Part shown: piece by piece, positions 1-64,000 of the stretch
Numbering within the stretch: the stretch's first letter is position 1
How the letters are laid out: every line of letters begins with the position of its first letter
Assembly: GCF_000020145.1 (NCBI RefSeq)
Contig: NC_010644.1
Location: forward strand, 186,001-250,000
Direction of reading: 5' to 3'
DNA: 64,000 bases
Origin: Elusimicrobium minutum Pei191
Lineage (GTDB): Bacteria; Elusimicrobiota; Elusimicrobia; Elusimicrobiales; Elusimicrobiaceae
Translations under genes and position numbers: made by a program
The notes under the pieces: generated by a model
What the model was told of the DNA's origin: nothing
Databases searched by the model: none
What the model saw: only the letters and a program-made list of their open reading frames with translations

Positions 1-811
1 TGGCTAAACTCATTATAATTATAAATCTGGAACCCAATCCATATTGTAAAAATATTACGGGCACCGGCAGCAGAACCGCAACTATTGAACCGACATTGGG
101 TATAAAATTAAGAAAAAAAGTTATAAATCCGAACATAAAAGCCAGTTCAACGTTAAACGCGCCCAATATTATCCAAACCACGATACCTGTTATTAAAGAT
201 ACGGCCACTTTAACCGTTATATAAAAAGAAATTCTACTTTGTATTTCCTGCATGGTTTTACTTTCTTTGGTTGTTTTTTGTTCCGCCGCGCGGGATCCGG
301 CAAAGAAAAAGAATAAGATAATAATAACTAAAAATGTGGAAATTGATAAAGAAAGCAGTACGCTGCCCAGGCTTTTAACAAACGTAAATACGGGCAGGTT
401 TCTAAGTGCGTCTAAAATAAAAGCGTTGTCTATGTGAAAATTATATTTGGACGCGGTAAATGTCGCCCAATTCGCTATATCGATAAGTTTTTCTCTATAA
501 GCGTCCGCGCCGCTTATAAAACTGCCTATGGAGTTATATATAAATATTGCGACCAGCGCGGTAAGGCCGCAAACAGCCAAAAACGTAAGCGAAAGTATAA
601 GAAGGTTTGGCATCTTTGTTTTTTTTGTTAAGAAACGTATCATAGGCGCTAATACCGTATAAATAAGCACCGCTATGACAAACGGCATGGAAACCGATTT
701 GGTAAAAATCAGACAAAACGCAAGCGCCACACTGGCAAGTATAGCTACGCAAACTGATATAAAATGAAGGACTTTTGTGCTTGAAATAATTCGTTCAATA
801 TGTTCAGACAT
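1..811 (-). CDS. AI-2E family transporter (PerM/YdiK-like), 3' end outside window
   Basis: The reading frame is open from an ATG at 809-811 to the window edge, about 270 residues, so the C-terminus is missing. It is strongly hydrophobic. The first helices (about residues 15-60) are followed by a hydrophilic stretch and a further membrane cluster holding NFIPNVGSIVA near residue 240, the conserved core of the AI-2E/PerM family (PF01594). These are inner-membrane exporters of uncertain substrate; an autoinducer-2 role is known for only a few members. It is the last visible gene of a minus-strand run (beta-barrel protein, histidine kinase, helical protein), 16 bp after the preceding gene. The family call is firm; the substrate is unknown. 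Confidence 0.85.
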   Translation of the reverse strand, partial: MSEHIERIISSTKVLHFISVCVAILASVALAFCLIFTKSVSMPFVIAVLIYTVLAPMIRFLTKKTKMPNLLILSLTFLAVCGLTALVAIFIYNSIGSFISGADAYREKLIDIANWATFTASKYNFHIDNAFILDALRNLPVFTFVKSLGSVLLSLSISTFLVIIILFFFFAGSRAAEQKTTKESKTMQEIQSRISFYITVKVAVSLITGIVVWIILGAFNVELAFMFGFITFFLNFIPNVGSIVAVLLPVPVIFLQYGLGSRFIIIMSLA

Positions 812-827
812 AACAACTTCCCCTGTT

Positions 828-1343
828 TTAATAAATAGTTTTTTTGGCCTCTAAAATTTTACTTAGTTCACGCGCCATAAAAAGTATTTTATTCGCAAGC
901 TTGTCTAAAGTAAGCGTTGCGGTTTCAATCATCCACAAATTAAGTTTTAAAGAAGAGTCTTTCGCCGTAGGATATACATAACCGAAAGCGGATTGAAATT
1001 CATCTATCGTTTTTGCTAAAGTTCTGGATTTTAAATTAACCGTTTTAACTTCAAGACTGTAAACTTCGGTAATTTCCTTCTTGCTTAAATTTCTAAGTTC
1101 CTCTCTTGTTTTAGCCCAAAACTCCTCGCTTGTGTTGGCAAGGTCATATATTGTTTTTGCGGTAATGTTAAATTCTTTTTCTAAAGATTCATCTCTAGTA
1201 TGGATACCTTTTTTAACCTGCGCGCTTAATGACTCAAGCCTGGGTACAAAAGAATAAAGCTGCTTGCCCGCAGCGCTTATTTCTTTGCGCATGGTTTCCA
1301 GTTTTGTCTCGGTGTTTTCAAAAAAATAGTTTATATTTTGCAT
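828..1343 (-). CDS. Unknown all-helical soluble protein in histidine kinase operon
   Basis: This 171-residue protein has no signal peptide or membrane segment. It is rich in Lys, Glu and Leu with long predicted helices, consistent with a coiled-coil or helical bundle. I do not recognise a family. It starts 8 bp after the histidine kinase stop and ends 16 bp before the transporter, so it is almost certainly co-transcribed with them. It could be a partner or accessory of the kinase, but nothing in the sequence shows this. No phosphoacceptor receiver motif is visible, so it is not a standard response regulator. Confidence 0.6.
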   Translation of the reverse strand: MQNINYFFENTETKLETMRKEISAAGKQLYSFVPRLESLSAQVKKGIHTRDESLEKEFNITAKTIYDLANTSEEFWAKTREELRNLSKKEITEVYSLEVKTVNLKSRTLAKTIDEFQSAFGYVYPTAKDSSLKLNLWMIETATLTLDKLANKILFMARELSKILEAKKTIY

Positions 1344-1351
1344 TTAATTTA

Positions 1352-2098
1352 TCAGTTGGGTATATTTAAAGTAAAAACGGAGCCGGACCCCTGGTCGCTT
1401 ACTACGCTTACGGATCCTCCGTGTAAGTCCATGACTTTTTTTACATAAGGAAGCCCTAAGCCCCATCCTTCGATTTGTCCTGTAAAATAGTCGTCAATTT
1501 GGTAAAACTTTTCAAAAAGTCTGCTTATTTCTCCGGGGCGTATTCCCGTACCGGTGTCTTTAATTGAAATAGAAACATAATTAGTGTTTTTTGTGCAATA
1601 TATTTTTATAAGCCTTTCTATATGGTTATTAAACTTTATAGCGTTGTCAATAAGTTCTTTAATGGCCATTTTAAAATAGTTAGCGTCTATATTTACCATA
1701 AGATCGTCAGGGCAAATAATTTCAATAGCGCAGGAATCACGCGAAATGTTGTTTGACTTTATAATGATTGAGCGGTTGCTTCCTTCCGTGGAATAAACAA
1801 TACATTCTGCGGATGCTTCTTTAAGAAGACTTTTTAAATTAACTTCATTCTTCACTATTTCAAGCTGACTCATTTCTTCAATTTTTGTAAAACGCAGCAA
1901 CTTGTCAACCAAGATAGCAAGTTTTTGCCCCTGCTTGTTGATTTCCTCAAAAGCTTTTTCAGTAAAGGGGGAAAATTTTTCTTTGCTTTTTTGCGCGATA
2001 ATAGCCTCCGAATATCCGTTAATAATAGACAGAGGCGTTCTTAATTTGTGTGACACAAGGGCAAGCACCCTTGAGGCGATATCATCTTTATTTGTCAT
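1352..2098 (-). CDS. Soluble sensor histidine kinase without input domain
   Basis: The 248-residue protein is almost only a kinase core. The HisKA box ALVSHKLRTPLS (His about residue 17) is followed by the N box KELIDNAIKFN (about 145), G1 DTGTGI (about 180) and G2 WGLGLPYVKK (about 213). Histidine kinases of this kind autophosphorylate and pass phosphate to a response regulator. There is no transmembrane segment and no PAS or GAF sensor before the H box, so the signal must come from a partner protein or from another layer of a phosphorelay. No response regulator is encoded nearby, so it is an orphan within this window. It lies 12 bp after the upstream beta-barrel gene in a four-gene operon. 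Confidence 0.88.
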   Translation of the reverse strand: MTNKDDIASRVLALVSHKLRTPLSIINGYSEAIIAQKSKEKFSPFTEKAFEEINKQGQKLAILVDKLLRFTKIEEMSQLEIVKNEVNLKSLLKEASAECIVYSTEGSNRSIIIKSNNISRDSCAIEIICPDDLMVNIDANYFKMAIKELIDNAIKFNNHIERLIKIYCTKNTNYVSISIKDTGTGIRPGEISRLFEKFYQIDDYFTGQIEGWGLGLPYVKKVMDLHGGSVSVVSDQGSGSVFTLNIPN

Positions 2099-2110
2099 AA
2101 TAAAACCCTC

Positions 2111-2956
2111 TTAAAATAATACGCTTAACCCTACTCTGAAAATATCTCTTTTACTTCCGTGGTTTGTTGCCCTTATATGGTTATAGGCTATGTCCGCTTT
2201 CCAGCCTTTTGCTATAGGAAAATCATTCCCTACCGTTATTGAGTGGTCGGAATCAGCGGTATAATATTCAATAAAATTATAATTAACATAGACGTTGGCG
2301 TTTCTGTCTAAAAACATTCTGTTGAACATGGCGCCTATGGAATATTTGGGCAAATCATAAATAATATCAAAAGTTTTTAAATCAACAAGAGAGTTCTGAT
2401 CCATCACCGATCTTATAGCGGTTACATTGCTTATGCCGTTAACATACTGAAAAAGGTTCGCGGTAACGCCAAATAAAAAAGCGTTATAAAAATTTTGCCT
2501 TAATCCGAGCGAGTAGGCTACCTGGCCGTAATTGTCTCTTTCTATGACATTATTTTTTTCAATATCAGCTTTTTGGTTTGCGTATGAAATTGACAATAAA
2601 GCCTGGGTGTAAAGGTTGGCGTTGTCATTATTGTTAAGAGTTAAAAGAAGATGTCCCATGGCCCCGTATGAATAAAGTTCATTTGTTTTCGGCGTGAAAA
2701 ACGGGCGAAAGACAATTCGCATTAAATCTGTTGACAGAGATGCCGGGATATAAAAGGTATATATGTCGTCGTTATGGATATCATGATTTAAATATGACCC
2801 GTCTACACCTATTGAAAGGCGGTCGGTAACAGGCGCGGCGAAAGATAAATCATTTTTAATAAAATCAGAATTAAAATAAAATGAATTGCTGATTTTGGCG
2901 GCTTGCAACTGCGCCGCGGCTAAAACACATAATATTAATAATATAAATTTTCTCAT
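2111..2956 (-). CDS. Predicted outer-membrane beta-barrel protein
   Basis: An ATG at 2954-2956 gives a clean signal peptide (MRKFILLILCVLAAAQLQAA, predicted cleavage after AQLQA) and is preferred over an upstream TTG at 2974. The mature part alternates polar and aromatic residues in short amphipathic strands with Asn/Asp-rich turns. It ends in a strand with a C-terminal phenylalanine (GLSVLF), the classic BAM-recognised end of outer-membrane barrels. No specific family is recognised. It is the first gene of the minus-strand operon with the histidine kinase and is divergent from the phosphoesterase-like gene at 2996. A porin or surface role is inferred only from the fold signature. Confidence 0.7.
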   Translation of the reverse strand: MRKFILLILCVLAAAQLQAAKISNSFYFNSDFIKNDLSFAAPVTDRLSIGVDGSYLNHDIHNDDIYTFYIPASLSTDLMRIVFRPFFTPKTNELYSYGAMGHLLLTLNNNDNANLYTQALLSISYANQKADIEKNNVIERDNYGQVAYSLGLRQNFYNAFLFGVTANLFQYVNGISNVTAIRSVMDQNSLVDLKTFDIIYDLPKYSIGAMFNRMFLDRNANVYVNYNFIEYYTADSDHSITVGNDFPIAKGWKADIAYNHIRATNHGSKRDIFRVGLSVLF

Positions 2957-2995
2957 ATTTCTATAGATTACCAAATTTTATTGTAAAATAAGAGC

Positions 2996-4174
2996 ATGAA
3001 GAAACTCTTAGTTTTTATTTTATTAAATATTTCAGCGTTTGGTTTCGGTGCGGAATTTACCCGCGGACCTTATGTTGAGGATCCTACCCTCACCACCGCC
3101 ATAATTAAATGGCATACGGATGTTCCTTCCGTGGGCTGGTTTGAGTACGGACCGTCGCCTAAATGCAACCAGATAATGACAATATCTCCCAAGTCCACTT
3201 CGCATGAGGTTGTTTTGCACGGGCTGGTTGCCAATAAGGAATTTTGTTATAAAGCTTATATACAAAATAACGCGGAGGACGGCGTGCAGGAACCCAGAAC
3301 CGGGAAATTTAAAACTTTATACAGTCCTGAGCGTAAAGTGGTTAAATTTGTTATTTTCGGAAACACTGCGGGAAGCGGGGAATTATTGCCCGCATTGGTT
3401 GAAAAGTTAAAAAAACATAATCCGGATTTTTATATTCACACGGGTGATTTAGTTTCAACAGGTTCGGCTTTGGACGCGGATAAAGAGTTTTTTACCCCTT
3501 TTAAAGATGTTTTGGCAAAGGCGCCTATGTTTATCGCTGTCGGTGATAAAGAATACGGACCCGATTTAAAAGATAAAGAAAGTAGAGGCTTTTTTAGAAC
3601 CAACTATTCAAGGGTGCATACAATGAGCTGGGGTAAGGGTACCCCCAACTACTATTATTTTGACACGGCCAACGCAAGGTTTATATTTTTGGATACTTCT
3701 TCAGCAGCGGGCGCTTTATTTGCTCCCGGTATTACAAAAGACAGCGCGCAGTATGACTGGTTAAGAACAGCTTTAGCCACTACGGAAGCCGGCAAATGGA
3801 AAGTGGTTGTTATGCATTTGCCGGCATATTCCTCCGGAGCGAAAGGTTCTAATGAGGATGTGAAAAACGCTTTTACTAACCTTTTCGAATATTACGGCGT
3901 AAACGTTGTTTTCCAGGGAGATGAACGCAGTTATGAACGCACTTTCCCGATAAGAGAAGGAGTTGAAAGTTTAAAAGGTATTGTTTACCAAACTTTTGGG
4001 ACGGGGGCTTCCGCCGAACTTACTAAAAGAGAGTTTAAAGAACCATGGACCGCGAGGTTCCTTTCCGGACAGGTTTACGGCGTGGGCGAAATTGTTGACC
4101 GTAAGCTTACGGTAAACGTTTATAACTTGGACGGGACTTTAGTTGACACTTTAGAGCTTTACCAAAGCCTGTAA
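2996..4174 (+). CDS. Purple acid phosphatase-like metallophosphoesterase, probably inactive
   Basis: This 392-residue exported protein has a signal peptide (about residues 1-18), an N-terminal Fn3-like domain (RGPYVEDPT...AIIKWHTD, residues 20-110) and a calcineurin-like domain. That is the layout of purple acid phosphatases. The five metal-binding blocks can be aligned but are eroded. Block I GDxG reads GNTAG (about 121), block II GDLVS (about 148) is kept, block III GNHE reads GDKE (about 182), block IV VVMH (about 272) is kept, and block V GHxHxYER reads GDERSYER (about 308). Loss of the block I Asp, the block III Asn/His and both His of block V should break the dimetal centre, so a structural or binding role is more likely than hydrolysis. 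It has its own terminator just downstream. Confidence 0.8.
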   Translation: MKKLLVFILLNISAFGFGAEFTRGPYVEDPTLTTAIIKWHTDVPSVGWFEYGPSPKCNQIMTISPKSTSHEVVLHGLVANKEFCYKAYIQNNAEDGVQEPRTGKFKTLYSPERKVVKFVIFGNTAGSGELLPALVEKLKKHNPDFYIHTGDLVSTGSALDADKEFFTPFKDVLAKAPMFIAVGDKEYGPDLKDKESRGFFRTNYSRVHTMSWGKGTPNYYYFDTANARFIFLDTSSAAGALFAPGITKDSAQYDWLRTALATTEAGKWKVVVMHLPAYSSGAKGSNEDVKNAFTNLFEYYGVNVVFQGDERSYERTFPIREGVESLKGIVYQTFGTGASAELTKREFKEPWTARFLSGQVYGVGEIVDRKLTVNVYNLDGTLVDTLELYQSL

Positions 4175-4214
4175 TTAAGAGAGCCGTTTATGCGGCTTAA
4201 TAATTTAAAACTAA

Positions 4215-4243
4215 CAGCCTGCCGGAAATCCGGCAGGCTGTTT
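4215..4243 (+). terminator. Rho-independent terminator after phosphoesterase-like gene
   Basis: An 11-bp perfect GC-rich stem (CAGCCTGCCGG / CCGGCAGGCTG) with a 4-nt loop is followed by TTTAT. It sits 41 bp after the stop codon and before the convergent tRNA gene. Confidence 0.85.
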
Positions 4244-4246
4244 ATA

Positions 4247-4320
4247 TGGTTTCGGGACTAGGATTCGAACCTAGAATAAGCGCTCCAGAGGCGCCTGTGA
4301 TACCATTTCACCATCCCGAA
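4247..4320 (-). tRNA. tRNA-Gln (anticodon CTG)
   Basis: On the minus strand a full cloverleaf can be folded: acceptor TTCGGGA/TCCCGAA, D arm containing AATGGTAT, anticodon stem GGCGC/GCGCT with loop CTCTGGA (anticodon CTG, reading CAG = Gln), T arm CTAGG-TTCGAAT-CCTAG, discriminator A. The CCA end is encoded (4247-4249). The U1 start and the TGGTGAAATGGTA D region are typical of bacterial tRNA-Gln. Confidence 0.92.
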
Positions 4321-4445
4321 TTAAATTTTTAAGTATGTATATTTTACCATTTTTACAATTTTATGTGAAGATGCGTTCCTGCTAAATGTTGAAATACAGC
4401 GTTCTCATTATAAGATAGCGGCATTAAATATGATAAAATTTAAAT

Positions 4446-5342
4446 ATGTTAAAGTTTTTATCAAAAGTGTTTAAAGACCGCGTTGATATAATTGTAATGC
4501 CAAGTAAGTTAAACACTGTAAAGATAAGAGTAAGGCTGATTACGGTAGTAATTATATTTTTCCTTTGGATATTATCGATAATCGGGGCTTGTTATGTGCT
4601 GATAAGGAGTTATGATTACAGCCTTACGCGCGCTGACAACCAAATAATGAAAGCCAAACTTGCCATTATCGGTGAAGAGCTTGAACGCGGAAGAAAATAT
4701 TTGGAACTTACGCAAACTACCGAAAGGCAAATGAGGCAGATGCTCGGCATGCCTGTGGGCAAGAATAACCCGACTCCGGGTTCCGAAGAAGAAAAACTTT
4801 TATTTAGCAAAGTATTCGCGCGCGGAAGCGGCGATATTTTAGAAGAAGATTATAAAGAATATATTGATAATATTGAAAATCTGGCGAAACAAAGGCTGGC
4901 TAATTTTCAAGAAATAGCGTGGTACTACGCAAACAAAAAAAGTAATATTAACGCTACGCCTTCTATAAGACCATCAAACGGGAGAATAACTTCCGGCTTC
5001 GGTTACAGGCTTTCTCCTTTCGGAGCGCCTACGGGGGCAATGCATAAAGGCCTTGATTTTGCGGATAAACCGGACAGTCCTATAGTTGTAACTGCTGACG
5101 GTGTTGTAAGGCACACGGGTTGGGCAAGCGGATTCGGCCAGGCTGTTTTGGTTGACCACGGTTACGGATATTCCACTCTTTATGGGCATGTTACCGGCAT
5201 TATAGTAAAAGCCGGGGATGTTGTGAAAAGAGGGGATAAAATAGCTACTATGGGCACTACGGGAAGGTCAACGGGCGTACATTTGCATTATGAAGTTTGG
5301 TTAGACGGCAACCCCGTTAACCCCAGAAAATATTTTGATTAG
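4446..5342 (+). CDS. M23 family peptidoglycan endopeptidase, membrane anchored
   Basis: The protein has 298 residues: a short cytoplasmic N-terminus, one transmembrane helix (about 28-52), a coiled-coil-prone periplasmic stretch (about 60-130), and a C-terminal LytM/M23 domain. Zn ligands are seen in MHKGLDFA (His and Asp) and in HLHYEV (second His pair), with the usual ITSGFGYR lead-in. M23 enzymes cut peptide cross-links in murein; both catalytic motifs look intact. The next gene, 18 bp downstream, is a bactofilin. M23-bactofilin pairs are a recurrent arrangement in which the bactofilin scaffold localises the hydrolase to shape the cell wall. No clear Shine-Dalgarno precedes the ATG, and a TAAAAT box lies only a few bases upstream. 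Confidence 0.93.
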   Translation: MLKFLSKVFKDRVDIIVMPSKLNTVKIRVRLITVVIIFFLWILSIIGACYVLIRSYDYSLTRADNQIMKAKLAIIGEELERGRKYLELTQTTERQMRQMLGMPVGKNNPTPGSEEEKLLFSKVFARGSGDILEEDYKEYIDNIENLAKQRLANFQEIAWYYANKKSNINATPSIRPSNGRITSGFGYRLSPFGAPTGAMHKGLDFADKPDSPIVVTADGVVRHTGWASGFGQAVLVDHGYGYSTLYGHVTGIIVKAGDVVKRGDKIATMGTTGRSTGVHLHYEVWLDGNPVNPRKYFD

Positions 5343-5360
5343 GAATTTTGGAGGATTGGT

Positions 5361-5729
5361 ATGACATTTTTAAAAAAGAATACAGATTTTACTTCGGGAG
5401 AACATGTTTCCGTAATCAGCGCTGATTGTTACTTTCAAGGCACTCTTAACGTACAGGGCTCCTTAAGAGTTGACGGCCGTTTAAGCGGCTGTGTTGATAA
5501 TGCAAGGCATATTGTTATAGGGGTTGACGGCGCGGTGGAAGGTGATTTAAGCGCGCAAACAATCGTAGTAAGCGGCTCTGTAACCGGAAATATATGCGCG
5601 GACGCGCTTGAAGTTTCCGCCACGGCCAAGATTAAAGGCGATATACGAGCGGAAAAAATAGCCGTTGAAGAAGGCGCCGTTTTAAACGGCATGGTGGTTA
5701 TAGCCCCCGCTAAAGAAGAAGAAAAATAA
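5361..5729 (+). CDS. Bactofilin (polymer-forming cytoskeletal protein)
   Basis: This 122-residue protein has the bactofilin (DUF583, PF04519) right-handed beta-helix pattern from about residue 18 to 115. Repeating short strands with Gly turns are seen, such as FQGTLNVQGSLRVDGRLSG and VEGDLSAQTIVVSGSVTGN. The flanks are short and disordered, with a Lys/Glu tail. Bactofilins polymerise without nucleotide at the inner face of the membrane. Linked immediately after the M23 peptidase and with a good GGAGG site before its ATG, it is probably co-expressed and acts as the scaffold for that enzyme. Confidence 0.92.
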   Translation: MTFLKKNTDFTSGEHVSVISADCYFQGTLNVQGSLRVDGRLSGCVDNARHIVIGVDGAVEGDLSAQTIVVSGSVTGNICADALEVSATAKIKGDIRAEKIAVEEGAVLNGMVVIAPAKEEEK

Positions 5730-5758
5730 TTTACAATCAAATTAAAAAGGAGTTTTCA

Positions 5759-6454
5759 ATGTCTTTTTTGCAAAAGTATAAAAACATCATTATTATAGTT
5801 ATTGTCATCTCTTTTATCGGAGGTTTGTTTTACGCCGGATATAATTCTTTTTCGGTGGGGCTTTCCAACCATGAAACAATTGCAAAAGTAGGCAATGAAA
5901 AAATAAAAGCCAGACAGTATAACAGAATTGTGGAACAACAGGAACGCGAACTCAGGAGATTAGCCACGGAAGATTTTGACGATGACGGCGGCTCTCTTTT
6001 AAACTATCTTAAACAGCGTGCTCTTCAGACTTTAATGTTCCAGTCGGCCATGGTACAAAGCGCTGAAAAATACGGTATTCACACACCCGATTTTGAAATA
6101 GCTTATATGATTCAAACTGCTCCCGCTTTTACAAACAACGGTTTATTTAGCAAGCAGGCATACGTGTGGACAGTTAGAAACCAGCTTATGATGACGCCTG
6201 CGGAATTTGAAAACCAGGAACGCAGAAACATGCAAATGAATAAGATGGCTAATATTATCATGTCTTCATATAAATCCACCCCTGAAGAACTTTTATTTAA
6301 TTATAAAACCCAATACGGTACTATCAAAGATTACGCTAAGAAAAAAGAGGATTTTATTCCGACCGTGGCCGAAACAAAAAGCCTTGCCGCTCAAGACGCT
6401 TTTCTTATTGATTTTAACAGTAAAAATGAAATTAAAAGTTTAATCCAGGAGTAA
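5759..6454 (+). CDS. PpiD/SurA N-terminal-like membrane-anchored chaperone lacking PPIase domain
   Basis: The 231 residues comprise an N-terminal membrane anchor (about 9-30) and a SurA_N/PpiD-like helical region (IAKVGNEKIKARQYNRIVEQQ, then long amphipathic helices to about 205). PpiD proteins are periplasmic folding factors with a parvulin domain after this region. Here the protein ends without one, at roughly a third of the usual PpiD length. The chaperone part of SurA can work without PPIase activity, so a foldase-like role is plausible. It follows the bactofilin by 29 bp, with an AAGGAG site before the ATG, and precedes the PfkB gene by 5 bp. Confidence 0.75.
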   Translation: MSFLQKYKNIIIIVIVISFIGGLFYAGYNSFSVGLSNHETIAKVGNEKIKARQYNRIVEQQERELRRLATEDFDDDGGSLLNYLKQRALQTLMFQSAMVQSAEKYGIHTPDFEIAYMIQTAPAFTNNGLFSKQAYVWTVRNQLMMTPAEFENQERRNMQMNKMANIIMSSYKSTPEELLFNYKTQYGTIKDYAKKKEDFIPTVAETKSLAAQDAFLIDFNSKNEIKSLIQE

Positions 6455-6459
6455 TTGTT

Positions 6460-7368
6460 TTGCAAAAAGAAATACTTGTAGTAGGCACGCTTGGTTTTGA
6501 TACAGTTACTAACTGCAGGGGCCGCGTAGATATGGTTTTGGGCGGGTCCGCCTCATATGCTTCGGTTGCGGCAAGTTATTTTGCCAGAACGCATTTAATA
6601 AGTATTGTGGGAACCGATTTTAGCAACGGACATTTTGCTCCTTTTAAAAAGCGCGGCGTTGATACCCAAGGCGTAAAAGTAGAGGAAGGCAAAACCTTTT
6701 TTTGGGCCGCCGAATATGATAAGGATTTTAAAAACGCGTATACAAAAGTGACGGACTTGAACGTTTTTGCCAATTTTAAACCCCGCATTCTCAGTTCACA
6801 TAAAAAATGCAAATACGCTTTTTTGGGAAATATTGACCCTGAAATCCAATTAAGTCTTATTAAACAAATGGACGGCGCTAAACTTATTACCTGCGACACT
6901 ATGAACTATTGGATTAATTCAAATAAAAAAGCGGTTAAAAAAGTTATTAAAAATACGGATATTTTATTTGTAAATGAATCTGAGGCAAGAATGCTTACCG
7001 GGGAATATAATTTAATTAAAGCCGGTAAAGATATTTTAAAACTTGGCGCTAAACACGTTATTATAAAGCTTGGTCCCAACGGCGCTATGTTTATAAGCCC
7101 GCTCGGCATGGCCCAGCTTCCCCCGTTTTTAGTTGAAAACATTTATGACACTACGGGTGCGGGAGATACTTTCGGAGGGGCTTTTACCGGTTATCTGGCA
7201 AGTCTTCCCAAATGGAATACCTTGTATGCCATTAAAAATGCAATGGCCGTAGGCGGCGTCATGGCCAGTTTCGGAATAGAAAGTTTTAGTATAAATAAAC
7301 TGTTAGAACTTAGCCAGACAAAAATAAATTCGCGCTTAAATAAATACAAAAACGGATTACGGTTTTAA
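6460..7368 (+). CDS. PfkB family sugar/nucleoside kinase
   Basis: The 302-residue protein carries both PfkB signatures: the N-terminal GGSASYASVAASYF stretch (about residue 28) and the C-terminal DTTGAGDTFGGAF (about 230), which contains the catalytic Asp and the anion hole. This ribokinase-like family phosphorylates sugars, nucleosides or similar alcohols with ATP; the substrate cannot be read from the sequence. The start is a TTG placed 8 nt after an AGGAG site (6447-6451), and no ATG lies near. It closes the M23-bactofilin-PpiD-like run and is followed by a terminator. Confidence 0.9.
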   Translation: MQKEILVVGTLGFDTVTNCRGRVDMVLGGSASYASVAASYFARTHLISIVGTDFSNGHFAPFKKRGVDTQGVKVEEGKTFFWAAEYDKDFKNAYTKVTDLNVFANFKPRILSSHKKCKYAFLGNIDPEIQLSLIKQMDGAKLITCDTMNYWINSNKKAVKKVIKNTDILFVNESEARMLTGEYNLIKAGKDILKLGAKHVIIKLGPNGAMFISPLGMAQLPPFLVENIYDTTGAGDTFGGAFTGYLASLPKWNTLYAIKNAMAVGGVMASFGIESFSINKLLELSQTKINSRLNKYKNGLRF

Positions 7369-7370
7369 AT

Positions 7371-7401
7371 AAAAAGGCGGATTAAAAACCGCCTTTTTTA
7401 T
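7371..7401 (+). terminator. Terminator after PfkB kinase
   Basis: A short stem AAGGCGG / CCGCCTT with an A-rich loop is followed by six T residues, directly after the PfkB stop. Confidence 0.85.
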
Positions 7402-7425
7402 GCAATAAAAAAGTTTTTTTACCGT

Positions 7426-7434
7426 TGTTATAAT
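7426..7434 (+). promoter_or_regulatory. Extended -10 promoter of the sigma factor operon
   Basis: TGTTATAAT is an exact extended -10 (TGnTATAAT), 16 bp before the ATG of the ECF sigma gene. No good -35 is visible upstream, as expected for extended -10 promoters. This would give basal housekeeping transcription; no separate ECF-type promoter was identified. Confidence 0.5.
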
Positions 7435-7450
7435 ATAGGGATAGAAATTT

Positions 7451-8041
7451 ATGAGTGAAACCGCAGATAATGAATTATTGGAACAATTTAAGAAAGGCGA
7501 TACTTTTTCTTTAGGGCTGCTTATAGAGAAATATAAAACACCGTTATATACATTTATAATTTCTTATGTTAAAGATGCTTCAGTCGCTGAGGATATTTTT
7601 CAAGAAGTGTTTTTGAAAATTATTAAAAATCCGTATATTTATAAGGAGAACTCAAATTTTAAAGCCTGGCTTTTTACGGTAAGCAGGAATAAGTGTATGG
7701 ATTATTTCAGACAAAGCGGCACGGATCTTCAGTCTTTGGATGCTGTTGTTGAAGAGGGTTTTAGCCTTCACGAAACCGTTCAGTCCAAAGAGAAAGAACC
7801 TTTAGATTTTCTTCTTAATTTAGAAGATGCGGAAGCGGTTAATAAAGCTTTAAATATGCTTCCGCTTGAGCAAAAAGAAATAATAATAATGCGTCAAACA
7901 ATGAGTTTTAAAGAAATAGCCCAATTGCTGAGCTGCCCTATCGGCACAGTGCTTGCCAGAGCCAGCAGAGGATATAAAAAAATGCAGCAACAACTAACAA
8001 TTAATAATTTTGAATCATCGGAGGCCGTTTATGCAGAATGA
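7451..8041 (+). CDS. ECF-type RNA polymerase sigma factor (sigma-70 family)
   Basis: This 196-residue protein has sigma region 2 (about 25-95: DIFQEVFLKIIKNP, then FKAWLFTVSRNKCMDYFR) and region 4 (about 135-185: LPLEQKEIIIMRQTMSFKEIA with the HTH GTVLARASRGYKKMQQQL), and no regions 1 or 3, as in ECF/RpoE-like sigmas. It redirects RNA polymerase to a stress or envelope regulon. The downstream gene starts inside its last codons and encodes a small membrane protein in the usual anti-sigma position, followed by a secreted charged protein. The three genes look like a cell-envelope signalling operon. Confidence 0.93.
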   Translation: MSETADNELLEQFKKGDTFSLGLLIEKYKTPLYTFIISYVKDASVAEDIFQEVFLKIIKNPYIYKENSNFKAWLFTVSRNKCMDYFRQSGTDLQSLDAVVEEGFSLHETVQSKEKEPLDFLLNLEDAEAVNKALNMLPLEQKEIIIMRQTMSFKEIAQLLSCPIGTVLARASRGYKKMQQQLTINNFESSEAVYAE

Positions 8042-8414
8042 TGAACTTTTTAAATATATGGGAATAAGCCCTGACAGCGGGGAAGCGGAAAAAATAAACG
8101 CCGTTTCTAAGGCTGTGTCTAAAGAATTAAACAAAACTTCTTTAGCTCCTTCACAGGCTGTTATTGACAACATTATGGCAGCGGCTGCAAAGAAAAACAA
8201 ATATGCAATAAAAAATCTGTTTTCGGCGTTTAGTTATAAGACTTTGCTTACTGGCGCTTTAACTGTTTTTATTGTGTTTGCTGTCCCGTATATGTTATCA
8301 AAAAATAGTTTGGGGCGGATAGATACCGACATATACAGTTCGGCGGTTGAAACAAATTTTGATCAATTTGATTCCGATTTAAGCGAAGTTTTGGAATATC
8401 TTGAAACAATATAA
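8031..8414 (+). CDS. Putative membrane anti-sigma factor
   Basis: An ATG at 8031, 6 nt after GGAGG (8020-8024), is chosen over an upstream start because the site fits and it overlaps the sigma gene end by 11 bp (translational coupling). The protein has about 127 residues: a helical cytosolic N-terminus (about 1-70), one transmembrane helix (LLTGALTVFIVFAVPYML, about 80-97) and a short acidic periplasmic tail. Topology and position fit a membrane anti-sigma factor, but no ZAS (HxxxCxxC) motif or named anti-sigma domain is seen, so this role is inferred from context. Confidence 0.6.
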   Translation: MQNDELFKYMGISPDSGEAEKINAVSKAVSKELNKTSLAPSQAVIDNIMAAAAKKNKYAIKNLFSAFSYKTLLTGALTVFIVFAVPYMLSKNSLGRIDTDIYSSAVETNFDQFDSDLSEVLEYLETI

Positions 8415-8426
8415 GGGAGGATAGTT

Positions 8427-9002
8427 ATGAAAAAAATATTAGCGGGCTTTTTTGCAGTATGTTTACTTGCAGTTTTTGTAAACGCCCAGCCTATGGGACA
8501 AGGTTCTAAAAAATATCCCGGCAAGGCAGATATGGAAGGTATGAGAGAGCACTTTAAAAATAAAATGAAAGAAAATAAAGCTCTTCATGAGGAATACGCT
8601 AACGCTAAAACTGACGCTGAAAAGAAAGCGGTTGAAGCTAAAATAAACCAAAAAGTAGCCGAAGAAACGGATGCTGAAATAGCGATGTTCCAAAAACGTC
8701 TTGACGATTCGGAAAAAAAGCTTAAAGAAGCTAAAAAGAAACTTTCCGAAAAGAAGAAAGATAAAAAGAATATAAACCAGAAAAAAGCTGAAATGATAAA
8801 GGAAGGAAACTTTTCTAAATTTGGCAAAGAAAGAAAATGCGATAAAGCCGAATGTTCCGAAGGTAAAGAATGCGGTTGCGATAAAGGCGAACGCAAAAGT
8901 TTTAAAGGTGATTTTAAGGGTCCTAAAGACGGACAGCGCAAAGGCGGTCCCAGAAGTAAAATGAACTCTAAAGCGCCTGAAGTTAAAGTAGAAAATAAAT
9001 AA
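8427..9002 (+). CDS. Secreted highly charged coiled-coil protein with Cys cluster
   Basis: The 191-residue protein starts with a signal peptide (to about residue 20, VNAQ). Next comes a long Lys/Glu/Ala helix (about 30-125) and a tail with four cysteines within about 15 residues (CDKAECSEGKECGCDKG), then a Gly/Lys/Pro-rich disordered end. No family is recognised. Position after the sigma/anti-sigma pair and the general shape recall periplasmic stress-buffering proteins of the Spy/CpxP/CnrX type. The Cys cluster could bind metal or form disulfides. It is probably a regulon output or feedback sensor of the upstream sigma system; this is inference. Confidence 0.6.
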   Translation: MKKILAGFFAVCLLAVFVNAQPMGQGSKKYPGKADMEGMREHFKNKMKENKALHEEYANAKTDAEKKAVEAKINQKVAEETDAEIAMFQKRLDDSEKKLKEAKKKLSEKKKDKKNINQKKAEMIKEGNFSKFGKERKCDKAECSEGKECGCDKGERKSFKGDFKGPKDGQRKGGPRSKMNSKAPEVKVENK

Positions 9003-9023
9003 TGCTTTAAATTGCTTTAATAC

Positions 9024-9055
9024 AAAAATCCCGGAATTATATTCCGGGATTTTTT
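9024..9055 (+). terminator. Terminator of sigma factor operon
   Basis: Perfect stem ATCCCGGAAT / ATTCCGGGAT with a 3-4 nt loop and a T run (TTTTTT), 22 bp after the last gene. Confidence 0.88.
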
Positions 9056-9193
9056 ATTGTGCCGTGAAAAGTTTTCGCGTAAGCTTAAAGATTGGCAGTT
9101 TTATTTCTACGCCGCCTGCGCTTTAACCATGCATAAGGAAATATTGTTTTGTTATTTTAGAGCAATCGAAAAAGTAAAGTTTTAAAACAAGAA

Positions 9194-9213
9194 ACCCCGG
9201 GCTTGGCCCGGGG
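9194..9213 (-). terminator. Terminator after glyS
   Basis: On the minus strand CCCCGGGC-CAA-GCCCGGGG forms an 8-bp GC stem followed by TTTCTTGTTTT. It lies 28 bp after the glyS stop. Confidence 0.8.
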
Positions 9214-9240
9214 AGTTTTGTATTTGTTAAAACGAAACAG

Positions 9241-11304
9241 CTAATTTAATTTTGTGATATCAGCTATTACTGTTAATAAAGAAGCAGTTTTATTAAGCAG
9301 GTTAAGCCTGTTTTTCCTAATTTCCTCTTTATCACTGTTAACCATAACCGAATCAAAAAAAGAGGCAAGCTCCCCTTTAAAACCGGCGAGTAAAGCAAAT
9401 ATTTCCTCACAATCTTTTACGGTTAGAGTTTTGTTATATTTGATAAGTTCTTTTTCCGTTTTTTCAACGGCAGTTAAAAGATTTCTTTCCGCGTCATGCT
9501 CAAACAGTGTGCTGTTAACTGAGGCAGCGTCAAACTCGGCTTTTTTTAATATGTTTATAACGCGTTTGGCGCTTTCGCCCACGGTTTTAAGGTCTTCATT
9601 TTCTTTCATGTTTTGAAGAGCTTTAGCTACTTGGAGCGTGTGTGTAAAAGGTTTGGCGGCATTGCCGGAAACGCACATAATTACCTTGGTATCTATGGAC
9701 TCGTTTTCTAATAAGTTAGACATGCGAGCGTCTAAAAACGCTTCCAAAGCGCAATATACATCAGTTTCTTTTTCATAAAGTTTAACGGAGTAATCAACTA
9801 ATTCCTTAGGCGCAATGGGCATATTATAATCAAGCATCATTCTTACAATGCCTATGGCCTGGCGTCTTAAAGCGAAAGGGTCTTCACTGCCGGTAGGTAT
9901 TTGGCCTGTTAAAAAGTTGCCTGTAACAGCGTCCATTTTGCCGGCTAAAGAAACTATGGCGGATTCCAAAGTTGAAGGAAGTTCGGACGTTGATGTAAGC
10001 GGGAAGTAAAACTCTTCCAACGCTTTCGCAGTTTCGGTTGGTTTATTTTCTTTTAAAGCGTAAACGCCGCCCATATAACCCTGCAGTTCCGGAAATTCAT
10101 AGACTACTGACGAAGTTAAATCAGCGTAACAATAATCGGCCGCCTGCCCAACAATATCTTTTTTCGCACCGCATTTTTCAGCCAGCCAAAGGGCCAGCTT
10201 TTTTGTTCTCTCGGTTTTATCAAGCATTGTTCCAAGTCCGTCAATAAAACGTACTGTGGCAAGCTTTTCTTTAAAAGCGTTTAAACCTTTGTTTAAATCC
10301 TGGTTATAAAAGAAAATTGCGTCGCTTAATCTTGCCGACATAACCTTTTTAAAGCCTTCCATAACTTCCTGCTGGTTAACGGACATGCCGTCCCTCACGG
10401 CTATAAAGTAAGGCTCAATACCGCCGTCTTTGTTTACCATATGAAACATTTTTATCTGTTTCTTTAAAACGGTTATGATAAGCTCTTTTGGCAAGGTTAA
10501 AAACCTTATTTCAAAATCGCCCGGCACTGCTACGGGGTGTTCTGTCATATAAACGGTTTCGTTAAGCAAATCCTCACTTATGACGGAGGTTAAATTTCTT
10601 AATTCCCCTTCTTTAGCAATGGCTTTAGCAAGAACTTCTTTTCTTTCTTCAGGTTCGGCCAAAATAGGTTGCGGCTGATTTTTAAGCGTTTCTATGTAGC
10701 TGTCGGCCGAGGCTATTTTTATGCCTTTCGTACCAAATGAAGATAAAGGCCACGTTGTTCTGCCGCTTTCAACGCCGGCTACTTTAAATTTTATAACAGC
10801 GTCACCGTATAAACCTATTAAGGTGCGTATAGGACGTGCGAAACGAAGGCCGCTTTCTTCCCATACCATGTTTTTGGGGAACTGTAAAGAAGTTACAATA
10901 TTTGTAAAAATCTGTGGTAAAAGTTTTTTAGTGGCTTCACCTTTAATTTTTATTTTGGCATAAATAAAAGGGCCGTTTGGCGTTTCAACTACGGAAAGTT
11001 TTTCAGGCTTAATACCGTTTTTTTGCGCGAATCCTGCGCTTTGAGGAGTAAAATTGCCGTTTGCGTCTTTTAAAAGTTTAGCAGGCGGGCCTTTAATTTC
11101 TTTGGAAATATCTTTTGATTTGGGTTCAAGGCCTTCAATGTGAAGGGCTATTTTCCTAAAAGTTCCGAAAGCGCGTAAAGACGCGTAAGAAATATTATAT
11201 TTTGCAAATTGCTCGGCGGCTAAGGCTTCCATTTGCCTTAAAGCGCCTTCAACAAATCTCGCGGGTAAATGTTCAACCCCGATTTCTAACAATGCGTTTT
11301 TCAT
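9241..11304 (-). CDS. glyS: Glycyl-tRNA synthetase beta subunit
   Basis: The 687-residue protein starts ALLEIGVEHLPARF (the family motif is EIGxEELPA) and runs full length. It includes the central HD-like region (AGKMDAVTGNFLTGQIPTGS with DPFALRRQA near residue 450) and the C-terminal DALR-type anticodon-binding helices. With GlyQ it forms the alpha2beta2 glycyl-tRNA synthetase; beta binds tRNA and alpha makes glycyl-adenylate. It follows glyQ by a single base pair, which guarantees co-expression. Nothing odd is seen. Confidence 0.97.
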   Translation of the reverse strand: MKNALLEIGVEHLPARFVEGALRQMEALAAEQFAKYNISYASLRAFGTFRKIALHIEGLEPKSKDISKEIKGPPAKLLKDANGNFTPQSAGFAQKNGIKPEKLSVVETPNGPFIYAKIKIKGEATKKLLPQIFTNIVTSLQFPKNMVWEESGLRFARPIRTLIGLYGDAVIKFKVAGVESGRTTWPLSSFGTKGIKIASADSYIETLKNQPQPILAEPEERKEVLAKAIAKEGELRNLTSVISEDLLNETVYMTEHPVAVPGDFEIRFLTLPKELIITVLKKQIKMFHMVNKDGGIEPYFIAVRDGMSVNQQEVMEGFKKVMSARLSDAIFFYNQDLNKGLNAFKEKLATVRFIDGLGTMLDKTERTKKLALWLAEKCGAKKDIVGQAADYCYADLTSSVVYEFPELQGYMGGVYALKENKPTETAKALEEFYFPLTSTSELPSTLESAIVSLAGKMDAVTGNFLTGQIPTGSEDPFALRRQAIGIVRMMLDYNMPIAPKELVDYSVKLYEKETDVYCALEAFLDARMSNLLENESIDTKVIMCVSGNAAKPFTHTLQVAKALQNMKENEDLKTVGESAKRVINILKKAEFDAASVNSTLFEHDAERNLLTAVEKTEKELIKYNKTLTVKDCEEIFALLAGFKGELASFFDSVMVNSDKEEIRKNRLNLLNKTASLLTVIADITKLN

Positions 11305-11305
11305 A

Positions 11306-12163
11306 TTATTTGATAACCTCGGGTTCGACAGCCTTTATATACTCGGTAGCGCAAAGTTTGGCAAGCGAGCGTATTTTTGCAATTATGTTAGTACGGTCGG
11401 ACACGCTTATAGCGCCGCGAGCTTCTAACATATTAAAGTAATGTGATACTCGCATAGCGCATTCATAAGCAGGAAGGTACAAGCCCATAGAACAAAGACG
11501 TTTACATTCTTCCTCATTTTCTTCTACGTAGCGTCTTAAATGTTCAATGTTAGCCTGTTCAAAATGATAGCGGGAAAATTGTTTTTCGCCTTCTAAAAAT
11601 AAATCCCCGTAAGAGCGGGTATTATTCCACATAATGCCATAAACATTATCTTTCTTTTGGGAATACATGGCTATACGCTCAAGCCCGTAAGTAATTTCAA
11701 CTGTTATGGGGTTAAGGGCATAACCGGCCATATTTTGGAAATAAGTAAATTGTGTAACTTCCATACCGTCAAGCCAAACTTCCCAGCCCACGCCGCTTGC
11801 GCCCAATGTAGGGGACTGCCAGTCATCCTCAACCCAGCGTACGTCATGTTCTTTGGGGTCAAGGCCTATAGCTTTAAGTGAGTTAAGGTAAAGTTCCTGA
11901 ATATTTGAAGGCGCCGGTTTTATTATTACCTGAAACTGGTAATATTTGCCTAATCTGTTAGGGTTTTCGCCGTATCTTCCGTCCGCGGGTCTGCGGCATG
12001 GTTCAGCGTAAGCGGCCGAGGTCGGCTTTGAAGTGAGCGACCCGTAAAATGTATAGGGGCTGAAGGTAGCCGCGCCTTTCTCCACATCATACGGCTGTCC
12101 TACTATACAACCCTGTTTTTTCCAATAATCTTGTAATGTAAATATTATATCTTGAAAGTTCAT
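11306..12163 (-). CDS. glyQ: Glycyl-tRNA synthetase alpha subunit
   Basis: The 285-residue protein begins with the very conserved FQDIIFTLQDYWKKQGC. It shows the class II motifs of bacterial GlyQ, including the YAEPCRRPADGRYGENPNR stretch (motif 2 region, about residues 50-70) and YQFQVIIKP. It catalyses glycine activation as partner of GlyS. The ATG is preceded by no Shine-Dalgarno; a TAAAAT box (12171-12176 on the minus strand) ends 7 nt before it, so the transcript may be leaderless. Confidence 0.97.
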   Translation of the reverse strand: MNFQDIIFTLQDYWKKQGCIVGQPYDVEKGAATFSPYTFYGSLTSKPTSAAYAEPCRRPADGRYGENPNRLGKYYQFQVIIKPAPSNIQELYLNSLKAIGLDPKEHDVRWVEDDWQSPTLGASGVGWEVWLDGMEVTQFTYFQNMAGYALNPITVEITYGLERIAMYSQKKDNVYGIMWNNTRSYGDLFLEGEKQFSRYHFEQANIEHLRRYVEENEEECKRLCSMGLYLPAYECAMRVSHYFNMLEARGAISVSDRTNIIAKIRSLAKLCATEYIKAVEPEVIK

Positions 12164-12212
12164 ATATTAAATTTTACTATTTTTTAACTTTGTGTGCGGA
12201 ATGGAAAAGGGC

Positions 12213-12917
12213 CTAATAAGCGGCGGCGGGCTGGGTTTCGGCCTCGAATTCGCTGTCATAGTTATCAAGGTTTCTAGCCATGTCGGAAATATCTTCGTCT
12301 TTTAAAGTATTAAGCGGGTAGGTAAGGTATCTGTTTAAAAACCTTCTGCAAATATAAGCAGATTTGTTTAAGTTAAGGAGGTCTTGGGGGGAAGTAAAGC
12401 CAAGGTTTTCAAAATCCGCATTATGCAAAGTTTCCCAAAAAGCGGCAGGTATACCTAAAGCGGGTTTATCCATACCAAAGCCCGCCAAAGTCATAAGTCG
12501 CAGTATAAAAGCTGGACTTAAAGAAGGGTTACAGTCTGTTTTTTGAAGGGAATTTAACGCTTCTTGCAGTAATAAAAATTTTTCTTCACTCGGTTGGTGT
12601 TCGGGCGTAAGCCTGAACATAAGTTCGCAAAAGTGCAAAGCCATTTTAGTTTTGGGGCCGTCTTGCCTTATTTGCGGGAAAACGCTTTCAATTTTACCGC
12701 CCGTAACACAGCCTATAACCGCGCCTCTTTTAACGTAAATGCGGTAATTGGCGTGCACAAAAGGCTCGCTTAACGCTTTTAGTTTACCGGCGGATTTATT
12801 AACGCTGGGGAACCTTAGGTTAAGCCTTCCATAGCTTTTTGTGTATAAGGAAACCATTCTGTCCGCTTCTCTAAAATTTTGGCGGATAAGAACTATCCCT
12901 TCATCAGTCATTATCAT
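12213..12917 (-). CDS. recO: DNA repair protein RecO
   Basis: The 234-residue protein starts with the RecO OB-fold signature (DEGIVLIRQNFREADRMVSLYTKSYG), followed by the helical C-terminal domain. It helps load RecA at gaps with RecFR. The Zn-finger cysteines of some RecO proteins are not present as a CxxC pair. A second ATG two codons downstream is an equally possible start. It lies 8 bp after the thioredoxin/CcdA-like gene and its neighbours are unrelated to repair. Confidence 0.88.
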   Translation of the reverse strand: MIMTDEGIVLIRQNFREADRMVSLYTKSYGRLNLRFPSVNKSAGKLKALSEPFVHANYRIYVKRGAVIGCVTGGKIESVFPQIRQDGPKTKMALHFCELMFRLTPEHQPSEEKFLLLQEALNSLQKTDCNPSLSPAFILRLMTLAGFGMDKPALGIPAAFWETLHNADFENLGFTSPQDLLNLNKSAYICRRFLNRYLTYPLNTLKDEDISDMARNLDNYDSEFEAETQPAAAY

Positions 12918-12925
12918 GCGGCCTC

Positions 12926-14059
12926 TTAAACAATAACCAACATTATAAATAAACCTAAGAACACCAAAGCAAGCAAAAGTTTTGTTATCCCGAGGTGTTT
13001 TTTAAATAAAGAGTTAACTTTTTCAGACTTATGTCCCAGCAATGTAAAACCGAAAACAATAAGAAGAGGTAAAATAAAAAGCAGGTTGTATAAGATAAGA
13101 TATGAGACGGCCCTCGTTCTGAAATGGGGATCTTTCATTATCAAAACTATTGTGGGCACGTAAACCTGTCCTGTGCATACAGATTCAACTAAAGATACTA
13201 AAATACCTACGCAGAAAGCGGCTACTATAAGGCGCAGCGGGTGGCGGCCTTCGCCCTCTTTACCGCGCATAAAAAAACCTATTATTTTATTTATTTTGAG
13301 TTTTAAATTTTTGGGCAGTTGCAAAAGCATGCCGTCCGATTTTTTTGTTTTTTGGTAAATAATAAAATCATATAAACTAAGCAGAAAGAAAACAAAACAA
13401 AGCGCGGCGGCCAAAAAGTAAAATATTTTTATTACGTAGGCAAAGCCGCTCATTGCGTATAAAAACTCAAAAAGGCCCAGCCCTATTAAAAAGTAGGCCA
13501 AAAATACTGCAAGGCAGTAAGCGCTGCCGACGTAAACAACTTCTTTTTTATTATATCCGTAAACGGCAAGGAAAGAAACAAAAAATATTATTACGGCGAA
13601 AGCGCACGGGTTAATGCCGTCCGCCAAACCGCTTAAAACAATGGTTGAAAACGTAAGTTTGTTAAATTCGTCCTCAGCTTTTACTTCTTTTACCGTTATT
13701 TTGGTTGTTTCGTTGTTAGCCAAAGCTCTTTCAACTGCCGGGCCGGCGTAAAAAGCTATTTGCGCGGGGTAACCCTGCAGGTATGTTTCGCCTATGGCCA
13801 TGGCGGGTACGCCAAAATCTTTACCGTAAGCCTCGGCCGATTCTTTAAAAATAATGCTGCCTTGCGCGTCGGATGTGTCAATATTTATAATTTCAATTTT
13901 TGAACCATATTCTTTTTTTAATTTTTCAACAAATTTATCCTGCTTCATATGGTTGCAGTGAACGCAGGCGGGAGAGGTAAATACGGCTACCCTAACCAAA
14001 TCTTTGCCGAACATTGTAAGCGGTAATAAAAGTAAAGCTGTTATAAAAAGTTTTTTCAT
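12926..14059 (-). CDS. Thioredoxin-like domain fused to CcdA/DsbD-like membrane domain
   Basis: The 377 residues have a signal peptide (about 1-18) and a thioredoxin/glutaredoxin-like periplasmic domain with the CxxC site SPACVHCNHMK (about 30-40). A polytopic part follows (about 130-375, six or so helices) with the GINPCAFAVIIFF motif typical of CcdA/DsbD (about residue 150) and a second Cys in SVCTGQVYVP. Such proteins carry electrons from cytoplasmic thioredoxin across the inner membrane. The thiol domain at the N-terminus rather than the C-terminus differs from DsbD. It sits between recO and marC, within 10 bp of each. Confidence 0.85.
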   Translation of the reverse strand: MKKLFITALLLLPLTMFGKDLVRVAVFTSPACVHCNHMKQDKFVEKLKKEYGSKIEIINIDTSDAQGSIIFKESAEAYGKDFGVPAMAIGETYLQGYPAQIAFYAGPAVERALANNETTKITVKEVKAEDEFNKLTFSTIVLSGLADGINPCAFAVIIFFVSFLAVYGYNKKEVVYVGSAYCLAVFLAYFLIGLGLFEFLYAMSGFAYVIKIFYFLAAALCFVFFLLSLYDFIIYQKTKKSDGMLLQLPKNLKLKINKIIGFFMRGKEGEGRHPLRLIVAAFCVGILVSLVESVCTGQVYVPTIVLIMKDPHFRTRAVSYLILYNLLFILPLLIVFGFTLLGHKSEKVNSLFKKHLGITKLLLALVFLGLFIMLVIV

Positions 14060-14061
14060 TT

Positions 14062-14655
14062 TTAAAATCCTTTTGCCATAAAGTCAGCCACTCCGGACAT
14101 GACCATGTTAACAGATAATAAAACAAGCAGCATGCCGGTAAGCCTTTCCAAAGCTAAAAGGCCTCTTCTCCCGAGTAAATTGCTAATGGGGAATGAGAAT
14201 AATAAAATTATAAGATTTAACGCTGACGCTATTAAAACGGCCATCCAGATAATGCTTTTGCTTGGGCTTTGGGCGGATAAAATCATTATTGTGCTCAGTG
14301 AACCGGGGCCCGCTACAAGCGGTATGGCCAAAGGAACTACAAAAGGTTCTTCATCTTTCGGGTTTGCGCCCGGATCTTCGGAACTTCCGAAAACAAGTTT
14401 AAGCGATATTATGAAAAGCATTAAACCACCGGCTATGCTTAAAGAATACTCTTTAATACCCATCATCCCCAAAAACTGCCTTCCTAAAAACACAAACGCC
14501 AACATTATTAATAGGGCTATACAAAGTTCTCTTATTAAAATAAAACGCCTTCTTTCGGGCGACACTTTCCGTAAAGCCGTTATGAATATAGGCATATTGC
14601 CAAAGGGGTCCATAACCATAAGAAGAGTAAAAACTGCAGAAAAAATAAATTCCAT
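14062..14655 (-). CDS. MarC family integral membrane protein
   Basis: The 197-residue protein has six predicted membrane helices and the MarC (UPF0056, PF01914) N-terminal signature VMDPFGNMPIFI, plus the internal PLAIPLVAGPGSLST motif (about residue 110). Family members sit in the inner membrane. The old link to multiple antibiotic resistance has not held up, and the substrate is unknown. It is the first gene of the run marC-redox protein-recO, with only 2 bp to the next gene. Length matches the family. Confidence 0.93.
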   Translation of the reverse strand: MEFIFSAVFTLLMVMDPFGNMPIFITALRKVSPERRRFILIRELCIALLIMLAFVFLGRQFLGMMGIKEYSLSIAGGLMLFIISLKLVFGSSEDPGANPKDEEPFVVPLAIPLVAGPGSLSTIMILSAQSPSKSIIWMAVLIASALNLIILLFSFPISNLLGRRGLLALERLTGMLLVLLSVNMVMSGVADFMAKGF

Positions 14656-14805
14656 AAAACACCTTTTTCAGAAAATCTTAAATGTATATATACAGTATAC
14701 AATTTTGTTTGCCAAAACCCAATCTTATAATAAAATATATGAATTTGCATTTAATAATTAGTAATATAAATTATAGGTGTATATTTTTGAAAGGGAGTAA
14801 ATACT

Positions 14806-15396
14806 ATGAAAAAGATATTAGCGGTACTTATGGCAGCCTTTATTTTCTGCGCCTGCTCCACCAAAGTTGAAAGGATGGACGCCGGTACGGTAAAAGATCT
14901 CAGCGGTGGTTGGAATGACACTGATTCCCAAATGGTGGCGGAAGAAATGATTTCTGACTGCTTAAGCCGTGTTTGGTATAACAGATTTTTAACCTCAAAA
15001 GGTAAAGAGCCTACCATAATAGTGGGAACGGTTAACAACCAAAGCATGGAGCATATTAATACCGATACCTTCATTGAAAATATGCAGCGCGCTTTAATTA
15101 ACAGCGGCAAAGTAAACTTTGTGGCAAGCAAAAATGAACGCGGCGAAGTAAGAACAGAACGTCTGGAACAGGATGAGTTCGCCTCCGAACTTACAAGGAA
15201 AGCTTTTGGCAGGGAAGTAGGCGCAGACTTCATGTTAAGCGGCGTGCTTAATTCCATAGTTGATCAGGAAGGTAAAAGAAGCGTTGTTTATTACCAAGTC
15301 AATTTAAAACTTATAAATATTGAAACTAACCAGATAGTTTGGAACGGCGAGAAAAAGATTAAAAAATACGTACTTAAACGTTCCGCAAAGTGGTAG
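14806..15396 (+). CDS. lpoB: LpoB-like lipoprotein (penicillin-binding protein activator)
   Basis: This 196-residue lipoprotein has the lipobox FIFCACS (Cys about residue 18) and an LpoB/PF13036 domain. Recognisable parts are TIIVGTVNNQSMEHINTDTF, a central GADFMLSGVLNSI and an ending VNLKLINIETNQIVWNGEKK. In E. coli LpoB spans the periplasm and stimulates PBP1b. It opens a four-gene envelope operon (COG3014-like, LPP20-like, FKBP-type isomerase). No PBP gene is in the window. A GGGAG site precedes the ATG. Confidence 0.9.
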   Translation: MKKILAVLMAAFIFCACSTKVERMDAGTVKDLSGGWNDTDSQMVAEEMISDCLSRVWYNRFLTSKGKEPTIIVGTVNNQSMEHINTDTFIENMQRALINSGKVNFVASKNERGEVRTERLEQDEFASELTRKAFGREVGADFMLSGVLNSIVDQEGKRSVVYYQVNLKLINIETNQIVWNGEKKIKKYVLKRSAKW

Positions 15397-15416
15397 GGCC
15401 GGGAAGGGACTAATTT

Positions 15417-16721
15417 ATGAAGAAGACCTGTATATTTCTGCTTATAATTCTTGTTATCTGCGGGTGCAGGTCTTCTTTTAATTTCAGACAGAACGTAAAC
15501 AAGGAGATTAACGAGGGTAATTACTCTTCTGCCACAGCTAAAATTGAAGACCAAAAAAATAAGGTTTACAGGGAAAAAGATTCTTTAATTTATTATTTGG
15601 ATTTAGGCACCGTGCAGCATGACGCCAAAAAACATGAAGAGAGTGATAAAAATTTTGACCTGGCCCAGCAAAGAATTGATGAGCTTTTTACAACAAGCGT
15701 AAGCCAGTCGGTAGGAACGCTGGTAAAAAACGAACTTACGGCCGCCTATGAAGGGGCCGATTATGAAAGAGCCATGACCTATTTTTACAGGGCTATGAAT
15801 TTTTTAGCCATGAACAATTTGTCAGGTGCTTTGGTTGAAGCCAGAAAAGCAGTTTTTTATTTGGACAATTTAAGAAAAAATAAGCATAAAGGGTATAATG
15901 ATGATCCTTTTGTACAGTATTTCGCCAGTTTGTTATTTGAAAGCGAGGGTAATTTATCCTCGGCAAGGATAGCCAGGGCAAACGCTTTTAACGCGTATGA
16001 GCGTTTTGCGTCTTTTTATAATGTGCCGAAGCCGGATTTTACTGTCCCTTCTAACGCGGATAAAATGGGGGAAATTATATTTGTCCATTATAACGGGCAT
16101 ATACCTATAATACGCTCCCAGACTATTCAGATAGCGTGGGACAGGGCGATGTCAATGACTGTAGGTACGGACGACCTTGCCAATGCGGATTCCTCCGTGC
16201 AAAACGCTGTCGTTGCGGGCATTATGGGCAACGCCGTCACCATAGCTTACCCTGTTTTAACACCTGTGCCGTTTAGTACGGCGGGGTCTTCGGTAAGAGT
16301 AGGCTCTGTTAAACAAGATACCGTGCTTGTGCATAATTTATCGGCACTTGCTAAAGAAGAATTAGATGAAAGAATGCCTTCAATAATGGCTAAAATGGTA
16401 GCGAGAGCGGTTATAAAACAGATTATAGCCACCCAGGCAAGGCATGCCGCCACAAAAGCTACGGATAATGAAAACTGGGGTATGATAGCTGGTATGATGG
16501 TAAGCGCTTTTAACGCCGCTACCGAGCGCGCGGACACAAGAATGTGGTTTACCCTGCCTGGGGAAATAAGAATGAGCAGAGTTTTTGTCGAACCCGGTTA
16601 CCATAAAATAATTTTTACCGCCTATGACTCCATGGGTAACGCCATAGAGGTTAAAGATTTTGATAATATAGAAATTAAAGCAGGAGAAAGAATTTATTTG
16701 CATCACAGAACAGGCAAATAA
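15417..16721 (+). CDS. COG3014-like lipoprotein with TPR-like N-terminus
   Basis: This 434-residue lipoprotein has the lipobox LVICGCR (Cys about 16). Helical TPR-like repeats (about 25-200) include YYLDLGTVQHDAKKHEESDK and AMTYFYRAMNFLAMNNLSGA. A conserved beta-rich C-terminal part follows. This is the organisation of the COG3014 family, commonly encoded beside LpoB-like and LPP20-like lipoproteins in many Gram-negatives. Its biochemical role is unknown; the association suggests a link to peptidoglycan synthesis at the outer membrane. It starts 20 bp after lpoB. Confidence 0.8.
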   Translation: MKKTCIFLLIILVICGCRSSFNFRQNVNKEINEGNYSSATAKIEDQKNKVYREKDSLIYYLDLGTVQHDAKKHEESDKNFDLAQQRIDELFTTSVSQSVGTLVKNELTAAYEGADYERAMTYFYRAMNFLAMNNLSGALVEARKAVFYLDNLRKNKHKGYNDDPFVQYFASLLFESEGNLSSARIARANAFNAYERFASFYNVPKPDFTVPSNADKMGEIIFVHYNGHIPIIRSQTIQIAWDRAMSMTVGTDDLANADSSVQNAVVAGIMGNAVTIAYPVLTPVPFSTAGSSVRVGSVKQDTVLVHNLSALAKEELDERMPSIMAKMVARAVIKQIIATQARHAATKATDNENWGMIAGMMVSAFNAATERADTRMWFTLPGEIRMSRVFVEPGYHKIIFTAYDSMGNAIEVKDFDNIEIKAGERIYLHHRTGK

Positions 16722-16742
16722 AATTTTAAAAAGAGGTGTTAT

Positions 16743-17663
16743 ATGAAAAAAATATTGGCGTTGACTGTGTGTGCTGTAATTTTAGCGGCATGTTCCACGG
16801 TAAATAAGAATACTTTAAGTTATAAACTTTCTAAAGTATCCTCGGAAAAATATATTACGGGTGTAGGCTTTGCCCAGGATAAAAAAGAGGCCCAGGAAAG
16901 GGCCAAAGCCGATATTCAGGCTTTCTTTAATGCTACTTCAGCGGGGCAAATGCCTGTTGTGGCGGATATTTACAACCATGCGTTTATTGAAGAAACATGG
17001 AAAGATAAGCAAACAAATACTTATTACGCCATAGCCGCCTTGGAAAGAAAGGTCGCCAAAAATATGATTAAAAATAACTTGGACGCTATGGACTCGCAGC
17101 TCGCGGGTTTGGTTATGCAGTTTAATATGAAACAGGATAAATTTGCCAAAGTAAAAACAGCGCTTAAAATACAGCCTCTTTTATTAAAAAGAAACGCGCT
17201 TGAGGACCTGCATGAAAAAATAGATTATACCGGACAGGGGTATGACCCGCAAAATTTCTCCTCATTGAAAAATATAGTATACCAGTCAATGAACGATGTA
17301 AGATTTTCCCTTCAGGTATTGGGTAAAAACAGTGAAATTCTGCATACACATATTATTAACGCTCTTAATGAAATGGGTTTAAGCGTGGCTATTAACCAGG
17401 AAGCCGATATATCAGTAGACGTTAACAGTGAAATAGTTGAATATCCGTCAAAACGGTTAGAAGGGCTTTACTGGTGCAGTGCAACGGCTACCGTAGGTTT
17501 AAAAGATGTGGAAACAGGCGGAATTTTTGCGCGTTTTAGCATAAGCGGAAGACAAGGCTCCTCACGCACGGAAGAAGCCGTTAAAAGGACTATGGACGAT
17601 ATAGGCCAAAGTGCGGGCAAAGAAATTAAAGACAGATTATATGATTATTTGGAAAGGAGATAG
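16743..17663 (+). CDS. LPP20-like lipoprotein
   Basis: The 306-residue lipoprotein (lipobox ILAACS, Cys about 17) carries an LPP20/LPP-like domain near the N-terminus (ITGVGFAQDKKEAQERAKADI, about 38-60). In this family a GxG plus an A/K/E-rich helix is usual. A second part (about 190-300) resembles a secretin/TolB N-like alpha-beta fold. It is third in the lpoB operon, 21 bp after the previous gene, with an AGAGG site. The function is unknown; an outer-membrane location is likely from its lipoprotein nature. Confidence 0.75.
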   Translation: MKKILALTVCAVILAACSTVNKNTLSYKLSKVSSEKYITGVGFAQDKKEAQERAKADIQAFFNATSAGQMPVVADIYNHAFIEETWKDKQTNTYYAIAALERKVAKNMIKNNLDAMDSQLAGLVMQFNMKQDKFAKVKTALKIQPLLLKRNALEDLHEKIDYTGQGYDPQNFSSLKNIVYQSMNDVRFSLQVLGKNSEILHTHIINALNEMGLSVAINQEADISVDVNSEIVEYPSKRLEGLYWCSATATVGLKDVETGGIFARFSISGRQGSSRTEEAVKRTMDDIGQSAGKEIKDRLYDYLERR

Positions 17664-17666
17664 CAG

Positions 17667-18389
17667 ATGAAAAAATTATTAGTATTGGGTTTACTTTTAA
17701 CACATATAGCTGTTTTGGCGCAAACCTCGGCCGTACCTGCCAATACCGAAGTTTCTGCGGGGGAGGAGGTTGTTGATCCCGTTTTAAAAGAGCAGGAAGA
17801 AAAGGCAAAAACCTTATATTCTTTGGGTTACCTGATGGTTGAAAGCGTTAAAAGCAATCTTATTATTGAAGATGAAAATGAATATAAGTACATATCGCAG
17901 GGCATGAGGGATAATTTGATGAATAACCCCAGCCAAACTGATATCAACCAATATAAACCGCTTATTATTAAAAGATATGAGGAAGACACTAAAAAAATAA
18001 CCGCTAAAAGAGACGAGGAAAAGAAGAAATTTTTAGCCGCTGCAAAAAAAGAGAGAAATACAAAAGAACTTGAGGGCGGTATTTTAGTGCATACTATAAC
18101 AAAAGGTAAAGGCAATGCTCCGACACCGGAGAATACGGTTAAGGTTAATTATCACGGAACGCTCATTAACGGAACGGTTTTTGATAGCTCTGTCCTTCGC
18201 GGCGAACCGGCGGAATTTCCTTTAACAGGCGTTATTCCTTGTTGGACAAAAGGCCTTCAGGAAATGCGCCCCGGCGGCAAAGCTAAATTAATATGCCCGC
18301 CCGAAACTGCTTACGGCAACAGGCAAAGGGGAATTATCTTGCCTAACTCTGTATTGATATTTGAAATAGAGCTTTTAGAAGTTAAATAG
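17667..18389 (+). CDS. FKBP-type peptidyl-prolyl isomerase, exported
   Basis: The 240-residue protein has a signal peptide (to about residue 19, VLAQ), a helical N-terminal dimerisation part (about 45-140) and a C-terminal FKBP domain. That domain includes VKVNYHGTLINGTVFDSS, then PCWTKGLQEMRPGGKAKL and PPETAYGNRQ. This is the Mip/FkpA layout of periplasmic isomerases that help fold exported proteins. The usual IPG of FKBP (I, P and G near VIPGW) reads IPCW, so one Gly is replaced by Cys. It is the last gene of the lpoB operon, 3 bp after its neighbour, and a terminator follows directly. Confidence 0.93.
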   Translation: MKKLLVLGLLLTHIAVLAQTSAVPANTEVSAGEEVVDPVLKEQEEKAKTLYSLGYLMVESVKSNLIIEDENEYKYISQGMRDNLMNNPSQTDINQYKPLIIKRYEEDTKKITAKRDEEKKKFLAAAKKERNTKELEGGILVHTITKGKGNAPTPENTVKVNYHGTLINGTVFDSSVLRGEPAEFPLTGVIPCWTKGLQEMRPGGKAKLICPPETAYGNRQRGIILPNSVLIFEIELLEVK

Positions 18390-18390
18390 T

Positions 18391-18424
18391 AAAAAAGGCC
18401 GCTTGAAAGAGCGGCCTTTTTATT
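18391..18424 (+). terminator. Terminator of the lpoB operon
   Basis: Stem AAAGGCCGC / GCGGCCTTT with a short loop and T run immediately after the FKBP stop codon. Confidence 0.88.
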
Positions 18425-18553
18425 AGATTGCCGAGCAAAAAGCTTCTTTTTTTATTCGGAAGTTAAACCGCGCCCTGGTAAAAAGCTAAAAAATGCAAAA
18501 ACCTCTTTAATTGATAAAATAACTGTTATAAAAACCAATTTGGCATTTATTTT

Positions 18554-19102
18554 ATGGCTAAAAGAAAACAGGGCAGAAAATCAAAGAAGCAGCTTAATAA
18601 AATAATGGCGCTTGTTGCCGCTGTTATAATAGTTTATTTTGGTAAAGACGCCGTTATATATAAAGAATACCGTCCCGTAAAAGGCATTGTACAGGGAAGG
18701 GTAGTTAAAGTATCTGACGGGGATACCGTAACTTTATTAAGTCCGCAAAGAGAAAAAATAAAAATAAGGCTTTATGGAATAGACGCTCCTGAAAAAAAGC
18801 AAGATTATGGTTCCACCGCCAAAAAGGCATTATCTTCCGTAATTGCCGGAGAAGATATTGAAGCCGATATTATTGATATAGACAGATATGGACGCCCGGT
18901 AGGGCTTTTAACTTTACGCGGAGAAGATATTAACCGGCTTATGGTAGAGCGGGGCTACGCCTGGGTTTACCCACAGTATTGCCGTATAGAGAGGTGTACT
19001 TATTGGGTAACCTTGCAAGAGGAGGCAAAGGCCCGTAAAAAAGGGCTTTGGAATATGCGCTCGCCGCAGGAGCCTTGGCTTTGGCGTAAAGACAATAAAT
19101 AA
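18554..19102 (+). CDS. Staphylococcal-nuclease-like thermonuclease, membrane anchored
   Basis: The 182-residue protein has a basic N-terminus, one hydrophobic anchor (about 15-32) and an SNase domain. That domain shows VSDGDTVTLL (Ca-binding Asp), IRLYGIDAPEKKQ (catalytic Arg), DRYGRPVGLL and the ending EEAKARKKGLW. These are the standard SNase signatures (PF00565), so the enzyme should cut DNA/RNA outside the cytoplasm in a Ca-dependent way. It is a single gene with its own downstream terminator. No clear Shine-Dalgarno precedes the ATG. Confidence 0.93.
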   Translation: MAKRKQGRKSKKQLNKIMALVAAVIIVYFGKDAVIYKEYRPVKGIVQGRVVKVSDGDTVTLLSPQREKIKIRLYGIDAPEKKQDYGSTAKKALSSVIAGEDIEADIIDIDRYGRPVGLLTLRGEDINRLMVERGYAWVYPQYCRIERCTYWVTLQEEAKARKKGLWNMRSPQEPWLWRKDNK

Positions 19103-19133
19103 AACATATGGAAAGCCGCCTATATTAAGTTAT

Positions 19134-19170
19134 AAAAAAAGAGTCGCCTTTTAGGCGGCTCTTTTTTTAT
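19134..19170. terminator. Bidirectional terminator between nuclease and convergent gene
   Basis: GAGTCGCC / GGCGGCTC stem flanked by A7 on the left and T7 on the right, so it can stop transcription from both sides of this convergent pair. Confidence 0.85.
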
Positions 19171-19188
19171 AAAATCATTTAACTAAAC

Positions 19189-19758
19189 TTATTTTTGTTT
19201 TCTAAGCTCGTTAAACCAGCCCTTATCAGTTCCTTTTAGTATTATTTCATTCCAGTCTTCCTGTGTTATTTGAGCTTCTTGCATAACCTGCGCCGTTATA
19301 ACTATGGATGCGTTTTTATCGTTAGGGTGATTAGCCAGATATTCTTTTTCTATAGCCACATATCTTTTAACAACTTCGTAATCAAAAGCGTCTTGCTCAG
19401 CCTGCTGTTTTTTAATAAGTTCTTCCTGGTCGGATCCCGGCTCGGCCTGCGGTTCCGGCTCGTGAACTTTTATATAATTTTTATCACCTTTCGCGGGCGC
19501 GGTTTGTGCCGGCGAATCAGCAAAATTATCGTCTGAAGGCATAGCGTCTTCCATTGCTTTGGTATCTGAATTAACAGGTTTTAACGGTTTATTTATATCT
19601 AATATTGAAGGATCTTCCGTTCTGTTGTCTGACCAGTAATTTTGGCAAGCGTTGGGGTACACAATGAAAAAAGTGCACATAACTATGGTAACCAGAATTA
19701 CGGTTTTAATTAGAATAATAAATAACGAATTTAACGGCTTGCGTGTATCTTCGTTCAT
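19189..19758 (-). CDS. Unknown single-pass membrane protein
   Basis: The 189 residues have a short cytosolic N-terminus, one transmembrane helix (about 11-33) and a long extracytoplasmic acidic, Pro/Gln-rich linker. A helical end (about 125-189) has the motif YLANHPNDKNASIVITAQVMQ. I do not recognise a family. The next gene upstream (20465) has the same architecture (N-terminal anchor, low-complexity linker, C-terminal helical part), and the two may be functionally related. A CCTCC complement (GGAGG) precedes the ATG. Confidence 0.6.
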   Translation of the reverse strand: MNEDTRKPLNSLFIILIKTVILVTIVMCTFFIVYPNACQNYWSDNRTEDPSILDINKPLKPVNSDTKAMEDAMPSDDNFADSPAQTAPAKGDKNYIKVHEPEPQAEPGSDQEELIKKQQAEQDAFDYEVVKRYVAIEKEYLANHPNDKNASIVITAQVMQEAQITQEDWNEIILKGTDKGWFNELRKQK

Positions 19759-19823
19759 CCTTCCTCCAAAAGTTTATTAAATATTAATTATAAATAACTT
19801 TAAAGATAATATACAAAATTATA

Positions 19824-20465
19824 TTAATTTTGTTGGCGTAATTGTTGGGTAACCTGCTTGACCTCCGGGTCTGTTTGCAACTGCTGTATGAGTTTTAAAA
19901 ACTCAGGATTTTGCGCGTATTTCATAAAAACCTGCTGCAGTTGCGGGTTTGCGCTTAACACTTGGTTGATATCTTGTCCGGCAAGTTTAGCAAAGTCCAT
20001 ATTATAAGCGCCGGCTTTTTGCATATCTTGGTTAAATTGCTTTATCAAAGGATTTTCCGAATATTTTTTAAATACATTTTCCGCCTTTTTCTGTACTTCG
20101 GCGTTGGTTGAAACTTGCGGCAATTCCGGTACAGGGTCTAAAGGAAAATCATTAGCGGACGGAGGCATAACTCCGGATTGGATGTTTGGTTTTACCTGGT
20201 GCCTGCTGGGAGGCATTTGGCTGTGCGTGGTATCAAGCGGAGTTTTAACTTCCGAAGGGGGCACATATAAAGCCACTCCGCTTTGCGGCGGCTCGCTTTC
20301 GGGCGTTTCCGCGCTTATGCTTCCAAACATTGACGGCATTTCGTTTTCCTGCTGAGCGTTAATTCTTTCAACATGCCTTTGGTAAATGCCGTAACCCCTG
20401 TACGCTATTAAAACGGCGATGCAGGCAACAATTATAGTAATAAAAAAGTAACTTTTTTTTGTCAT
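19824..20465 (-). CDS. Unknown single-pass membrane protein, Pro/Gln-rich
   Basis: The 213 residues have an N-terminal anchor (about 7-26), a Pro/Ser-rich linker (about 45-120) and a C-terminal helical region rich in Gln, with near-repeats such as NPLIKQFNQDMQ and NPEFLKLIQQLQ (about 135-210). No family is recognised. It has the same gross design as the next gene at 19189-19758, 65 bp away. The low-complexity linker suggests it spans some of the periplasm. Confidence 0.6.
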   Translation of the reverse strand: MTKKSYFFITIIVACIAVLIAYRGYGIYQRHVERINAQQENEMPSMFGSISAETPESEPPQSGVALYVPPSEVKTPLDTTHSQMPPSRHQVKPNIQSGVMPPSANDFPLDPVPELPQVSTNAEVQKKAENVFKKYSENPLIKQFNQDMQKAGAYNMDFAKLAGQDINQVLSANPQLQQVFMKYAQNPEFLKLIQQLQTDPEVKQVTQQLRQQN

Positions 20466-20548
20466 AAGATTATTTTAGCATAAAGCTTTATGATTTAAAC
20501 GGGCTTAACCGTAAAATAATGTTTAGCATAAAAACCTGAAAATAAAAC

Positions 20549-20579
20549 AAAAAAAACCGCTGCGATCGCAGCGGCTTTA
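20549..20579 (-). terminator. Terminator after rpsT
   Basis: A palindromic stem (GCCGCTGCGATCGCAGCGGT) with a T run on the minus strand, 10 bp after the rpsT stop. Confidence 0.85.
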
Positions 20580-20588
20580 AAAAGTTTT

Positions 20589-20864
20589 TTATTTTGAACT
20601 GTTTACGAGTTTAGTAAGTTTGCTTTTTTTTCTCGCGGCTGTTTTCCAGTGGATAACGCCTTTTTTAGCGGCTTTGTCTGCGGCTGAAACTGCCTTTTTT
20701 AAAGTTTCAACGGCTTTAGTGTCTTTTGTTGCTACTTGTGCGCGTACTTCTTTTGTTGTTACGCGAACAGTTTTTATTAAACCTTTATTTCTTGAAGTTC
20801 TTTTTTCGGCTTGACGTTGTGCTTTAAGTGCGCTTGTGTGTCTGCCGGTTTTAAGTTTTGCCAT
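20589..20864 (-). CDS. rpsT: 30S ribosomal protein S20
   Basis: The 91-residue, very basic helical protein has the S20 pattern (SALKAQRQAEKRTSRNKGLIKT, then a C-terminal KGVIHWKTAARKKSKL resembling the family GxIHKNxAARKKSRL). It binds 16S rRNA early in 30S assembly. It is monocistronic, with promoter and terminator visible, and GAGGTAA before the ATG. Confidence 0.96.
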   Translation of the reverse strand: MAKLKTGRHTSALKAQRQAEKRTSRNKGLIKTVRVTTKEVRAQVATKDTKAVETLKKAVSAADKAAKKGVIHWKTAARKKSKLTKLVNSSK

Positions 20865-20898
20865 ATATTTATATTACCTCTGTATAACTTGTTAAAAT

Positions 20899-20928
20899 AT
20901 TTTACTTTATTTGCAAGAGTACGGTCAA
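20899..20928 (-). promoter_or_regulatory. Promoter of rpsT
   Basis: On the minus strand TTGACC (20923-20928) and TAAAAT (20899-20904) are separated by 18 bp, giving a leader of roughly 30 nt before rpsT. This is a good sigma-70-type match. Confidence 0.6.
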
Positions 20929-20956
20929 CCTCTTTTTTATAATTTATAATAATATT

Positions 20957-22270
20957 ATGAGCGTTAACTTTAATATTTTACCAAAATCTCCCGGTGTATA
21001 CATAATGCGTTCCGGCCTGGGCGAGGTTTTGTATATCGGTAAAGCTAAAAATTTGGCGGCGCGCGTGCGGCAGTATTTTTTGGAGTCTAACCTCCATAGC
21101 CGCGGCTGGCTTTTGCCGAGTTTGCTGCCGCTTGTGGCCAAAATAGATTATATTGTGGCGGCCAGCGAGCGGGACGCTTTGGTGCTTGAAAGCCGTCTAA
21201 TAAAGAAATACAAACCTTTTTTTAATACCGATGGTAAAGACGATAAATCTTATCCTTATATAAAAATAAGCGATGAAGATTTCCCCAGGGGATTGCTGAC
21301 TAGAAACAAAAAAGGACCGGGCGAATATTACGGTCCGCACCCCAACGCTTTCGCTATTAAAAGTCTTTTGCGTTTTTTGTGGACAAGCGGTTTTGCCCCG
21401 TTAAGGCCGTGTAAATGGAATTTCAGCCTTTCTAAACCGTTAGACGAACGTAAAATAAGAACTTGCGTTTATTTTCACACAGGGCAATGCCCCGCTCCCT
21501 GCGCGGGAAAAATTTCTTATAAGGATTACCAAAAAATAGTGCAGCGGTTTAGGGATTTCGCAGAAGGCAATTTCGGTAAAATGAAACACGGTTTGGCAAA
21601 AGCCATGAAAATGGCCAGTAAAAATATGGATTATGAATCAGCCGCCAGGTACAGAGATTTTTTAAACACCTTAGAACGCATGTCCGAACGCATTTTGGTA
21701 AGTGAATATAAGGACGAAAAAATATTGTCAGCCATAGACGCGTCTTCTAAAGTAAAAAGGCTGGGCGAAGTTTTGGGCTTTGCCAAAGTGCCCAGGCATA
21801 TAGAAACTTTTGACACTTCTGGTCTTTACGGGCGTTACGCGGTAGGCAGTATGGTTTGTTATATTGACGGTAAAAAACATCACGCGCATTACCGCAGGTT
21901 TAAAATTAAGTCCGTTTTGCCCGGCACCGGCAATGACGACTTTTTGATGATGACGGAAATTGTGGGCAGACGCCTTGCGGCCTTAAAAAAAGCTGGCGGC
22001 GCGCTACCTGATTTAATGGTTATTGACGGCGGGAAAGGCCAGCTTGGTATGGCTGAAGCCGCAGCCCAAAGAGCGGGTGTTAAAATGAAATTTATTTCCT
22101 TAGCTAAACGGGAAGAAGAAATTTTTGTTACCGGCCGCAGCGAAAGCATTAAACTGCCTATAGGCGATCCTGCCTTAAACCTGCTTATGGAAATGCGAGA
22201 CGAGGTGCACCGCTTCGGCATAACTTACCACAGGCATTTGAGAGACAAAAATTTATTGGAAGATAAGTAG
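20957..22270 (+). CDS. uvrC: Excinuclease UvrC, short form without C-terminal HhH domain
   Basis: The 437-residue protein has the GIY-YIG nuclease (GVYIM...VLYIGKAKNLAARVRQYF, residues 12-40) and four Cys of a probable Fe-S cluster (RPCKW, then RTCVYFHTGQCPAPCAG, about 150-180). The UVR helical hairpin is at about 205-225. The RNase H-like endonuclease shows FDTSG (about 280), VIDGGKGQL (about 356) and HRFGITYHR (about 417). UvrC makes both incisions in nucleotide excision repair. The usual protein is near 600 residues; here it ends just after the RNase H domain, so the tandem helix-hairpin-helix region is absent. recG follows 72 bp downstream. Both nuclease sites look intact. Confidence 0.92.
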   Translation: MSVNFNILPKSPGVYIMRSGLGEVLYIGKAKNLAARVRQYFLESNLHSRGWLLPSLLPLVAKIDYIVAASERDALVLESRLIKKYKPFFNTDGKDDKSYPYIKISDEDFPRGLLTRNKKGPGEYYGPHPNAFAIKSLLRFLWTSGFAPLRPCKWNFSLSKPLDERKIRTCVYFHTGQCPAPCAGKISYKDYQKIVQRFRDFAEGNFGKMKHGLAKAMKMASKNMDYESAARYRDFLNTLERMSERILVSEYKDEKILSAIDASSKVKRLGEVLGFAKVPRHIETFDTSGLYGRYAVGSMVCYIDGKKHHAHYRRFKIKSVLPGTGNDDFLMMTEIVGRRLAALKKAGGALPDLMVIDGGKGQLGMAEAAAQRAGVKMKFISLAKREEEIFVTGRSESIKLPIGDPALNLLMEMRDEVHRFGITYHRHLRDKNLLEDK

Positions 22271-22342
22271 TATTTTTGGTATCGTTATCTGTAAGGATTT
22301 TAAAATAAGTAAGGTCTGGAAATATTATAAGCGGCGGTTTTA

Positions 22343-24418
22343 ATGGATATTAAATTTTTAAAAGGAGTAGGGCCTGCCAGGGCGGCTATGTTTGAGAGGC
22401 TGGGAATTAACACAGTCTCGGACATTTTGCGTTATTATCCTCGTACTTACCAAGACAGGCGGCCCGGTGTTTTAAATGAATTCTGCAGTCAGGGGCTTGT
22501 GGTGTTTTTAGGACGTGTGGCAAGGACGCAAAGCATTCCCGCTAAATCGGTTCACATATTTAAAGCTTTTTTGGAAGATGATAAAGGCAATAATATTGAA
22601 TGTACCTGGTTTAAAAAACGCACTTTTTTTAAAGCCCGTTTTGATCCTATGGGCAGTTTAAAAAAAGATTTTAAAATGGGCGTTTGGGTTTGGGTAATAG
22701 GAAAGCGCGAGGATAAAGAAAGTTTTATATCAAACAAAATCACGGTTGAGGAATATTACTCTGCCGACAAGCAGGAAAGTTTAATTCACGTTAACCGCCT
22801 TACGCCTGTTTATTCTTTAACGCAGGGGCTTACGGGTAAATTTTTTAGAACCGCCGTTCATTTTGCGCTTGAAAAATATTTGTTTGAAGAGCATGAAAGC
22901 CTGCCGGTTTCTTTGGTAAAAAAACGCTCTTTGTTAGGGGCAAAACAGGCTTTAAAAGCCATTCATTTCCCTTCCAATACTCCGGAGCTTGACGCCGCGC
23001 GCAAAAGGCTTGTTTATGAGGAGTTTTTGCTTTTAACCTCGGCCTGGGGTATAAAAAAACAGCAAAAAACGGTGCAAAAAAATTACACCTACCATATAAA
23101 AACAAATTTGCTTACTCCTTTTAAAAATAATTTAGGTTTTGAGTTAACGCATGCGCAAAAAAAAGTTATTAATGAGATTTTTAAAGACATGCAAAGCACT
23201 TTGCCGATGACCCGTCTTTTACAAGGCGACGTTGGCAGCGGTAAAACAACAGTAGCTTTAAGCGCCATGCTTTTGGCTGTTGAAAACAAATTTCAGGCCG
23301 CGCTTATGGCCCCTACTGAAATTTTGGCCGAACAGCACTTTATAACAATTACAAATTTTTTAAAAGGGTTGGATGTGAAAACCGCGCTTTTAACATCTTC
23401 CGTTAAAGGTAAAACTAAAGAAAAACTTTTGGCCGATTTGGCCGAAGGAAAAATTGATATTTTAGTGGGCACCCACTCTATTATTGAGGATAATGTCGTC
23501 TTTAAAAATTTGAAAATGACTGTAGTTGACGAGCAGCACCGTTTTGGCGTTGAGCAGAGAACCCGACTTAGAAACAAAGCTAAAGAAATTGACATGCTTA
23601 CAATGACAGCAACCCCGATACCAAGAACTTTGGCGCTTGCTTTTTACGGTGATTTGGAAGTTTCCGCCATAACGGAGCTCCCGCCAGGCAGAAAGCCGAT
23701 TACAACTTTTTCTATTACCGAGGGCGAAGCATACCAAAAAGCCAAAAGCGAGCTTGAAAAAGGGCGCCAGGTTTATATAGTTTACCCGCTTATTGAAGAA
23801 AGTGAAAAGCTCACCGTAAAAGCCGTTAAGGAAGATATTGAAAAAATTGAAGGTGTTTTTGCCCCTTATAAAGTGGGCATGCTGCACGGGCAGATGAAAC
23901 GGGCTGAAAAAGAAAAAGCCATGGCTGATTTTAAAGACAAAAAAACCGATGTTTTGGTCGCCACTCCGGTAATTGAAGTAGGCATTGACGTTAAAAACGC
24001 CACGGTTATGGTTATACAAAGCGCAGAGCGTTTCGGTTTGGCAAGCCTGCACCAGCTCCGCGGCAGGGTGGGAAGAGGCAGCGAGGAAAGCTTTTGTCTT
24101 TTAGTTCCGCATAATCTAAGCACTGTAAGTAAAGAGCGCATTGATATTTTATGCCAAACGACAGACGGTTTTAAAATAGGCGAGCGTGACATGCAGCTCC
24201 GCGGGCCGGGTGAAATTTTAGGCACCCGTCAAAGCGGTGATTTTGAATTTAAAGCGGGTGATATTTTTAAAGACCAGGAAGTGCTAAAATGGGCGATAGA
24301 AGACCGTGATGAACTTTTAACCCAGGACCCTAAACTTATCCTTCCAGAGCACGCCCTTTTTAAAGAACGTCTTATAGATTTATACCAGAAGCATTGGCAT
24401 CTTATAGATTTAAGTTAG
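22343..24418 (+). CDS. recG: ATP-dependent DNA helicase RecG
   Basis: The 691-residue protein has the N-terminal KGVGPARAAMFERLGI and wedge (OB-fold) domain. The SF2 motor follows: Walker A GDVGSGKTTVAL (about 295), DExH box VVDEQHRFG (about 395), motif III TATPIPRTLAL, and QLRGRVGRG (motif VI, about 570). It regresses stalled forks and processes junctions. It is full length. It sits between uvrC and a Gfo/Idh/MocA oxidoreductase, whose start follows the recG stop by 8 bp. Confidence 0.97.
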   Translation: MDIKFLKGVGPARAAMFERLGINTVSDILRYYPRTYQDRRPGVLNEFCSQGLVVFLGRVARTQSIPAKSVHIFKAFLEDDKGNNIECTWFKKRTFFKARFDPMGSLKKDFKMGVWVWVIGKREDKESFISNKITVEEYYSADKQESLIHVNRLTPVYSLTQGLTGKFFRTAVHFALEKYLFEEHESLPVSLVKKRSLLGAKQALKAIHFPSNTPELDAARKRLVYEEFLLLTSAWGIKKQQKTVQKNYTYHIKTNLLTPFKNNLGFELTHAQKKVINEIFKDMQSTLPMTRLLQGDVGSGKTTVALSAMLLAVENKFQAALMAPTEILAEQHFITITNFLKGLDVKTALLTSSVKGKTKEKLLADLAEGKIDILVGTHSIIEDNVVFKNLKMTVVDEQHRFGVEQRTRLRNKAKEIDMLTMTATPIPRTLALAFYGDLEVSAITELPPGRKPITTFSITEGEAYQKAKSELEKGRQVYIVYPLIEESEKLTVKAVKEDIEKIEGVFAPYKVGMLHGQMKRAEKEKAMADFKDKKTDVLVATPVIEVGIDVKNATVMVIQSAERFGLASLHQLRGRVGRGSEESFCLLVPHNLSTVSKERIDILCQTTDGFKIGERDMQLRGPGEILGTRQSGDFEFKAGDIFKDQEVLKWAIEDRDELLTQDPKLILPEHALFKERLIDLYQKHWHLIDLS

Positions 24419-24426
24419 GAGGAAGT

Positions 24427-25551
24427 ATGAAAGAAATAAAAGTTGGTTTATTAGGCTGTGGTTTTATGGGGCGCGCGCATATGGCGGGCTACCAAACAAT
24501 ACCCCTGTATTACAATAATGATTTTAAAATAAAGTTTGCGGGTGTTTGCAACAGAACGCTTGAAAAGGCCGAGTATTTTAAAGAGGCCTTTGGCTTTGAA
24601 TACGCGACTTCAAACCCGGAAGATATTTTAAACGACCCTTCTATAGACGTTATTGATATTTGCACGCCAAACGCCAATCATAAAAATGAAATTTTAAAAG
24701 CATTAGACAATAAAAAACATATTTATTGCGAAAAGCCCGTTGTAGTGGGGGAAGAGGAAATTAAGGCCGTTCTTTCCCATCCTAATTTAGATAAAGTAAC
24801 TACGCAGGTTGTTTTTAATAACCGTTTTTACCCCGCGGCTATACGCGCCAAACAATTAATTGGGGAAGGTCGTTTGGGCAAAATATTTTCTTTTAGAGGG
24901 GTTATGCTTCATAACAGTTCGGTTGACGTTTTAAAGCCTGTATCCTGGAGGCAGACGGTTGAGGGCAACGGCGGAGTGGTTTATGATTTAAGCGCGCATT
25001 TAAGCGACATGGTTTACAATCTTTTGGGCGAATTTGAAAGCGTTTACACTAAAAACCAAATAGCCCATCCCGTACGCAAGGATAAGGACGGCAAAGACGT
25101 TAAAATCGAAATTGAGGACGCCACCTACTCTTTAGTAAAACTTAAAAACGGTGCTATGGGCACAATGGAAACAACAAAAATAGCCACGGGTAAAAACGGC
25201 AATTTTAAGTTAGAAATACACGGGGAAAAAGGCGCTTTGGCGCTTGACCTTATTGATCCTAACTGGCTTTATTTTTACGATAATACGGCTCCTGCCTCCC
25301 CAAACGGCGGAATGAAGGGGTTTACAAAAATAGAAACCATGCAGCGCTATGGGGCGGATTGTGTTTTTCCTCCCGGCAACCACACTTTGGGCTTTTTGCG
25401 CGCGCATGTTGACTGTTTACATAACTTTTTAACCTGCGTAAGCAAAGGCGCCGCGGCAAATCCTTCAATTAAAGACGGGCTGTATGTTCAAAGCGTGCTT
25501 GAGGCCATGCATAAATCAGCCAAAACAAGAACAGAGGCTTTTGTTAGTTAA
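24427..25551 (+). CDS. Gfo/Idh/MocA family NAD(P)-dependent oxidoreductase
   Basis: The ATG at 24427, preceded by AGGAGGAAGT, is chosen; an upstream start inside recG would add a non-homologous tail. The protein has about 374 residues. A Rossmann domain opens with VGLLGCGFMGRAHM, then IDICTPNANH and the EKP motif (YCEKPVV, about 108), followed by the GFO_IDH_MocA C-terminal sheet. Members oxidise or reduce sugars and cyclitols; the substrate cannot be told. It is likely co-transcribed with recG but functionally unrelated. Confidence 0.9.
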   Translation: MKEIKVGLLGCGFMGRAHMAGYQTIPLYYNNDFKIKFAGVCNRTLEKAEYFKEAFGFEYATSNPEDILNDPSIDVIDICTPNANHKNEILKALDNKKHIYCEKPVVVGEEEIKAVLSHPNLDKVTTQVVFNNRFYPAAIRAKQLIGEGRLGKIFSFRGVMLHNSSVDVLKPVSWRQTVEGNGGVVYDLSAHLSDMVYNLLGEFESVYTKNQIAHPVRKDKDGKDVKIEIEDATYSLVKLKNGAMGTMETTKIATGKNGNFKLEIHGEKGALALDLIDPNWLYFYDNTAPASPNGGMKGFTKIETMQRYGADCVFPPGNHTLGFLRAHVDCLHNFLTCVSKGAAANPSIKDGLYVQSVLEAMHKSAKTRTEAFVS

Positions 25552-25559
25552 AAAGCATT

Positions 25560-26052
25560 GTGCCGTGTTTAAATTATTTATTATATTACTTAATATATAA
25601 ATTTAAAGGCCTTTTTAAACAAGGACTTGCATTAATAGCATTACCGGCAGTAGCGCTTAATATCGGTATTTTGGCGGCTATAGCTTTGCCTCAATACCAA
25701 AATGCTGTTGTAAAAAACAGATACACTAAACTTATAATACTTACAAAAGCTATAAAAGACCCGCAAGAAAGATTGTTTTTGCAGCAATGTTCTTACGGCT
25801 ACGGATTTTACACAGTTTGATATTGACCTTCCCCCGGCGGACACAACTGTTAATGACAGAATTAAGATAGATGATTTCTGCTAATATTTATTGTTCTTCC
25901 CGCCCGTACGGATATTATTCTGTGAACTTTGGCTTGGGAATAAGAGCAAGAGTTGGAGCGCGGTAAGGCCCGCCAATCAGGTCAAGGAAGAGAAGCTGCG
26001 GAAATCATTGGGCGGAACGTTTGATTCTTCTATCTCAAGCGCAGCTTATTAA
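25560..26052 (+). pseudogene. Decayed type IV pilin-like gene
   Basis: A frame from 25560 to 25820 still reads the pilin core [18 protein letters not shown] followed by RYTKLI, aligned with the intact pilins of this window. The leader and the essential Glu5 are lost (LALIAL in place of FTLIEL). After a frameshift the D(I)DLPPAD stretch typical of these pilins is recognisable around 25817-25840. After more damage a C-terminal relic LRKSLGGTFDSSISSAAY reads to a stop at 26050-26052. At least two frame changes and a stop separate the pieces, so no full product is possible. Confidence 0.75.
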
Positions 26053-26123
26053 TTTTGGTTTTTGAAGCAGCAGCGCAGCTTAATGATAAATATACAGTGT
26101 TAAATAAACTATAATATAATAAT

Positions 26124-28631
26124 ATGACAGAGATAAATTTTCAAGAAATAGATAAAAAACAACAGAAAATCTGGGAAGATAACAACTTATTTGTTACTCC
26201 CCGCCTTCCCATAAATCCTAAGTTTTATTGCTTAGATATGTTCCCCTACCCGAGCGGACAGGGGCTTCATGTAGGCCATCCGGAAGGATACACAGCATCG
26301 GATATTCTTGTAAGATATAAAAAAATGAAAGGTTTTGACGTCATTCACCCCATGGGGTGGGATGCGTTCGGCCTTCCCGCCGAAAACTACGCCATCGCCA
26401 CAGGCGTGCACCCCGCTATAACCACAAAAAATAATATTGATAATTTCAGAAGACAAATTAAATCTTTGGGTATGGCTTATGACTGGACCCGCGAGATTGA
26501 CACAACCGACCCCAACTATTACAGATGGACGCAGTGGATATTCTTACAAATTTTTAAAAAGGGCCTTGCCTATGAAAGCACTGTGCCTATAAATTGGTGC
26601 CCGTCTTGTAAAACAGGTTTGGCTAATGAAGAAGTTTTTAACGGCAACTGCGAACGCTGCGGAACAAAAATAGAAAGCAAAAACATACGCCAGTGGGTTC
26701 TTAAAATTACCGAGTACGCCGACAGGCTTTTGGAAGATTTAGAAGGCCTTGACTGGCCGGAAAGCACGCTTGCCATGCAGCGTAATTGGATAGGCAAAAG
26801 CATCGGCGCGGAAGTTGATTTTGAAATTGACGGGCATAAAGAAAATCTTAAAGTTTTTACAACCAGGCCGGACACTTTGTTTGGCGCAACGTATATGGTT
26901 GTATCGCCCGAACATCCGATATTGGAACAAATTACAATGCCCGAACAAAAAGCCGCCGTTAAATCTTATCAGGAAGAGGCCGCAGCTAAAACTGATTTTG
27001 AACGCGGCGATGTCAATAAAAAAACAGGTGTTTTTACGGGAGCTTACGCCATTAACCCCGTAAACGGTAAAAAAATACAAATATGGACTTCAGACTATGT
27101 TTTAATGGGTTACGGAACCGGCGCAATTATGGCTGTTCCCGCCCATGACGAACGCGACTATGAGTTTGCCAAAAAATTCGGCCTTGAGATTATTGAAGTT
27201 ATTAAAAGCGATAAAGGTGTGGAAAAGGAAGCCTTTACCGGTGACGGCGAATTGGTTAATTCGGACTTTTTAAACGGCATGAAAGTTGAGCAGTCCAAAG
27301 CGGCCATGATAAAATTTTTGGAAGAAAAAGGCGTTGGCGGAGCAAAAACCACATACCGCCTGCGTGACTGGGTTTTCAGCCGCCAAAGATACTGGGGCGA
27401 GCCTATTCCTATAGTTCATTGTCCCAAGTGCGGTGTTGTCCCCGTGCCGGAAAGCGAACTTCCCGTTAAACTGCCTGAAGTTACCAATTATGAACCTACA
27501 GGCACGGGCGAGTCTCCTTTGGCTAATGTGCCCGAATGGGTTAACACGGTTTGTCCTGTTTGCGCGGGGCCTGCCAAACGCGAAACAAATACCATGCCGC
27601 AATGGGCGGGAAGCTGCTGGTATTATTTAAGATATTTAGATCCTAAAAACGATAAAACTTTTGTTAACCCGGAAATTGAAAGAGAGTGTGACCCGGTTGA
27701 CTGCTATATAGGCGGAGCGGAGCACGCTGTGTTACATTTGCTTTATTCTAGATTTTGGCACAAAGTGCTTTACGATTTGGGTTATGTTAAATATAAAGAA
27801 CCTTATGCAAAACTTCGCCACCAGGGTATGATTTTGGCTTATTCCTACCGCGGCGAGGACGGCGTTTATCACGGATATGATGAAGTTGATTTGTCCGACC
27901 TGCAAAATCCGAAACTCAAAACCACGGGTGAAAAGTTAAACAGCATGGTTGAAAAAATGTCTAAATCTAAAAAGAACGTTATCAACCCTGACGATATTTT
28001 GCATAAATACGGTGCCGACGCTTTTAGAATGTATGAAATGTTTATGGGCCCGTTTGAGGCAAGCAAACCTTGGGATATGAAAGGCATTGAAGGTGTAAAC
28101 AGGTTCTTAAAAAGGGTATACGCCTGGGGCGAAAGCGTTGAAACGGACGAAGTTTTCTTATCAACAAAGGAACTTGATATTTTAAGAAGCAAAACCATTG
28201 TAAAAGTAAGCGAGGATATTGAGAAGTTTAATTTTAATACAGCCGTTTCCGCGCTTATGATTTATTTTAATGACCTGTCTAAAATTAAAGGCGTTCCTTT
28301 AAAACACTTTAAAACATTTTTAGCGCTTTTGCATCCTTTTGCGCCGCATATAACGGAAGAGTTGTGGAGCAGGCGCAAGTGCGGCCCCTTCCTTGTTAAA
28401 ACGGCTTGGCCGGAAGCGGACATTATGCTTTTGCGCTCGGAAGATATGGGTTTGGGCATTCAGGTTAACGGTAAAGTGCGCGGCAGTATAACCGTAAACG
28501 CTTCAGCGTCTGATGATGAGATAAAAGCAAAAGCTTTTGAAGAGCCCAATGTAAAAAAACATATGGAAGGCAAAGCTTTAGTTAAAGTAATAATCGTACC
28601 CAAAAGAATGGTTAATATAGTGGTTAAATAA
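26124..28631 (+). CDS. leuS: Leucyl-tRNA synthetase
   Basis: The 835-residue class I synthetase has the HIGH-type motif PSGQGLHVGHPEGY (about 40-55), a zinc-type knuckle CPSCKTGL...CERCG (about 155-180), the CP1 editing domain with GTGAIMAVPAHDERD (about 330-345), and KMSKS in VEKMSKSKKNV (about 612). It is full length and charges tRNA-Leu. It heads the leuS-lptE-holA cluster, an arrangement shared with E. coli. TATAAT boxes end only 3-8 nt before the ATG and no Shine-Dalgarno is seen, so the message may be leaderless. Confidence 0.97.
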   Translation: MTEINFQEIDKKQQKIWEDNNLFVTPRLPINPKFYCLDMFPYPSGQGLHVGHPEGYTASDILVRYKKMKGFDVIHPMGWDAFGLPAENYAIATGVHPAITTKNNIDNFRRQIKSLGMAYDWTREIDTTDPNYYRWTQWIFLQIFKKGLAYESTVPINWCPSCKTGLANEEVFNGNCERCGTKIESKNIRQWVLKITEYADRLLEDLEGLDWPESTLAMQRNWIGKSIGAEVDFEIDGHKENLKVFTTRPDTLFGATYMVVSPEHPILEQITMPEQKAAVKSYQEEAAAKTDFERGDVNKKTGVFTGAYAINPVNGKKIQIWTSDYVLMGYGTGAIMAVPAHDERDYEFAKKFGLEIIEVIKSDKGVEKEAFTGDGELVNSDFLNGMKVEQSKAAMIKFLEEKGVGGAKTTYRLRDWVFSRQRYWGEPIPIVHCPKCGVVPVPESELPVKLPEVTNYEPTGTGESPLANVPEWVNTVCPVCAGPAKRETNTMPQWAGSCWYYLRYLDPKNDKTFVNPEIERECDPVDCYIGGAEHAVLHLLYSRFWHKVLYDLGYVKYKEPYAKLRHQGMILAYSYRGEDGVYHGYDEVDLSDLQNPKLKTTGEKLNSMVEKMSKSKKNVINPDDILHKYGADAFRMYEMFMGPFEASKPWDMKGIEGVNRFLKRVYAWGESVETDEVFLSTKELDILRSKTIVKVSEDIEKFNFNTAVSALMIYFNDLSKIKGVPLKHFKTFLALLHPFAPHITEELWSRRKCGPFLVKTAWPEADIMLLRSEDMGLGIQVNGKVRGSITVNASASDDEIKAKAFEEPNVKKHMEGKALVKVIIVPKRMVNIVVK

Positions 28632-28653
28632 TATTTTTAACGCCGGAGTTATT

Positions 28654-29226
28654 ATGAAAAAAGTATTTTTACTTATCTCTATAGCAGTTATTTTGTCCGC
28701 CTGTACAGACGCTACGTACAGACCGTATCAGCAAATTATGCCCGAGCATATTAATAAAGTAGCCGTGCGTCCTTTTATTAATAAAACACAGGTATTTGCT
28801 TTAGAAGATAAACTGACCTTAAGAGTAACAGACGAGTTTTTAAAAAACGGATATTACCAAGTTGTCACAGAAAATAATTCTGACGGCGTGGTAATAGGAC
28901 AGATAACAAGATATTTAATGATTCCGCTCCAGTATGATACGCAGCTTATTCCAACAACCTACCGTATGGAGATATGGTTAAATGTAAGATTCTTAGATAA
29001 AAAGACAGATATTGTTATTTGGGAAGAACCCGCGTTAATGTCAAGTTATATTTATTCAGCAGCTACATTGCCCGGCGGTATGACGGAAGAACAGGCAAGG
29101 GAGCAGATTTGGGACAGGCTTGCCAGAGATATCGTAAAAAGAACTACGGATGGGTTCGGCTCTGTATGGAGCGAAAGCAGACGCAGTTCTCAAGACAATC
29201 AGGAATTTACCACAATCACACAATAA
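28654..29226 (+). CDS. lptE: LptE-like LPS-assembly lipoprotein
   Basis: The 190-residue lipoprotein (lipobox VILSACT, Cys about 17) has the LptE/RlpB (PF04390) pattern INKVAVRPFINKTQVFALEDKL, then VIGQITRY and a conserved YRMEIWLNVRFLD (about 110). LptE plugs the LptD barrel and helps deliver LPS to the outer surface. Similarity is modest, but its place between leuS and holA exactly matches lptE in proteobacteria, which strengthens the call. It starts 22 bp after leuS with a GGAG site. Confidence 0.85.
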   Translation: MKKVFLLISIAVILSACTDATYRPYQQIMPEHINKVAVRPFINKTQVFALEDKLTLRVTDEFLKNGYYQVVTENNSDGVVIGQITRYLMIPLQYDTQLIPTTYRMEIWLNVRFLDKKTDIVIWEEPALMSSYIYSAATLPGGMTEEQAREQIWDRLARDIVKRTTDGFGSVWSESRRSSQDNQEFTTITQ

Positions 29227-29230
29227 AACC

Positions 29231-30235
29231 ATGACAGTTACAGACGTTAATACATTAGCCAAAAATTTAGCGGACGGAAACATCTCTCCCGTATATTTTT
29301 TCACGGGGGAGGATGTTTACCGCAAGTCAGCCATGCTTGAGCGCATTGTAAAAAAAATTAACGCAGATGATTTTAACGTAACTAAAGAAGACGCCTCCAA
29401 AACAGATTTTGGCGAAATACTAGCCCTCGCAAACACAGCTCCCGTTTTTTCGGACAGAAGAATAATTTTTTTAAATAATATAGATAAATTAAAAAAAGAC
29501 GCGCAGTCGGCGCTTTTAAATTATTTAGAACTTCCCATGCATTCCACGGTGCTTGTTTTGTTCCATAACGACGCTAAAAAGTTAAAAACGGACGCTTCAG
29601 TAAAAAAAGCGGCCGAAGCGGTTGGAACTGTTATTGATTTTGCCGAGCTTAAAGGACCGGCTTTAAACGCGTGGATTAAAAATAAATTTAAAGAAAAAGG
29701 TTTAAGTGTTGAGCCTGAAGCGTGCGAACTTCTTATTGACATGACCGGTTCGGACTTGGCCGCCTTAGAAAGTGAAATTGAAAAAATTTCCCTTTATAAG
29801 AACATGCAGGGCACCGCCACAAGCGCGGATATTTTAGAGTGTGTGGGTTACAGCAGGGAGGAAAACCCTTTTGCGCTTTCCAACGCTGTTTTAGCGTGCG
29901 ACAGGAAAACCGCCCTTACTCTTGTAGGGAAATTGCTTGGCGAAGGCGAATCACCCGTATCAATTTTAAATAAAATTTCCGCTTCTGTGCTTAAAATGAC
30001 CCGTATTAAACGTTTGGTTAACGCGGGGTATTCAAATCAAGAAATAGTGTCATCCGCTGGGCTTATGTTTTGGGAAGGCAGGCTTGTTTCATCCGCCCGT
30101 ATGTTCCCGTCTGAACAAACTATGCTAAAAACTTTAAATAAAATTATTGACGCCGACATCGCGCTCAAAACATCCTCAGGGCATGACCCTAAAGTGCTTT
30201 TAAAAGGAATATTGCTTACAATGTTTTCCAAATAA
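29231..30235 (+). CDS. holA: DNA polymerase III delta subunit
   Basis: The ATG at 29231, 4 bp after the lptE stop, is chosen; the open frame extends upstream within lptE without homologous content. The protein has about 334 residues with the HolA features: VYFFTGEDVYRKSAML (P-loop relict, lacking Lys/Thr), RRIIFLNNID, and the helical domain with ALESEIEKISLY. Delta opens the beta clamp in the clamp loader. It is third in leuS-lptE-holA. Confidence 0.9.
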   Translation: MTVTDVNTLAKNLADGNISPVYFFTGEDVYRKSAMLERIVKKINADDFNVTKEDASKTDFGEILALANTAPVFSDRRIIFLNNIDKLKKDAQSALLNYLELPMHSTVLVLFHNDAKKLKTDASVKKAAEAVGTVIDFAELKGPALNAWIKNKFKEKGLSVEPEACELLIDMTGSDLAALESEIEKISLYKNMQGTATSADILECVGYSREENPFALSNAVLACDRKTALTLVGKLLGEGESPVSILNKISASVLKMTRIKRLVNAGYSNQEIVSSAGLMFWEGRLVSSARMFPSEQTMLKTLNKIIDADIALKTSSGHDPKVLLKGILLTMFSK

Positions 30236-30266
30236 AAAACTCCGCTTAAAAAAACGGGGGTTTTTA
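30234..30266. terminator. Terminator between holA and convergent pilin gene
   Basis: AAAAACTCCG / CGGGGGTTTTT hairpin with an A-rich loop and one G-T pair; poly-A and poly-T flanks let it serve both directions. Confidence 0.65.
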
Positions 30267-30268
30267 AA

Positions 30269-30736
30269 TTATTTAAAAACGTATGCGTTGTAACTTGGTC
30301 CGCCCGTACCGTTTGGTGTTGGGCTACCGGTAATTGTTTTACAGACTGCGTTAGCATTAGCGTTTTCCGGTAATGCCCTGCATTCTTTTGTTCCCTTAAA
30401 TTTTGTAGCTTTGTCAAAATAAATTATGTGAACCATAGAGGTGTCTTTACTAAAGATTATTAATGCTGCCTCTCCGTTGGGTCTAACGTCAAAACCAATA
30501 TGAAATTCACTGCTTGCCGGGATATCAATGTCCAGGTCCGCTGGGTTTGCCGTGTATACGTTATTTTCTAAATAATATCTTTCCTCAGCGTCAGCTATGG
30601 CTTTACCCATTAATTGAAACTGTGTATAACGGCTTTTTAAAACGGCTCTGTTATATTGCGGCAAAGCTATCGCGGCCAAAATGCCTATAATAAGGACAAC
30701 TACAAGTAATTCTATTAATGTAAAACCTTTTTCCAT
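30269..30736 (-). CDS. Type IV pilin-like protein (155 aa)
   Basis: The short leader MEKG is followed by [19 protein letters not shown], the class III prepilin signal: cleavage G|F, Glu at +5. Then come the N-terminal helix and a globular domain with a Cys pair (CRALPENANANAVC) near the C-terminus, probably the D-region disulfide. Such proteins are cleaved by PilD-type peptidase and polymerised into type IV pili or pseudopili. No pilus machinery is encoded nearby. AGGAG precedes the ATG. It is one of three intact paralogues in this window. Confidence 0.9.
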   Translation of the reverse strand: MEKGFTLIELLVVVLIIGILAAIALPQYNRAVLKSRYTQFQLMGKAIADAEERYYLENNVYTANPADLDIDIPASSEFHIGFDVRPNGEAALIIFSKDTSMVHIIYFDKATKFKGTKECRALPENANANAVCKTITGSPTPNGTGGPSYNAYVFK

Positions 30737-30832
30737 AAGGGCTCCTTTTTTTGTTTCAGCTTATTATACAATTATTACTTAAAACGGATTGGTATAATTT
30801 GGTAAAATATAAAGGTCAATTTTGTGGTTTTT

Positions 30833-30906
30833 GTCCCGTTCGTCTAGCGGTCCAGGACATCGCCCTCTCAAGGCGGAGATCACGGGTTCAAATCCCGTAC
30901 GGGACG
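30833..30906 (+). tRNA. tRNA-Glu (anticodon CTC)
   Basis: Cloverleaf: acceptor GTCCCGT/ACGGGAC, D arm GTCTAGCGGTCCAGGAC, anticodon stem TCGCC/GGCGG with loop CTCTCAA (anticodon CTC, reading GAG), T arm ACGGG-TTCAAAT-CCCGT, discriminator G. CCA is not encoded, unlike the tRNA-Gln gene at 4247. Confidence 0.93.
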
Positions 30907-30942
30907 TATTTTTAAACCCCCTTTACGGGGGTTTAAAAATAC
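30906..30942. terminator. Bidirectional terminator after tRNA-Glu
   Basis: A perfect 16-bp inverted repeat (GTATTTTTAAACCCCC and its complement) with a 5-nt loop starts at the last base of the tRNA gene. Confidence 0.75.
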
Positions 30943-31100
30943 GCTTATTAATAAAAGCAAAGCACTGCTTTGCGGTGATTTGAAAATATACTTATTTTGT
31001 TTGTGGCGTAAGCCTGTTTTGCCGTTGCTGAAATACTTGTAATACGGAAACCTATCTTCTTCTATCGTTTTTCTTGTATCTGAAAATAAGGCGGAACTTT

Positions 31101-31895
31101 ATGAAAAAAATATTGTTTTTGGTATTTATTTTGTTTGCCGGCGCCGCGTTTGCCCAAAACAAATCGGCAAGTTTTGATTTGGCTTTTCAAATGTCAAATT
31201 ATGAATACAGAGAACCGGAGGTTGATGTTAAACTTTCAGGCCCTAAATATGGTATGTCGGGCGATTTTACCGCCGGCGGCGTGGGGACAAGCACTCCGCT
31301 TTTTTTATCTTTACAAGGTTTGTTTATGCTCGGCAACATAGAATACGAAGGCAGTGTTGTAAATACTTCCACCGGGCAAACCAGCGCGTATACGGCTGAC
31401 GGTATAAAAGATTTTTATATTGAAGGTCGGGCTTTATTGGGAGTCTCTTTTGAAATACCAAAAACTTCTTTAGAATTATGGCCTTATTTCGGTTTGGGGT
31501 ACAGATATTTGTTTAACGGTATGGGTGAAGTGCAATACGGGTATGACAGGGAATCGCGGTATACTTACGCGCCTTTGGGTTTAAAGGCTGTTTTAAAAGC
31601 AAGTGAGAGCTGGCTTTTTTCACTTAATGCGGAATACAATCTTTTTTTAAGCGGTACGCAAAGAAGTGATTGGAACGGCTGGATAGAAAATGAGCAGGAA
31701 AAGGGTTATGGCATGCGCTTTAGCGCCAGAATAACAAAAAATTTCGAAAAAATTGGTTTGTTTATTGAGCCTTTTTTCAGGTATTGGCATATAAAAGATT
31801 CTAAGATTGCCGGTGTGCCCGGCACAACTTTATATATTTATGAGCCTGAAAATAAAACAAAAGAAACAGGCTTAAAACTGGGTATAACTTTTTAA
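31101..31895 (+). CDS. Predicted outer-membrane beta-barrel protein
   Basis: The ATG at 31101, with AAGGCGG upstream, begins a signal peptide (MKKILFLVFILFAGAAFAQ). The roughly 264-residue protein is mostly amphipathic strands rich in Tyr, Phe and Gly (for example WPYFGLGYRYLFNGMGEVQY, about residue 130), ends in LKLGITF with the C-terminal Phe, and lacks long hydrophobic helices. This fits a small outer-membrane barrel of the omptin/OmpW size class; no catalytic motif is recognised. ychF follows 28 bp later. Confidence 0.65.
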   Translation: MKKILFLVFILFAGAAFAQNKSASFDLAFQMSNYEYREPEVDVKLSGPKYGMSGDFTAGGVGTSTPLFLSLQGLFMLGNIEYEGSVVNTSTGQTSAYTADGIKDFYIEGRALLGVSFEIPKTSLELWPYFGLGYRYLFNGMGEVQYGYDRESRYTYAPLGLKAVLKASESWLFSLNAEYNLFLSGTQRSDWNGWIENEQEKGYGMRFSARITKNFEKIGLFIEPFFRYWHIKDSKIAGVPGTTLYIYEPENKTKETGLKLGITF

Positions 31896-31923
31896 TTATC
31901 ATAATAACAGAGAGAACAGAAAA

Positions 31924-32997
31924 ATGGAAATAGGAATAGTAGGACTGCCTAACGTAGGCAAATCAACGCTTTTTAACGCTTTAACATGCGCGGGCGCGGA
32001 GGCAAGTAATTACCCCTTTTGTACAATTGAACCGAATGTCGGCATAGTTGCCATACCGGACCGCAGGCTTGACCGTTTACAACAGGTTTTCGGCCCGCCT
32101 AAAAAAACTCCCGCGGCTATTAAATTTGTTGATATTGCGGGTATTGTTGAAGGCGCCAGCAAAGGCGAAGGTTTGGGAAATAAATTTTTAGCAAATATCC
32201 GCGAAGTTGACGCTATTATCCATGTCGTAAGGCTTTTTGAAGATGAAAATGTTACGCATGTCATGAACTCTGTTGATCCTTTGCGCGATGTTGAAATTAT
32301 TGAAACTGAGCTTATGCTTGCCGATTTGGAAAGCGTTGAAAAAATGCTTCCCCGTCTTGAAAGCGCGGCCAGAAGCGGCAAAAAAGAAGCTGTTGCCCAG
32401 CTTGAAATAATTAAAAAAATTAAAAAATGTTTGGAAGACGGCAATCAGGTAGCTTCGCTCGGACTTGATAAAGAAGAGTTAAAGGAATTTCAATTTTTAA
32501 CCGCAAAACCCATTCTTTATGTGGGCAATAATTCCGAAACTCCCAATAAAGAAAATGCCGCTAAACTTGCCCGGTACGCGCAAAAAAATAACGCCGGGTT
32601 TGTGGAACTTTGCGTTAAATTTGAGTCTGACATAGCTGAATTATCCGATGAGGAAAAACACGCTTTCTTGCAAGATATAGGCAGCGAATACACGGGGCTT
32701 GAAAAAATTGTGCGCGAAGGTTTAAAACTTCTTAACCTTTGCACCTATTTTACGGCCGGTACGGAAGTTGAGGTAAGAAGCTGGCTTATTCCCTTGGGCT
32801 GCGCCGCGCCACAGGCGGCGGGTAAAATTCATACTGATTTTGAAAAGGGCTTTATCCGAGCCGATGTATACACCTTTGAAGATATTGATAAATGGGAGTC
32901 TGAAAAAGTGCTTAGGGAAAAGGGCCTCATACGCTCGGAAGGCAAAGAATATATTGTAAAAGACGGAGACGTTTGTTTATTTAAAGTTAACGCATAA
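31924..32997 (+). CDS. ychF: Redox-regulated ATPase YchF (Obg-like)
   Basis: The 357-residue protein has G1 GLPNVGKSTLFNAL, G3 DIAGIVEGASKGEGLGN and the YchF-typical NNSE in place of NKxD (VGNNSETPNKEN, about 200). The C-terminal TGS domain (FTAGTEVEVRSWLIPLG...GFIRADVYTFEDI) is present. YchF prefers ATP and associates with ribosomes in translation and stress responses. It is full length, with a GAGAG site before the ATG. Confidence 0.97.
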   Translation: MEIGIVGLPNVGKSTLFNALTCAGAEASNYPFCTIEPNVGIVAIPDRRLDRLQQVFGPPKKTPAAIKFVDIAGIVEGASKGEGLGNKFLANIREVDAIIHVVRLFEDENVTHVMNSVDPLRDVEIIETELMLADLESVEKMLPRLESAARSGKKEAVAQLEIIKKIKKCLEDGNQVASLGLDKEELKEFQFLTAKPILYVGNNSETPNKENAAKLARYAQKNNAGFVELCVKFESDIAELSDEEKHAFLQDIGSEYTGLEKIVREGLKLLNLCTYFTAGTEVEVRSWLIPLGCAAPQAAGKIHTDFEKGFIRADVYTFEDIDKWESEKVLREKGLIRSEGKEYIVKDGDVCLFKVNA

Positions 32998-33005
32998 GGG
33001 TTTCT

Positions 33006-34079
33006 ATGAAAAAAAGCCGTGAAGAAATTGCTGAAATGGAACCGGAAGAGTATGATAACTATTTAAAGAATCTTACTGAAGAGGACCGTGAGGAAGAGAA
33101 TATTATCCGCGCTAAAGAAGATGCCGAGTTTGACTTGGAGGTTGAGCGTATTAAAATAAGCGGACAGTATAAATTTGACCACGAAAAAATAAACAAAATG
33201 TCAGAGGCGGAAAGCCGCGCCTTTTTGAAAAAGCTTTCGTCTGAAGATCTTTCCCTTTATACAAAAGAATTTATAGCTCTTTCAAATGAGCGTACAGAAA
33301 AAGTACCACAAAGTTTCAAATTCCATATTGTTATATCAATTATTTTAGGCGCCGTTGTTGTTTGGTTTTTAGGAGGTCCTGCTTTGGAGGCTTTTACAAG
33401 CCTGGAAACGGTGCCAAAAATTGTTTTTATTTTGATAATATCGGCACTAATCCTTCCTGCGCTTTGGGCGTACTTTAGAGAAAAGAAAATAGAAAAAATT
33501 TGCCGCAAATGCGGATTTTCTTTAGTAAAAGATGATTACGCGAAGTATAAAATGAAAAATGAACTGCAAGATATCGCTGTTTTTAGAAACAGGCCCCGCA
33601 ATATACTTAGAAGGGAGATAACAATTGCTACCAGTAAAATGGTTTCCTTAAATATAACAGGCAAAAGAGCATATATGCTGGAAGTTTGCTATGAATGGGA
33701 CCTGGGTAGGTTCAGTGGAGAAAAAAAGGCGCAGGCCATAGTGTTGGAAGCTAGAGAAGCGCAGCCTTATATAAAGATAGCTCCTAAGCCAAAATTTTTT
33801 ACTATATTAAAATTTTTCTACAAACCTTTAAATAAAAATTTTAACGGGATTTCGGTACACAAACGCTATAAGCTTTACTGTGCTCCTGAATATGAACAAC
33901 GCGCGCTTGATAGTTTGATGCGGGTTTTGCCAAGAATAGAAAAAGGTAATTTTGTTGTGGAAATATGCGGCAAGTGGATTACCGTAATAAAATTTAGCAA
34001 TACAAGTAATTTTGATAAGTTTGTTGCTTCCGCTTTGCCTATAGCGGAAAATTTTGATACTGACAGGAATTATAGATGA
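33006..34079 (+). CDS. Unknown membrane protein with acidic N-terminus and CxxC
   Basis: The 357 residues comprise an acidic, helical cytosolic N-terminus (about 1-100), two transmembrane helices (about 101-122 and 138-158), a short CRKCG pair (about 165) and a C-terminal mixed alpha-beta part with several aromatic strands. I do not recognise a family. It begins 8 bp after ychF and overlaps the start of the methyltransferase gene by 4 bp (ATGA), so it is translated from the same message. Confidence 0.6.
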   Translation: MKKSREEIAEMEPEEYDNYLKNLTEEDREEENIIRAKEDAEFDLEVERIKISGQYKFDHEKINKMSEAESRAFLKKLSSEDLSLYTKEFIALSNERTEKVPQSFKFHIVISIILGAVVVWFLGGPALEAFTSLETVPKIVFILIISALILPALWAYFREKKIEKICRKCGFSLVKDDYAKYKMKNELQDIAVFRNRPRNILRREITIATSKMVSLNITGKRAYMLEVCYEWDLGRFSGEKKAQAIVLEAREAQPYIKIAPKPKFFTILKFFYKPLNKNFNGISVHKRYKLYCAPEYEQRALDSLMRVLPRIEKGNFVVEICGKWITVIKFSNTSNFDKFVASALPIAENFDTDRNYR

Positions 34080-35278
34080 CAAAAATTTGCAAGCACTTTA
34101 ACTTTTGCGGCGGCTGCCAGAATATGGACGTTGCGTATGAAAGGCAGGTTAACCTTAAATGCGGCGAGGTTAAAGGCCTTTTGCGTCCTTTTTGGGATAA
34201 AGAAATTTTTGTGTATGAAAGTCCTTCAAAAGAATTTTATAGAAATAAAATTGAAGTGGGCTTTTGCAACCAGGTAGTTTGGGAACGTCCTTTTGATAAA
34301 AAATTTAAGCGTGATAAAACAAAGCCGCTTGAGTTTGAGCAGGCGCTCGGTTTTAAAGTAAAAGGCTGTTGGGACCGCGCCGTTGATATACAGGACTGTA
34401 TTATTTTTGAACCTTATTTAATTAATTTGCTTAACGCGGTACGCGCCTGGGCTAAAGAACAAAATATCGCTTACTATGACCAGCGCAAACATACGGGCGT
34501 ACTTCGTAATATAATGCTGCGCTGCGGTAAAAACACCGGTGATCAAATGGTTGTTTTAATCGCCGCTAATGACAGTTTTAATACGGACGGTTTTGTTAAG
34601 GCTGTTGAAAGCGTGTTGCCTAAAGCTAATATTTTGCTTGCTGTTAACGACGGTCTTGCCGATGTCGCAAAAACGCAAAACGCCAAAGTTTTAAAAGGGC
34701 AAAGCGCAATAAAAGAAACAATTAAATTAAGCGATACCGAACCTGTTTTTACATTATCCGCCCAATCATTTTTTCAAACAAACACTTTCGCCGCGCAGTT
34801 AATGTACCAAAGAGTGCGTGACATAATTAAAAAAATATCACCTAAAATAATTTACGATTTTTACGGCGGAGCGGGCAGCTTTAGCTTAACCTGCGCCGAT
34901 TTAGTTGAAAAAAGTTTTTGCATAGAATCAGTGCCCGAGGCTGTTGCCGACGGCGCGGAAAACGCCAAACTAAATAAAATAGAAAATGTTTCTTTTGTGT
35001 GCGATAAGGTTGAGGATTATGTAAAGAAAAACAAATTAAGCACGCGCGATTCTTTAATTATTTTAGACCCGCCCCGGGGCGGAATGCATCCCGCGGCGGA
35101 ACAGGCTGTGGCGGGTTCGGGCGTGCCTTATATAGTTTATATTTCGTGTAATCCCGTTACGCTTGCAAGGGATTTAGAGGCTATTACAAAAAACTATAAT
35201 ATTAAAAATATTGAAGCTTTTGATTTTTTCCCCAACACAAAACATATTGAAACTTTAGTAGAGTTAGAACTTAAATGA
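34076..35278 (+). CDS. Class I SAM-dependent RNA uracil-5-methyltransferase (TrmA/RlmD type)
   Basis: This 400-residue protein has an N-terminal Cys cluster (CKHFNFCGGCQ, about 5-15), probably binding an Fe-S cluster as in RumA/RlmD. The central region is followed by a methyltransferase fold with YDFYGGAGSFSL (SAM site, about 262), ILDPPRGGMHP (about 323) and the catalytic Cys loop YISCNPVTLARDL (about 345). It methylates C5 of uridines in rRNA or tRNA. An N-terminal TRAM domain, often present, appears to be missing, and the position modified cannot be told. It overlaps both neighbours by 4 bp. Confidence 0.88.
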   Translation: MTKICKHFNFCGGCQNMDVAYERQVNLKCGEVKGLLRPFWDKEIFVYESPSKEFYRNKIEVGFCNQVVWERPFDKKFKRDKTKPLEFEQALGFKVKGCWDRAVDIQDCIIFEPYLINLLNAVRAWAKEQNIAYYDQRKHTGVLRNIMLRCGKNTGDQMVVLIAANDSFNTDGFVKAVESVLPKANILLAVNDGLADVAKTQNAKVLKGQSAIKETIKLSDTEPVFTLSAQSFFQTNTFAAQLMYQRVRDIIKKISPKIIYDFYGGAGSFSLTCADLVEKSFCIESVPEAVADGAENAKLNKIENVSFVCDKVEDYVKKNKLSTRDSLIILDPPRGGMHPAAEQAVAGSGVPYIVYISCNPVTLARDLEAITKNYNIKNIEAFDFFPNTKHIETLVELELK

Positions 35279-37635
35279 GTATAGATTATCTTTTACAATC
35301 GCTTAACCCGATGCAGCAGGAGGCCGTTTTACACCAAAACGGGCCGTGTCTTATTATAGCCGGCGCGGGCACGGGCAAAACCAAAACTTTAACGACAAGG
35401 ATAGCCGCTTTAATAGAAAACGGCGTAAACCCTAACCGCATACTTGCCGTTACTTTTACAAATAAAGCCGCCGCGCAAATGCGTGAACGCGTGGAAGCGC
35501 TTGCCCCCGGGCAAAGCGGCAGAGTTTGGATACACACTTTTCACAGCTTCGGTGTGCGTCTGCTCAGGCAAAACGCGCATTTGTTAAAACTTACCAAAGA
35601 CTTTGCTATTTATGATGAAAGCGAACAGAAAAAAATAATAACTTTAGTTTTGCAGGAAATGGGCCAAAAGGACGCTAAAAAAGAAATTAACCAATATATT
35701 TCTTTAATATCGCGCGCTAAAGACGATATGATTGACCCTGAAAGTTTTGCCATTTCCGCTTTGGCTTCCAATATTGATTTTAAAATACGCGCGGCGGAAG
35801 TCTACAAAAGATATCAAAATAAATTAAACGCCGCAGGCGCTTTGGATTTTGGCGATTTGCTTGTTAAAACGGCCGAGCTTCTTAAAAATAATGAAGACGT
35901 GCGCGAGTATTACCAAAACATCTTCCAGCACATTTTAGTTGACGAGTACCAAGACACCAACCATACGCAGTATATTATTACCCGCACGCTTGCTTATAAG
36001 CACCGCAATCTTTGCGTGGTGGGCGATCCGGACCAAAGCATTTACTCCTGGCGCGGCGCGAATATAAGAAATATTTTAGAATTTGAAAAAGATTTCCCCG
36101 ACGCTAAAATAATAACGCTTGAGCAAAATTACCGCTCCACCCAAATTATTTTAGACAGTTCCAATAAACTTATTAAAAAAAATAAAAAACGTAAAGACAA
36201 AAGCTTGTATTCCAATAAAACATCGGGCGAGCCTATTGAAGTGCGGGAACTTCTTACCGAAGGGGAAGAAGCCAGATGGACGGCGCAAAATATAGCTAAT
36301 TTAATTGAAGATGGCGCAAGTTTAAATGATATCGCCGTTTTTTACCGTACAAACGCGCAGTCAAGAAATTTTGAAGACAATTTTAGAAAATACCAGCTGC
36401 CTTACCGTCTTATCGGCGCGGTAAGGTTTTATGACCGCAGGGAAATTAAAGATATTTTAGGGTACGCGCGCGTTTTGGTTAATCCGCTTGATACCGTGAG
36501 TTTGTTGCGTATTTTAAACACGCCTAAAAGAGGCATAGGTAAAACAGCGGAGGAAAAGTTTTTAGAATACGCCAACCTGCATAATATTTCGCTTTACCAG
36601 GCTTTGCAAAGAAGCGCTTTTGTTGAAGGCCTTACGCCTACCGCAAGGCGCGCGGCGCAGGAATTTATTAATTTAATGGATACTTTAAGGTTAGAACTTA
36701 AAGTAACAAGCCCCACGGATATCGTTAATAAAATTTTAACGCTTTCTGGTTATTGGAAAGCTGTTGAAGACGAAGTAGAAAAAGATTTGGAAGCCGGCGC
36801 CAGGTTAGACAACTTACAAGAACTTGTTAACGCTGTAAAAGAGTATGAGGAACGAATGGCAAGAACGGAGAGAGAGGCGTCCCTTTCTGATTTTGTGCAG
36901 GAAATTTCCTTAATTACCGGAGCTGACGAAAAGCAGGATTCTTCCGCCGGAGCGGTTACTTTAATGACTGTGCATTTGGCAAAAGGGTTGGAGTTTCCCG
37001 TGGTGTTTGTAAGCGGGTTGGAAGAAGGCCTTTTCCCTCTTTCAAGTAAAGACGATGACGACCTTGAGGAAGAACGCCGCCTTTGTTATGTTGCCATGAC
37101 GCGCGCTAAAGACCGTTTGTTTATGACGTACACAAGCACACGCAGAATTTTCGGTAAAATGTACACAAATCTACCTTCCAGATTTTTATTTGAAAGCGGC
37201 CTTATTACGGAAGAGCAGGAAGGCCCCTTAAACCGCCAAAGCACGGTTATGCCAAATTACGGCGGGTATAAGACTAAGTACGGCTCCAAATACGGTGAAA
37301 CGCAAAACAGGCCTTCTTTTAAACCTTTCTTCGCGGCTCCTAAAAAACAAAAAAAATATGATGAGCATGGTTATGAAATAGAAGAGCAGGAAGGGGATTA
37401 CGGCGCGCCTATAGGCTGCGCGCCTTTAGGAATAGCCGGAGAAAACGAAGCTCCCGCGGTACACGTTTCGGCGCAAGGCCCAAGAACGGGGCAGCGTGTC
37501 AGGCACGGCGTTTTTGGCGACGGTAAAGTTATTGTAATAGCAGGCTCCGGTGAAGCGGCAAAAATAACCGTTATGTTTGCTAACGGAGTAAAAAGAACCT
37601 TCATGCTTAAATACGCGCCTTTACAGCTTTTATAA
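35275..37635 (+). CDS. uvrD: SF1 DNA helicase UvrD/PcrA
   Basis: The 786-residue protein begins LNPMQQEAVLHQNGPCLIIAG. It has Walker A GAGTGKTKTLTTR (about 30), motif Ia VTFTNKAAAQMRERV, DEYQDTN (motif II, about 223), GDPDQSIYSWRGA (motif III), TVHLAKGLEFP (motif V) and VAMTRAKDRL (motif VI). The C-terminal tail (RVRHGVFGDGKVI) is the PcrA-type RNAP/DNA-interaction module. It acts in mismatch and excision repair and in clearing RecA or RNA polymerase. It overlaps the methyltransferase gene by 4 bp and is followed by a terminator. Confidence 0.96.
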   Translation: MSIDYLLQSLNPMQQEAVLHQNGPCLIIAGAGTGKTKTLTTRIAALIENGVNPNRILAVTFTNKAAAQMRERVEALAPGQSGRVWIHTFHSFGVRLLRQNAHLLKLTKDFAIYDESEQKKIITLVLQEMGQKDAKKEINQYISLISRAKDDMIDPESFAISALASNIDFKIRAAEVYKRYQNKLNAAGALDFGDLLVKTAELLKNNEDVREYYQNIFQHILVDEYQDTNHTQYIITRTLAYKHRNLCVVGDPDQSIYSWRGANIRNILEFEKDFPDAKIITLEQNYRSTQIILDSSNKLIKKNKKRKDKSLYSNKTSGEPIEVRELLTEGEEARWTAQNIANLIEDGASLNDIAVFYRTNAQSRNFEDNFRKYQLPYRLIGAVRFYDRREIKDILGYARVLVNPLDTVSLLRILNTPKRGIGKTAEEKFLEYANLHNISLYQALQRSAFVEGLTPTARRAAQEFINLMDTLRLELKVTSPTDIVNKILTLSGYWKAVEDEVEKDLEAGARLDNLQELVNAVKEYEERMARTEREASLSDFVQEISLITGADEKQDSSAGAVTLMTVHLAKGLEFPVVFVSGLEEGLFPLSSKDDDDLEEERRLCYVAMTRAKDRLFMTYTSTRRIFGKMYTNLPSRFLFESGLITEEQEGPLNRQSTVMPNYGGYKTKYGSKYGETQNRPSFKPFFAAPKKQKKYDEHGYEIEEQEGDYGAPIGCAPLGIAGENEAPAVHVSAQGPRTGQRVRHGVFGDGKVIVIAGSGEAAKITVMFANGVKRTFMLKYAPLQLL

Positions 37636-37646
37636 ATAAAAGGCAT

Positions 37647-37683
37647 AAAAAAATCCCTTACAATTATGTAAGGGATTTTTTTT
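37647..37683 (+). terminator. Terminator after uvrD
   Basis: Stem ATCCCTTAC / GTAAGGGAT with A7 and T8 flanks, 11 bp after the helicase stop. Confidence 0.88.
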
Positions 37684-37735
37684 ATGAGAGTACGGAAAAC
37701 CTTCTGCCAAAGCCGGGGGATGGATAGTCTCTTGA

Positions 37736-37783
37736 TTTCACAATACCTCCGCCTTGCCGGTGTGGAGGTGTTGTTGAGTGAAA
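37736..37783. other. Unexplained stem-loop in the uvrD-pilin intergenic region
   Basis: TTTCAC (37736-37741) pairs with GTGAAA (37778-37783), and AATACCTCC (37742-37750) pairs with GGAGGTGTT (37764-37772), leaving a 13-nt loop and a 5-nt bulge on the right. There is no T run, it lies between two separate terminators, and no gene overlaps it. It may be a structured RNA, a protein site or a relic of a mobile repeat. Confidence 0.4.
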
Positions 37784-37803
37784 CCCTAAAATGAAGTTTT
37801 GAA

Positions 37804-37836
37804 ACAAAAAACCCCCTGGCGTGAGCCTGAGGAGTT
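37804..37836 (-). terminator. Terminator after pilin-like gene
   Basis: On the minus strand AACTCCTCAGGCTCACGCC(A)GGGGGTT folds into a stem and is followed by TTTTTGTTT, just after the pilin stop. Confidence 0.65.
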
Positions 37837-37840
37837 TTAT

Positions 37841-38305
37841 TTAAAAAATAAAAGACGGATAACCTGTCCCGCCCGCGCCGTCAGGCGTATTTTTACCTGT
37901 TAACGATTTGCATACTGATATGGCCTTTTCGTTGGTGGAAAGCGCCCTGCATTCTTTTATTGAAGGTCTTGCTGTAGATTTGGCGAAATAAGATACATAC
38001 TGTAAAGCCCCGTCCTTGCTGGTCATTACCAAAGCGGCGTGTCCGTCACCGCGTATGTCAAAGTAATAAGAATAGTTGGCGTTGGAAGGAAGTTCAATAT
38101 CAAGGTTGTTAACATCGTTTGTATAAGAGCCTTCGGCAAGATAATACCTTTCCTCTGCGTCCGTAACCGCCTTAACCATAATAAAAAGCTGGGTGTAGCG
38201 GCTTTTCATAACGGCTTTTTGGTATTGGGGCAGCGCTATAGCCGCCAAAATACCTATTATTAAAACCACAACAAGCAGTTCTATTAATGTAAATCCCTTC
38301 CTCAT
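37841..38305 (-). CDS. Type IV pilin-like protein (154 aa)
   Basis: Leader MRKG followed by [19 protein letters not shown] with cleavage G|F and Glu+5. The protein is close to the 155-residue paralogue at 30269 over its whole length: RYTQL, a DAEERYYL helix, and the same C-terminal Cys pair ([14 protein letters not shown]). It is probably processed by prepilin peptidase and exported to the pilus base. It is a solitary gene on the strand opposite the surrounding operons, with its own terminator. Confidence 0.9.
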
Positions 38306-38380
38306 AACCGTACCCCTTTTTAATATTTGTTGACAAAAGATATTTATATTCTAACAAAATAATTTTTAAAAAATAAATAA

Positions 38381-38411
38381 AAAAACCGCGCATTTTATTG
38401 CGCGGTTTTTT
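38381..38411 (-). terminator. Terminator after the 74-residue repeat protein
   Basis: ACCGCGC / GCGCGGT stem with A and T runs on both sides, 14 bp after the small gene on the minus strand. Confidence 0.85.
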
Positions 38412-38425
38412 ATGAAATTCTAAGC

Positions 38426-38650
38426 TTATTTGGCGTTAACCATTTTTGCTCTTGAGATATCACCTTTTTTGTCTAAGAAATAAAGATAACCTTTTTCTTT
38501 TTTGATACCTGTTTTTTCAACTTTTTTTGCTTTGCCGCCTTTTTTGCCGCCGCGTGCCATTTGAACTTTAGCAACGTCGCCGTCTTTATCTATAAAATAA
38601 AGAAATCCGTCTTCACGGGTAACACCAACTTTTTGAACTTTTTCTGCCAT
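38426..38650 (-). CDS. Small basic protein with two tandem repeats
   Basis: This 74-residue protein consists of two repeats of about 30 residues: VQKVGV...GFLYFIDKDGDVAKVQM and VEKTGI...GYLYFLDKKGDISRAKM, joined by a GGKKGGKAKK linker. The shared pattern is V-x-K-x-G-[VI]-x3-x2-G-[FY]-LYF-[IL]-DK-x-GD-[VI]. It has no signal or membrane segment. The family is not recognised; beta-hairpin-like repeats with a Lys/Gly linker suggest nucleic-acid binding or a small adaptor, but this is a guess. GGAGG precedes the ATG, and promoter space and a terminator make it monocistronic. Confidence 0.65.
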   Translation of the reverse strand: MAEKVQKVGVTREDGFLYFIDKDGDVAKVQMARGGKKGGKAKKVEKTGIKKEKGYLYFLDKKGDISRAKMVNAK

Positions 38651-38824
38651 ACTGTTTTTCCTCCTGGGAAAGTACTTTAAATGCCTTACGAGAAAAGTTT
38701 AATAAATATTACTTGATTTTGCAATAGGCATTTTACTTCGGAAAGAAAAAACAGGCTACGTCAAAGGCATTTGTGCTAAAAAAGCGTATAAATATGATAA
38801 TATTGCGCTTTTGTAAACGGCGGT

Positions 38825-41800
38825 TTATTTTTCAAATGTCCAGGAGTTTTCGCCCAAAGTGTTTTCTATATGGTCAATAAGCGCTTTATGAAGCACTATT
38901 TTATGCTGTGAACGTACTAGAAATGGGGCCTTGTCTTCGTCGGGGGATTCTATATTAAAATATACTTCCGTAATGCCTTTACCGCGCTCTAAAAGGGTGT
39001 TTAAAAGCCTGGAGTTGGTTTCCGAATATCCTTTCGGTATGTCAATGGTTACCTTGGCCGCCGCGCGTGAAATAACGGGAATAATGCTTTCTATATTGGA
39101 AACCATTATTTCCGTCCTGGCACTTTCCTCATCCGTTTTAATATCGCCCGTTAAATAGACTATAGCGTTATTTTCAATTTTTTCGGCTATTTCGGCATAT
39201 ACCCTTGAATAAGCGTTTGCCGACATTTGGCCCGTTTCGTCTTCAATAATAAATTGAGCCCAGTCTTCTTTACGTTTATTTTGCCGTTTTTTTACTCTAG
39301 TTATAATGCCCAAAATATTAACTGCGCCTTTTATATTGTTTTCGTTAATTTCTTCTATGGTAACGGATTTTATTTTATCCATATGCTTTTTATATTTGGC
39401 TAGAGGATGTCCAGAATTATAAAAACCCAAAACTTCTTTTTCCATTTCCAAAAGCTGTTCCTGCTTTAAAGGGCGGGGGGCGGTTTTAGTTTCTTTTTTC
39501 TTCACGCTTACAAAAGCGGAAGAATCTTCCCCGAAAAGGCTGCATATTGAGGATTCTTTTTCTTCTTTTATTTTAGCCGTAATTTCAAGCATGTCTTCCA
39601 TTTCGGCAAGCATTACCGCGCGCGCTGAGTTGGGCGTTTTACCAGGAATAAGAGAGTCTAACGCGCCGGCTTTTATTAAAGATTCTATAGTTTTTTTATT
39701 TGAAGCTTTAAGGTCAATGCGTTCTAATAAGTCCTGAAACCCGCAATAAGGCCTGTCGCCTCTGGCTGATACTATGGAAGCGGCGGCTTCGGTGCCTACG
39801 TTTTTAACCGCCTCTAAACCGAAGCGTATAATTTCTTTTCCGTTAACTTCTTCTATTGAAAAATTTTCTTTAGAATGGTTTACATCCGGACCCAGGGTCT
39901 CAAAACCCATTTTTTTTGCTTCTTCGATGTAAGTTACTATTTTATTTTCTTTATCGTCGGATCCTATGGCATTATGCCCGATTTCGTTTGTAAGCAGCGA
40001 ACACATAAACTCAATAGGGTAATTGGCTTTTAGATACGCTGTTTGGTAAGAAACAAGCGCGTAAGCGACAGAATGTGATTTGTTAAAACCGTAGCCGGCG
40101 AATTTGCTCATTTGTTCAAAAATTTTATCCGCGGTTTTAGGGTTTATTTTTTTGCCCGCACACCCGTTTACAAAGTTAACTCTGGCTTTTTCCATTTCGT
40201 CAACTTTCTTTTTACCCATTGCTTTACGCAAACTGTCGGCCTGTCCGGGTGTAAAACCTCCTAATAATTTGGACAGCTCCATAATTTGTTCCTGGTAAAC
40301 CATAGTGCCGTAAGTTTCTTTTAAAACGGGTTCCATAAGGGGAGTGTCATAGGTAATTTTTTCCTGTCCGGCTTTACGGCGCACAAAACTTTCCAACATG
40401 CCCGATTCCATGGGGCCGGGGCGGTACAAAGCCACAAGAGCGGAAATATCACTAAATTCGGAAGGCTTTAACCTTTTAACCAAGTCTCTCATGCCGCCGC
40501 TTTCTAATTGGAATATACCAAGCGTTTTGGCAGAGGAAAGAAGCTCATAAGTTTTTTTGTTATCCAAAGGAATATTGTCTATATCAATATCAATACCGCG
40601 CATGTTTTTTATAATGTCAACGGCGTTATCTATAATTGTTAAGGTTCTAAGTCCCAAAAAGTCTATTTTTAGAAGGCCAAGGTCGTCCGCTAAAATACCG
40701 CCTTCATATTGGGTTGTAATCGCTTCTTTTGAGCCCCTTGCCAGCGGCGCGTATTTGGAAACTTCCTCACGGGTAACCACAATACCCGCGGCGTGTATAC
40801 CCGCGTGTCTTTTTAAACCCTCAAGTTTTTTGGCGAAATCAAAAAGTTTTGCCGTTTGCGGGTTTGAGGCTATTTCCTGCTTTAATTCTTTTACGGTTTC
40901 AATGGCCGAATCAATGGTAGTGCCTAAATCATTAGGAATAAGCTTTGTTATGCGGTTTGACTCGGACACGGGTATATTAAGCACTCTGGCCACGTCTTTT
41001 ACAGCCATTTTTGCTTTCATTGTGCCAAAGGTTATAATTTGCGCCACGTTAGTTTCGCCGTATTTGTTGCGGACATAGTTTATAACCTGTTCGCGGCCTT
41101 CGTCCGAAAAGTCGATATCCAAGTCAGGCATGCTAAGACGGTCGGGGTTTAAAAAACGTTCAAAAAGAAGTCCGTTTTTAATAGGATCAACTTTTGTAAT
41201 GTTTAAACTGTACGCCACTATAGAGCCGGCGCCGCTGCCGCGCCCCGGCCCTACGGGAATATGGTTTTGCCTTGCGTAATCTATAAAGTCCGCCACAATT
41301 AAAAAGTAGCTTGAAAAGCCCATTTTGCCGATAACGCCCAATTCATAATCAAGCCTTTCCTGGTAATTAGGGGGTATAATCCCGCTCATTTTTTTAGCAA
41401 GGCCTTCCTGGCATAAATTTTTTATATAAGAATCTGTATCCGAAAAAGAGGGGGGTATATCAAAAACAGGCAAAACGAAGCCGCTTTTAGGCATTACAAC
41501 ATTACATTTTTCTGCCACTTCTAGGGTATTGGAAACAGCCTCGGGTATATAGGAAAAAAGCTCGGCCATTTCCTGGGCGGATTTAAAATAAAGTTCATGG
41601 GTGGAGGATTTTAAACGGTTAGGATCATCTAAAGTTTTACCCATAGAAATACACATATGTATGTCGTGGGCCTGCCAGTCTTCCTGCTTTTCATAGTGGC
41701 AGTCGTTTGTGGCCACAACGGGTATGCCTGTTGATTTGGACACTTCTATAAGTTTAGGAAGTATAATTTGCTCTTCCTCAATACCGTGGTCCATAAGTTC

Positions 41801-42328
41801 AATATAATAATTGCCTTTGCCTAAAATGCTTTCATAGGTTTTGGCGTACTCACAGGCCTGCGCAAAAGTGCCGTTAAGCAGTTCTTGGGAAACTTCCCCC
41901 TTCAAACAGCCCGAAAGCGCCATAATGCCTTTTGCGTGTTGGGCCAAAATATCCTTATCTATACGGGGATGGTAGTAAAAACCGTCAAGCCACGCTTTGG
42001 AAATAAGCGCCATTAAATTTTGGTACCCTTCATAATCTTTGGCTAAAAGAGTAAGGTGGAATGTTTTATCAAGTCCTTTTTCTTTGTTCTTATGGCTGCC
42101 GTTAGTTATGTACGCTTCGCAGCCTATTATGGGCTTTATCCCCGCGGCCGCGGCGTTTTTATAAAAATCCATAGCGCCGTACATGTTGCCATGGTCGGTT
42201 ATAGCCATGGCTTTAAACCCGTCCGCCGCTACTTGTTTTAAAAATTTAGACGGCCCCTTTTCGGACAGCCTTAACATCCCGTCCAATAACGAGTATTCAC
42301 TATGATTATGCAGATGTACGAATTCCAT
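38825..42328 (-). CDS. dnaE: DNA polymerase III alpha subunit
   Basis: The 1167-residue DnaE-type polymerase starts with the PHP domain HLHNHSEYSLLDGM. The Pol3 palm carries GPGRGSGAGSIVAY (about 360) and the catalytic PDLDIDFSD (about 405), followed by the helix-hairpin-helix region and the C-terminal OB fold (VNILGIITRVKKR, about 1000). It is the replicative polymerase. No PolC-like proofreading exonuclease insertion is present. It is divergent from the NUDIX gene (52 bp between them). Confidence 0.97.
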   Translation of the reverse strand: MEFVHLHNHSEYSLLDGMLRLSEKGPSKFLKQVAADGFKAMAITDHGNMYGAMDFYKNAAAAGIKPIIGCEAYITNGSHKNKEKGLDKTFHLTLLAKDYEGYQNLMALISKAWLDGFYYHPRIDKDILAQHAKGIMALSGCLKGEVSQELLNGTFAQACEYAKTYESILGKGNYYIELMDHGIEEEQIILPKLIEVSKSTGIPVVATNDCHYEKQEDWQAHDIHMCISMGKTLDDPNRLKSSTHELYFKSAQEMAELFSYIPEAVSNTLEVAEKCNVVMPKSGFVLPVFDIPPSFSDTDSYIKNLCQEGLAKKMSGIIPPNYQERLDYELGVIGKMGFSSYFLIVADFIDYARQNHIPVGPGRGSGAGSIVAYSLNITKVDPIKNGLLFERFLNPDRLSMPDLDIDFSDEGREQVINYVRNKYGETNVAQIITFGTMKAKMAVKDVARVLNIPVSESNRITKLIPNDLGTTIDSAIETVKELKQEIASNPQTAKLFDFAKKLEGLKRHAGIHAAGIVVTREEVSKYAPLARGSKEAITTQYEGGILADDLGLLKIDFLGLRTLTIIDNAVDIIKNMRGIDIDIDNIPLDNKKTYELLSSAKTLGIFQLESGGMRDLVKRLKPSEFSDISALVALYRPGPMESGMLESFVRRKAGQEKITYDTPLMEPVLKETYGTMVYQEQIMELSKLLGGFTPGQADSLRKAMGKKKVDEMEKARVNFVNGCAGKKINPKTADKIFEQMSKFAGYGFNKSHSVAYALVSYQTAYLKANYPIEFMCSLLTNEIGHNAIGSDDKENKIVTYIEEAKKMGFETLGPDVNHSKENFSIEEVNGKEIIRFGLEAVKNVGTEAAASIVSARGDRPYCGFQDLLERIDLKASNKKTIESLIKAGALDSLIPGKTPNSARAVMLAEMEDMLEITAKIKEEKESSICSLFGEDSSAFVSVKKKETKTAPRPLKQEQLLEMEKEVLGFYNSGHPLAKYKKHMDKIKSVTIEEINENNIKGAVNILGIITRVKKRQNKRKEDWAQFIIEDETGQMSANAYSRVYAEIAEKIENNAIVYLTGDIKTDEESARTEIMVSNIESIIPVISRAAAKVTIDIPKGYSETNSRLLNTLLERGKGITEVYFNIESPDEDKAPFLVRSQHKIVLHKALIDHIENTLGENSWTFEK

Positions 42329-42380
42329 GATAAAATCCTATAAAAAAAGGGGGTTAAAAGGTATAATGTAAATAAAGCTT

Positions 42381-42917
42381 ATGCATAAACATTATAATAA
42401 ATTAAAAGAAACTAAGGTCAAAACGGGCGTTATTCACCGCGGAGTGGTGGGTTTTAACAAAGACACGGTTAAACTTATTGACGGCAGCGTAGTAACGCGC
42501 GAGTATATGGTTCATCCGGGAGCCAGCGCTGTTTTACCTGTAATAGACGATAAGGTTGTGCTTGTTGAGCAATATCGTTACCCCGTGGGCAGAACCACAT
42601 GGGAAATACCGGCCGGCAAAATGAAAAAGGGCCAAACCCCGCTTGCCTGCGCCAAAGCCGAGCTTAAAGAAGAAACCGGCTACAGCGGCAAAGTTAAAAA
42701 ACTTATCTCTTTTCACCCCTGCTGCGCTTTTTCAGACGAAGTTTTGCACATTTTTACAGCTACGGACTTAAAACCGGGCAAAACAAATCCCGATGAGGAC
42801 GAATTTTTAAATATTAAGCTTTTTCCTTTAAAAACGGCTTATAATATGATAAAAAAGGGCGTTATAAGAGACGCTAAAACTATTATCGCTTTATCTTTAT
42901 ATAAAAATATGGAGTAA
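42381..42917 (+). CDS. NUDIX hydrolase, ADP-ribose pyrophosphatase type
   Basis: The 178-residue protein has VEQYRYPVGRTTWEIPAGKM leading into a NUDIX box, GKMKKGQTPLACAKAELKEE then TGY. The catalytic ELxEE core is kept, while the usual first Glu is Gln and the Arg before it is Ala. The overall layout is that of ADP-ribose diphosphatases (AMP + ribose-5-phosphate as products). A TATAAT box lies 13 bp upstream of the ATG. mutS starts 3 bp after the stop, so it may be co-transcribed with mismatch repair. Confidence 0.9.
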   Translation: MHKHYNKLKETKVKTGVIHRGVVGFNKDTVKLIDGSVVTREYMVHPGASAVLPVIDDKVVLVEQYRYPVGRTTWEIPAGKMKKGQTPLACAKAELKEETGYSGKVKKLISFHPCCAFSDEVLHIFTATDLKPGKTNPDEDEFLNIKLFPLKTAYNMIKKGVIRDAKTIIALSLYKNME

Positions 42918-42920
42918 CCG

Positions 42921-45476
42921 ATGCAGGAATCCAAACAGCTTACCCCTTTAATGAGACAGTATAATGACATTAAAAGTAAAAACACCGACTTAATAGTGTT
43001 TTTCCGTTTGGGGGATTTTTACGAAATGTTTGATTCCGACGCGCGCGAAGCAAGCCGTATTTTAGGTATAGCCTTAACACAGAGAGGCGGCGTGCCTATG
43101 TGCGGGGTACCCTACCACGCGGCGGCCAATTATATAAGCAAAATTATTAAAGAAGGTAGAAAAGTAGGCATTTGCGAGCAGGTAGGCACGGGGGAAGGAA
43201 AAAGCAAACTTTTTGAACGTAAAATAGTGCGTGTTATAACGCCGGGCACTGTTATTGAGGATAATATGCTTCAAAGCAATGTAAGCAATTACCTCGTTTG
43301 TGTTTTTACTGATAAAAAAGGCTGGGGAGCCGCCGCTATAGACGTATCCACGGGTGAGTTTTGGGTAACCGAACAGGCGGACGATATTTCTTTAAACGGA
43401 CTTTCCTGCATGCTGGCTGCTTTAAATCCTGCGGAAATACTTTTAGACAAAATTACTTTAGACAGAGTAAAATCATCAATGATGATACCGGGCAGCGTAG
43501 CCACAACGATAGTGCCCAGGGAAGAATCTTCCCAAATCCCTTCCAACTGGCCTTCGCAAAGCGTATGGGCAGGCAAAAAAACAGCCTTAACATGCGCTCT
43601 TACGGCAATAAAATACATTAATGTTAACGAGCCGGGTTTTAAAGATTTGCTTATTCCTTTTTACAAAGAAATTTCTGATTATCTTGCGCTTGATGAAAAC
43701 GCCGTACGTACGCTTGAACTTGTAAGCCAAAACGGCGCGCGCAAAGGCAGTCTTTGGCATTTATTGGATTTTACTGTAACTCCTATGGGTGGCAGAACGC
43801 TTAAAAATTGGATTTTAAACCCGCTGTTAAACCTTGCAGATATTGAAAAAAGGCAAAATTGCGTAAGCAATTTTTATGACAACCCTTTGGCCTATGAGGA
43901 ACTTAAAGTTATTCTAGCCGATATCAGTGACATTGAACGCATTATGAGCAGGGTAGGCACAGGTAACGCGGGGCCCAGGGATTTGGCGGGGCTTGCGCGT
44001 TCTCTTGCGGTGCACGGGGCTTTAAAAAACTGGTTTGACAAATACGGGGCTGTGGTTCCTTATTTAAAAGAAAACATTTTATCTAAAATCACGGTTATTG
44101 AAGATTTAGCTAACCTTTTAAACTCCGCTATAGAACCTAACCCGCCCATTAAAATATCCGACGGCGGTATAATAAAACAAGGTTTTAATGCGGAGCTTGA
44201 CGATTTAAGAAACACAAAAAACAACAGCAGCAAAACCCTCGCCGAACTTTGCGAGCGTGAAAAAGCGAAAACCGGCATAAGCACTTTAAAAGTGGGGTTT
44301 AACTCGGTATTCGGTTATTATATTGAAGTAAGTAAAGGCCAGTCCGGCAAAGTGCCTTTCAGTTATACCAGAAAACAAACTTTAACCAACGCCGAACGTT
44401 TTATTACCGAAGAACTTAAAGAAATTGAAGATAAAATTTTACACGCGGAAGAAAAGATTTTGCGTTTGGAAACAAGCCTTTTTGACAGCGTGCGTAAACA
44501 TTTGGCCGAACATATCGGCGTTATGCGCTCGTTTGCAAAAGCGATAGCTGAGTTAGACGTTTACTCTAACCTGGCGCACTGCGCCAAAGTTTATAAATTT
44601 ACAAAACCTGTTATTGATGAAAGCAATATTTTAAAAGCCGCTGATTTAAGACACCCCGTTGTTGAGGCCTGTTTACCTCTTGGAAGTTTTGTTCCTAATG
44701 ATATCGACCTTGGGGGCGAAACGCAGATATCCGTTATAACGGGGCCCAATATGGGCGGTAAAAGCGTTTATTTAAAACAGGCGGCGGTGTTAGTTATACT
44801 CGCGCAGATGGGTAGCTTTGTGCCCGCGGCGTCAGCGCATGTGGGTATTGTTGATAAAATTATGACCCGTATAGGCGCGCAGGACGCTATTGCCATGGGG
44901 CAAAGCACGTTTATGGTTGAAATGAAGGAAACGTCGCACATTTTAGCTTCCTGTACGCCAAAAAGTTTAATTCTGTTAGATGAAGTCGGCAGAGGCACAA
45001 GCACTTTTGACGGCATTTCAATAGCGTGGGCCATAACAGAATTTTTATATAAACCGCACGGCGGCGGCGCCAAAGTGCTTTTTGCCACGCATTATTTTGA
45101 ACTTACGGATTTGGAAAATAAATATAAAGGCATAAAAAACTTTCACGCCGAAGTACAGGAATATAAAGACGCGGACGGGCAAAGTAAAATAGCTTTCCTT
45201 TATAAAATTAAAGAAGGCGCGGGGGATAAATCCTACGGCATACATGTCGGGGAGCTTGCGGGCCTGCCGGCTACTGTTATCGTGCGCGCTAAAAAAGTTA
45301 TTAAAGATTTGGAAGCTAAAAAAGGAACAAGCGTATCAAAAAAAGAAGACGATATTGTGGGGGATTTATTTTCCAGCCCGATAGTTGAGGAAATTAAGCT
45401 TGTTAACACTGACGCTGTTACTCCGATGCAGGCTTTACAAATGATACTTGAGTGGAAAAAAAGAATTAACAGTTGA
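42921..45476 (+). CDS. mutS: DNA mismatch repair protein MutS
   Basis: The 851-residue protein has the mismatch-reading GDFYEMF motif (Phe-x-Glu, residues about 31-36) and the ATPase with Walker [14 protein letters not shown] (about 613) and [14 protein letters not shown] (about 695). It ends in the helix-turn-helix dimerisation part. It is MutS1-type and full length. mutL follows after 9 bp, so the two form a repair operon. Confidence 0.97.
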
Positions 45477-45485
45477 GTTTAAAGT

Positions 45486-47312
45486 ATGGGTAAAATTAAA
45501 ATTTTGGAAGAAAGCGTTGCCGCAAGAATAGCCGCCGGGGAAGTGATTGAGCGGCCCGCAGGCGTTTTAAAAGAACTTTTGGAAAACGCCGTTGACGCGG
45601 GGGCCGACACAATTAATATTGATATTGACGGGGCGGGAAAAAAACTTATAAGAGTTAATGACAACGGCTCGGGCATGAGTAAAGAGGATTTAACTTTATC
45701 TGTTGTACGCCATTCAACAAGTAAAATAAAAAATTTTGAGGATTTGGACTCTTTGGATACTTTTGGTTTCAGGGGCGAGGCACTGTATTCCGTGGCGGCT
45801 GTTTCAAAACTTTCCATTTCCAGCGCCGAGGAAGGCGGCAGCGGCAACAAAATTATTGTTGAAGGCGGTAAATTAATTTCCGTTTCGCCCTCGCCGAATA
45901 TAAAAGGTACAACGGTTGAAGTAAAGGACTTGTTTTATAACACGCCCGCCAGGCTAAAATTTTTAAAGTCGGATAATTATGAACGTTCCCTTCTTTTAAA
46001 AGTAGTTGAGGAAAGCGCCCTTGCAAATTTACATGTTTCTTATAATGTACGTACGGACGGCAGGCTTGTATACTCTTTTTTAGCCTCAAACGGTGATTTT
46101 AAAAAGACTGTAATCCAAAGAGCGGGGCAAATTTTAGGCGCGGAGATAGCTGTCTCTTTAATATCCGTTGAAGATGAACGCTTTGGTTTTAAAGCTTTTT
46201 TAACGCCGTTAAGCAAACTTACAGCCGTGCGTGATTTACAATTTTTCTTTATTAATAAAAGGCCTTTAACAAGCAAAACTTTACAACAGGCAGTATACAA
46301 AGCTTACCATGGCAGGCCTAAAGACAGGCACCCCGCTTTTATTGTTTTTATGAATATGCCAGCTGCTGACTTTGACGTTAATATACACCCTCAAAAGCGT
46401 GATGTGAAATTTGCACAGGAAAACGCCGTATTCGGTTTTTTAATGAATGTTACGCAGCGCGCTTTAACCGGCGCGGCCCAGCCTGTTGATATAAATATTA
46501 CTCCGGCGTCTCCGCCCGCGGCTACTATGGAATTTAGCTTCGCCAAACCCCGCGCGGAAGAACCTTCATACAAACCTTTCGGACAAAATATTGTTGAGGA
46601 AAATGTTTTTGCCCCTATAAGTAAACAGGCGGTTGTAGTAAAAGATTTTGAGGACCCTGTTTCTTATAATCCCGAACCTGCAGAGCCTAAAAAAGAAATG
46701 GGCGCGCATGTTCAAACGGACAATCCTTCCTGGTGGCAGGGGCCTTACAGATTTTTAGGTTCACTACATAAAAGTTATTTGATTTACGAAACCGAACTCG
46801 GCCTTATGCTTGTTGACCAGCACGCCGCGCGCGAAAGAGTTTTGTATGAAGAGTACCTTAAAAAGATGGAAGAAAATGAGCTCGGCATACAACCCTTAAT
46901 GTTCCCGGTTACGGTTGATTTGCCCGCCAGTAATGTTGAAAATTTAATGCTTTGGAAAGACTGGCTTAAAACAGCGGGTTTTGAAATTGAGCAGTTTTCA
47001 CCCAGGACTGTACTGGTAAACGCCGTGCCCAACATTTTCAGGTTTAAAGAAGACAGCCTTAAAGAATTTATAGTAAGCCTGGCCGGTATTGTGGGCGATC
47101 CTCTGAAAAGCTCTGACGAGCTTAAAAAGAAAACGGTTGCCATGTTAGCCTGCAAGAAATCAATTAAAGCAAAAGAAGACGTGAGCATGGCGGAGGCCGA
47201 CGCCTTACTTTTAGATTTAAAAAGATGCCAAGACGGCATGCATTGCCCGCACGGGCGGCCTGTTATGGTGTCTTTAAGCGCGGCCGAGCTTACCAAAAAA
47301 TTTGGCAGATAA
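45486..47312 (+). CDS. mutL: DNA mismatch repair protein MutL (endonuclease type)
   Basis: The 608-residue protein has the GHKL motifs ELLENAVDAGAD, NDNGSGM and RGEALYS near the N-terminus and a C-terminal domain with LVDQHAARERVLYEE (about 440). That matches the DQHA-x2-E-x4-E endonuclease motif, and CPHGRPV lies near the end. This marks a nicking MutL, as expected where no MutH is present; no MutH-like gene is seen here. It is directly downstream of mutS and followed by a terminator. Confidence 0.97.
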   Translation: MGKIKILEESVAARIAAGEVIERPAGVLKELLENAVDAGADTINIDIDGAGKKLIRVNDNGSGMSKEDLTLSVVRHSTSKIKNFEDLDSLDTFGFRGEALYSVAAVSKLSISSAEEGGSGNKIIVEGGKLISVSPSPNIKGTTVEVKDLFYNTPARLKFLKSDNYERSLLLKVVEESALANLHVSYNVRTDGRLVYSFLASNGDFKKTVIQRAGQILGAEIAVSLISVEDERFGFKAFLTPLSKLTAVRDLQFFFINKRPLTSKTLQQAVYKAYHGRPKDRHPAFIVFMNMPAADFDVNIHPQKRDVKFAQENAVFGFLMNVTQRALTGAAQPVDINITPASPPAATMEFSFAKPRAEEPSYKPFGQNIVEENVFAPISKQAVVVKDFEDPVSYNPEPAEPKKEMGAHVQTDNPSWWQGPYRFLGSLHKSYLIYETELGLMLVDQHAARERVLYEEYLKKMEENELGIQPLMFPVTVDLPASNVENLMLWKDWLKTAGFEIEQFSPRTVLVNAVPNIFRFKEDSLKEFIVSLAGIVGDPLKSSDELKKKTVAMLACKKSIKAKEDVSMAEADALLLDLKRCQDGMHCPHGRPVMVSLSAAELTKKFGR

Positions 47313-47344
47313 AAAAATACCCGGTTTTAGCCGGGTATTTTTTT
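47312..47344. terminator. Bidirectional terminator between mutL and convergent pilin
   Basis: ATACCCGG / CCGGGTAT stem with a TTTTAG loop, A7 and T8 flanks. Confidence 0.88.
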
Positions 47345-47361
47345 AAAACTTTTTGGGTTTA

Positions 47362-47853
47362 TTAACAATCCGTAAGTGTGCTTCCGCTTGATACTTTGCA
47401 TTTGTAGCCTAAACTTTTGCAAAGCTCTTTGAGTTTGTTGAAATTGTTTACGCCGCTAAACATATAACAAAGTAAGCCGTCTTCGGTAGAAGCTATTCTG
47501 TAGCCTTCGTAAGAGCTGCCTACCCTTCTGCCTGTAACGTGGGGGCTGTTTGTATTAAACATATAAACAAACTTGCCGCAGTCATAAGAAATTACTGTTC
47601 CGCTTGTGGTTGAAGCAGTCGCGCAGTTTGACGGTAATGAAATGTCAAGCTCGCTTGCGGGGTCGGACGGGTATGTTCCTGTTGCAAGAAAATATCTGTT
47701 TTCCGCTTCAAATAAAGCTTTAGTGTTTATGGCGATTTCTGACGTTCTGCTCTTTTCTACGGCTTTTGTGTATTGCGGCATTGCTATGGCGGCAAGTATT
47801 CCAATAATAAGCACAACAACTAAAAGCTCTATTAACGTAAATCCTTTTTTCAT
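47362..47853 (-). CDS. Type IV pilin-like protein (163 aa), divergent C-terminus
   Basis: Leader MKKG and the same [19 protein letters not shown] core as the other two pilins, with cleavage G|F and Glu+5. The globular part differs: several cysteines (for example CATASTTSG, FVYMF, then CKSLGYKC and a final C), so two disulfides are likely. It is probably a minor pilin or pseudopilin. It is solitary, on the strand opposite mutSL; the nitroreductase gene lies 11 bp upstream on the same strand and may be co-transcribed. Confidence 0.88.
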   Translation of the reverse strand: MKKGFTLIELLVVVLIIGILAAIAMPQYTKAVEKSRTSEIAINTKALFEAENRYFLATGTYPSDPASELDISLPSNCATASTTSGTVISYDCGKFVYMFNTNSPHVTGRRVGSSYEGYRIASTEDGLLCYMFSGVNNFNKLKELCKSLGYKCKVSSGSTLTDC

Positions 47854-47864
47854 ATTATTCCTTT

Positions 47865-48473
47865 TTATTTTGAAACTTTATTTTCTGTTTTTGGGTAACC
47901 TATAGGATGATTAAGTATTAATATTTTGTTTTTACCTAATTTAAGGGCTTCTTTTACAAAATTTTGATCCATTGAACCCCTTGGCACAGTGGCAAGACCC
48001 ATGCCTGAAGCGAAGAGGGATATGTTTTGCGATACTATGCCCGCGTCTATATTAGCCCATCTTTCGGAGGATTTTTCCATATCCGCCGTAATATATAAGG
48101 TTACGGGCGCGTTATTAAGCCGGCAATCTTTATCAGAAATAAATTCTAAGGAGTGTTTGGTTACATTATAAAAATATGCGCCGCTTTTTAAACAGGCGTA
48201 AATTTCAATTTCCTGCTTGTTCATGGCGGTAGGATTGGTGCGTTTGCCGTCAGGCCTGTTAACGCCGGTTGTAGCCCAAAGCAGGTTAGATAATGTTTGA
48301 TTATCAAGCTCTTTGTCTGAAAACTCGCGAACAGATTTCCTGTTATTGAAAGCCTGCATTAAAGGCAATCCTTTTTTAAGCTGGGGCGTTTTTAACGCAA
48401 TATTTTTTGTATCTTGGGCAAAAATAAAGCTGGCCATAAAAATTAAAGTTGTAGCAAAAATAATTTTTTTCAT
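47865..48473 (-). CDS. Nitroreductase-family protein with signal peptide
   Basis: The 202-residue protein begins with a clear signal peptide (MKKIIFATTLIFMASFIFAQ). The nitroreductase fold follows: NNRKSVREFSDKELDNQTLS (FMN-binding Arg/Ser, about 45), LLWATTGVNRPDGKRTNPTAMN, and GIVSQNISLFASGMGLATVPRG. Family members reduce nitro groups or related substrates with NAD(P)H and FMN in the cytoplasm. An exported form is unusual and needs flavin loading outside or before export. It may act with the thioredoxin/CcdA-like protein in periplasmic redox, but no link is visible. Confidence 0.85.
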   Translation of the reverse strand: MKKIIFATTLIFMASFIFAQDTKNIALKTPQLKKGLPLMQAFNNRKSVREFSDKELDNQTLSNLLWATTGVNRPDGKRTNPTAMNKQEIEIYACLKSGAYFYNVTKHSLEFISDKDCRLNNAPVTLYITADMEKSSERWANIDAGIVSQNISLFASGMGLATVPRGSMDQNFVKEALKLGKNKILILNHPIGYPKTENKVSK

Positions 48474-48530
48474 AATTAAACCCTCCTGATTTTATATATT
48501 ACAATCCTTTTTATTGTATGTAAAGCGGGA

Positions 48531-49283
48531 TTAACACACCAAATCCCAAATATATTTTAGTGTAATAGCCGCACAGACAAAAATTATAAGAGGGCGGATA
48601 ATTGCTTCCCCTTTTCTTTTTCCTATATAAACCCCTATCGAGGCTCCTAAAATATTAAAAGCCCCCATAATAAGGCCCAGTTTAATATTTACCGCACCTA
48701 AAGATAAAAAGAAAAATAATGCAAATATGTTGGAGCAGAAATTAAGTATTTTTGCTATAGCTGTTGAGCGCACTATATCAAAGCCGCAGTATTTTGTTAA
48801 AAACACCGCGTACATTGTGCCCGCGCCGGGGCCTAAAAAGCCGTCATACAAGGCTACTAAGGCCGAGGTAATTTTTGCCGCGCGTGCGGATTTATTTTCG
48901 GCTATTTGTTTTAATGCGGAGGACTGTAAATATTTTTTATTAATTATAAAAAAAGCGCAGGCGGGAATTATAATTATAACTATAAATTTAAGGTTATCGG
49001 GGTTAACCAAACGGCTTAACGCCGCTCCCAGGGCTGAAAATATTAAAGCAAGTACGGCTAAAATAATAATAAGATTTTTTTTAGTTTTTATATTTTTCCT
49101 AAACTTATAGGCGGCGGTTAAAGTTCCCATTGAAGACGACATTTTATTTGTGCCAAGAAGCAAAGCCGGATTAAGGCCGAAGGCCAGATAAGAAGGCAGC
49201 GTTATCAAGCCGCCGCCGCCGGCAAGGCTGTCAATAAAGCCGGCAAGCGTCATCATTAAAGATAAAAAGATAAAATCTACCAT
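48531..49283 (-). CDS. TauE/SafE family membrane transporter
   Basis: The 250-residue integral membrane protein has about eight helices and the TauE/SafE (PF01925) motifs: GFIDSLAGGGGLITLPSYL near the N-terminus and a matching GFLGPGAGTMYAVFL repeat at about 150. The family exports sulfite, sulfoacetate or other organosulfur anions; the substrate here is unknown. It is a single gene, 57 bp from the nitroreductase gene on the same strand. Confidence 0.93.
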   Translation of the reverse strand: MVDFIFLSLMMTLAGFIDSLAGGGGLITLPSYLAFGLNPALLLGTNKMSSSMGTLTAAYKFRKNIKTKKNLIIILAVLALIFSALGAALSRLVNPDNLKFIVIIIIPACAFFIINKKYLQSSALKQIAENKSARAAKITSALVALYDGFLGPGAGTMYAVFLTKYCGFDIVRSTAIAKILNFCSNIFALFFFLSLGAVNIKLGLIMGAFNILGASIGVYIGKRKGEAIIRPLIIFVCAAITLKYIWDLVC

Positions 49284-49687
49284 AAACCCCGGACTTTATT
49301 AAAATGTTATTATTTTTAAATTTTATCAAATATATTTTTGCTTTGTTTGAAGGGGTCGCAATAAGATAGGCTGCTTATTTCGCGTTGGCTGCCAAAAGCT
49401 GTCTTGTATAGTTTATTTATGTGTTAAAGTTAACGTAAGGCTGCTTTATAAAAATAAACTTGAAAATAAATTATGCGCTCTGTTAAATACTGGTTTGACC
49501 GTGTGGAAAACCCAAATACAACTCGACAGAGATATGTTTAAATGAATAGGGATAAAATTTTGTGTACCGTGGACACAAATATTAAAATATATAATACTGC
49601 TTAATAATCACTTAATAAAAGGCCTCTGTTTCGTGGGGATATAATATTTATAAGCGTCCGCGTATATTACAATTACACCCAAAGATT
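49284..49687. other. Gene-free stretch of about 400 bp
   Basis: No convincing reading frame, tRNA or terminator was found here. It is AT-rich, with a few possible -10 boxes. A very short ATG frame at 49471 (18 codons) has no Shine-Dalgarno and no recognised content. Confidence 0.4.
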
Positions 49688-50110
49688 TTATGAGGGGATT
49701 ACAAATTTATATAAATTGTTTAAGACAGTGTCTAATATATCTTTAAACGATATCATTTTGGCTATCAGCGCGAAAAAGGCGGCAAAGAAAATTACTGCGT
49801 ATAAAAAATTAAAATTACGAACGAAAGAAGTTTTTCCCATAGTTATAAAAACGCGTAAAGTAAAAACAATAATAAGGGCTATAACGGGACTTGCATATAT
49901 TAACTGTGCTCCAAACACCTTAATAGGAAGCGTCAAAAATTCAGAAGCGGCGAATACCGATAAAACAGTGAGGCCCGCAAAAACTATAATATCAAGTATT
50001 GAGTAGTATAATTTTCCATTTTTTTCAAAATCTATTTTAACGCCCAGAATACCAAAAATAAAAATTGCGTAAGTAAAGTATTTTAAATAGGAGGCTATGA
50101 TTTCAACCAT
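49688..50110 (-). CDS. Unknown small integral membrane protein
   Basis: The 140 residues contain four predicted transmembrane helices (about 8-28, 35-58, 70-92 and 102-122), separated by short loops with charged ends such as DFEKNGKLYY and RNFNFLY. There is no recognisable family or motif. It is monocistronic on the minus strand, divergent from purC. Confidence 0.55.
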   Translation of the reverse strand: MVEIIASYLKYFTYAIFIFGILGVKIDFEKNGKLYYSILDIIVFAGLTVLSVFAASEFLTLPIKVFGAQLIYASPVIALIIVFTLRVFITMGKTSFVRNFNFLYAVIFFAAFFALIAKMISFKDILDTVLNNLYKFVIPS

Positions 50111-50225
50111 TTGTTATACTCCATAAAGCTACATGTTTTTTTGCAATTTTAAAGCGCGGTGTTTTAGGCTATGGATATTTTATATAATATTTTGGCGTTA
50201 AAAAGTGCGTAAAAGGAAAATTTAG

Positions 50226-50906
50226 ATGAAACATGTATATGAAGGTAAAACAAAAACTGTTTTTGAACTTGAAAACGGCAACTATCTTTTAAAGTTTAAA
50301 GATGATGTAACCGGTACCGACGGCGTTTTTGACCCCGGCGCTAATACCGTGGGCCTTTCCATTGAAGGTATGGGAAAAGGCGGCTTAAGGCTTACCACCT
50401 ATTTTTTTGAAATGTTGCAGAAAAACGGCATAAAAACCCATTATGTGAAATCCGATATAGAAAACAATAATATGGAAGTGTTGCCCGCCGCGCCTTTCGG
50501 CAACGGTATAGAAGTTATTTGCCGTTTTAAAGCCGTTGGCAGTTTTATGCGCCGTTACGGGCAATATGCTAAAGAAGGGCAGGATTTAAACGCTTTTGTC
50601 GAGGTTACTTTAAAAGACGATGAGCGCGGCGACCCGCCCATAACCAAGGACGCTTTGTCCGTGCTCGGAATTTTAACTAATGAGGAGTACGAATCTTTAA
50701 AAGAGCAAACCCAAGAAATTTGCAAAATGATAAAGGCCGAACTTGCCAAATATGATTGCGAACTTTATGATATTAAACTTGAGTTTGGCAGAAATAAAGG
50801 AGAGGTTATTTTGATTGACGAAATATCCGGCGGCAATATGCGCGTTTATAAAAACGGCAAAACAGTTGCGCCGCTTGAATTGGTTAAAATTGTTTTGGGC
50901 AACTAA
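50226..50906 (+). CDS. purC: SAICAR synthetase (purine biosynthesis)
   Basis: The 226-residue protein starts YEGKTKTVFEL and has FKDDVTGTDG, EVICRFKAVGSFMRRY and the PurC signature LIDEISGGNMR (about 197). It joins aspartate to CAIR with ATP in de novo purine synthesis. It is an isolated pur gene; no other purine genes are in the window. AAAGGA precedes the ATG. It is the last core gene before the mobile-element region. Confidence 0.95.
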   Translation: MKHVYEGKTKTVFELENGNYLLKFKDDVTGTDGVFDPGANTVGLSIEGMGKGGLRLTTYFFEMLQKNGIKTHYVKSDIENNNMEVLPAAPFGNGIEVICRFKAVGSFMRRYGQYAKEGQDLNAFVEVTLKDDERGDPPITKDALSVLGILTNEEYESLKEQTQEICKMIKAELAKYDCELYDIKLEFGRNKGEVILIDEISGGNMRVYKNGKTVAPLELVKIVLGN

Positions 50907-50926
50907 AAAAGTATTTAACAAAAATT

Positions 50927-50967
50927 AAAAAGCAGGCTTTTCATAATATATGAAAAGCCTGCTTTTT
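50927..50967. terminator. Long perfect terminator after purC, at the element border
   Basis: A perfect 19-bp inverted repeat (AAAAAGCAGGCTTTTCATA and its complement) with a 3-nt loop. It ends in five T residues and sits 21 bp after purC. Confidence 0.85.
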
Positions 50968-50969
50968 AA

Positions 50970-51276
50970 TGGAGCGGTTTGCAAAATGATAATCGTTAAC
51001 AGTAAAAAATAATTGACCTGAACGGGTAAACACATATAGTAAAAACCCACGGGGCTATTTGTTCTAGAATGCACCGAAATGATGCAGTACTGTGGAACGA
51101 AGTTATAGAGGATTTAGCCAGGATACGTCCAGTTTTAGATATGCTTGACGCTATTAGGTAGTTCCTGAGGTCCCTTGCTATATCATGGGTGTTGTAAGTA
51201 AGATTGGTGCTCAAACTAGTTAGATTAGTTAGGCTAGTATCTATGTTCATTACCCATTATAGATACTAGTGCTAAT
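50970..51276. other. Left end of mobile element: promoter and possible small RNA region
   Basis: No convincing protein gene is present in these 300 bp. A good promoter (51013-51040) points right, and a long imperfect hairpin (51221-51279) ends the stretch. A frame of about 30 codons on the plus strand (ATG 51069) and an 84-codon one on the minus strand (51250-50996) both lack ribosome sites and family resemblance. The region may encode a small RNA and may contain the left attachment site of the element, which I could not pinpoint. Confidence 0.4.
51013..51040 (+). promoter_or_regulatory. Promoter reading into the gene-free left end
   Basis: TTGACC (51013-51018) and TATAGT (51035-51040) are separated by 16 bp. 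Predicted start is near 51047, converging on the 3' end of the radical-SAM-type gene. Confidence 0.55.
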
Positions 51277-51279
51277 CTA
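51221..51279. repeat. Long imperfect hairpin at end of the radical-SAM-type gene
   Basis: CTAGTATCTAT (51234-51244) pairs with ATAGATACTAG (51259-51269), extended by AGATTAG and CTAATCT outside an asymmetric bulge. No T run follows on either side. It could end transcription, cap a small RNA or serve as a recombination or protein site. Confidence 0.55.
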
Positions 51280-52101
51280 GAATATGTTTGATTGACCTAC
51301 AGAACATACACATTGTTTAGGAGAATTAGAACAGTATGTAGGCTCAGTTACAGTTCCTTCCTTAATGTGATACTGTTTCTTATTTTTCTTACAGAATGTG
51401 ACTACCTTATCTGCCAGTTCATTAAAGAAATTTTTATAATCCTTATACTCAGATACCTGCTTGTTGTAGTTAAGTCTACCAAATATAATTTTATCTACAA
51501 ATGATAACTCTTCCAGTATCTCATCAAAGTTTTGGTCAATTATGTTGGGTGTAGGGTACGGCTCAATACTAACCCATGTTTTAAACCCTTTGTTGTGCAG
51601 ATGGCGTAAAGAATCTATCCTCTTGCTCATAGGTGATGCAAATGGTTCCAGTTTCTTTCTAAATTTATCCTGTATTGTAATTAAGGTTATGCCAAACTCA
51701 TTGTCTTTGCTCAGGTTAGCTAACTCTATAGGCAAAATACCCTTAGTTAAAGCGGTGCACCTAATACCACTCTTATTTAGTTTATCTATAATCTTCAGGC
51801 TCATCTCAGATACTTCTGGGTATTTATACATGAAAGGGTCTGTAGTAAAAGAAAGATGGACAAATTTTATTTTATCTTTGAGCCTAGGTATTTCTCGGTC
51901 AAGTATTTCTAAAGAATTTTCCACTAATTTAGGTTCAAGCCAGTCTTCATAGGTTTTAATCTTGCCAAACCTTTTAGCCATAAGCATAGCATAGCACGGG
52001 TATAAACATCCATGGGAGCAGTTTTCCGCATGATTGATGGTATAATCCCCATACTCAACGCCAGTCTTATATAGAAGTGTCTTTCTTTTAAATTTTTTCA
52101 T
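51277..52101 (-). CDS. SPL-like radical-SAM-type three-Cys protein, partner of TcmP
   Basis: The 274-residue protein has an N-terminal cysteine motif NCSHGCLYPCYA (Cys 28, 32, 36). A TIM-barrel-like pattern follows (FVHLSFTTDPFMYKYPE, ALTKGILPIELA, FGITLITIQD, TWVSIEPYPTPN) as in spore-photoproduct-lyase-like radical SAM proteins. The three Cys are spaced CX3CX3C, one residue more than the canonical CX3CX2C. Three further Cys lie near the C-terminus (YCSNSPKQCVC), which may hold another cluster. It starts 4 bp after tcmP, so the pair is one operon. TcmP proteins are known to occur beside three-Cys-motif proteins; the reaction is not known. Confidence 0.8.
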   Translation of the reverse strand: MKKFKRKTLLYKTGVEYGDYTINHAENCSHGCLYPCYAMLMAKRFGKIKTYEDWLEPKLVENSLEILDREIPRLKDKIKFVHLSFTTDPFMYKYPEVSEMSLKIIDKLNKSGIRCTALTKGILPIELANLSKDNEFGITLITIQDKFRKKLEPFASPMSKRIDSLRHLHNKGFKTWVSIEPYPTPNIIDQNFDEILEELSFVDKIIFGRLNYNKQVSEYKDYKNFFNELADKVVTFCKKNKKQYHIKEGTVTEPTYCSNSPKQCVCSVGQSNIF

Positions 52102-52105
52102 ATAG

Positions 52106-53155
52106 TTATACTTTATTGTATATAATTTCTATTCTATTATCGCGCTTATCATTGATGTAGAGGCTCTTTCCCTTGCGCTTGCAATTAGGCAATTCTTTTA
52201 TACAAACAGTTTTATCATCCTCAAGTTTGCTAAATATTTCATTTGTATATTTTGGCAGCATACCAAGACTTATAGAAAGTTCATACAGTTGTGAATTTGT
52301 TATAGGGTCAGCATTTTTTATTGTGTTTATTAGGGTGTCTGCTTCTTCTTTAAAAGTATCATAAGTCATGGAAAACAAATCACCCTGCTTATCAAAATAC
52401 TTTTCTGCCGCTTCTGCCGCATACAGAAATTTTTCTGCTCCCTTTATATTTTTTGATAGGAAGAATATAACATGCTGGGAGTTGCAGTCCTTATTCTTTA
52501 AACTTTTATAATAGGCAAAATGGGTTCTCATCTTACTCTGAAAAGCACTTCTTATGAGTTGTGCAAAGTCTTCAAGAGTATCGCATTCCTGAGCTTGCTC
52601 CTTAGCAATATCAAAATATTCCAAAAATTGAGCAACGGGCCTGTAGTAAACGTCTTCTTCCTCTCCCTTTAAAAACCTAAAAACATGGTACAGCGGGATG
52701 AAAATAAGAATTTCCAATTTGTCTCTATTAAAAATGTTGTCATAGGTATCTTTATTTAACTGAGTATATCCGAAAGGGTCAATAAAAAGTAAAGCATGCC
52801 CTTTAAACTTTAAAGACTTATTTATAAAAGAGTTGGCGTCCTCATTCGCAATTTTAATAAAAGGGTTATTTGCAACATCTACATTTTTTGACAGAAGTGG
52901 TATTTTTTTAGAATCCAAGTCGTTTAACAGCAAAAGAATTTTTTGGGATTGTAATGGTTTGATAGCATCTACAGCTACCATGGCACTCCCCTTCCCTCCA
53001 TCTTCCGCTACCCCTTGCCCTGCAAACGGTTCTATTACGCTGACATTTGTGGCCCAGTCTTGCGTGTTCATTATTGGGAGATATGCCTTTAGGTACTCCT
53101 CATATATTTTTAGTTTAAGTTTTGTGTGAAATTTGATTTTGCCAGATGTGTCCAT
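52106..53155 (-). CDS. tcmP: Three-Cys-motif partner protein TcmP
   Basis: The 349-residue protein matches the TcmP family pattern. An early HTKLKLKIYEEYLKAYLP is followed by a methyltransferase-like motif I VIEPFAGQG (about 40-48), LNDLDSKK (about 80) and LLFIDPFGYTQL (about 122-133), which takes the place of the DPPY of adenine methylases. C-terminal helices (about 230-320) and a basic end follow. The fold resembles a SAM-dependent methyltransferase, but the catalytic tetrapeptide is DPFG. The family is named only for its partnership with three-Cys proteins, and its function is not established to my knowledge. It is first of two genes, divergent from the type III R-M operon. Confidence 0.85.
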   Translation of the reverse strand: MDTSGKIKFHTKLKLKIYEEYLKAYLPIMNTQDWATNVSVIEPFAGQGVAEDGGKGSAMVAVDAIKPLQSQKILLLLNDLDSKKIPLLSKNVDVANNPFIKIANEDANSFINKSLKFKGHALLFIDPFGYTQLNKDTYDNIFNRDKLEILIFIPLYHVFRFLKGEEEDVYYRPVAQFLEYFDIAKEQAQECDTLEDFAQLIRSAFQSKMRTHFAYYKSLKNKDCNSQHVIFFLSKNIKGAEKFLYAAEAAEKYFDKQGDLFSMTYDTFKEEADTLINTIKNADPITNSQLYELSISLGMLPKYTNEIFSKLEDDKTVCIKELPNCKRKGKSLYINDKRDNRIEIIYNKV

Positions 53156-53191
53156 GTTCTTTTACCCCCAAAAGATAAATACTATAATTTA

Positions 53192-53219
53192 ATTATATCA
53201 CATCTCCCAAAACTGTCCA
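53192..53219 (-). promoter_or_regulatory. Promoter of the tcmP operon
   Basis: On the minus strand TGGACA (53214-53219), 16 bp, then TATAAT (53192-53197), leaving a leader of about 30 nt. Its -35 lies 10 bp from the -35 of the mod promoter, back to back. Confidence 0.65.
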
Positions 53220-53229
53220 GATATTTTAT

Positions 53230-53257
53230 TTGAACATTAATTTATATTTGATAGAAT
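53230..53257 (+). promoter_or_regulatory. Promoter of the mod-OLD-res operon
   Basis: TTGAAC (53230-53235), 16 bp, then TAGAAT (53252-53257), 29 bp before the mod ATG. It is divergent from the tcmP promoter, so one bound regulator or the methylation state of this region could affect both. Confidence 0.5.
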
Positions 53258-53286
53258 GAAATATACACATTGGGCAAGAGGGTACT

Positions 53287-55257
53287 ATGGCAGACAAATT
53301 TAATAAAGAATCTTTAAATATAACAGAAGAAAAGCTAACTCAGTTTAAACAACTATTCCCAGAAGTTTTTAGTGAGGGCAAGGTGGACTTTGAACGCCTT
53401 AAGCTTACCCTTGGGGAACACACTGCAATATCTAATGAACGCTACGTGCTAAACTGGGCTAACAAGAGTGATGCCTTTACCGCCATACAAACCCCAACAA
53501 CCAAAACCCTTTACCCTGCCGTCAAAGAATCAGTCAATTTTGATACCACTCAAAATGTGTTTATAGAGGGTGAGAACCTGGAAGTGTTAAAGATACTCCA
53601 AAAGTCCTACTTTGGCAAAATTAAGATGATATACATTGACCCGCCCTATAACACTGGCAATGACAATTTTATTTACCCAGACAAATTTGCCGAAACTAAA
53701 GAAGAGTACCTTAAAAAAATTAAAGAAAAAGATGAAGAGGGCTACCTGCTAAAAGAAGGCCTCTTCCGCAAAAACTCCAAAGAAAACGGGCAGTTCCACA
53801 GCAACTGGCTTAACATGATGTATCCCAGACTGTTCCTAGCTAAAAACCTGCTTAAAGACGATGGTGTTATTTTTGTGTCCATAGATGACAATGAGGTGCA
53901 TAACCTGCGCCTGTTAATGAATGAAGTGTTTGGAGAAGATAATTTCAAAGCAATTTTCCCCAGAGTTACCAAAAAGGGTGGGAAGTCCTCAGAAGCAACC
54001 GCCAAGAACCATGACTACGTCTTGATGTATTCAAAAAATAATTCTTTTGCAGATATTATAGGGATAGCACATAATGATGATGGTTATAGTAACCAGGATG
54101 AGTTTTTCGAAGAAAGGGGATTTTATAAATTAAATCAGACCCTAGATTATGATTCTTTGGGATGGGTAAAGTCTCTTGACTACCCAATAGAAATTGGAGA
54201 GCATGTTTACTATGCTGGCGGGTCAAAGGAGAAATATGAAGAGCGGCATAGTGGCAAGCACGGACGTGCGGACTGGGGATGGAGATGGAGTAAAGACCTA
54301 TTTGAGTTTGGTTTTAGTAACGGCTTTGTTGAATTAAAAGACTCTGGGAGTAGACCTAGGATATATACAAAAACTTACCAGAATGTAAAAATTGAGAAGG
54401 TCGGCAATAAATATGAAATTATAAACATAGACCGCTCAAAGCCTTTGTCAACACTTGAGTTTATTGAAAATAAATACTCCAACGATAATGCTACAAAGGT
54501 GATTGACGGCGTTATTGGGAAAGGCATTTTTGAATACACTAAGCCTCCAGAACTCATATCACAATTAGCACATTTAATAAATGAAAAAGATTTCTTTGTT
54601 TTGGACTTTTTTGCGGGTTCTGGTACTACTGCTCAGGCTGTAATGGAGTTAAATAAAGAAGACGGTGGGAAGAGAAAATTTATTTGTGTTCAACTGCCAG
54701 AAAAAACAGAAGAGACCTCAGAAGCTTTTAGGGCAGGATACAAAACTATATCAGAAATAAGTGCTGAGCGTATACGCCGTGCCATCAAAAAAATAGAAAC
54801 AGAAACTAAAGCAGATAATACCATGTTTAAGGCCGAAGGCAAGCTGGACCTTGGGTTCAAGTTTTATAAATTAAAAGAATCTAACTTTAAAACATGGCGC
54901 AGTGATATGGTGTCCACTAAAGAAGACCTGGCAACCACTATCAATATGTTTGAAGACGCATTAAAGGACGGTGCAAAAGAAACCAATATTTTATGTGAAC
55001 TATTGCTAAAACGGGGCTATGACCTTAACGTCCCTGTGGAAACAGCGGAAGTGGACAAAACCAAAATATACATAGTTAACAACGGGGAGCTGGTGGTATG
55101 CCTGGAGAAACTGTCAGACAAAGTTATATCCAAAATACTAGAGATTAAGCCCCAAAGGTGTTTAATGCTAGATAGTTTATTTGACGGCAAAGACAGCTTA
55201 AAAACCAACACCGTCTTACAACTCCAAGACGCAGAAATAGACCTAACGGTGGTATGA
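53287..55257 (+). CDS. mod: Type III restriction-modification methyltransferase subunit (Mod)
   Basis: The 656-residue protein has DPPYNTGND (motif IV, residues 118-126) before FFAGSGTTAQAV (SAM motif I, about 441), the order of the beta class of N6-adenine methyltransferases to which type III Mod enzymes belong. The variable middle (about 220-420) should hold the target recognition domain. Mod methylates one strand of the site and is needed for cleavage by Res. The expected partner res lies two genes downstream, separated by an OLD-family gene. The next ATG is 1 nt after this stop. Confidence 0.95.
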   Translation: MADKFNKESLNITEEKLTQFKQLFPEVFSEGKVDFERLKLTLGEHTAISNERYVLNWANKSDAFTAIQTPTTKTLYPAVKESVNFDTTQNVFIEGENLEVLKILQKSYFGKIKMIYIDPPYNTGNDNFIYPDKFAETKEEYLKKIKEKDEEGYLLKEGLFRKNSKENGQFHSNWLNMMYPRLFLAKNLLKDDGVIFVSIDDNEVHNLRLLMNEVFGEDNFKAIFPRVTKKGGKSSEATAKNHDYVLMYSKNNSFADIIGIAHNDDGYSNQDEFFEERGFYKLNQTLDYDSLGWVKSLDYPIEIGEHVYYAGGSKEKYEERHSGKHGRADWGWRWSKDLFEFGFSNGFVELKDSGSRPRIYTKTYQNVKIEKVGNKYEIINIDRSKPLSTLEFIENKYSNDNATKVIDGVIGKGIFEYTKPPELISQLAHLINEKDFFVLDFFAGSGTTAQAVMELNKEDGGKRKFICVQLPEKTEETSEAFRAGYKTISEISAERIRRAIKKIETETKADNTMFKAEGKLDLGFKFYKLKESNFKTWRSDMVSTKEDLATTINMFEDALKDGAKETNILCELLLKRGYDLNVPVETAEVDKTKIYIVNNGELVVCLEKLSDKVISKILEIKPQRCLMLDSLFDGKDSLKTNTVLQLQDAEIDLTVV

Positions 55258-55258
55258 T

Positions 55259-56995
55259 ATGAAAATTAAAAATGTCCATATTCATAACTTTAGGTCCATA
55301 CTAGATGCCGATTTCCCCTTGGAATCATATTCCATACTTGCGGGAGAAAATAATTCAGGAAAGACAACTTTTATTAATGCTTTACGAGTTTTTTATGAAG
55401 ATATAAAATTTAACAAGGCAGAAGACTTTCCTAAAATGGAAACATCTGATGTAGAGTCTTGGATAGAGGTTGAGTTCATAACTGTACAAGAAGAGCAAGA
55501 CTTATTAAAAGAAGAATATAGAAGTGCAGACAAGATACTAAGGGTTAGAAAGTATCTAGCATCCTCCTCTATAGAAATAAAGTCAACTCAAAGTAATATC
55601 TATGGGTACGAAAATGGTGTTTTGTCTACCACGCTCTTCTATGGTGCTAAAAATATATCCCAAGCAAAGTTGGGTAATATTTTGTATATCCCAGAGTTAA
55701 GTCGCACCGAAGAAGTTATGAATTTATCAAAAGCAGCGTCTCCATTAAAAAGCATTGTAGAATATGTTCTTGGTAAGATATTAAAAGCAAGTTCTTCTTT
55801 TTCTGAGCTAAATAAGGCCTTTGAGGTGTTTAACAAAGAATTCCAAGCAGAAAGTTCCCCAGAGGGATTATCTATTAACAAAATGAAAGAGGATATAAAC
55901 TCTGAGCTTAAAGACTGGGGTGTTAGTTTGGGTATAAATATCAATGCGGTCTCTCCAGAAGTTATAACAAAAAATCTCCTCTCTCATTATTTGCAGGATT
56001 CTAAGCTGGGTGAACAGGAGATAAACACAAGCAGTGTCGGGCAAGGGCTTCAGAGACACATTATTTATTCTTTAATAAAAATAGCATCTAAATACCAAGA
56101 CCCTAAAGAAATTAAAAAGAAAGATTTTTCTCCAGATTTTACGCTCATTTTATTTGAAGAGCCTGAAGCCTTTTTACATCCGTCGCAACAACAGATTTTA
56201 AACATAGATTTAGAGAGTATTGCTAAGGGAGATAATGAGCAAGTAATAGCAACTACACATTCCCCAATATTTGTTTCTAAAAATATAAACAATTTGCCCT
56301 CACTAATAAGATTGAGTAGGGAAGAGCGAAATAAATGGGAAACCAAAAGTTTTAATATTTCTAAAGAAAAACTGGAATTATTGCTGTCAGATAATGCGGG
56401 GCTTGAAGCCTGCTTCAAAAGCACTGTCGCCTTACCTGCTTGTCAAGAAGAACTGAAGAAAGCTTTGGCAAAATCTCTGGCCTCGGGTACATTGGAAGGT
56501 TTTTCTGGAAGTGATAAGGAAATTATGAATATTTGCATGTGGCTTGACACAGAACGAGCAAATGCTTTTTTTTCAAAACATGTAATAATATGTGAGGGGG
56601 CAACAGAAAAAGTTCTATTAGAGTATTTATTTGCAACGCATTGGAAAGATTTTGCTAAAAAACACATATATTGTCTGGATTCTTTAGGTAAGTTTAACAT
56701 ACATAGATTTATAAACTTATTTGATTCCCTAGGAATATATCATTCTGTTGTTTATGATTCAGATAACAATCGTGGTGTTCATGAAATAGTTAATAAATTT
56801 ATTCAGAGTAAAAAAAGTGCGTACACACAAAACCTGTTAGCCTTATCTGGCGATGTTGAGTCTGAATTTGGGATTACTAAGCCAGCTAATACGCATTTGA
56901 AACCTGCTAACTTATTGTTGCATTTAATTAAAAATAAAATTACCCAGAAACAAATAGACTCCTTTAAGGAGAAGTTTAATTATCTTTCTATATAG
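55259..56995 (+). CDS. OLD-family ATPase with TOPRIM nuclease domain, inside the type III R-M operon
   Basis: The 578-residue protein has an N-terminal ABC-type ATPase: Walker A GENNSGKTTF (29-38), signature region SVGQGLQRHIIYSL (about 260), Walker B LILFEEPEAFLHP (about 295-307) and the H-loop ATTHSPIFVS. The C-terminal TOPRIM has VIICEGATEK (acidic Glu, about 445) and VVYDSDNNRG (DxD, about 500). This is the OLD (overcoming lysogenization defect) nuclease layout, known in anti-phage systems such as P2 Old and Gabija GajA. It is not a normal part of type III R-M. Gaps of 1 and 6 nt to its neighbours show co-translation with mod and res. No GajB-type helicase is beside it. Confidence 0.85.
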   Translation: MKIKNVHIHNFRSILDADFPLESYSILAGENNSGKTTFINALRVFYEDIKFNKAEDFPKMETSDVESWIEVEFITVQEEQDLLKEEYRSADKILRVRKYLASSSIEIKSTQSNIYGYENGVLSTTLFYGAKNISQAKLGNILYIPELSRTEEVMNLSKAASPLKSIVEYVLGKILKASSSFSELNKAFEVFNKEFQAESSPEGLSINKMKEDINSELKDWGVSLGININAVSPEVITKNLLSHYLQDSKLGEQEINTSSVGQGLQRHIIYSLIKIASKYQDPKEIKKKDFSPDFTLILFEEPEAFLHPSQQQILNIDLESIAKGDNEQVIATTHSPIFVSKNINNLPSLIRLSREERNKWETKSFNISKEKLELLLSDNAGLEACFKSTVALPACQEELKKALAKSLASGTLEGFSGSDKEIMNICMWLDTERANAFFSKHVIICEGATEKVLLEYLFATHWKDFAKKHIYCLDSLGKFNIHRFINLFDSLGIYHSVVYDSDNNRGVHEIVNKFIQSKKSAYTQNLLALSGDVESEFGITKPANTHLKPANLLLHLIKNKITQKQIDSFKEKFNYLSI

Positions 56996-57001
56996 GTACT
57001 T

Positions 57002-59665
57002 ATGAAACTACATTTTGATGCTAAGCAGCCGTACCAGCAAGACGCTATGCGGGCTATAATAGACGTGTTTAAAGGGCAACCTATAAATAATGGGGACTTT
57101 GAAGCGTCTTTTGGTGGCGTGGATGGGCTGGCACTATCTATAATGGGTGTTAAGAATAATATTGTACTTTCAGAAGAACAAATTTTAAAAAATGTGTGTG
57201 AAGTGCAAGAAAAAAATGGCCTAGATATTGCCACTAAACTGGAAGGGCTAAACTTCACCATAGAAATGGAAACAGGTACAGGTAAAACCTATGTTTACCT
57301 TAGAACCATTTATGAGCTGAACAAACAGTACGGCTTTAAAAAATTTGTGATTGTGGTGCCCAGCATAGCCATAAAAGAAGGTGTGTTAAAAAACCTGGAA
57401 ATTACGCATGAGCACTTCCAAGGTTTGTATGAAAACACTTCAGTAAAATTTCAGGTTTACGACTCTGCTAAAGTATCTGCCCTGCGTGGGTTTGCTGATA
57501 GTAATAACATTGAAATACTTGTTATAAACATAGACTCATTTGCCAAGGATGAAAACGTTGTAAATAATGAAAACGATAAACTGACTGGCAAAAAACCAAT
57601 AGAGTTTATTCAGGCTACTAACCCCATAGTTATTGTGGACGAACCGCAAAATATGGAAACTGAAATACGTAAGCGTGCCATAGCAAGACTTAACCCTGCT
57701 TGCACGTTAAGATACTCCGCCACGCATAAAAACATGTATAACCTGCTTTATAGTTTGGACCCTGTTAAAGCCTATGACCTAGGGCTTGTTAAACAGATAG
57801 AAGTGGATAGCGTGATAACAGAAAACGACCATAACAGGGCATTTATTGAACTGGTGGAATTTAAACAAAATAAAAACAGTGTGTTGGCTAAAGTTAAGAT
57901 TGAGTGTGAGAGCCCCTCTGGCGTTAAGTCAAAGGTGGTAACCATAGGCGCAGATGAAAAGTATGACCTCTACCAACTTTCTGGACAGCGTGAAATATAC
58001 AAAGATAATTTTGTGCCAATATCTTTAGACGCTGGGGAAGGCTTTGTGGAGTTTGGCAATGGCTTAAGAGTATCTCTGGGACAAAGCAACAGCCAAGTGA
58101 AAGATGACATAATGAAAACGCAGATAGAGCGCACCATAGCCGAACATTTAGCCAAAGAAAAACAACTGCGCCCACAAGGCATTAAAGTATTGTCTTTGTT
58201 TTTTATTGATAGAGTGGCAAACTATAGGGCCTGGGATGAAAGTGGAAACATTGTGGAAGGCAAAATACACAAATGGTTTGAAGAAATTTATAAAAATATT
58301 GTCAGTAAATCTGGCAATAGCAACATTATGAGCCAGGATATAAAAGAGATACATAATGGCTATTTCTCCCAAGATAAAAAGGGACACCTGAAAGACTCCT
58401 CAGAGAGCAGGGAAACAAAAGACGATGCTGATACATACCAGCTTATTATGAAAGATAAGGAACGCTTGCTGGATGTTAATAATCCCCTGCGCTTTATATT
58501 TAGCCACTCTGCCCTTAGGGAAGGCTGGGACAACCCTAATGTGTTTCAGATATGCACGTTAAATGAAACCAGGTCTGAAATGAAAAAGAGGCAAGAAATA
58601 GGCCGTGGATTACGCCTTGCTGTTAATGCAGATGGTATGCGAATTTATGACAAAAGTATAAATAAACTAACAGTTGTAGCTAACGAAACTTATGCCGATT
58701 TTTCCGCAAACTTACAAAAAGAAATAGAAGATGATTGCGGTGTGGCCTTCCAGGGTAGGATTAAAGATAAAAGAGCAAGAAAGAAGGTGGGCCTTAAGAA
58801 AGGATTTGAACTGGATGCTAAATTTATTGAACTCTGGGACAAGATTAAACACAAAACTACGTATAAGGTGGACTATGACTCCCAGGACCTTATAAAAGCC
58901 GCAGGAAAGGCCTTGAGGGACCTGGAAACAGAGATAAAAGCCCCTATCATCAGAACTGTTAAAACTGGCGTCAATATAACTAGCGAAGGCGTATTTGGGA
59001 CCGTTAAAGGCAGCACAACAAAGGCTATGGCAGCTGGTTTTGAGATACCTAATATCATTGACTATATACAAAGCAGGCTTAGCTCCAAATTAACCCGTAA
59101 AACTATATTGGAAATTATCAAGGCCTCTGGCAGGATGGAGGATGTATTAAAGAACCCACAAATGTTTTTAGACCTAGCTATAGGCAAAATAAACAATGTA
59201 ATGAATGAGCTTATGGTAGACGGCATTAAATATGAAAAGATAGCAGGGCAAGAATGGCAGATGCTTTTGTTTAAGGAACAGGAGATAGAGTCTTATATTG
59301 AAAACCTGTACCCTATCAAGAACCAGGATAAGACAATAGCGGATAGCATTGTTATTGATTCCTTATCCAGCCCCGAGCGTCAGTTTGCCGAAGATTGCGA
59401 GAATAATGATAACGTGGACTTTTTTATAAAACTACCCGACTGGTTTAAAATAAGAACGCCAATGGGCACTTATAATCCAGACTGGGCGTTAATCTACAAA
59501 AATGATAAGAGGATATACTTTGTAGCAGAAACAAAATCTACCCTATCACTGGATAGATTGCGAACGGAAGAGCAGTTAAAAATAAAGTGTGGTAAGGCAC
59601 ATTTTAAAGACTTTAAAGATGTTGAATTTAAGCACGTTACGAAAGTGGGTGATTTAATTTCTTAA
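57002..59665 (+). CDS. res: Type III restriction enzyme helicase-nuclease subunit (Res)
   Basis: The 887-residue SF2 enzyme has Walker A METGTGKTYVYLRT (about 88), DExx box VIVDEPQNME (about 209), SALREGWDNPNVF (motif V) and RQEIGRGLRLAV (motif VI, about 528). The C-terminal PD-(D/E)xK nuclease reads YNPDWALIY and FVAETKS (about 822-846). Res translocates or slides after recognising two unmethylated sites and cuts DNA with Mod. Both catalytic parts look intact, so restriction is probably active. It is last of the three-gene operon. Confidence 0.95.
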   Translation: MKLHFDAKQPYQQDAMRAIIDVFKGQPINNGDFEASFGGVDGLALSIMGVKNNIVLSEEQILKNVCEVQEKNGLDIATKLEGLNFTIEMETGTGKTYVYLRTIYELNKQYGFKKFVIVVPSIAIKEGVLKNLEITHEHFQGLYENTSVKFQVYDSAKVSALRGFADSNNIEILVINIDSFAKDENVVNNENDKLTGKKPIEFIQATNPIVIVDEPQNMETEIRKRAIARLNPACTLRYSATHKNMYNLLYSLDPVKAYDLGLVKQIEVDSVITENDHNRAFIELVEFKQNKNSVLAKVKIECESPSGVKSKVVTIGADEKYDLYQLSGQREIYKDNFVPISLDAGEGFVEFGNGLRVSLGQSNSQVKDDIMKTQIERTIAEHLAKEKQLRPQGIKVLSLFFIDRVANYRAWDESGNIVEGKIHKWFEEIYKNIVSKSGNSNIMSQDIKEIHNGYFSQDKKGHLKDSSESRETKDDADTYQLIMKDKERLLDVNNPLRFIFSHSALREGWDNPNVFQICTLNETRSEMKKRQEIGRGLRLAVNADGMRIYDKSINKLTVVANETYADFSANLQKEIEDDCGVAFQGRIKDKRARKKVGLKKGFELDAKFIELWDKIKHKTTYKVDYDSQDLIKAAGKALRDLETEIKAPIIRTVKTGVNITSEGVFGTVKGSTTKAMAAGFEIPNIIDYIQSRLSSKLTRKTILEIIKASGRMEDVLKNPQMFLDLAIGKINNVMNELMVDGIKYEKIAGQEWQMLLFKEQEIESYIENLYPIKNQDKTIADSIVIDSLSSPERQFAEDCENNDNVDFFIKLPDWFKIRTPMGTYNPDWALIYKNDKRIYFVAETKSTLSLDRLRTEEQLKIKCGKAHFKDFKDVEFKHVTKVGDLIS

Positions 59666-60227
59666 GTGTGCATAAGATACCCAGAATACCAGAATACGCT
59701 ATAAACCATAAAAACCGAAAATAACGCTATTTTTGCTTAACAACAGCCATAACCAGCGGAATGAGCAAACAACCAGCGAAAAGGTAAAATTACCCAAAAA
59801 TAGTATATATGACAGGCAGGGGGAGGGGGTATAGAGCATAATCCCGCTGGTAAAAACAAGGGTGGGGTACCCCACCCCCCTACCCCCACCCTATCCAAAT
59901 GGCTTGTTTATTTTTGAATGCTACCTCAAAAAATCTGGCACGAAAATTTTATAATTTTTTCACAGTTTTCCTCGTTCATTGTATACAACACTTCCAATCC
60001 CCACAAACCCGTATTTTTTGACATGATTATCGTCGTGTAAGCTATATAGTCACCTTGTAAAATTGTTAACCTCAAATGCCATATGCTAAAGTCCCAAAAA
60101 TGACCACTTGAATAAAAAACACCGTCATTTGCGGCCCTTAACCGTTGTTTATGTAGACACCCTTATTGCATTCTCTTTTTCAAAATAATTTATAATTTGT
60201 TATGGTTATCCAATCATTCTGGAGGTT
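59666..60227. other. Gene-free GC-skewed region, possible replication or transfer origin
   Basis: No reading frame is convincing in 560 bp. It holds a G-rich run (59819-59829), the inverted pair ACCAGCGG (59752-59759) and CCGCTGGT (59844-59851), a perfect 16-bp palindrome (59861-59876), and a C-rich right arm CCCCCACCCT (59883-59892). With a gene II-like replication protein downstream this is a reasonable place for an origin, but no nick site can be assigned. Confidence 0.4.
59861..59876. repeat. Perfect GC-rich palindrome
   Basis: GGTGGGGTACCCCACC reads the same on both strands and sits inside a larger imperfect inverted repeat (AGGGTGGGG with CCCCCACCCT). Confidence 0.7.
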
Positions 60228-60233
60228 GTGGAA

Positions 60234-61418
60234 ATGGCAAAGCAAAAAGAAGAAATAGGGGTGTTTAAAAAGGTGGCGGTTTTTCCTAGAAGAATTATTA
60301 AACATGTTGGCAAATATTACCCATTTGACCCTGATAATCCTTCAGGCTCCCTTTGGGAAATGGAGCTATATCTGGCATTGCTAATTGTTTCCAAGGATAA
60401 TCTGTACCCTTATCTTTCTTTTCCGTACGATTTGTTAATGAGGGATTTTAAAAGATATCTATATCATATGTTAGCAACTCGGCTTCTTTCTGTTACCGTG
60501 GCTACTCAGTTTGTTGCTAAGACTTATGCCGAGCTTGAAAAATATAAAAAAGAGGGGGGACCGACAGAAAAGATTGTCCACATCTGGTATAAAGACAAAT
60601 ATTATTTTATGGACTTCTTGGACAGATACCTTAGAGCGTATGAAAAAGGAGTATTTGACGGAGAGTATAATAGTAAAAATTATAGTACTAAATTAAGTTT
60701 GCGAGCAACAGTTAATCTCCTCAAGGCATACAGTAAAGTGCATGGAAGTAAATTTACCTTGAGGCCAGAATGGGAAGATATAGATGGTAAACTTTTGAAG
60801 GTTGACCCCAGAAGTAGGGTAATGACAGATTTGTTGTTACTGGAAAATAAAAGGTTAATTTCCATTAGCAGAGTGAGTGCAGATGATTTTGAGGAGTGGT
60901 GCAAACCTCGTATTGTAATGGTTAAGGATATGAAAATAAGAGCTAACATAGAGCTGCTTAAACCTATTGAAGAAATTGAGAAAGAAATTTTTGAGGTTAA
61001 GGCAGAAAAAGGGTTCCTCGGGCTAGTTGTAAATGAAGAGAACGAAGTTTTTTATAATGGCACAAAGATTAAAGCATTTTCATCCTCGGCAGAGCAACAA
61101 ATAGGCTTATTAAAACTTCTTATATCCAAAAAAGGTGTTGCCGCTACCAGAGAGGCAGTATACTCTGCTTTGGGTTATACTATGAAAAGCAAAAAAGCTC
61201 CCAAACGCCATAATGAATATGATGATGGCTATGATGAAATAGAAGGTACATATAAACGTGGTCCCAAAATAAACAAAAGAGAGGCGTTTAGAGATAGATT
61301 AAAAAAACTTATAAAAGAGGTTCAGTCTAAACTTCCCGACGGTAGTGTGATAATTAAGAACACAGAAAAAGAAGGTGTTTTTATAGTTTCAGGGGAGACC
61401 AAGGTATCCCATAAGTAA
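60234..61418 (+). CDS. Mobile-element protein with winged-helix-like C-terminus
   Basis: The ATG at 60234 (8 nt after GGAGG) is preferred to a GTG at 60228, which is too close to the site. The protein has about 394 residues and no signal or membrane segment. Its helical N-terminal two thirds are unrecognised. The C-terminus (about 275-390: VFYNGTKIKAFSSSAEQQIG, GVAATREAVYSAL, FRDRLKKLIKEVQSKL, then a final hairpin EKEGVFIVSG) follows the pattern of OmpR-type winged-helix DNA-binding domains. It may regulate or initiate element functions. It has its own terminator. Confidence 0.6.
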   Translation: MAKQKEEIGVFKKVAVFPRRIIKHVGKYYPFDPDNPSGSLWEMELYLALLIVSKDNLYPYLSFPYDLLMRDFKRYLYHMLATRLLSVTVATQFVAKTYAELEKYKKEGGPTEKIVHIWYKDKYYFMDFLDRYLRAYEKGVFDGEYNSKNYSTKLSLRATVNLLKAYSKVHGSKFTLRPEWEDIDGKLLKVDPRSRVMTDLLLLENKRLISISRVSADDFEEWCKPRIVMVKDMKIRANIELLKPIEEIEKEIFEVKAEKGFLGLVVNEENEVFYNGTKIKAFSSSAEQQIGLLKLLISKKGVAATREAVYSALGYTMKSKKAPKRHNEYDDGYDEIEGTYKRGPKINKREAFRDRLKKLIKEVQSKLPDGSVIIKNTEKEGVFIVSGETKVSHK

Positions 61419-61445
61419 CATTTAAGTTCTAGCTATACAATAGAC

Positions 61446-61477
61446 CGTTTAAGGATAAAACCTTAAGCGGTTTTTTT
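61446..61477 (+). terminator. Terminator after the winged-helix-like gene
   Basis: CCGTTTAAGG / CCTTAAGCGG stem (one G-T pair) with an ATAAAA loop and seven T residues. Confidence 0.88.
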
Positions 61478-61567
61478 ATTGTATCCCTGTCAAATCTCCC
61501 CGTTTTCCTCCCTCTTTTTTAGAGGGAAAAGTGATTTTTGTTCCCACTAGTTGAATTGGTTTCTTTT

Positions 61568-61602
61568 CCTTACTGCTTCGCACAAAGCGAAAGCCAGTAA
61601 GG
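61568..61602 (+). promoter_or_regulatory. Hairpin overlapping the ribosome binding site of the replication gene
   Basis: CCTTACTG (61568-61575) pairs with CAGTAAGG (61595-61602), and the inner CTTCGC pairs with GCGAAAG. The AAGGAG site (61599-61604) for the ATG at 61613 lies partly inside the 3' arm, so folding would hide it. Confidence 0.6.
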
Positions 61603-61612
61603 AGCCACAACA

Positions 61613-62683
61613 ATGGACAGAATCAAAATAGCAGTACCAGTAGCAGAAGTAAAAGAATTATACACGGGAGCAATAACGGCCTTGCAAGATAACAGAGATA
61701 AAGGCCCCGCAATACAGCCCGTTTTTAGAGACTATAGTTGGTGCGGATATATAATGATTGATATTTGCGTGCCTAAAAGTTTGTTTCATAATAGCTTGGA
61801 GGAGCATACAGATAGATGTTTAAACTGTTTGATTGAACTTATAAGAATTGAAGCACGGGAATCTAATGGGCTGGAAATATCACATGACGCTATAAAATTT
61901 GCTGAAGTCTGGTATCTTGAGTACGGCAAAAATATAGTTATTCCCAAAAGACACTCCATGCATGCTTGTCTAGACAAAATTGCCTTGACACTTGCAGGGC
62001 AACACCCAACCCTTTCCAAGGTTAAATATTATTCTAGGGTGGGTAATAATGGCTATCAGGTGGGGCTCCACACAAAAGAATATGAAATTTGTGCCTACGA
62101 TAAGACCACAGCCGCTATCTATAATGGCACAGGGAACGATAAGGAGATTTTCAAAGACTTGTTAGATAGGCACAATTTACAAGTTTTAAGGGTGGAAGTT
62201 AAATTATTCAAGAGCAAGTATATTAAAAAGCATTTAGGGAAGTTGAAATATATGCACAGCTTCAAATTATTTGACTTGTTTAATTCCATCCTTGAACAGC
62301 GAGCCCTAAAGCATTTTTGGGCAGCGATTGAGGATGCTCTACCTAAAGTAAAATACTCCAAAGTGGCCTTGATAAAGCAAATAGATGCTGCTGCCAAGAA
62401 CGATGTCAGTATTAACGATATTATTTTTAAAGTAGGCATGGATTATTTAGAGCACTCTTTGGGGAGGACGGTATTAAAACAGCTTTTAGTACCAACCTCA
62501 GCCAAGATAAAAGGTAAGGCAAGAGAATCACAACATAGCACGTTGTTGAAGAAGCGGAAGGAAATACAGAAAAAATTCAAGACCAAAAAGTTTTATATTG
62601 CCAGTAGAATAAATAACTATCTTAATGAGTTTAAACCCATTTGGATAGACAAGGAAAATGACGACATTGAGGGGGTAATGTGA
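61613..62683 (+). CDS. Gene II-like rolling-circle replication initiation protein
   Basis: The 356-residue protein resembles the phage/plasmid replication protein (gene II/X, Phage_CRI) family. Features are a beta-rich N-terminal part with WCGYIMIDICVPKS, the central HSMHACLDKIAL, EICAYDKTTAAIYN, and the conserved LQVLRVEVKLFKSKYIKKHL (about 183-202), plus a basic C-terminus. Such proteins nick one strand at the origin through a tyrosine; I cannot assign the catalytic Tyr. The similarity call is moderate. Its start codon is under a hairpin, and its stop overlaps the next small gene by 1 nt. Confidence 0.7.
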   Translation: MDRIKIAVPVAEVKELYTGAITALQDNRDKGPAIQPVFRDYSWCGYIMIDICVPKSLFHNSLEEHTDRCLNCLIELIRIEARESNGLEISHDAIKFAEVWYLEYGKNIVIPKRHSMHACLDKIALTLAGQHPTLSKVKYYSRVGNNGYQVGLHTKEYEICAYDKTTAAIYNGTGNDKEIFKDLLDRHNLQVLRVEVKLFKSKYIKKHLGKLKYMHSFKLFDLFNSILEQRALKHFWAAIEDALPKVKYSKVALIKQIDAAAKNDVSINDIIFKVGMDYLEHSLGRTVLKQLLVPTSAKIKGKARESQHSTLLKKRKEIQKKFKTKKFYIASRINNYLNEFKPIWIDKENDDIEGVM

Positions 62684-62847
62684 TGAGCACTAGCCTCCCT
62701 GAAAATGCAAACTCTACGCAAAAAGCCATATTCAAAGATTATGGTGTAGTGGTAACGGAAGAAGAAGCCTTTGAAATTAAAAGAAGTCTTATCGGTTTAA
62801 TCAGGTTGCTTGACAAAGTTGACCGAGAGCTGGGGCCAGAATCATAA
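62683..62847 (+). CDS. Small protein coupled to the replication gene
   Basis: This 54-residue frame starts with ATG sharing one base with the replication gene stop (TGATG), a sign of translational coupling. The sequence is soluble and helical in its second half (EEEAFEIKRSLIGLIRLLDKV). No family is recognised. Position suggests a replication accessory or copy-control protein of the element, but this is inferred only from context. Confidence 0.6.
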   Translation: MSTSLPENANSTQKAIFKDYGVVVTEEEAFEIKRSLIGLIRLLDKVDRELGPES

Positions 62848-62865
62848 TATAAGCAATAAAAAACC

Positions 62866-62894
62866 TTGACTAGCGGTGTATTCTATTGTAAACT
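62866..62894 (+). promoter_or_regulatory. Promoter of the excisionase-like gene with repeat over the -10
   Basis: TTGACT (62866-62871), 17 bp, then TAAACT (62889-62894). The near-repeat CTATTGTAAA (62883-62892) and CTATTGTTAA (62893-62902) covers the -10 and start point and could be an operator. The predicted start is close to the ATG at 62904, and no Shine-Dalgarno is visible. Confidence 0.5.
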
Positions 62895-62903
62895 ATTGTT
62901 AAT

Positions 62904-63083
62904 ATGAAAAACACACAATTTTTTACCATAGAAGAGGTTGCAGAACTTCTTAAAGTCAGTGAAATGACTATATACCGCTATATCAAGGCCAGGAAACTTA
63001 CCGCCTACAAATTAGGGCGAAAGGCTTACCGTATAAACAATACCGACTTAAAAGCCTTCTTAAATAAAGTAAAAACAAAATAG
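62904..63083 (+). CDS. Excisionase/MerR-like helix-turn-helix protein
   Basis: The 59-residue protein is a single HTH_17/excisionase domain: FTIEEVAELLKVSEMTIYRY, then the wing with KLTAYKLGRKAYRINNTDLK. Proteins of this type act as excisionases (recombination directionality factors) or small regulators on integrative elements. It stands 8 bp before the serine recombinase, so it probably controls the direction of recombination or recombinase expression. Confidence 0.85.
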   Translation: MKNTQFFTIEEVAELLKVSEMTIYRYIKARKLTAYKLGRKAYRINNTDLKAFLNKVKTK

Positions 63084-63091
63084 GAACTTTT

Positions 63092-64000
63092 ATGAAAAAT
63101 TATATAGCGAAAAAAGCAGTCATTTTATCAAGAGTATCAAGCTCTTCACAAGAAGACGGGCAATCTCTGGACGCTCAGCTTGAAAAAACACGTGAATATA
63201 GCAAACAAAAAGCTTTTAAAGTATTGAAAGAATACAGGATAATAGAGTCTTCTACAAGAGGTAATCGTACAGAGTTTAATGAAATGTTGGATTTTGTTAA
63301 AGCACAAAAAGAAGCTATTGCAATAATTGTTTATAACGTAGACCGTATGCAAAGAAGATTTAATGAGTCTGTATCTTTGGAGCCTCTTATAAAAAAAGGG
63401 AAATTAGAGCTGCATTTTGTAACTACGGGGCTAGTACTTCATAAAGATTCCCCTGCAAGTGACTTTATGGTCTGGGATTTTAATGTTGTGGGTGCAAGGT
63501 CTTATGTGCTAATGCTTTCGGAAAGCACAAAACGTGGGGTGTCTCGCAAAATTTCTCTTGGACAGCTTCCAGGACGTGCTCCTATTGGATATAAGAACAT
63601 AGGCACAGGTAAGAACAAGACTATTGTTATAGATGAGCTTATCGCTCCCATACTAAAAGAGGTATTTGAAATGCACGCTACTGGCAACTACTCATTATTA
63701 GAGCTTGTGAGGGTATTTAACCAGAAGTGCAAGGAAATAGGCTGTGGTAAAAAAACGTCTAAAAATCCTTTATGGCGTGCCTTTCGCAATCCTTTTTACT
63801 ATGGGGTAATGAAAATAAAAGGACTGGAGTTCCCGCATATTTATGAACCATTAATTACTAAAGAACTATTTGATAGAAACCAAGCCGTAATAAGAGGACA
63901 TAAAAGGCAGAATACAAAATGTGCCTGTAAAGAAAACGTGTTTAGGGGTATAGTTAAATGTAAAGATTGCGGAACTATTATAAGCCCTTATACCAAAGAT
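63092..64000 (+). CDS. Large serine recombinase, 3' end outside window
   Basis: The frame is open from an ATG at 63092 to the window end (303 residues). The N-terminal resolvase domain has ILSRVSSSSQEDGQSLDAQ (catalytic Ser about residue 16 in RVS) and NVDRMQRRF (about 84). A recombinase domain follows (LPGRAPIGYKNIG, NPFYYGVM, about 165-250) and the start of a zinc ribbon (VKCKDCGTI), as in phage and conjugative-element integrases. It should integrate and excise the element at att sites. The C-terminal zinc ribbon and coiled coil lie beyond the window. Confidence 0.92.
   Translation, partial: MKNYIAKKAVILSRVSSSSQEDGQSLDAQLEKTREYSKQKAFKVLKEYRIIESSTRGNRTEFNEMLDFVKAQKEAIAIIVYNVDRMQRRFNESVSLEPLIKKGKLELHFVTTGLVLHKDSPASDFMVWDFNVVGARSYVLMLSESTKRGVSRKISLGQLPGRAPIGYKNIGTGKNKTIVIDELIAPILKEVFEMHATGNYSLLELVRVFNQKCKEIGCGKKTSKNPLWRAFRNPFYYGVMKIKGLEFPHIYEPLITKELFDRNQAVIRGHKRQNTKCACKENVFRGIVKCKDCGTIISPYTKD

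What the first reader, a model, noticed from the sequence alone, without database searches (positions are those of the whole stretch)
51277..59665. Divergent five-gene defence locus: TcmP plus radical-SAM-type protein opposite mod-OLD-res
Two tight operons start back to back from one 131-bp region: tcmP plus an SPL-like three-Cys protein to the left, and a type III R-M operon with an OLD nuclease in the middle to the right, all on an element with a serine recombinase. Seen: gene order, spacing of 1-6 nt within operons, and paired promoters. Known: R-M and OLD nucleases act against phage; TcmP has no settled function. Inferred: the TcmP pair may modify nucleic acid or nucleotides and may work with, or be guarded by, the R-M system.
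Basis: partly seen in the sequence, partly recalled or inferred. Interest (0 to 1): 0.85.

Follow-up and report, generated by a model that had tools for sequence, protein, structure and literature searches.

The report
Mobile defence cassette with exchangeable partner
A mobile stretch of bacterial DNA carries a restriction system with a second nuclease tucked inside it, next to a two-gene enzyme pair in which one partner stays much the same across bacteria while the other is repeatedly replaced, which suggests a mix-and-match nucleic-acid-modifying module that is sometimes packed together with restriction systems.

Summary
The five genes, their spacing and the 131-bp divergent region are real. 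The right operon is a type III R-M system with an OLD nuclease in the mod-res gap. In this phylum that gap is a cargo slot: 13 of 27 other mod-res loci hold other genes there. The left pair is TcmP (PADLOC candidate PDC-M30A) plus a radical SAM protein of spore-photoproduct-lyase fold; the candidate's usual partner, DUF5131, is missing, so it is a variant. TcmP folds like RlmJ and Trm1. TcmP directly precedes this radical SAM gene in 102 of 112 loci; 24 of 112 (21 by cross-locus hits alone) have R-M genes in the same gene run. The most interesting result is partner exchange: radical SAM proteins are 64% identical at the median, their TcmPs 19%; near-identical radical SAM genes carry very different TcmPs, and related TcmPs occur with both enzyme families. 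Phage defence, substrate and chemistry are inferred. Against an accessory-gene control the R-M enrichment is only suggestive.

The parts
51277..52101 (-). SPL-like radical SAM protein, 274 aa, CX3CX3C at residues 28-36; the conserved partner of the pair
   Evidence: Radical_SAM 2.8e-11; AF2 pLDDT 86.7; spore photoproduct lyase Foldseek 5.2e-7, VIA Z 18.7, next fold 16.1
52106..53155 (-). TcmP, 349 aa, RlmJ/Trm1-like methyltransferase fold with EPFAGQG and DPF motifs; the exchangeable partner
   Evidence: TIGR04474 121.5 bits, cut-off 53; PDC-M30A 2e-48; AF2 pLDDT 89.1; RlmJ VIA Z up to 16.1, next fold 13.4
53156..53286 (.). 131-bp divergent intergenic region with promoter-like sites on both strands
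   Evidence: left 11/12 with TG; right 9/12 and 10/12; no excess over shuffles in the region scanned
53287..55257 (+). mod, type III N6/N4 methyltransferase, 656 aa
   Evidence: N6_N4_Mtase 8.5e-31; MTase_III 8.6e-186; DPPY and FAGSG
55259..56995 (+). OLD-family ATPase-TOPRIM nuclease, 578 aa, cargo in the mod-res slot
   Evidence: AAA_15 3.8e-28 and OLD-like_TOPRIM 8.8e-17; PADLOC Old 1e-53
57002..59665 (+). res, type III restriction subunit, 887 aa
   Evidence: ResIII 6.6e-18, RE_endonuc 4.2e-35; REase_III 1.4e-288; PD-ExK-like motif
63092..64000 (+). serine recombinase of the carrier element (519 aa in full; runs past the window end)
   Evidence: CcrB and XisF models hit below cut-off; 3' end overlaps tRNA-Leu in L084

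Best explanation
The locus is a mobile defence cassette of separable modules. Module 1 is a type III R-M system whose mod-res gap serves as a cargo slot, here filled by an OLD nuclease that most likely acts as a second line when restriction fails or is blocked. Module 2 is a two-subunit enzyme: an SPL-fold radical SAM protein, well conserved, supplies radical chemistry, while TcmP, an RlmJ/Trm1-like methyltransferase-fold protein, is the exchangeable half that probably selects (and may also methylate) the nucleic-acid target. Shown here: gene content, folds (predicted), the usual TcmP-then-rSAM order, repeated exchange of TcmP families, and repeated linkage to R-M genes. Inferred: activity against phage, the substrate (RNA or DNA), the division of labour between the subunits, and any functional coupling to R-M.
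For: Families. Folds. Pair: TcmP directly upstream on the same strand in 102 of 112 loci; the called ORFs overlap in 65 of those 102 and lie within 30 nt in 90. R-M in the same gene run: 24 of 112, 22 of 87 clusters at 90% rSAM identity, 21 of 112 by cross-locus hits. 0 of 48 control contig regions (859 kb) hold any such gene against 8 of 30 pair loci from the same 30 genomes. Genome-level: PF19778 res in 8 of 26 TcmP genomes and 41 of 314 others, p 0.036. Exchange: median identity rSAM 0.64, TcmP 0.19; 35 locus pairs, not independent of each other, with rSAM 0.78 or more but TcmP under 0.25; nucleotide junctions at the TcmP/rSAM border; 37 changes of TcmP family on the rSAM tree, minimum 8; related TcmPs with DUF5131 or SPL-like partner: 42% over 364 aa (L058 and L154), 63% over 257 aa (L072 and L125). 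Cargo slot: 13 of 27 other mod-res loci. Print: PDC-M30 predicted in 32 strains of a 100-strain P. aeruginosa panel, 68.8% of them phage-resistant (PMC10855318, passages).
Against: No phage phenotype for a TcmP pair was found. 88 of 112 loci show no R-M gene in the same run by my queries, and 7 of 112 have DNA upstream but no TcmP there. Against an accessory-gene control the excess is not significant within about 10 kb (21/80 vs 2/20, p 0.15) and borderline in the same run (11/80 vs 0/20, p 0.11; 24/112 vs 0/20, p 0.024; by cross-locus hits 10/80, p 0.20, and 21/112, p 0.042). The 17 R-M query proteins came from the window and from pair neighbourhoods, so some bias remains, and the control contigs were picked by number, not at random. 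In the phylum 1 of 26 TcmP genomes has PF19778 res within 20 kb. OLD in the mod-res slot was seen only in the window; an OLD-like ATPase follows res in L090, and none of the other OLD-like matches shares a contig with a PF19778 match. TcmP lacks the second proline of DPPY, so catalysis is not assured. The radical SAM tree is a quick one: 45 of its 95 inner branches have low support.
Confidence: 0.5

Rival explanations
1. Plain hitch-hiking: R-M, OLD and the TcmP pair are unrelated cargo that gather on mobile elements, with no working link between the two divergent operons. (This overlaps with the best explanation, which also treats them as separate modules; the odds are not exclusive.)
For: Recombinase-linked loci also carry methylases (2 of 20); no R-M gene was found in the pair's gene run in 88 of 112 loci; in this phylum the pair mostly lies away from PF19778 res.
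Against: R-M genes sit in the same same-strand run in 24 of 112 pair loci, some with the pair inside an R-M operon (mod-TcmP-rSAM-res in L134 and L156), against 0 of 20 recombinase runs.
Confidence: 0.4
2. The pair is a guard of restriction, like PrrC beside a type I system: when a phage blocks R-M, TcmP-rSAM damages or modifies host tRNA or rRNA and stops the infection.
For: PrrC embedded in a type IC locus is set off when restriction is inhibited (PMC12707154, passage); TcmP resembles RNA methyltransferases; an AAA_13 protein (PDC-S06, weak PrrC match) occupies the mod-res slot in L092, with a look-alike in L096.
Against: In the window the pair is a separate divergent operon; most pairs have no R-M gene in their run; I found no report of toxicity in the searches made.
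Confidence: 0.15
3. The pair modifies the element's own DNA (a base hypermodification) so that it escapes host or rival nucleases; it protects the element rather than the cell.
For: SPL acts on DNA bases (established knowledge) and is the closest fold; the pair occurs on contigs classed as viral (31 viral-contig loci).
Against: A dedicated methyltransferase (mod) is already present in the window; TcmP's best fold matches act on RNA.
Confidence: 0.15
4. The pair is a DNA-repair or housekeeping function of mobile elements (SPL-like lesion reversal) with no role in immunity.
For: SPL-fold radical SAM.
Against: The close link to a fast-exchanging methyltransferase-fold partner is not what a generic repair enzyme would be expected to show; R-M linkage.
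Confidence: 0.1

Closest known systems
PADLOC phage-defence candidates PDC-M30 and PDC-M41 (TcmP + DUF5131)
   Same: TcmP first, three-Cys protein second, adjacent; window TcmP matches PDC-M30A at 2e-48. The two candidates share what looks like one B family: three DUF5131 partners tested match both M30B and M41B at 1e-111 or better, again one enzyme with different TcmPs.
   Different: The window's enzyme matches the B models only at 3e-4 and 2e-4; it belongs to the SPL-like CX3CX3C family instead of DUF5131, whose motif is CX6CX2C in 14 of 14 looked at.
Embedded genes in R-M loci (PrrC in type IC, DarTG2 in type I; 'guilt-by-embedding')
   Same: A second defence gene sits inside an R-M operon (OLD between mod and res here; the pair between mod and res in L134 and L156).
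   Different: Type III or type III-like instead of type I, and the slot contents vary between relatives. The published work is cited from passages; Payne et al. 2024 itself was not seen.
Spore photoproduct lyase
   Same: Closest solved fold of the radical SAM partner (VIA Z 18.7, 230 residues, rmsd 3.2).
   Different: CX3CX3C cluster motif, 14-16% identity, nearly always next to TcmP (102 of 112).
RlmJ (23S rRNA m6A2030) and Trm1 (tRNA m2,2G26) methyltransferases
   Same: Closest folds of TcmP; motifs I and IV align to RlmJ (weak E 0.019).
   Different: DPF in the window instead of DPPY; further helices and strands after residue 261 that few of the matches cover; identity 12-14%.
Type III R-M and OLD family nuclease
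   Same: The domains of both are present.
   Different: OLD between mod and res was seen in none of the 27 other mod-res loci looked at.

Membership tests
PDC-M30 (PADLOC candidate) | gene A matches PDC-M30A | tested here: met
   2e-48
PDC-M30 (PADLOC candidate) | gene B matches PDC-M30B (DUF5131-type) | tested here: not met
   3.2e-4, 18.3 bits; three DUF5131 partners give 2.8e-118 to 3.5e-113
PDC-M30 (PADLOC candidate) | protection against phage | not testable with these tools
   needs plating assays
TcmP (TIGR04474) | score over curated cut-off | tested here: met
   121.5 bits, cut-off 53
Radical SAM superfamily | Pfam PF04055 over gathering score | tested here: met
   44.3 bits, cut-off 29.5
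Radical SAM superfamily | canonical CX3CX2C cluster motif (recalled; variants are known by recall) | tested here: not met
   CX3CX3C in the window and in 102 of 103 rows
Spore photoproduct lyase | SPL fold as closest solved structure | tested here: met
   VIA Z 18.4-18.7, next fold 16.1
Spore photoproduct lyase | lesion-reversing activity | not testable with these tools
   needs biochemistry
Radical SAM mobile pair protein B (TIGR04470) | score over curated cut-off | tested here: not met
   38.3 bits, cut-off 410
RlmJ / Trm1 methyltransferases | fold | tested here: met
   RlmJ VIA Z 15.5-16.1 (16.4 for the DUF519 protein 2oo3); Trm1 Foldseek 5.7e-6, Z 13.1, the latter level with other methyltransferases
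RlmJ / Trm1 methyltransferases | DPPY motif of RlmJ | tested here: not met
   DPF in the window; aligned to DPPY
Type III R-M | mod methyltransferase and res helicase-nuclease with intact motifs | tested here: met
   (res Walker A read by eye only)
Type III R-M | restriction of unmodified DNA | not testable with these tools
   needs assays
OLD nuclease | AAA ATPase plus TOPRIM domain with motifs | tested here: met
OLD nuclease | assignment to one of the described OLD classes | not tested
   not attempted; the direct neighbours are mod and res

The most novel reading that the evidence does not exclude
TcmP systems are a mix-and-match immune enzyme: a small set of conserved three-Cys radical enzymes (SPL-like or DUF5131) works with an open-ended set of methyltransferase-fold TcmP subunits that are swapped by recombination at the gene border, the way specificity subunits of type I R-M are. 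TcmP would decide what is attacked or marked, the radical enzyme would do the same chemistry each time, and R-M operons would be a preferred carrier.
Probability: 0.35. Interest if true: 0.82.

Novelty: new variant of a known kind. Interest (0 to 1): 0.58.

Why it matters
TcmP is annotated in many genomes, and I found no described function in the searches made. The exchange pattern gives a handle that can be tested directly: keep one radical SAM gene, swap TcmPs and see whether the target or the phage range changes. It also suggests that DUF5131 and the SPL-like protein stand in for one another, and that models which require DUF5131 will miss this branch of pairs. The mod-res cargo slot gives a place to look for further defence genes.

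Tried and rejected
Rejected: (1) type III- or OLD-specific association of TcmP: R-M neighbours are of several types and PF19778 res lies near TcmP in 1 of 26 phylum genomes. (2) OLD-in-slot as a recurrent unit: no other case among the mod-res loci fetched (L090 has an OLD-like ATPase after res), no shared contig between the OLD-like matches and the res matches, and no relative of this OLD found in viral contigs. (3) Viperin-like nucleotide chemistry: viperin folds rank below SPL (Z 15.1 against 18.7). (4) A duplicated attachment site at the left end: none found with short-word blastn against the right end, so the left border of the element is unknown. (5) Plasmid search with the radical SAM protein gave only distant relatives, 9 records, none over 80% of the query. 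(6) PDB profile search with the radical SAM alignment gave one irrelevant weak hit.

Limits: gene calls in scripts are greedy ORF calls from the first start codon, so small genes, overlaps and masked neighbours are unreliable (the DUF5131 gene expected in L080 is hidden by an antisense ORF and not counted). The TcmP of L072, one of the cross-pairing cases, is split over two frames (64 and 258 aa), so that case may be a decaying gene or a sequencing fault; L058 is intact. Dropped rows: 12 of 60 control regions shorter than 6 kb; of the 10 of 112 loci without TcmP directly upstream, 3 are at contig starts and 7 are not; the 21 weakest of 52 PF19778 matches were not fetched. The tool kept 80 of 437 genome contigs relatives. 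Rfam, PHROGs and the viral fold library were not searched. That the window is Elusimicrobium minutum Pei191 is recalled from genome size only.
Full report
WHAT IS THERE. The five ORFs and the back-to-back layout are as described: radical SAM 51277-52101(-), TcmP 52106-53155(-), then 131 bp, then mod 53287-55257, OLD 55259-56995 and res 57002-59665, all (+), with gaps of 4, 1 and 6 nt. Domain searches identify each one. Motifs of mod, OLD, TcmP and the res nuclease are in place (my Walker A pattern missed the GTGKT of res, which is visible in the translation). Promoter-like sites exist on both strands, but the stretch scanned shows no excess over shuffles. Downstream lie two ORFs without a match over a cut-off (60228-61418, 61613-62683), a small excisionase-like helix-turn-helix ORF (62904-63083, read by eye) and a serine recombinase whose 3' end overlaps a tRNA-Leu gene just past the window. 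The genome is one contig of 1,643,562 bases.

THE R-M OPERON AND ITS SLOT. I looked for the type III endonuclease domain PF19778 in 340 genomes of the phylum: 52 matches in 49 genomes. I fetched the 30 strongest besides the window. In 27 both mod and res could be seen, and in 13 of these other genes lie between them. Ten of these cargo proteins were run against Pfam and five against PADLOC: AAA_21 plus DUF4276, which PADLOC calls HEC-01 (L087; look-alike by eye in L093); AAA_13, PDC-S06 with a weak PrrC match (L092; look-alike in L096); Schlafen AlbA_2 (L088, L089, L094; look-alikes in L091, L097, L098); DUF4062 (L102); RhuM (L103); ParB_N next to a protein without a Pfam match and with a radical-SAM-like CX3CX2C by eye (L095). 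L094 and L097 are near-copies. The OLD gene of the window is thus one state of a variable slot; it was the only OLD in the slot, though L090 has an OLD-like ATPase 23 bp after res. This resembles genes embedded in type I R-M: PrrC in a type IC locus, which is set off when restriction is blocked (PMC12707154, passage), and DarTG2 between hsdS and hsdR (PMC12255303, passages). For genes between mod and res in print I made two searches: one search found no paper; one search found one review, whose passages that I saw do not describe such genes. Subscription papers and preprints are not held.

THE PAIR IS A VARIANT OF A KNOWN CANDIDATE. TcmP matches PADLOC's PDC-M30A at 2e-48, but the radical SAM protein matches PDC-M30B and M41B only at 3e-4 and 2e-4, while three DUF5131 partners of other TcmPs match at 9e-112 to 2e-121. 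PDC systems were found by 'guilt-by-embedding' and most are untested (PMC10855318 and PMC12988326, passages). PMC10855318 reports PDC-M30 in 32 strains of a 100-strain P. aeruginosa panel, 68.8% of them resistant. In S. meliloti a TcmP gene (SMa2243) is listed next to the phage-defence gene hna (SMa2245) with a similar rise in expression (PMC12445080, passage). In this phylum 26 of 340 genomes have TcmP: 9 pair it with the SPL-like CX3CX3C protein, 15 with a DUF5131-type protein by its motif (three of them run match TIGR04471 below its cut-off, three match PADLOC's B models), one was not resolved (L080) and one has no three-Cys gene downstream (L062).

FOLDS. AlphaFold2 gave TcmP at pLDDT 89.1 and the radical SAM protein at 86.7. 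TcmP: Foldseek best Trm1 (5.7e-6) and RlmJ (7.0e-6); VIA Z 16.4 for the DUF519 protein 2oo3 and 15.5-16.1 for RlmJ, against 13.4 for the next fold; Trm1 has 13.1, level with other methyltransferases. A profile search aligns its motifs I and IV to RlmJ (E 0.019, weak). RlmJ and Trm1 act on exocyclic amines in RNA (established knowledge). D126-P127 is invariant in the 48 aligned TcmPs; the window has F next. A D/N-P-F/Y/W-G pattern was found in 44 of 103 TcmPs and not in 59, some of which have DPY or DPA without the glycine. Radical SAM: spore photoproduct lyase Z 18.4-18.7 over 230-233 residues, next pyruvate formate-lyase activating enzyme at 16.1. So the folds point to nucleic acid, TcmP more to RNA and the partner more to DNA; neither proves a substrate.

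RECURRENCE. The radical SAM alignment (9 sequences) found 437 relatives in genome contigs, of which the tool kept 80, and 31 in viral contigs; with one phage record this makes 112 loci from many phyla at 51-74% identity apart from one at 32%. TcmP lies directly upstream on the same strand in 102 of 112; of the other ten, three sit at a contig start and seven do not; the two called ORFs overlap in 65 of 102. The three-Cys motif is CX3CX3C in 102 of 103 rows.

LINK TO R-M. With 17 query proteins taken from the window and from pair neighbourhoods, counting cross-locus hits only, R-M genes lie within about 10 kb in 21 of 80 genome loci, in 8 of the 30 loci whose genomes also gave controls, and (within 8 kb) in 11 of 31 viral loci; 0 of 48 control regions (859 kb, starts of contigs picked by number) of those 30 genomes had any (Fisher 2.5e-4 for 8/30 against 0/48). 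Against accessory genes the contrast is weaker: 2 of 20 recombinase-linked regions had a methylase, so p is 0.28 for 8/30 and 0.15 for 21/80. A stricter count, R-M in the same uninterrupted same-strand run with gaps up to 100 bp, gives 24 of 112 (22 of 87 clusters at 90% identity; 11 of 80 genome loci) against 0 of 20 recombinase runs, p 0.024 and 0.11. Three of the 24 (L140, L208, L220) rest on a query meeting itself; without them it is 21 of 112 and 10 of 80, p 0.042 and 0.20, though Pfam confirms the genes of L140 and L208. Orders seen: mod-res-TcmP-rSAM (L133, L222), mod-TcmP-rSAM-res (L134, L156), TcmP-rSAM-mod with or without res (10 loci; TcmP off the contig in L217), and runs with hsdM, GmrSD, Dcm or Dam. 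L157 has res, mod and an AAA_15 ATPase on one strand and TcmP-rSAM on the other, like the window in outline, but two ORFs (one resolvase-like by eye) lie between and the ATPase has no TOPRIM match. In the phylum L064 has TcmP-DUF5131-mod-res, L077 has hsdR and L078 hsdM next to the pair, and L080 has hsdR near TcmP. At genome level 8 of 26 TcmP genomes have PF19778 res against 41 of 314 others (p 0.036), but only the window has the two within 20 kb. So linkage to R-M is real but not special to type III, and its excess over other mobile cargo is suggestive rather than settled.

PARTNER EXCHANGE. This was not in the finding and is the strongest new result. Over 5253 locus pairs the median identity is 0.64 for the radical SAM protein and 0.19 for TcmP. 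Among pairs of loci with radical SAM identity of 0.78 or more, 35 have TcmP below 0.25 and 66 do not (the pairs share loci). Nucleotide comparison shows the borders: L143 and L153 share upstream stretches at 66-91% and the radical SAM gene with what follows at 93%, but hold different TcmP genes, with identity resuming within 16 bp of the radical SAM start; L148 and L130 are alike over the radical SAM gene almost exactly; L190 and L180 from 78 bp before it. TcmPs fall into 9 families at 30% single linkage. On the radical SAM tree these need 37 changes (least possible 8, shuffled mean 62.8); well-supported branches force at least 6, 8, 3, 4 and 3 changes for the five largest families, each taken alone; 45 of 95 inner branches of this quick tree have low support. 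So the label is clustered, but far from one origin per family. In 14 DUF5131 pairs of the phylum the same holds: medians 0.55 and 0.20 over 91 comparisons. Exchange also goes the other way: the TcmP of L058 (DUF5131 partner) is 42% identical over 364 residues to that of L154 (SPL-like partner), and that of L072 (DUF5131 partner, but split over two frames) is 63% identical over 257 residues to that of L125 (SPL-like partner); L072 and L125 are both PDC-M41A. The genomes are mostly metagenome-assembled, so single cases could be chimeras; the number of cases and the gene-border junctions within contigs argue against that as a general cause.

HOW IT MOST LIKELY WORKS. Shown: composition, order, predicted folds, exchange, linkage. 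Inferred: the radical enzyme is the constant chemical half and TcmP the half that chooses the target and perhaps primes it by methylation; OLD is a backup nuclease of the R-M system; the pair is a separate module whose benefit adds to R-M. I give about even odds to this whole picture. Hitch-hiking without any working link is the main rival.

NOVELTY AND VERDICT. The type III R-M and OLD are ordinary members of known families in an uncommon arrangement. The pair is a variant of PDC-M30 with another enzyme. I found no paper that describes TcmP exchange, the SPL-like partner or the pair's function in the searches made (seen as listings; passages of PMC12445080, PMC12429752, PMC10855318, PMC12988326; PMC13092281 searched for six terms, none found). 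One search listed 30 of 394 papers and 12 of 60. Most subscription papers and all preprints are outside that library, and Payne et al. 2024 could not be read.

Noticed in passing
L157:1-10750: Another genome has type III res and mod with an AAA_15 ATPase on one strand and TcmP plus the SPL-like radical SAM gene on the other, with two ORFs between.
   Followed up: partly
L189:7947-9982; also L195, L207, L209, L210: Some loci carry two different TcmP genes in tandem before one radical SAM gene, followed by mod and, where the stretch reaches, res; AIPR follows in L189 and L209.
   Followed up: partly
L084:4701-4784 (just past the window): The recombinase gene's 3' end overlaps a tRNA-Leu(caa) gene; no repeat of it was found at the left end of the element.
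   Followed up: partly
L084:15219-19705: A 1195-aa Cas9-like ORF followed by a Cas1-like ORF lies downstream of the window (named by eye, not by a search).
   Followed up: no
L026, L027 and L096 (one genome, G288): In one small genome (about 1.1 Mb) TcmP holds a stop codon and mod and res are in pieces, so these genes appear to be decaying there.
   Followed up: no
L095:7322-9837: A mod-res slot holds a ParB-like gene and a protein with a radical-SAM-like Cys motif and no Pfam match at 0.001.
   Followed up: no
window 60228-62683: Two ORFs of the element (396 and 356 aa) have no match over a cut-off in Pfam, NCBIfam or PADLOC.
   Followed up: no

What the first reader, a model, noticed from the sequence alone, without database searches (positions are those of the whole stretch)
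55259..56995. OLD-family ATPase/TOPRIM nuclease embedded between Mod and Res
Type III R-M is normally two genes. Here a 578-aa OLD-type protein with intact Walker A, Walker B and TOPRIM acidic residues is translated between them with gaps of 1 and 6 nt. This suggests a fixed three-component system, for example a backup nuclease set off when restriction is blocked or when Res creates DNA ends. No GajB-type helicase is present, so it is not an ordinary Gabija locus.
Basis: partly seen in the sequence, partly recalled or inferred. Interest (0 to 1): 0.7.

Follow-up and report, generated by a model that had tools for sequence, protein, structure and literature searches.

The report
Swappable nuclease inside restriction operon
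Between the two genes of a bacterial DNA-restriction system sits a gene for an OLD-type nuclease, and comparison with relatives shows that this gap is an exchange slot: near-identical restriction systems carry quite different anti-virus genes there, so the nuclease looks like a swappable second line of defence and not a fixed third part.

Summary
Intact Mod (53287-55257), OLD (55259-56995) and Res (57002-59665) genes lie on one strand with gaps of 1 and 6 nt, and no GajB-type gene is adjacent. The OLD protein fits Class 1 best: PADLOC 'Old' 181 bits against GajA 113; nearest fold T. scotoductus OLD. All catalytic residues are present.

The 'fixed three-component system' is not supported. Relatives of this OLD occur in many phyla, mostly without R-M genes. 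Some sit inside type III or type I R-M operons, in every order. R-M is the immediate neighbour about 10-fold more often than for other genes in the same loci, but the type III-linked OLDs are scattered over the tree (AU test rejects one clade, p 6e-6).

The better description lies on the R-M side. In this Res subfamily 17 of 18 mod/res pairs hold extra genes, and the contents differ: OLD, RloC-type anticodon nuclease, ATPase+TOPRIM (DUF4276) pair, Schlafen/AlbA, GmrSD, YhcG/DUF1016 and others. Two Res proteins 89% identical carry unrelated cargo, with DNA homology stopping at the mod stop and restarting at the res ATG. I read OLD as an interchangeable, co-transcribed, autonomous back-up module. 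The function is inferred; embedded defence genes are a known theme.

The parts
53156..53286 (.). intergenic region between the divergent tcmP and mod genes; likely promoter region of the mod-OLD-res unit
   Evidence: Consensus-like sites at 53161-53188 (+, 10/12) and 53219-53192 (-, 11/12); no comparable + strand site in the 3' end of mod or in the OLD-res gap. Consensus only, not proof.
53287..55257 (+). Mod, type III N6-adenine methyltransferase/specificity subunit, 656 aa
   Evidence: Pfam N6_N4_Mtase 108 bits; PADLOC MTase_III PDLC03634 617 bits; DPPY and FAGSG motifs
55259..56995 (+). OLD-family ABC ATPase + TOPRIM protein, 578 aa, Class 1-like; the cargo of the mod-res slot
   Evidence: Pfam AAA_15 and OLD-like_TOPRIM; PADLOC Old 181 bits against best GajA 113; AlphaFold2 pLDDT 90.2; best PDB fold match 6p74 T. 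scotoductus OLD E 2e-23; GC3 0.288 against 0.397 Mod and 0.394 Res
55340..55375 (+). Walker A of OLD (GENNSGKTT; K35)
   Evidence: invariant K35 in 51 relatives
56144..56185 (+). Walker B and D-loop of OLD (LILFEEPEAFLHP; E300, E301, H307)
   Evidence: invariant in 51 relatives
56582..56620 (+). TOPRIM motif 1 of OLD (VIICEGATEK; E446, E450)
   Evidence: invariant in 51 relatives; aligns with T. scotoductus E377/D381 (alignment; residue roles from PMC7049728)
56744..56770 (+). TOPRIM motif 2 of OLD (VVYDSDNN; D500, D502)
   Evidence: invariant in 51 relatives; corresponds to T. scotoductus D431/D433
57002..59665 (+). Res, type III restriction subunit (SF2 helicase + PD-(D/E)XK), 887 aa, of a short-Res subfamily whose mod-res gap nearly always holds cargo
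   Evidence: Pfam ResIII and RE_endonuc; PADLOC REase_III 958 bits; motifs intact; subfamily survey

Best explanation
This is a complete type III restriction-modification operon whose mod-res junction is an exchange slot. The slot here holds a Class 1-like OLD ATPase/TOPRIM nuclease. Shown: the slot is precise (homology stops at the mod stop codon and restarts at the res start codon) and its contents turn over much faster than Mod and Res. Inferred: OLD is translated from the mod-res transcript as an autonomous second layer, held inactive until a phage gets past the R-M layer, and then cleaves nucleic acid (phage DNA ends or host RNA) so that the infection fails. The likeliest trigger, by homology, is unprotected or phage-shielded DNA ends or RecBCD antagonism sensed through the ABC ATPase, as for P2 Old and Gabija. 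Subjective step probabilities: exchange slot 0.9; autonomous co-expressed defence module 0.65; DNA-end/RecBCD-type trigger 0.35.
For: (1) Swap: Res of L109 and L111 are 89% identical, yet the gap holds a Schlafen/AlbA protein in one and an AAA_21+DUF4276 pair in the other; homology ends 13 nt before the mod stop and resumes at the res ATG. Window against its nearest Res relative L136 (73%): homology ends 16 nt before the mod stop and resumes 1 nt before the res ATG, with OLD replaced by an RloC-type gene carrying a CxxC zinc hook and an R-x3-E-x38-H triad. L137 (68%) has a 2-nt gap and no cargo. (2) In this subfamily 17 of 18 mod/res pairs have cargo, against 15 of 79 more distant pairs, Fisher p 2e-9. 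(3) Cargo kinds are mostly known or candidate defence families. (4) OLD has lower GC3 than its neighbours, consistent with separate origin. (5) Relatives of this OLD also stand alone, including on plasmids and in viral contigs, so it can persist without R-M. (6) R-M is the immediate neighbour 10-fold more often than for other genes in the same loci. (7) Literature: P2 Old is activated by RecBC inhibition, and a 2026 paper cites tRNA cleavage (PMC13261556); Gabija is licensed by RecBCD antagonists (PMC12407980); TgvAB embedded in a type I R-M protects against phages on its own (PMC11411939).
Against: No function was measured. The cargo set includes RloC and an ATPase+TOPRIM pair resembling PARIS, which fits a guard that senses R-M inhibition as well as an autonomous module. 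Some cargo (ParB_N protein, 139- to 350-aa proteins without Pfam match) has no known defence role. The subfamily survey is weighted to one phylum, and its counts were assembled from mechanically called ORFs. Co-transcription rests on gap lengths and absence of an internal consensus promoter only.
Confidence: 0.62

Rival explanations
1. Guard model (PrrC-like): OLD is held silent by direct contact with the Mod-Res complex and is released when a phage anti-restriction protein binds or dismantles that complex.
For: The nearest R-M relative carries an RloC-type gene with zinc hook and anticodon-nuclease triad in the same slot. L110/L111 carry an ATPase+TOPRIM pair scoring to HEC-01 and AriA models. 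PrrC is silenced by its linked type Ic R-M and released by T4 Stp (PMC2610378). PARIS is triggered by the anti-restriction protein Ocr (PMC12409363).
Against: Cargo proteins without common structure share the slot and the same OLD clade pairs with both type I and type III systems in every gene order, so no conserved Mod/Res interface is evident. Many relatives stand alone. RloC itself is only rarely linked to R-M (8/73).
Confidence: 0.22
2. Fixed three-component enzyme: Mod, OLD and Res form one machine and OLD processes ends made by Res.
For: Gaps of 1 and 6 nt; similar triplets in L049/L050 (gaps 5 and 5) and reordered in L020.
Against: Not monophyletic (AU p 6e-6); the closest R-M relatives lack OLD; L137 has no cargo at all; OLD itself occurs with type I systems or alone.
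Confidence: 0.06
3. Neutral nesting: OLD landed in the operon by defence-island shuffling and has no functional link to R-M beyond shared inheritance.
For: Stand-alone relatives are the majority; the cargo is diverse; a serine recombinase lies downstream.
Against: Precise replacement at stop/start codons without polar damage to res; 17/18 occupancy in one subfamily; 10-fold excess of R-M neighbours over the local background.
Confidence: 0.1
4. Divergent Gabija (Class 2 OLD) that lost GajB.
For: GajA models score above 100 bits; GajA structures are the next-best fold matches.
Against: The Old model scores higher (181 bits); the nearest fold is TsOLD; only 76 residues follow the DxD motif against about 140 in GajA; the outgroup GajA sequences fall outside the clade; no GajB-type helicase is adjacent here.
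Confidence: 0.02

Closest known systems
Class 1 OLD nucleases (P2 Old, T. scotoductus OLD, E. coli YbjD/OldB)
   Same: Domain order, catalytic residues, nearest solved fold, no adjacent helicase
   Different: Class 1 is defined by, and described as, single isolated genes not near other defence genes (PMC10568477, PMC6755086); here and in about a quarter of the sampled relatives the gene lies in an operon with R-M genes
Genes embedded in multi-gene defence systems ('guilt by embedding': HEC and PDC candidates of Payne et al. 2024; DarTG2 and TgvAB inside type I R-M)
   Same: Co-directional gene inserted between two genes of one defence system; several slot contents here carry these very labels (HEC-01, HEC-05, PDC-S05, PDC-S06)
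   Different: Those I could read about concern type I R-M or Hma; here the slot is the mod-res junction of a type III subfamily, with direct evidence of replacement. The Payne preprint itself was not readable here, so overlap cannot be excluded
PrrC/RloC anticodon nucleases in type I R-M loci (rlo genes of C. jejuni)
   Same: R-M-linked ABC ATPase effector; an RloC-type gene occupies the same slot in the nearest relative; RloC linkage to type III noted in 2008 (PMC2610378)
   Different: The effector is a TOPRIM nuclease, not a HEPN anticodon nuclease
Gabija (GajAB) and PARIS (AriAB)
   Same: ABC ATPase + TOPRIM logic; triggers connected with anti-restriction or RecBCD antagonists
   Different: No GajB; ATPase and TOPRIM fused; sequence and fold nearer Class 1 OLD
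Type III restriction-modification (EcoP15I type)
   Same: Mod and Res with all motifs
   Different: Extra gene between mod and res; Res of a shorter subfamily (about 885 aa)

Membership tests
OLD family | N-terminal ABC ATPase plus C-terminal OLD-type TOPRIM in one chain | tested here: met
   Pfam AAA_15 99.6 bits and OLD-like_TOPRIM 61.8 bits; fold match to 6p74 E 2e-23
OLD family | Intact Walker A/B, H-loop and TOPRIM metal ligands | tested here: met
   K35, E300, E301, H307, H334, E446, E450, D500, D502 invariant in 51 sequences; E534, K548 at least 90%
OLD family | Nuclease and ATPase activity | not testable with these tools
   needs purified protein
Class 1 OLD | No UvrD/PcrA/Rep helicase gene in tandem | tested here: met
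   neighbours are Mod and Res
Class 1 OLD | Single, isolated gene | tested here: not met
   1- and 6-nt gaps to mod and res; so it is Class 1-like, not filed as a Class 1 member by context
Class 1 OLD | Lacks the Class 2 C-terminal helical domain | tested here: inconclusive
   only 76 residues after D502, with two helices at 545-557 and 563-577; no residue-level superposition done
Gabija / Class 2 OLD | GajB helicase partner | tested here: not met
   no helicase of that type adjacent; elsewhere in the genome not searched
Class 3 OLD (retron) | Adjacent reverse transcriptase and ncRNA | tested here: not met
   adjacent genes are Mod and Res, no RT domain; ncRNA not searched
PARIS | AriA sensor/AriB effector sensing Ocr-like proteins | tested here: inconclusive
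   AriA ATPase model 98 bits, below Old 181; trigger not testable
Type III R-M | Mod with DPPY and FxGxG; Res with SF2 helicase and PD-(D/E)XK | tested here: met
Type III R-M | Restriction and methylation activity in vivo | not testable with these tools
   needs methylome and transformation assay
Embedded defence gene | Lies between genes of one system on the same strand, in several independent genomes | tested here: met
   window, L049/L050, L020 and type I cases L015, L073, L091
Embedded defence gene | Anti-phage activity of the embedded gene | not testable with these tools
   no experiment possible
PrrC/RloC guard | Silenced by and released from the linked R-M complex | not testable with these tools
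   needs interaction and inhibitor assays

The most novel reading that the evidence does not exclude
A subfamily of type III R-M systems is a general carrier of interchangeable fail-safe effectors: its mod-res junction is a dedicated exchange slot filled with ABC-ATPase-controlled nucleases (OLD, RloC, ATPase+TOPRIM) or other modules that are released when restriction is blocked, which would make R-M-linked OLD a functional class of its own, with the R-M complex as sensor.
Probability: 0.2. Interest if true: 0.8.

Novelty: new variant of a known kind. Interest (0 to 1): 0.52.

Why it matters
Reviews describe Class 1 OLD proteins as isolated genes away from other defence genes, with little known of their role. 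Here the same clade is repeatedly tied to type I and type III restriction, which gives a testable context. The mod-res slot offers natural swap experiments: nearly identical restriction enzymes with different cargo, from which one can ask whether restriction systems serve as platforms for fail-safe effectors, and where new defence genes can be found by reading what sits between mod and res.

Tried and rejected
Gabija: rejected (no GajB, Old model and TsOLD fold score higher). Fixed triplet: rejected by tree, AU test and relatives of the R-M. Wholly random neighbourhood: rejected by the neighbour control. Phage and viral origin of this OLD: only two viral contigs (L092, L093) and distant phage hits, without R-M neighbours recognised there. 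Direct repeats marking the element ends or the slot: none convincing. Empty-site search in the same genus: the other two genomes lack the region. Papers on cargo between mod and res: none found in the held library; the Payne et al. 2024 preprint is not held. Not resolved: what the ParB_N, 139-aa and 350-aa cargo proteins do.

Full report
1. What is there. Mod and Res belong to PADLOC type III families with very high scores and keep all motifs. OLD has an ABC ATPase and an OLD-type TOPRIM domain. Its best PADLOC model is Old (181 bits, E 1e-53), ahead of GajA (113 bits) and AriA (98 bits). AlphaFold2 gives a confident model (mean pLDDT 90.2, pTM 0.85) whose nearest solved structure is T. scotoductus OLD (E 2e-23, TM 0.54-0.60), then GajA. 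In 51 relatives the Walker A lysine, Walker B, H307/H334 and the TOPRIM residues E446, E450, D500, D502 are invariant, and E534 and K548 nearly so; E446/E450 and D500/D502 align with the metal ligands reported for T. scotoductus OLD. The third metal-site assignment (E534, K548) is my inference from spacing to P2 Old.

2. Whose genome. The contig is 1,643,562 bases. From memory that is the size of Elusimicrobium minutum Pei191; the name exists in the taxonomy but the identity was not verified.

3. The OLD side. Only one such gene is in the genome. No close copy exists in 199 related genomes. On plasmids, nine records hold a 35-42% relative; in the six regions I opened it has no R-M gene beside it (in two of them the gene is interrupted). 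A scan of one genome per species returned 80 loci at 34-50% identity from bacteria and archaea. I called ORFs in the loci and marked R-M genes by BLAST against references whose identity was checked with Pfam. Eleven loci have the OLD in one co-directional run with type III-like Mod/Res genes, eleven with type I Hsd genes, and a few more have R-M genes nearby; Pfam added two loci with a methyltransferase (L042 overlapping OLD, L080 111 nt away) and an HsdS directly upstream in L082. The orders vary: Mod-OLD-Res (L049/L050, gaps 5 and 5), Res-OLD-Mod (L020, gaps about 15 and 1), OLD-Mod-Res (L024, L035, L037), Mod-Res-OLD (L057), HsdM-HsdS-OLD-HsdR (L073). As a control I asked how often the immediate same-strand neighbour within 150 nt is an R-M gene: 18 of 78 OLD genes against 23 of 785 other genes in the same loci, odds ratio 9.9, p 9e-10. 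Loci are not fully independent, so the p-value is approximate.

4. Tree. On a tree of 81 such OLD proteins the type III label (14 rows) needs 13 changes, no better than shuffled labels (271 of 500 as low); type I (12 rows) needs 9. Holding all type III rows as one clade is rejected, p-AU 6e-6 (quick tree of 45 rows). So this clade has joined R-M operons many times, and there is no monophyletic 'R-M OLD'. GajA-type outgroups fall outside, though on very long branches.

5. The R-M side. The closest Res relatives were then examined. Most have genes between mod and res, but not OLD. Contents: L136 (Res 73%) and L145, an AAA_13 protein (Pfam 322 bits for L136) with a CxxC zinc hook and an R-x3-E-x38-H triad, the signature published for RloC; L110 and L111, AAA_21 + DUF4276, which score to the HEC-01 candidate and to AriA models; L109, L139, L140 and the 53% relative L146, SLFN_AlbA_2 + HATPase_c_4, and by DNA identity L148; L142, DUF4062 + HATPase_c_4 and others; L112, a ParB_N protein and a second protein; L147, a type IIG enzyme and three others; plasmid loci L150 (YhcG/DUF1016) and L151 (GmrSD/HEC-05); in less related Res, L153 (DUF262) and L115, L156 (RhuM). 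L137 has none.

6. Counting. Among pairs whose Res is at least 50% identical to the window's over its length, or over a fragment (window, L020, L109-L112, L136, L137, L139, L140, L142, L145, L147, L148, L150, L151, L157, L158), 17 of 18 have more than 300 nt between mod and res. Among 79 less related pairs, mostly from viral contigs, 15 do; Fisher p 2e-9. Adjacency is therefore the rule for type III systems at large, and occupancy the rule for this subfamily. The near set is weighted to one phylum, some contigs are near-duplicates, and ORF calls are mechanical.

7. Exchange. Res of L109 and L111 are 89% identical with unrelated cargo. L110 shares the L111 cargo although its Res is more distant (83% to both), and the Res tree groups L109 with L111 (99/99). 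BLASTN shows homology ending 13 nt before the mod stop and restarting at the res ATG. Window against L136: homology up to 16 nt before the mod stop and again from 57001, one base before the res ATG, with OLD against RloC in between. So whole cargo genes are replaced while the flanks stay. OLD also has lower GC3 (0.288) than Mod (0.397) and Res (0.394). In L145 mod and res are split by frameshifts while the RloC-type frame is open; this may be a sequencing error.

8. Mechanism. Shown: intact residues, position, exchange, recurrence. Inferred: co-transcription (short gaps; the best + strand promoter-like site before OLD lies upstream of mod), autonomy (many stand-alone relatives, unrelated cargo kinds in the slot) and a second-layer role. 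From the literature: P2 Old senses RecBC inhibition and a 2025 study is cited for tRNA cleavage (PMC13261556); Gabija is licensed by phage end-binding proteins that keep RecBCD away (PMC12407980); PARIS is triggered by Ocr and its TOPRIM effector cuts tRNA (PMC12409363); PrrC is released when its linked R-M is inhibited (PMC2610378); TgvAB inside a type I R-M protects on its own (PMC11411939). These make two models close rivals: an autonomous back-up, and a guard of the R-M complex. Diversity of cargo and mixing with type I systems favour the first; RloC in the nearest relative favours the second. I put 0.62 on the exchange-slot plus autonomous back-up account as a whole and 0.22 on the guard.

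9. Known or new. Genes embedded in defence systems are known: rlo genes and PrrC in type I loci, DarTG2 (PMC12255303), TgvAB, and the systematic 'guilt-by-embedding' work of Payne et al. 2024, which I could not read and know only through citing papers. RloC next to type III R-M was noted in 2008. What I did not find described in the held library: a mod-res exchange slot in type III systems and a Class 1-like OLD clade tied to R-M; reviews say the contrary for Class 1 (PMC10568477), and Schiltz et al. [quoted passage not shown] I therefore call it a new variant of a known kind.

Noticed in passing
window 51277-52101 (-) and 52106-53155 (-): Divergent from mod lies a radical SAM protein and a three-Cys-motif partner protein TcmP (TIGR04474 121 bits), a pair listed as defence candidate PDC-M30 in PADLOC.
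   Followed up: partly
window 60228-64000 and L228:3493-5052: Downstream of res are two proteins without any Pfam match (396 and 356 aa) and a large serine recombinase (window about 63092-64651), so the R-M island may sit on an integrated element; no terminal repeats were found.
   Followed up: partly
L228:15520-16401 (about window position 75119): Start of a large ORF beginning like Cas9 (GLDLGVGSIGFAIV), suggesting a type II CRISPR locus about 16 kb downstream of res.
   Followed up: no
L145:6359-13322: Relative of this R-M with mod and res split by frameshifts while the RloC-type cargo frame stays open; could be decay or sequencing error.
   Followed up: no
L139:3546-12366 and L140:3078-11592: Two copies of this R-M subfamily with related AlbA cargo in one genome (G339); extra small ORFs and repeated segments in the slot.
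   Followed up: no
L013 and L016, about 3000-11740: HsdR-HsdM-AIPR(AbiU)-OLD arrangement: a type I R-M run with two further defence-like genes.
   Followed up: no
L113:3615-12112: Mod-Res of a more distant subfamily followed within 25 nt by a complete Gabija (GajA-GajB) pair.
   Followed up: partly
L035:2532-2840, L036, L037 and L012: A small XRE-type HTH gene (102-103 aa) adjoins OLD in several relatives: just upstream, overlapping by 4 nt, in L035, L036 and L037, and 5 nt downstream in L012; a possible regulator.
   Followed up: no
window 54037-54516 (middle of mod): The presumed target-recognition part of Mod lacks DNA homology to L136 and L137 while both ends align at 67-79%, as expected for exchange of specificity.
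   Followed up: no
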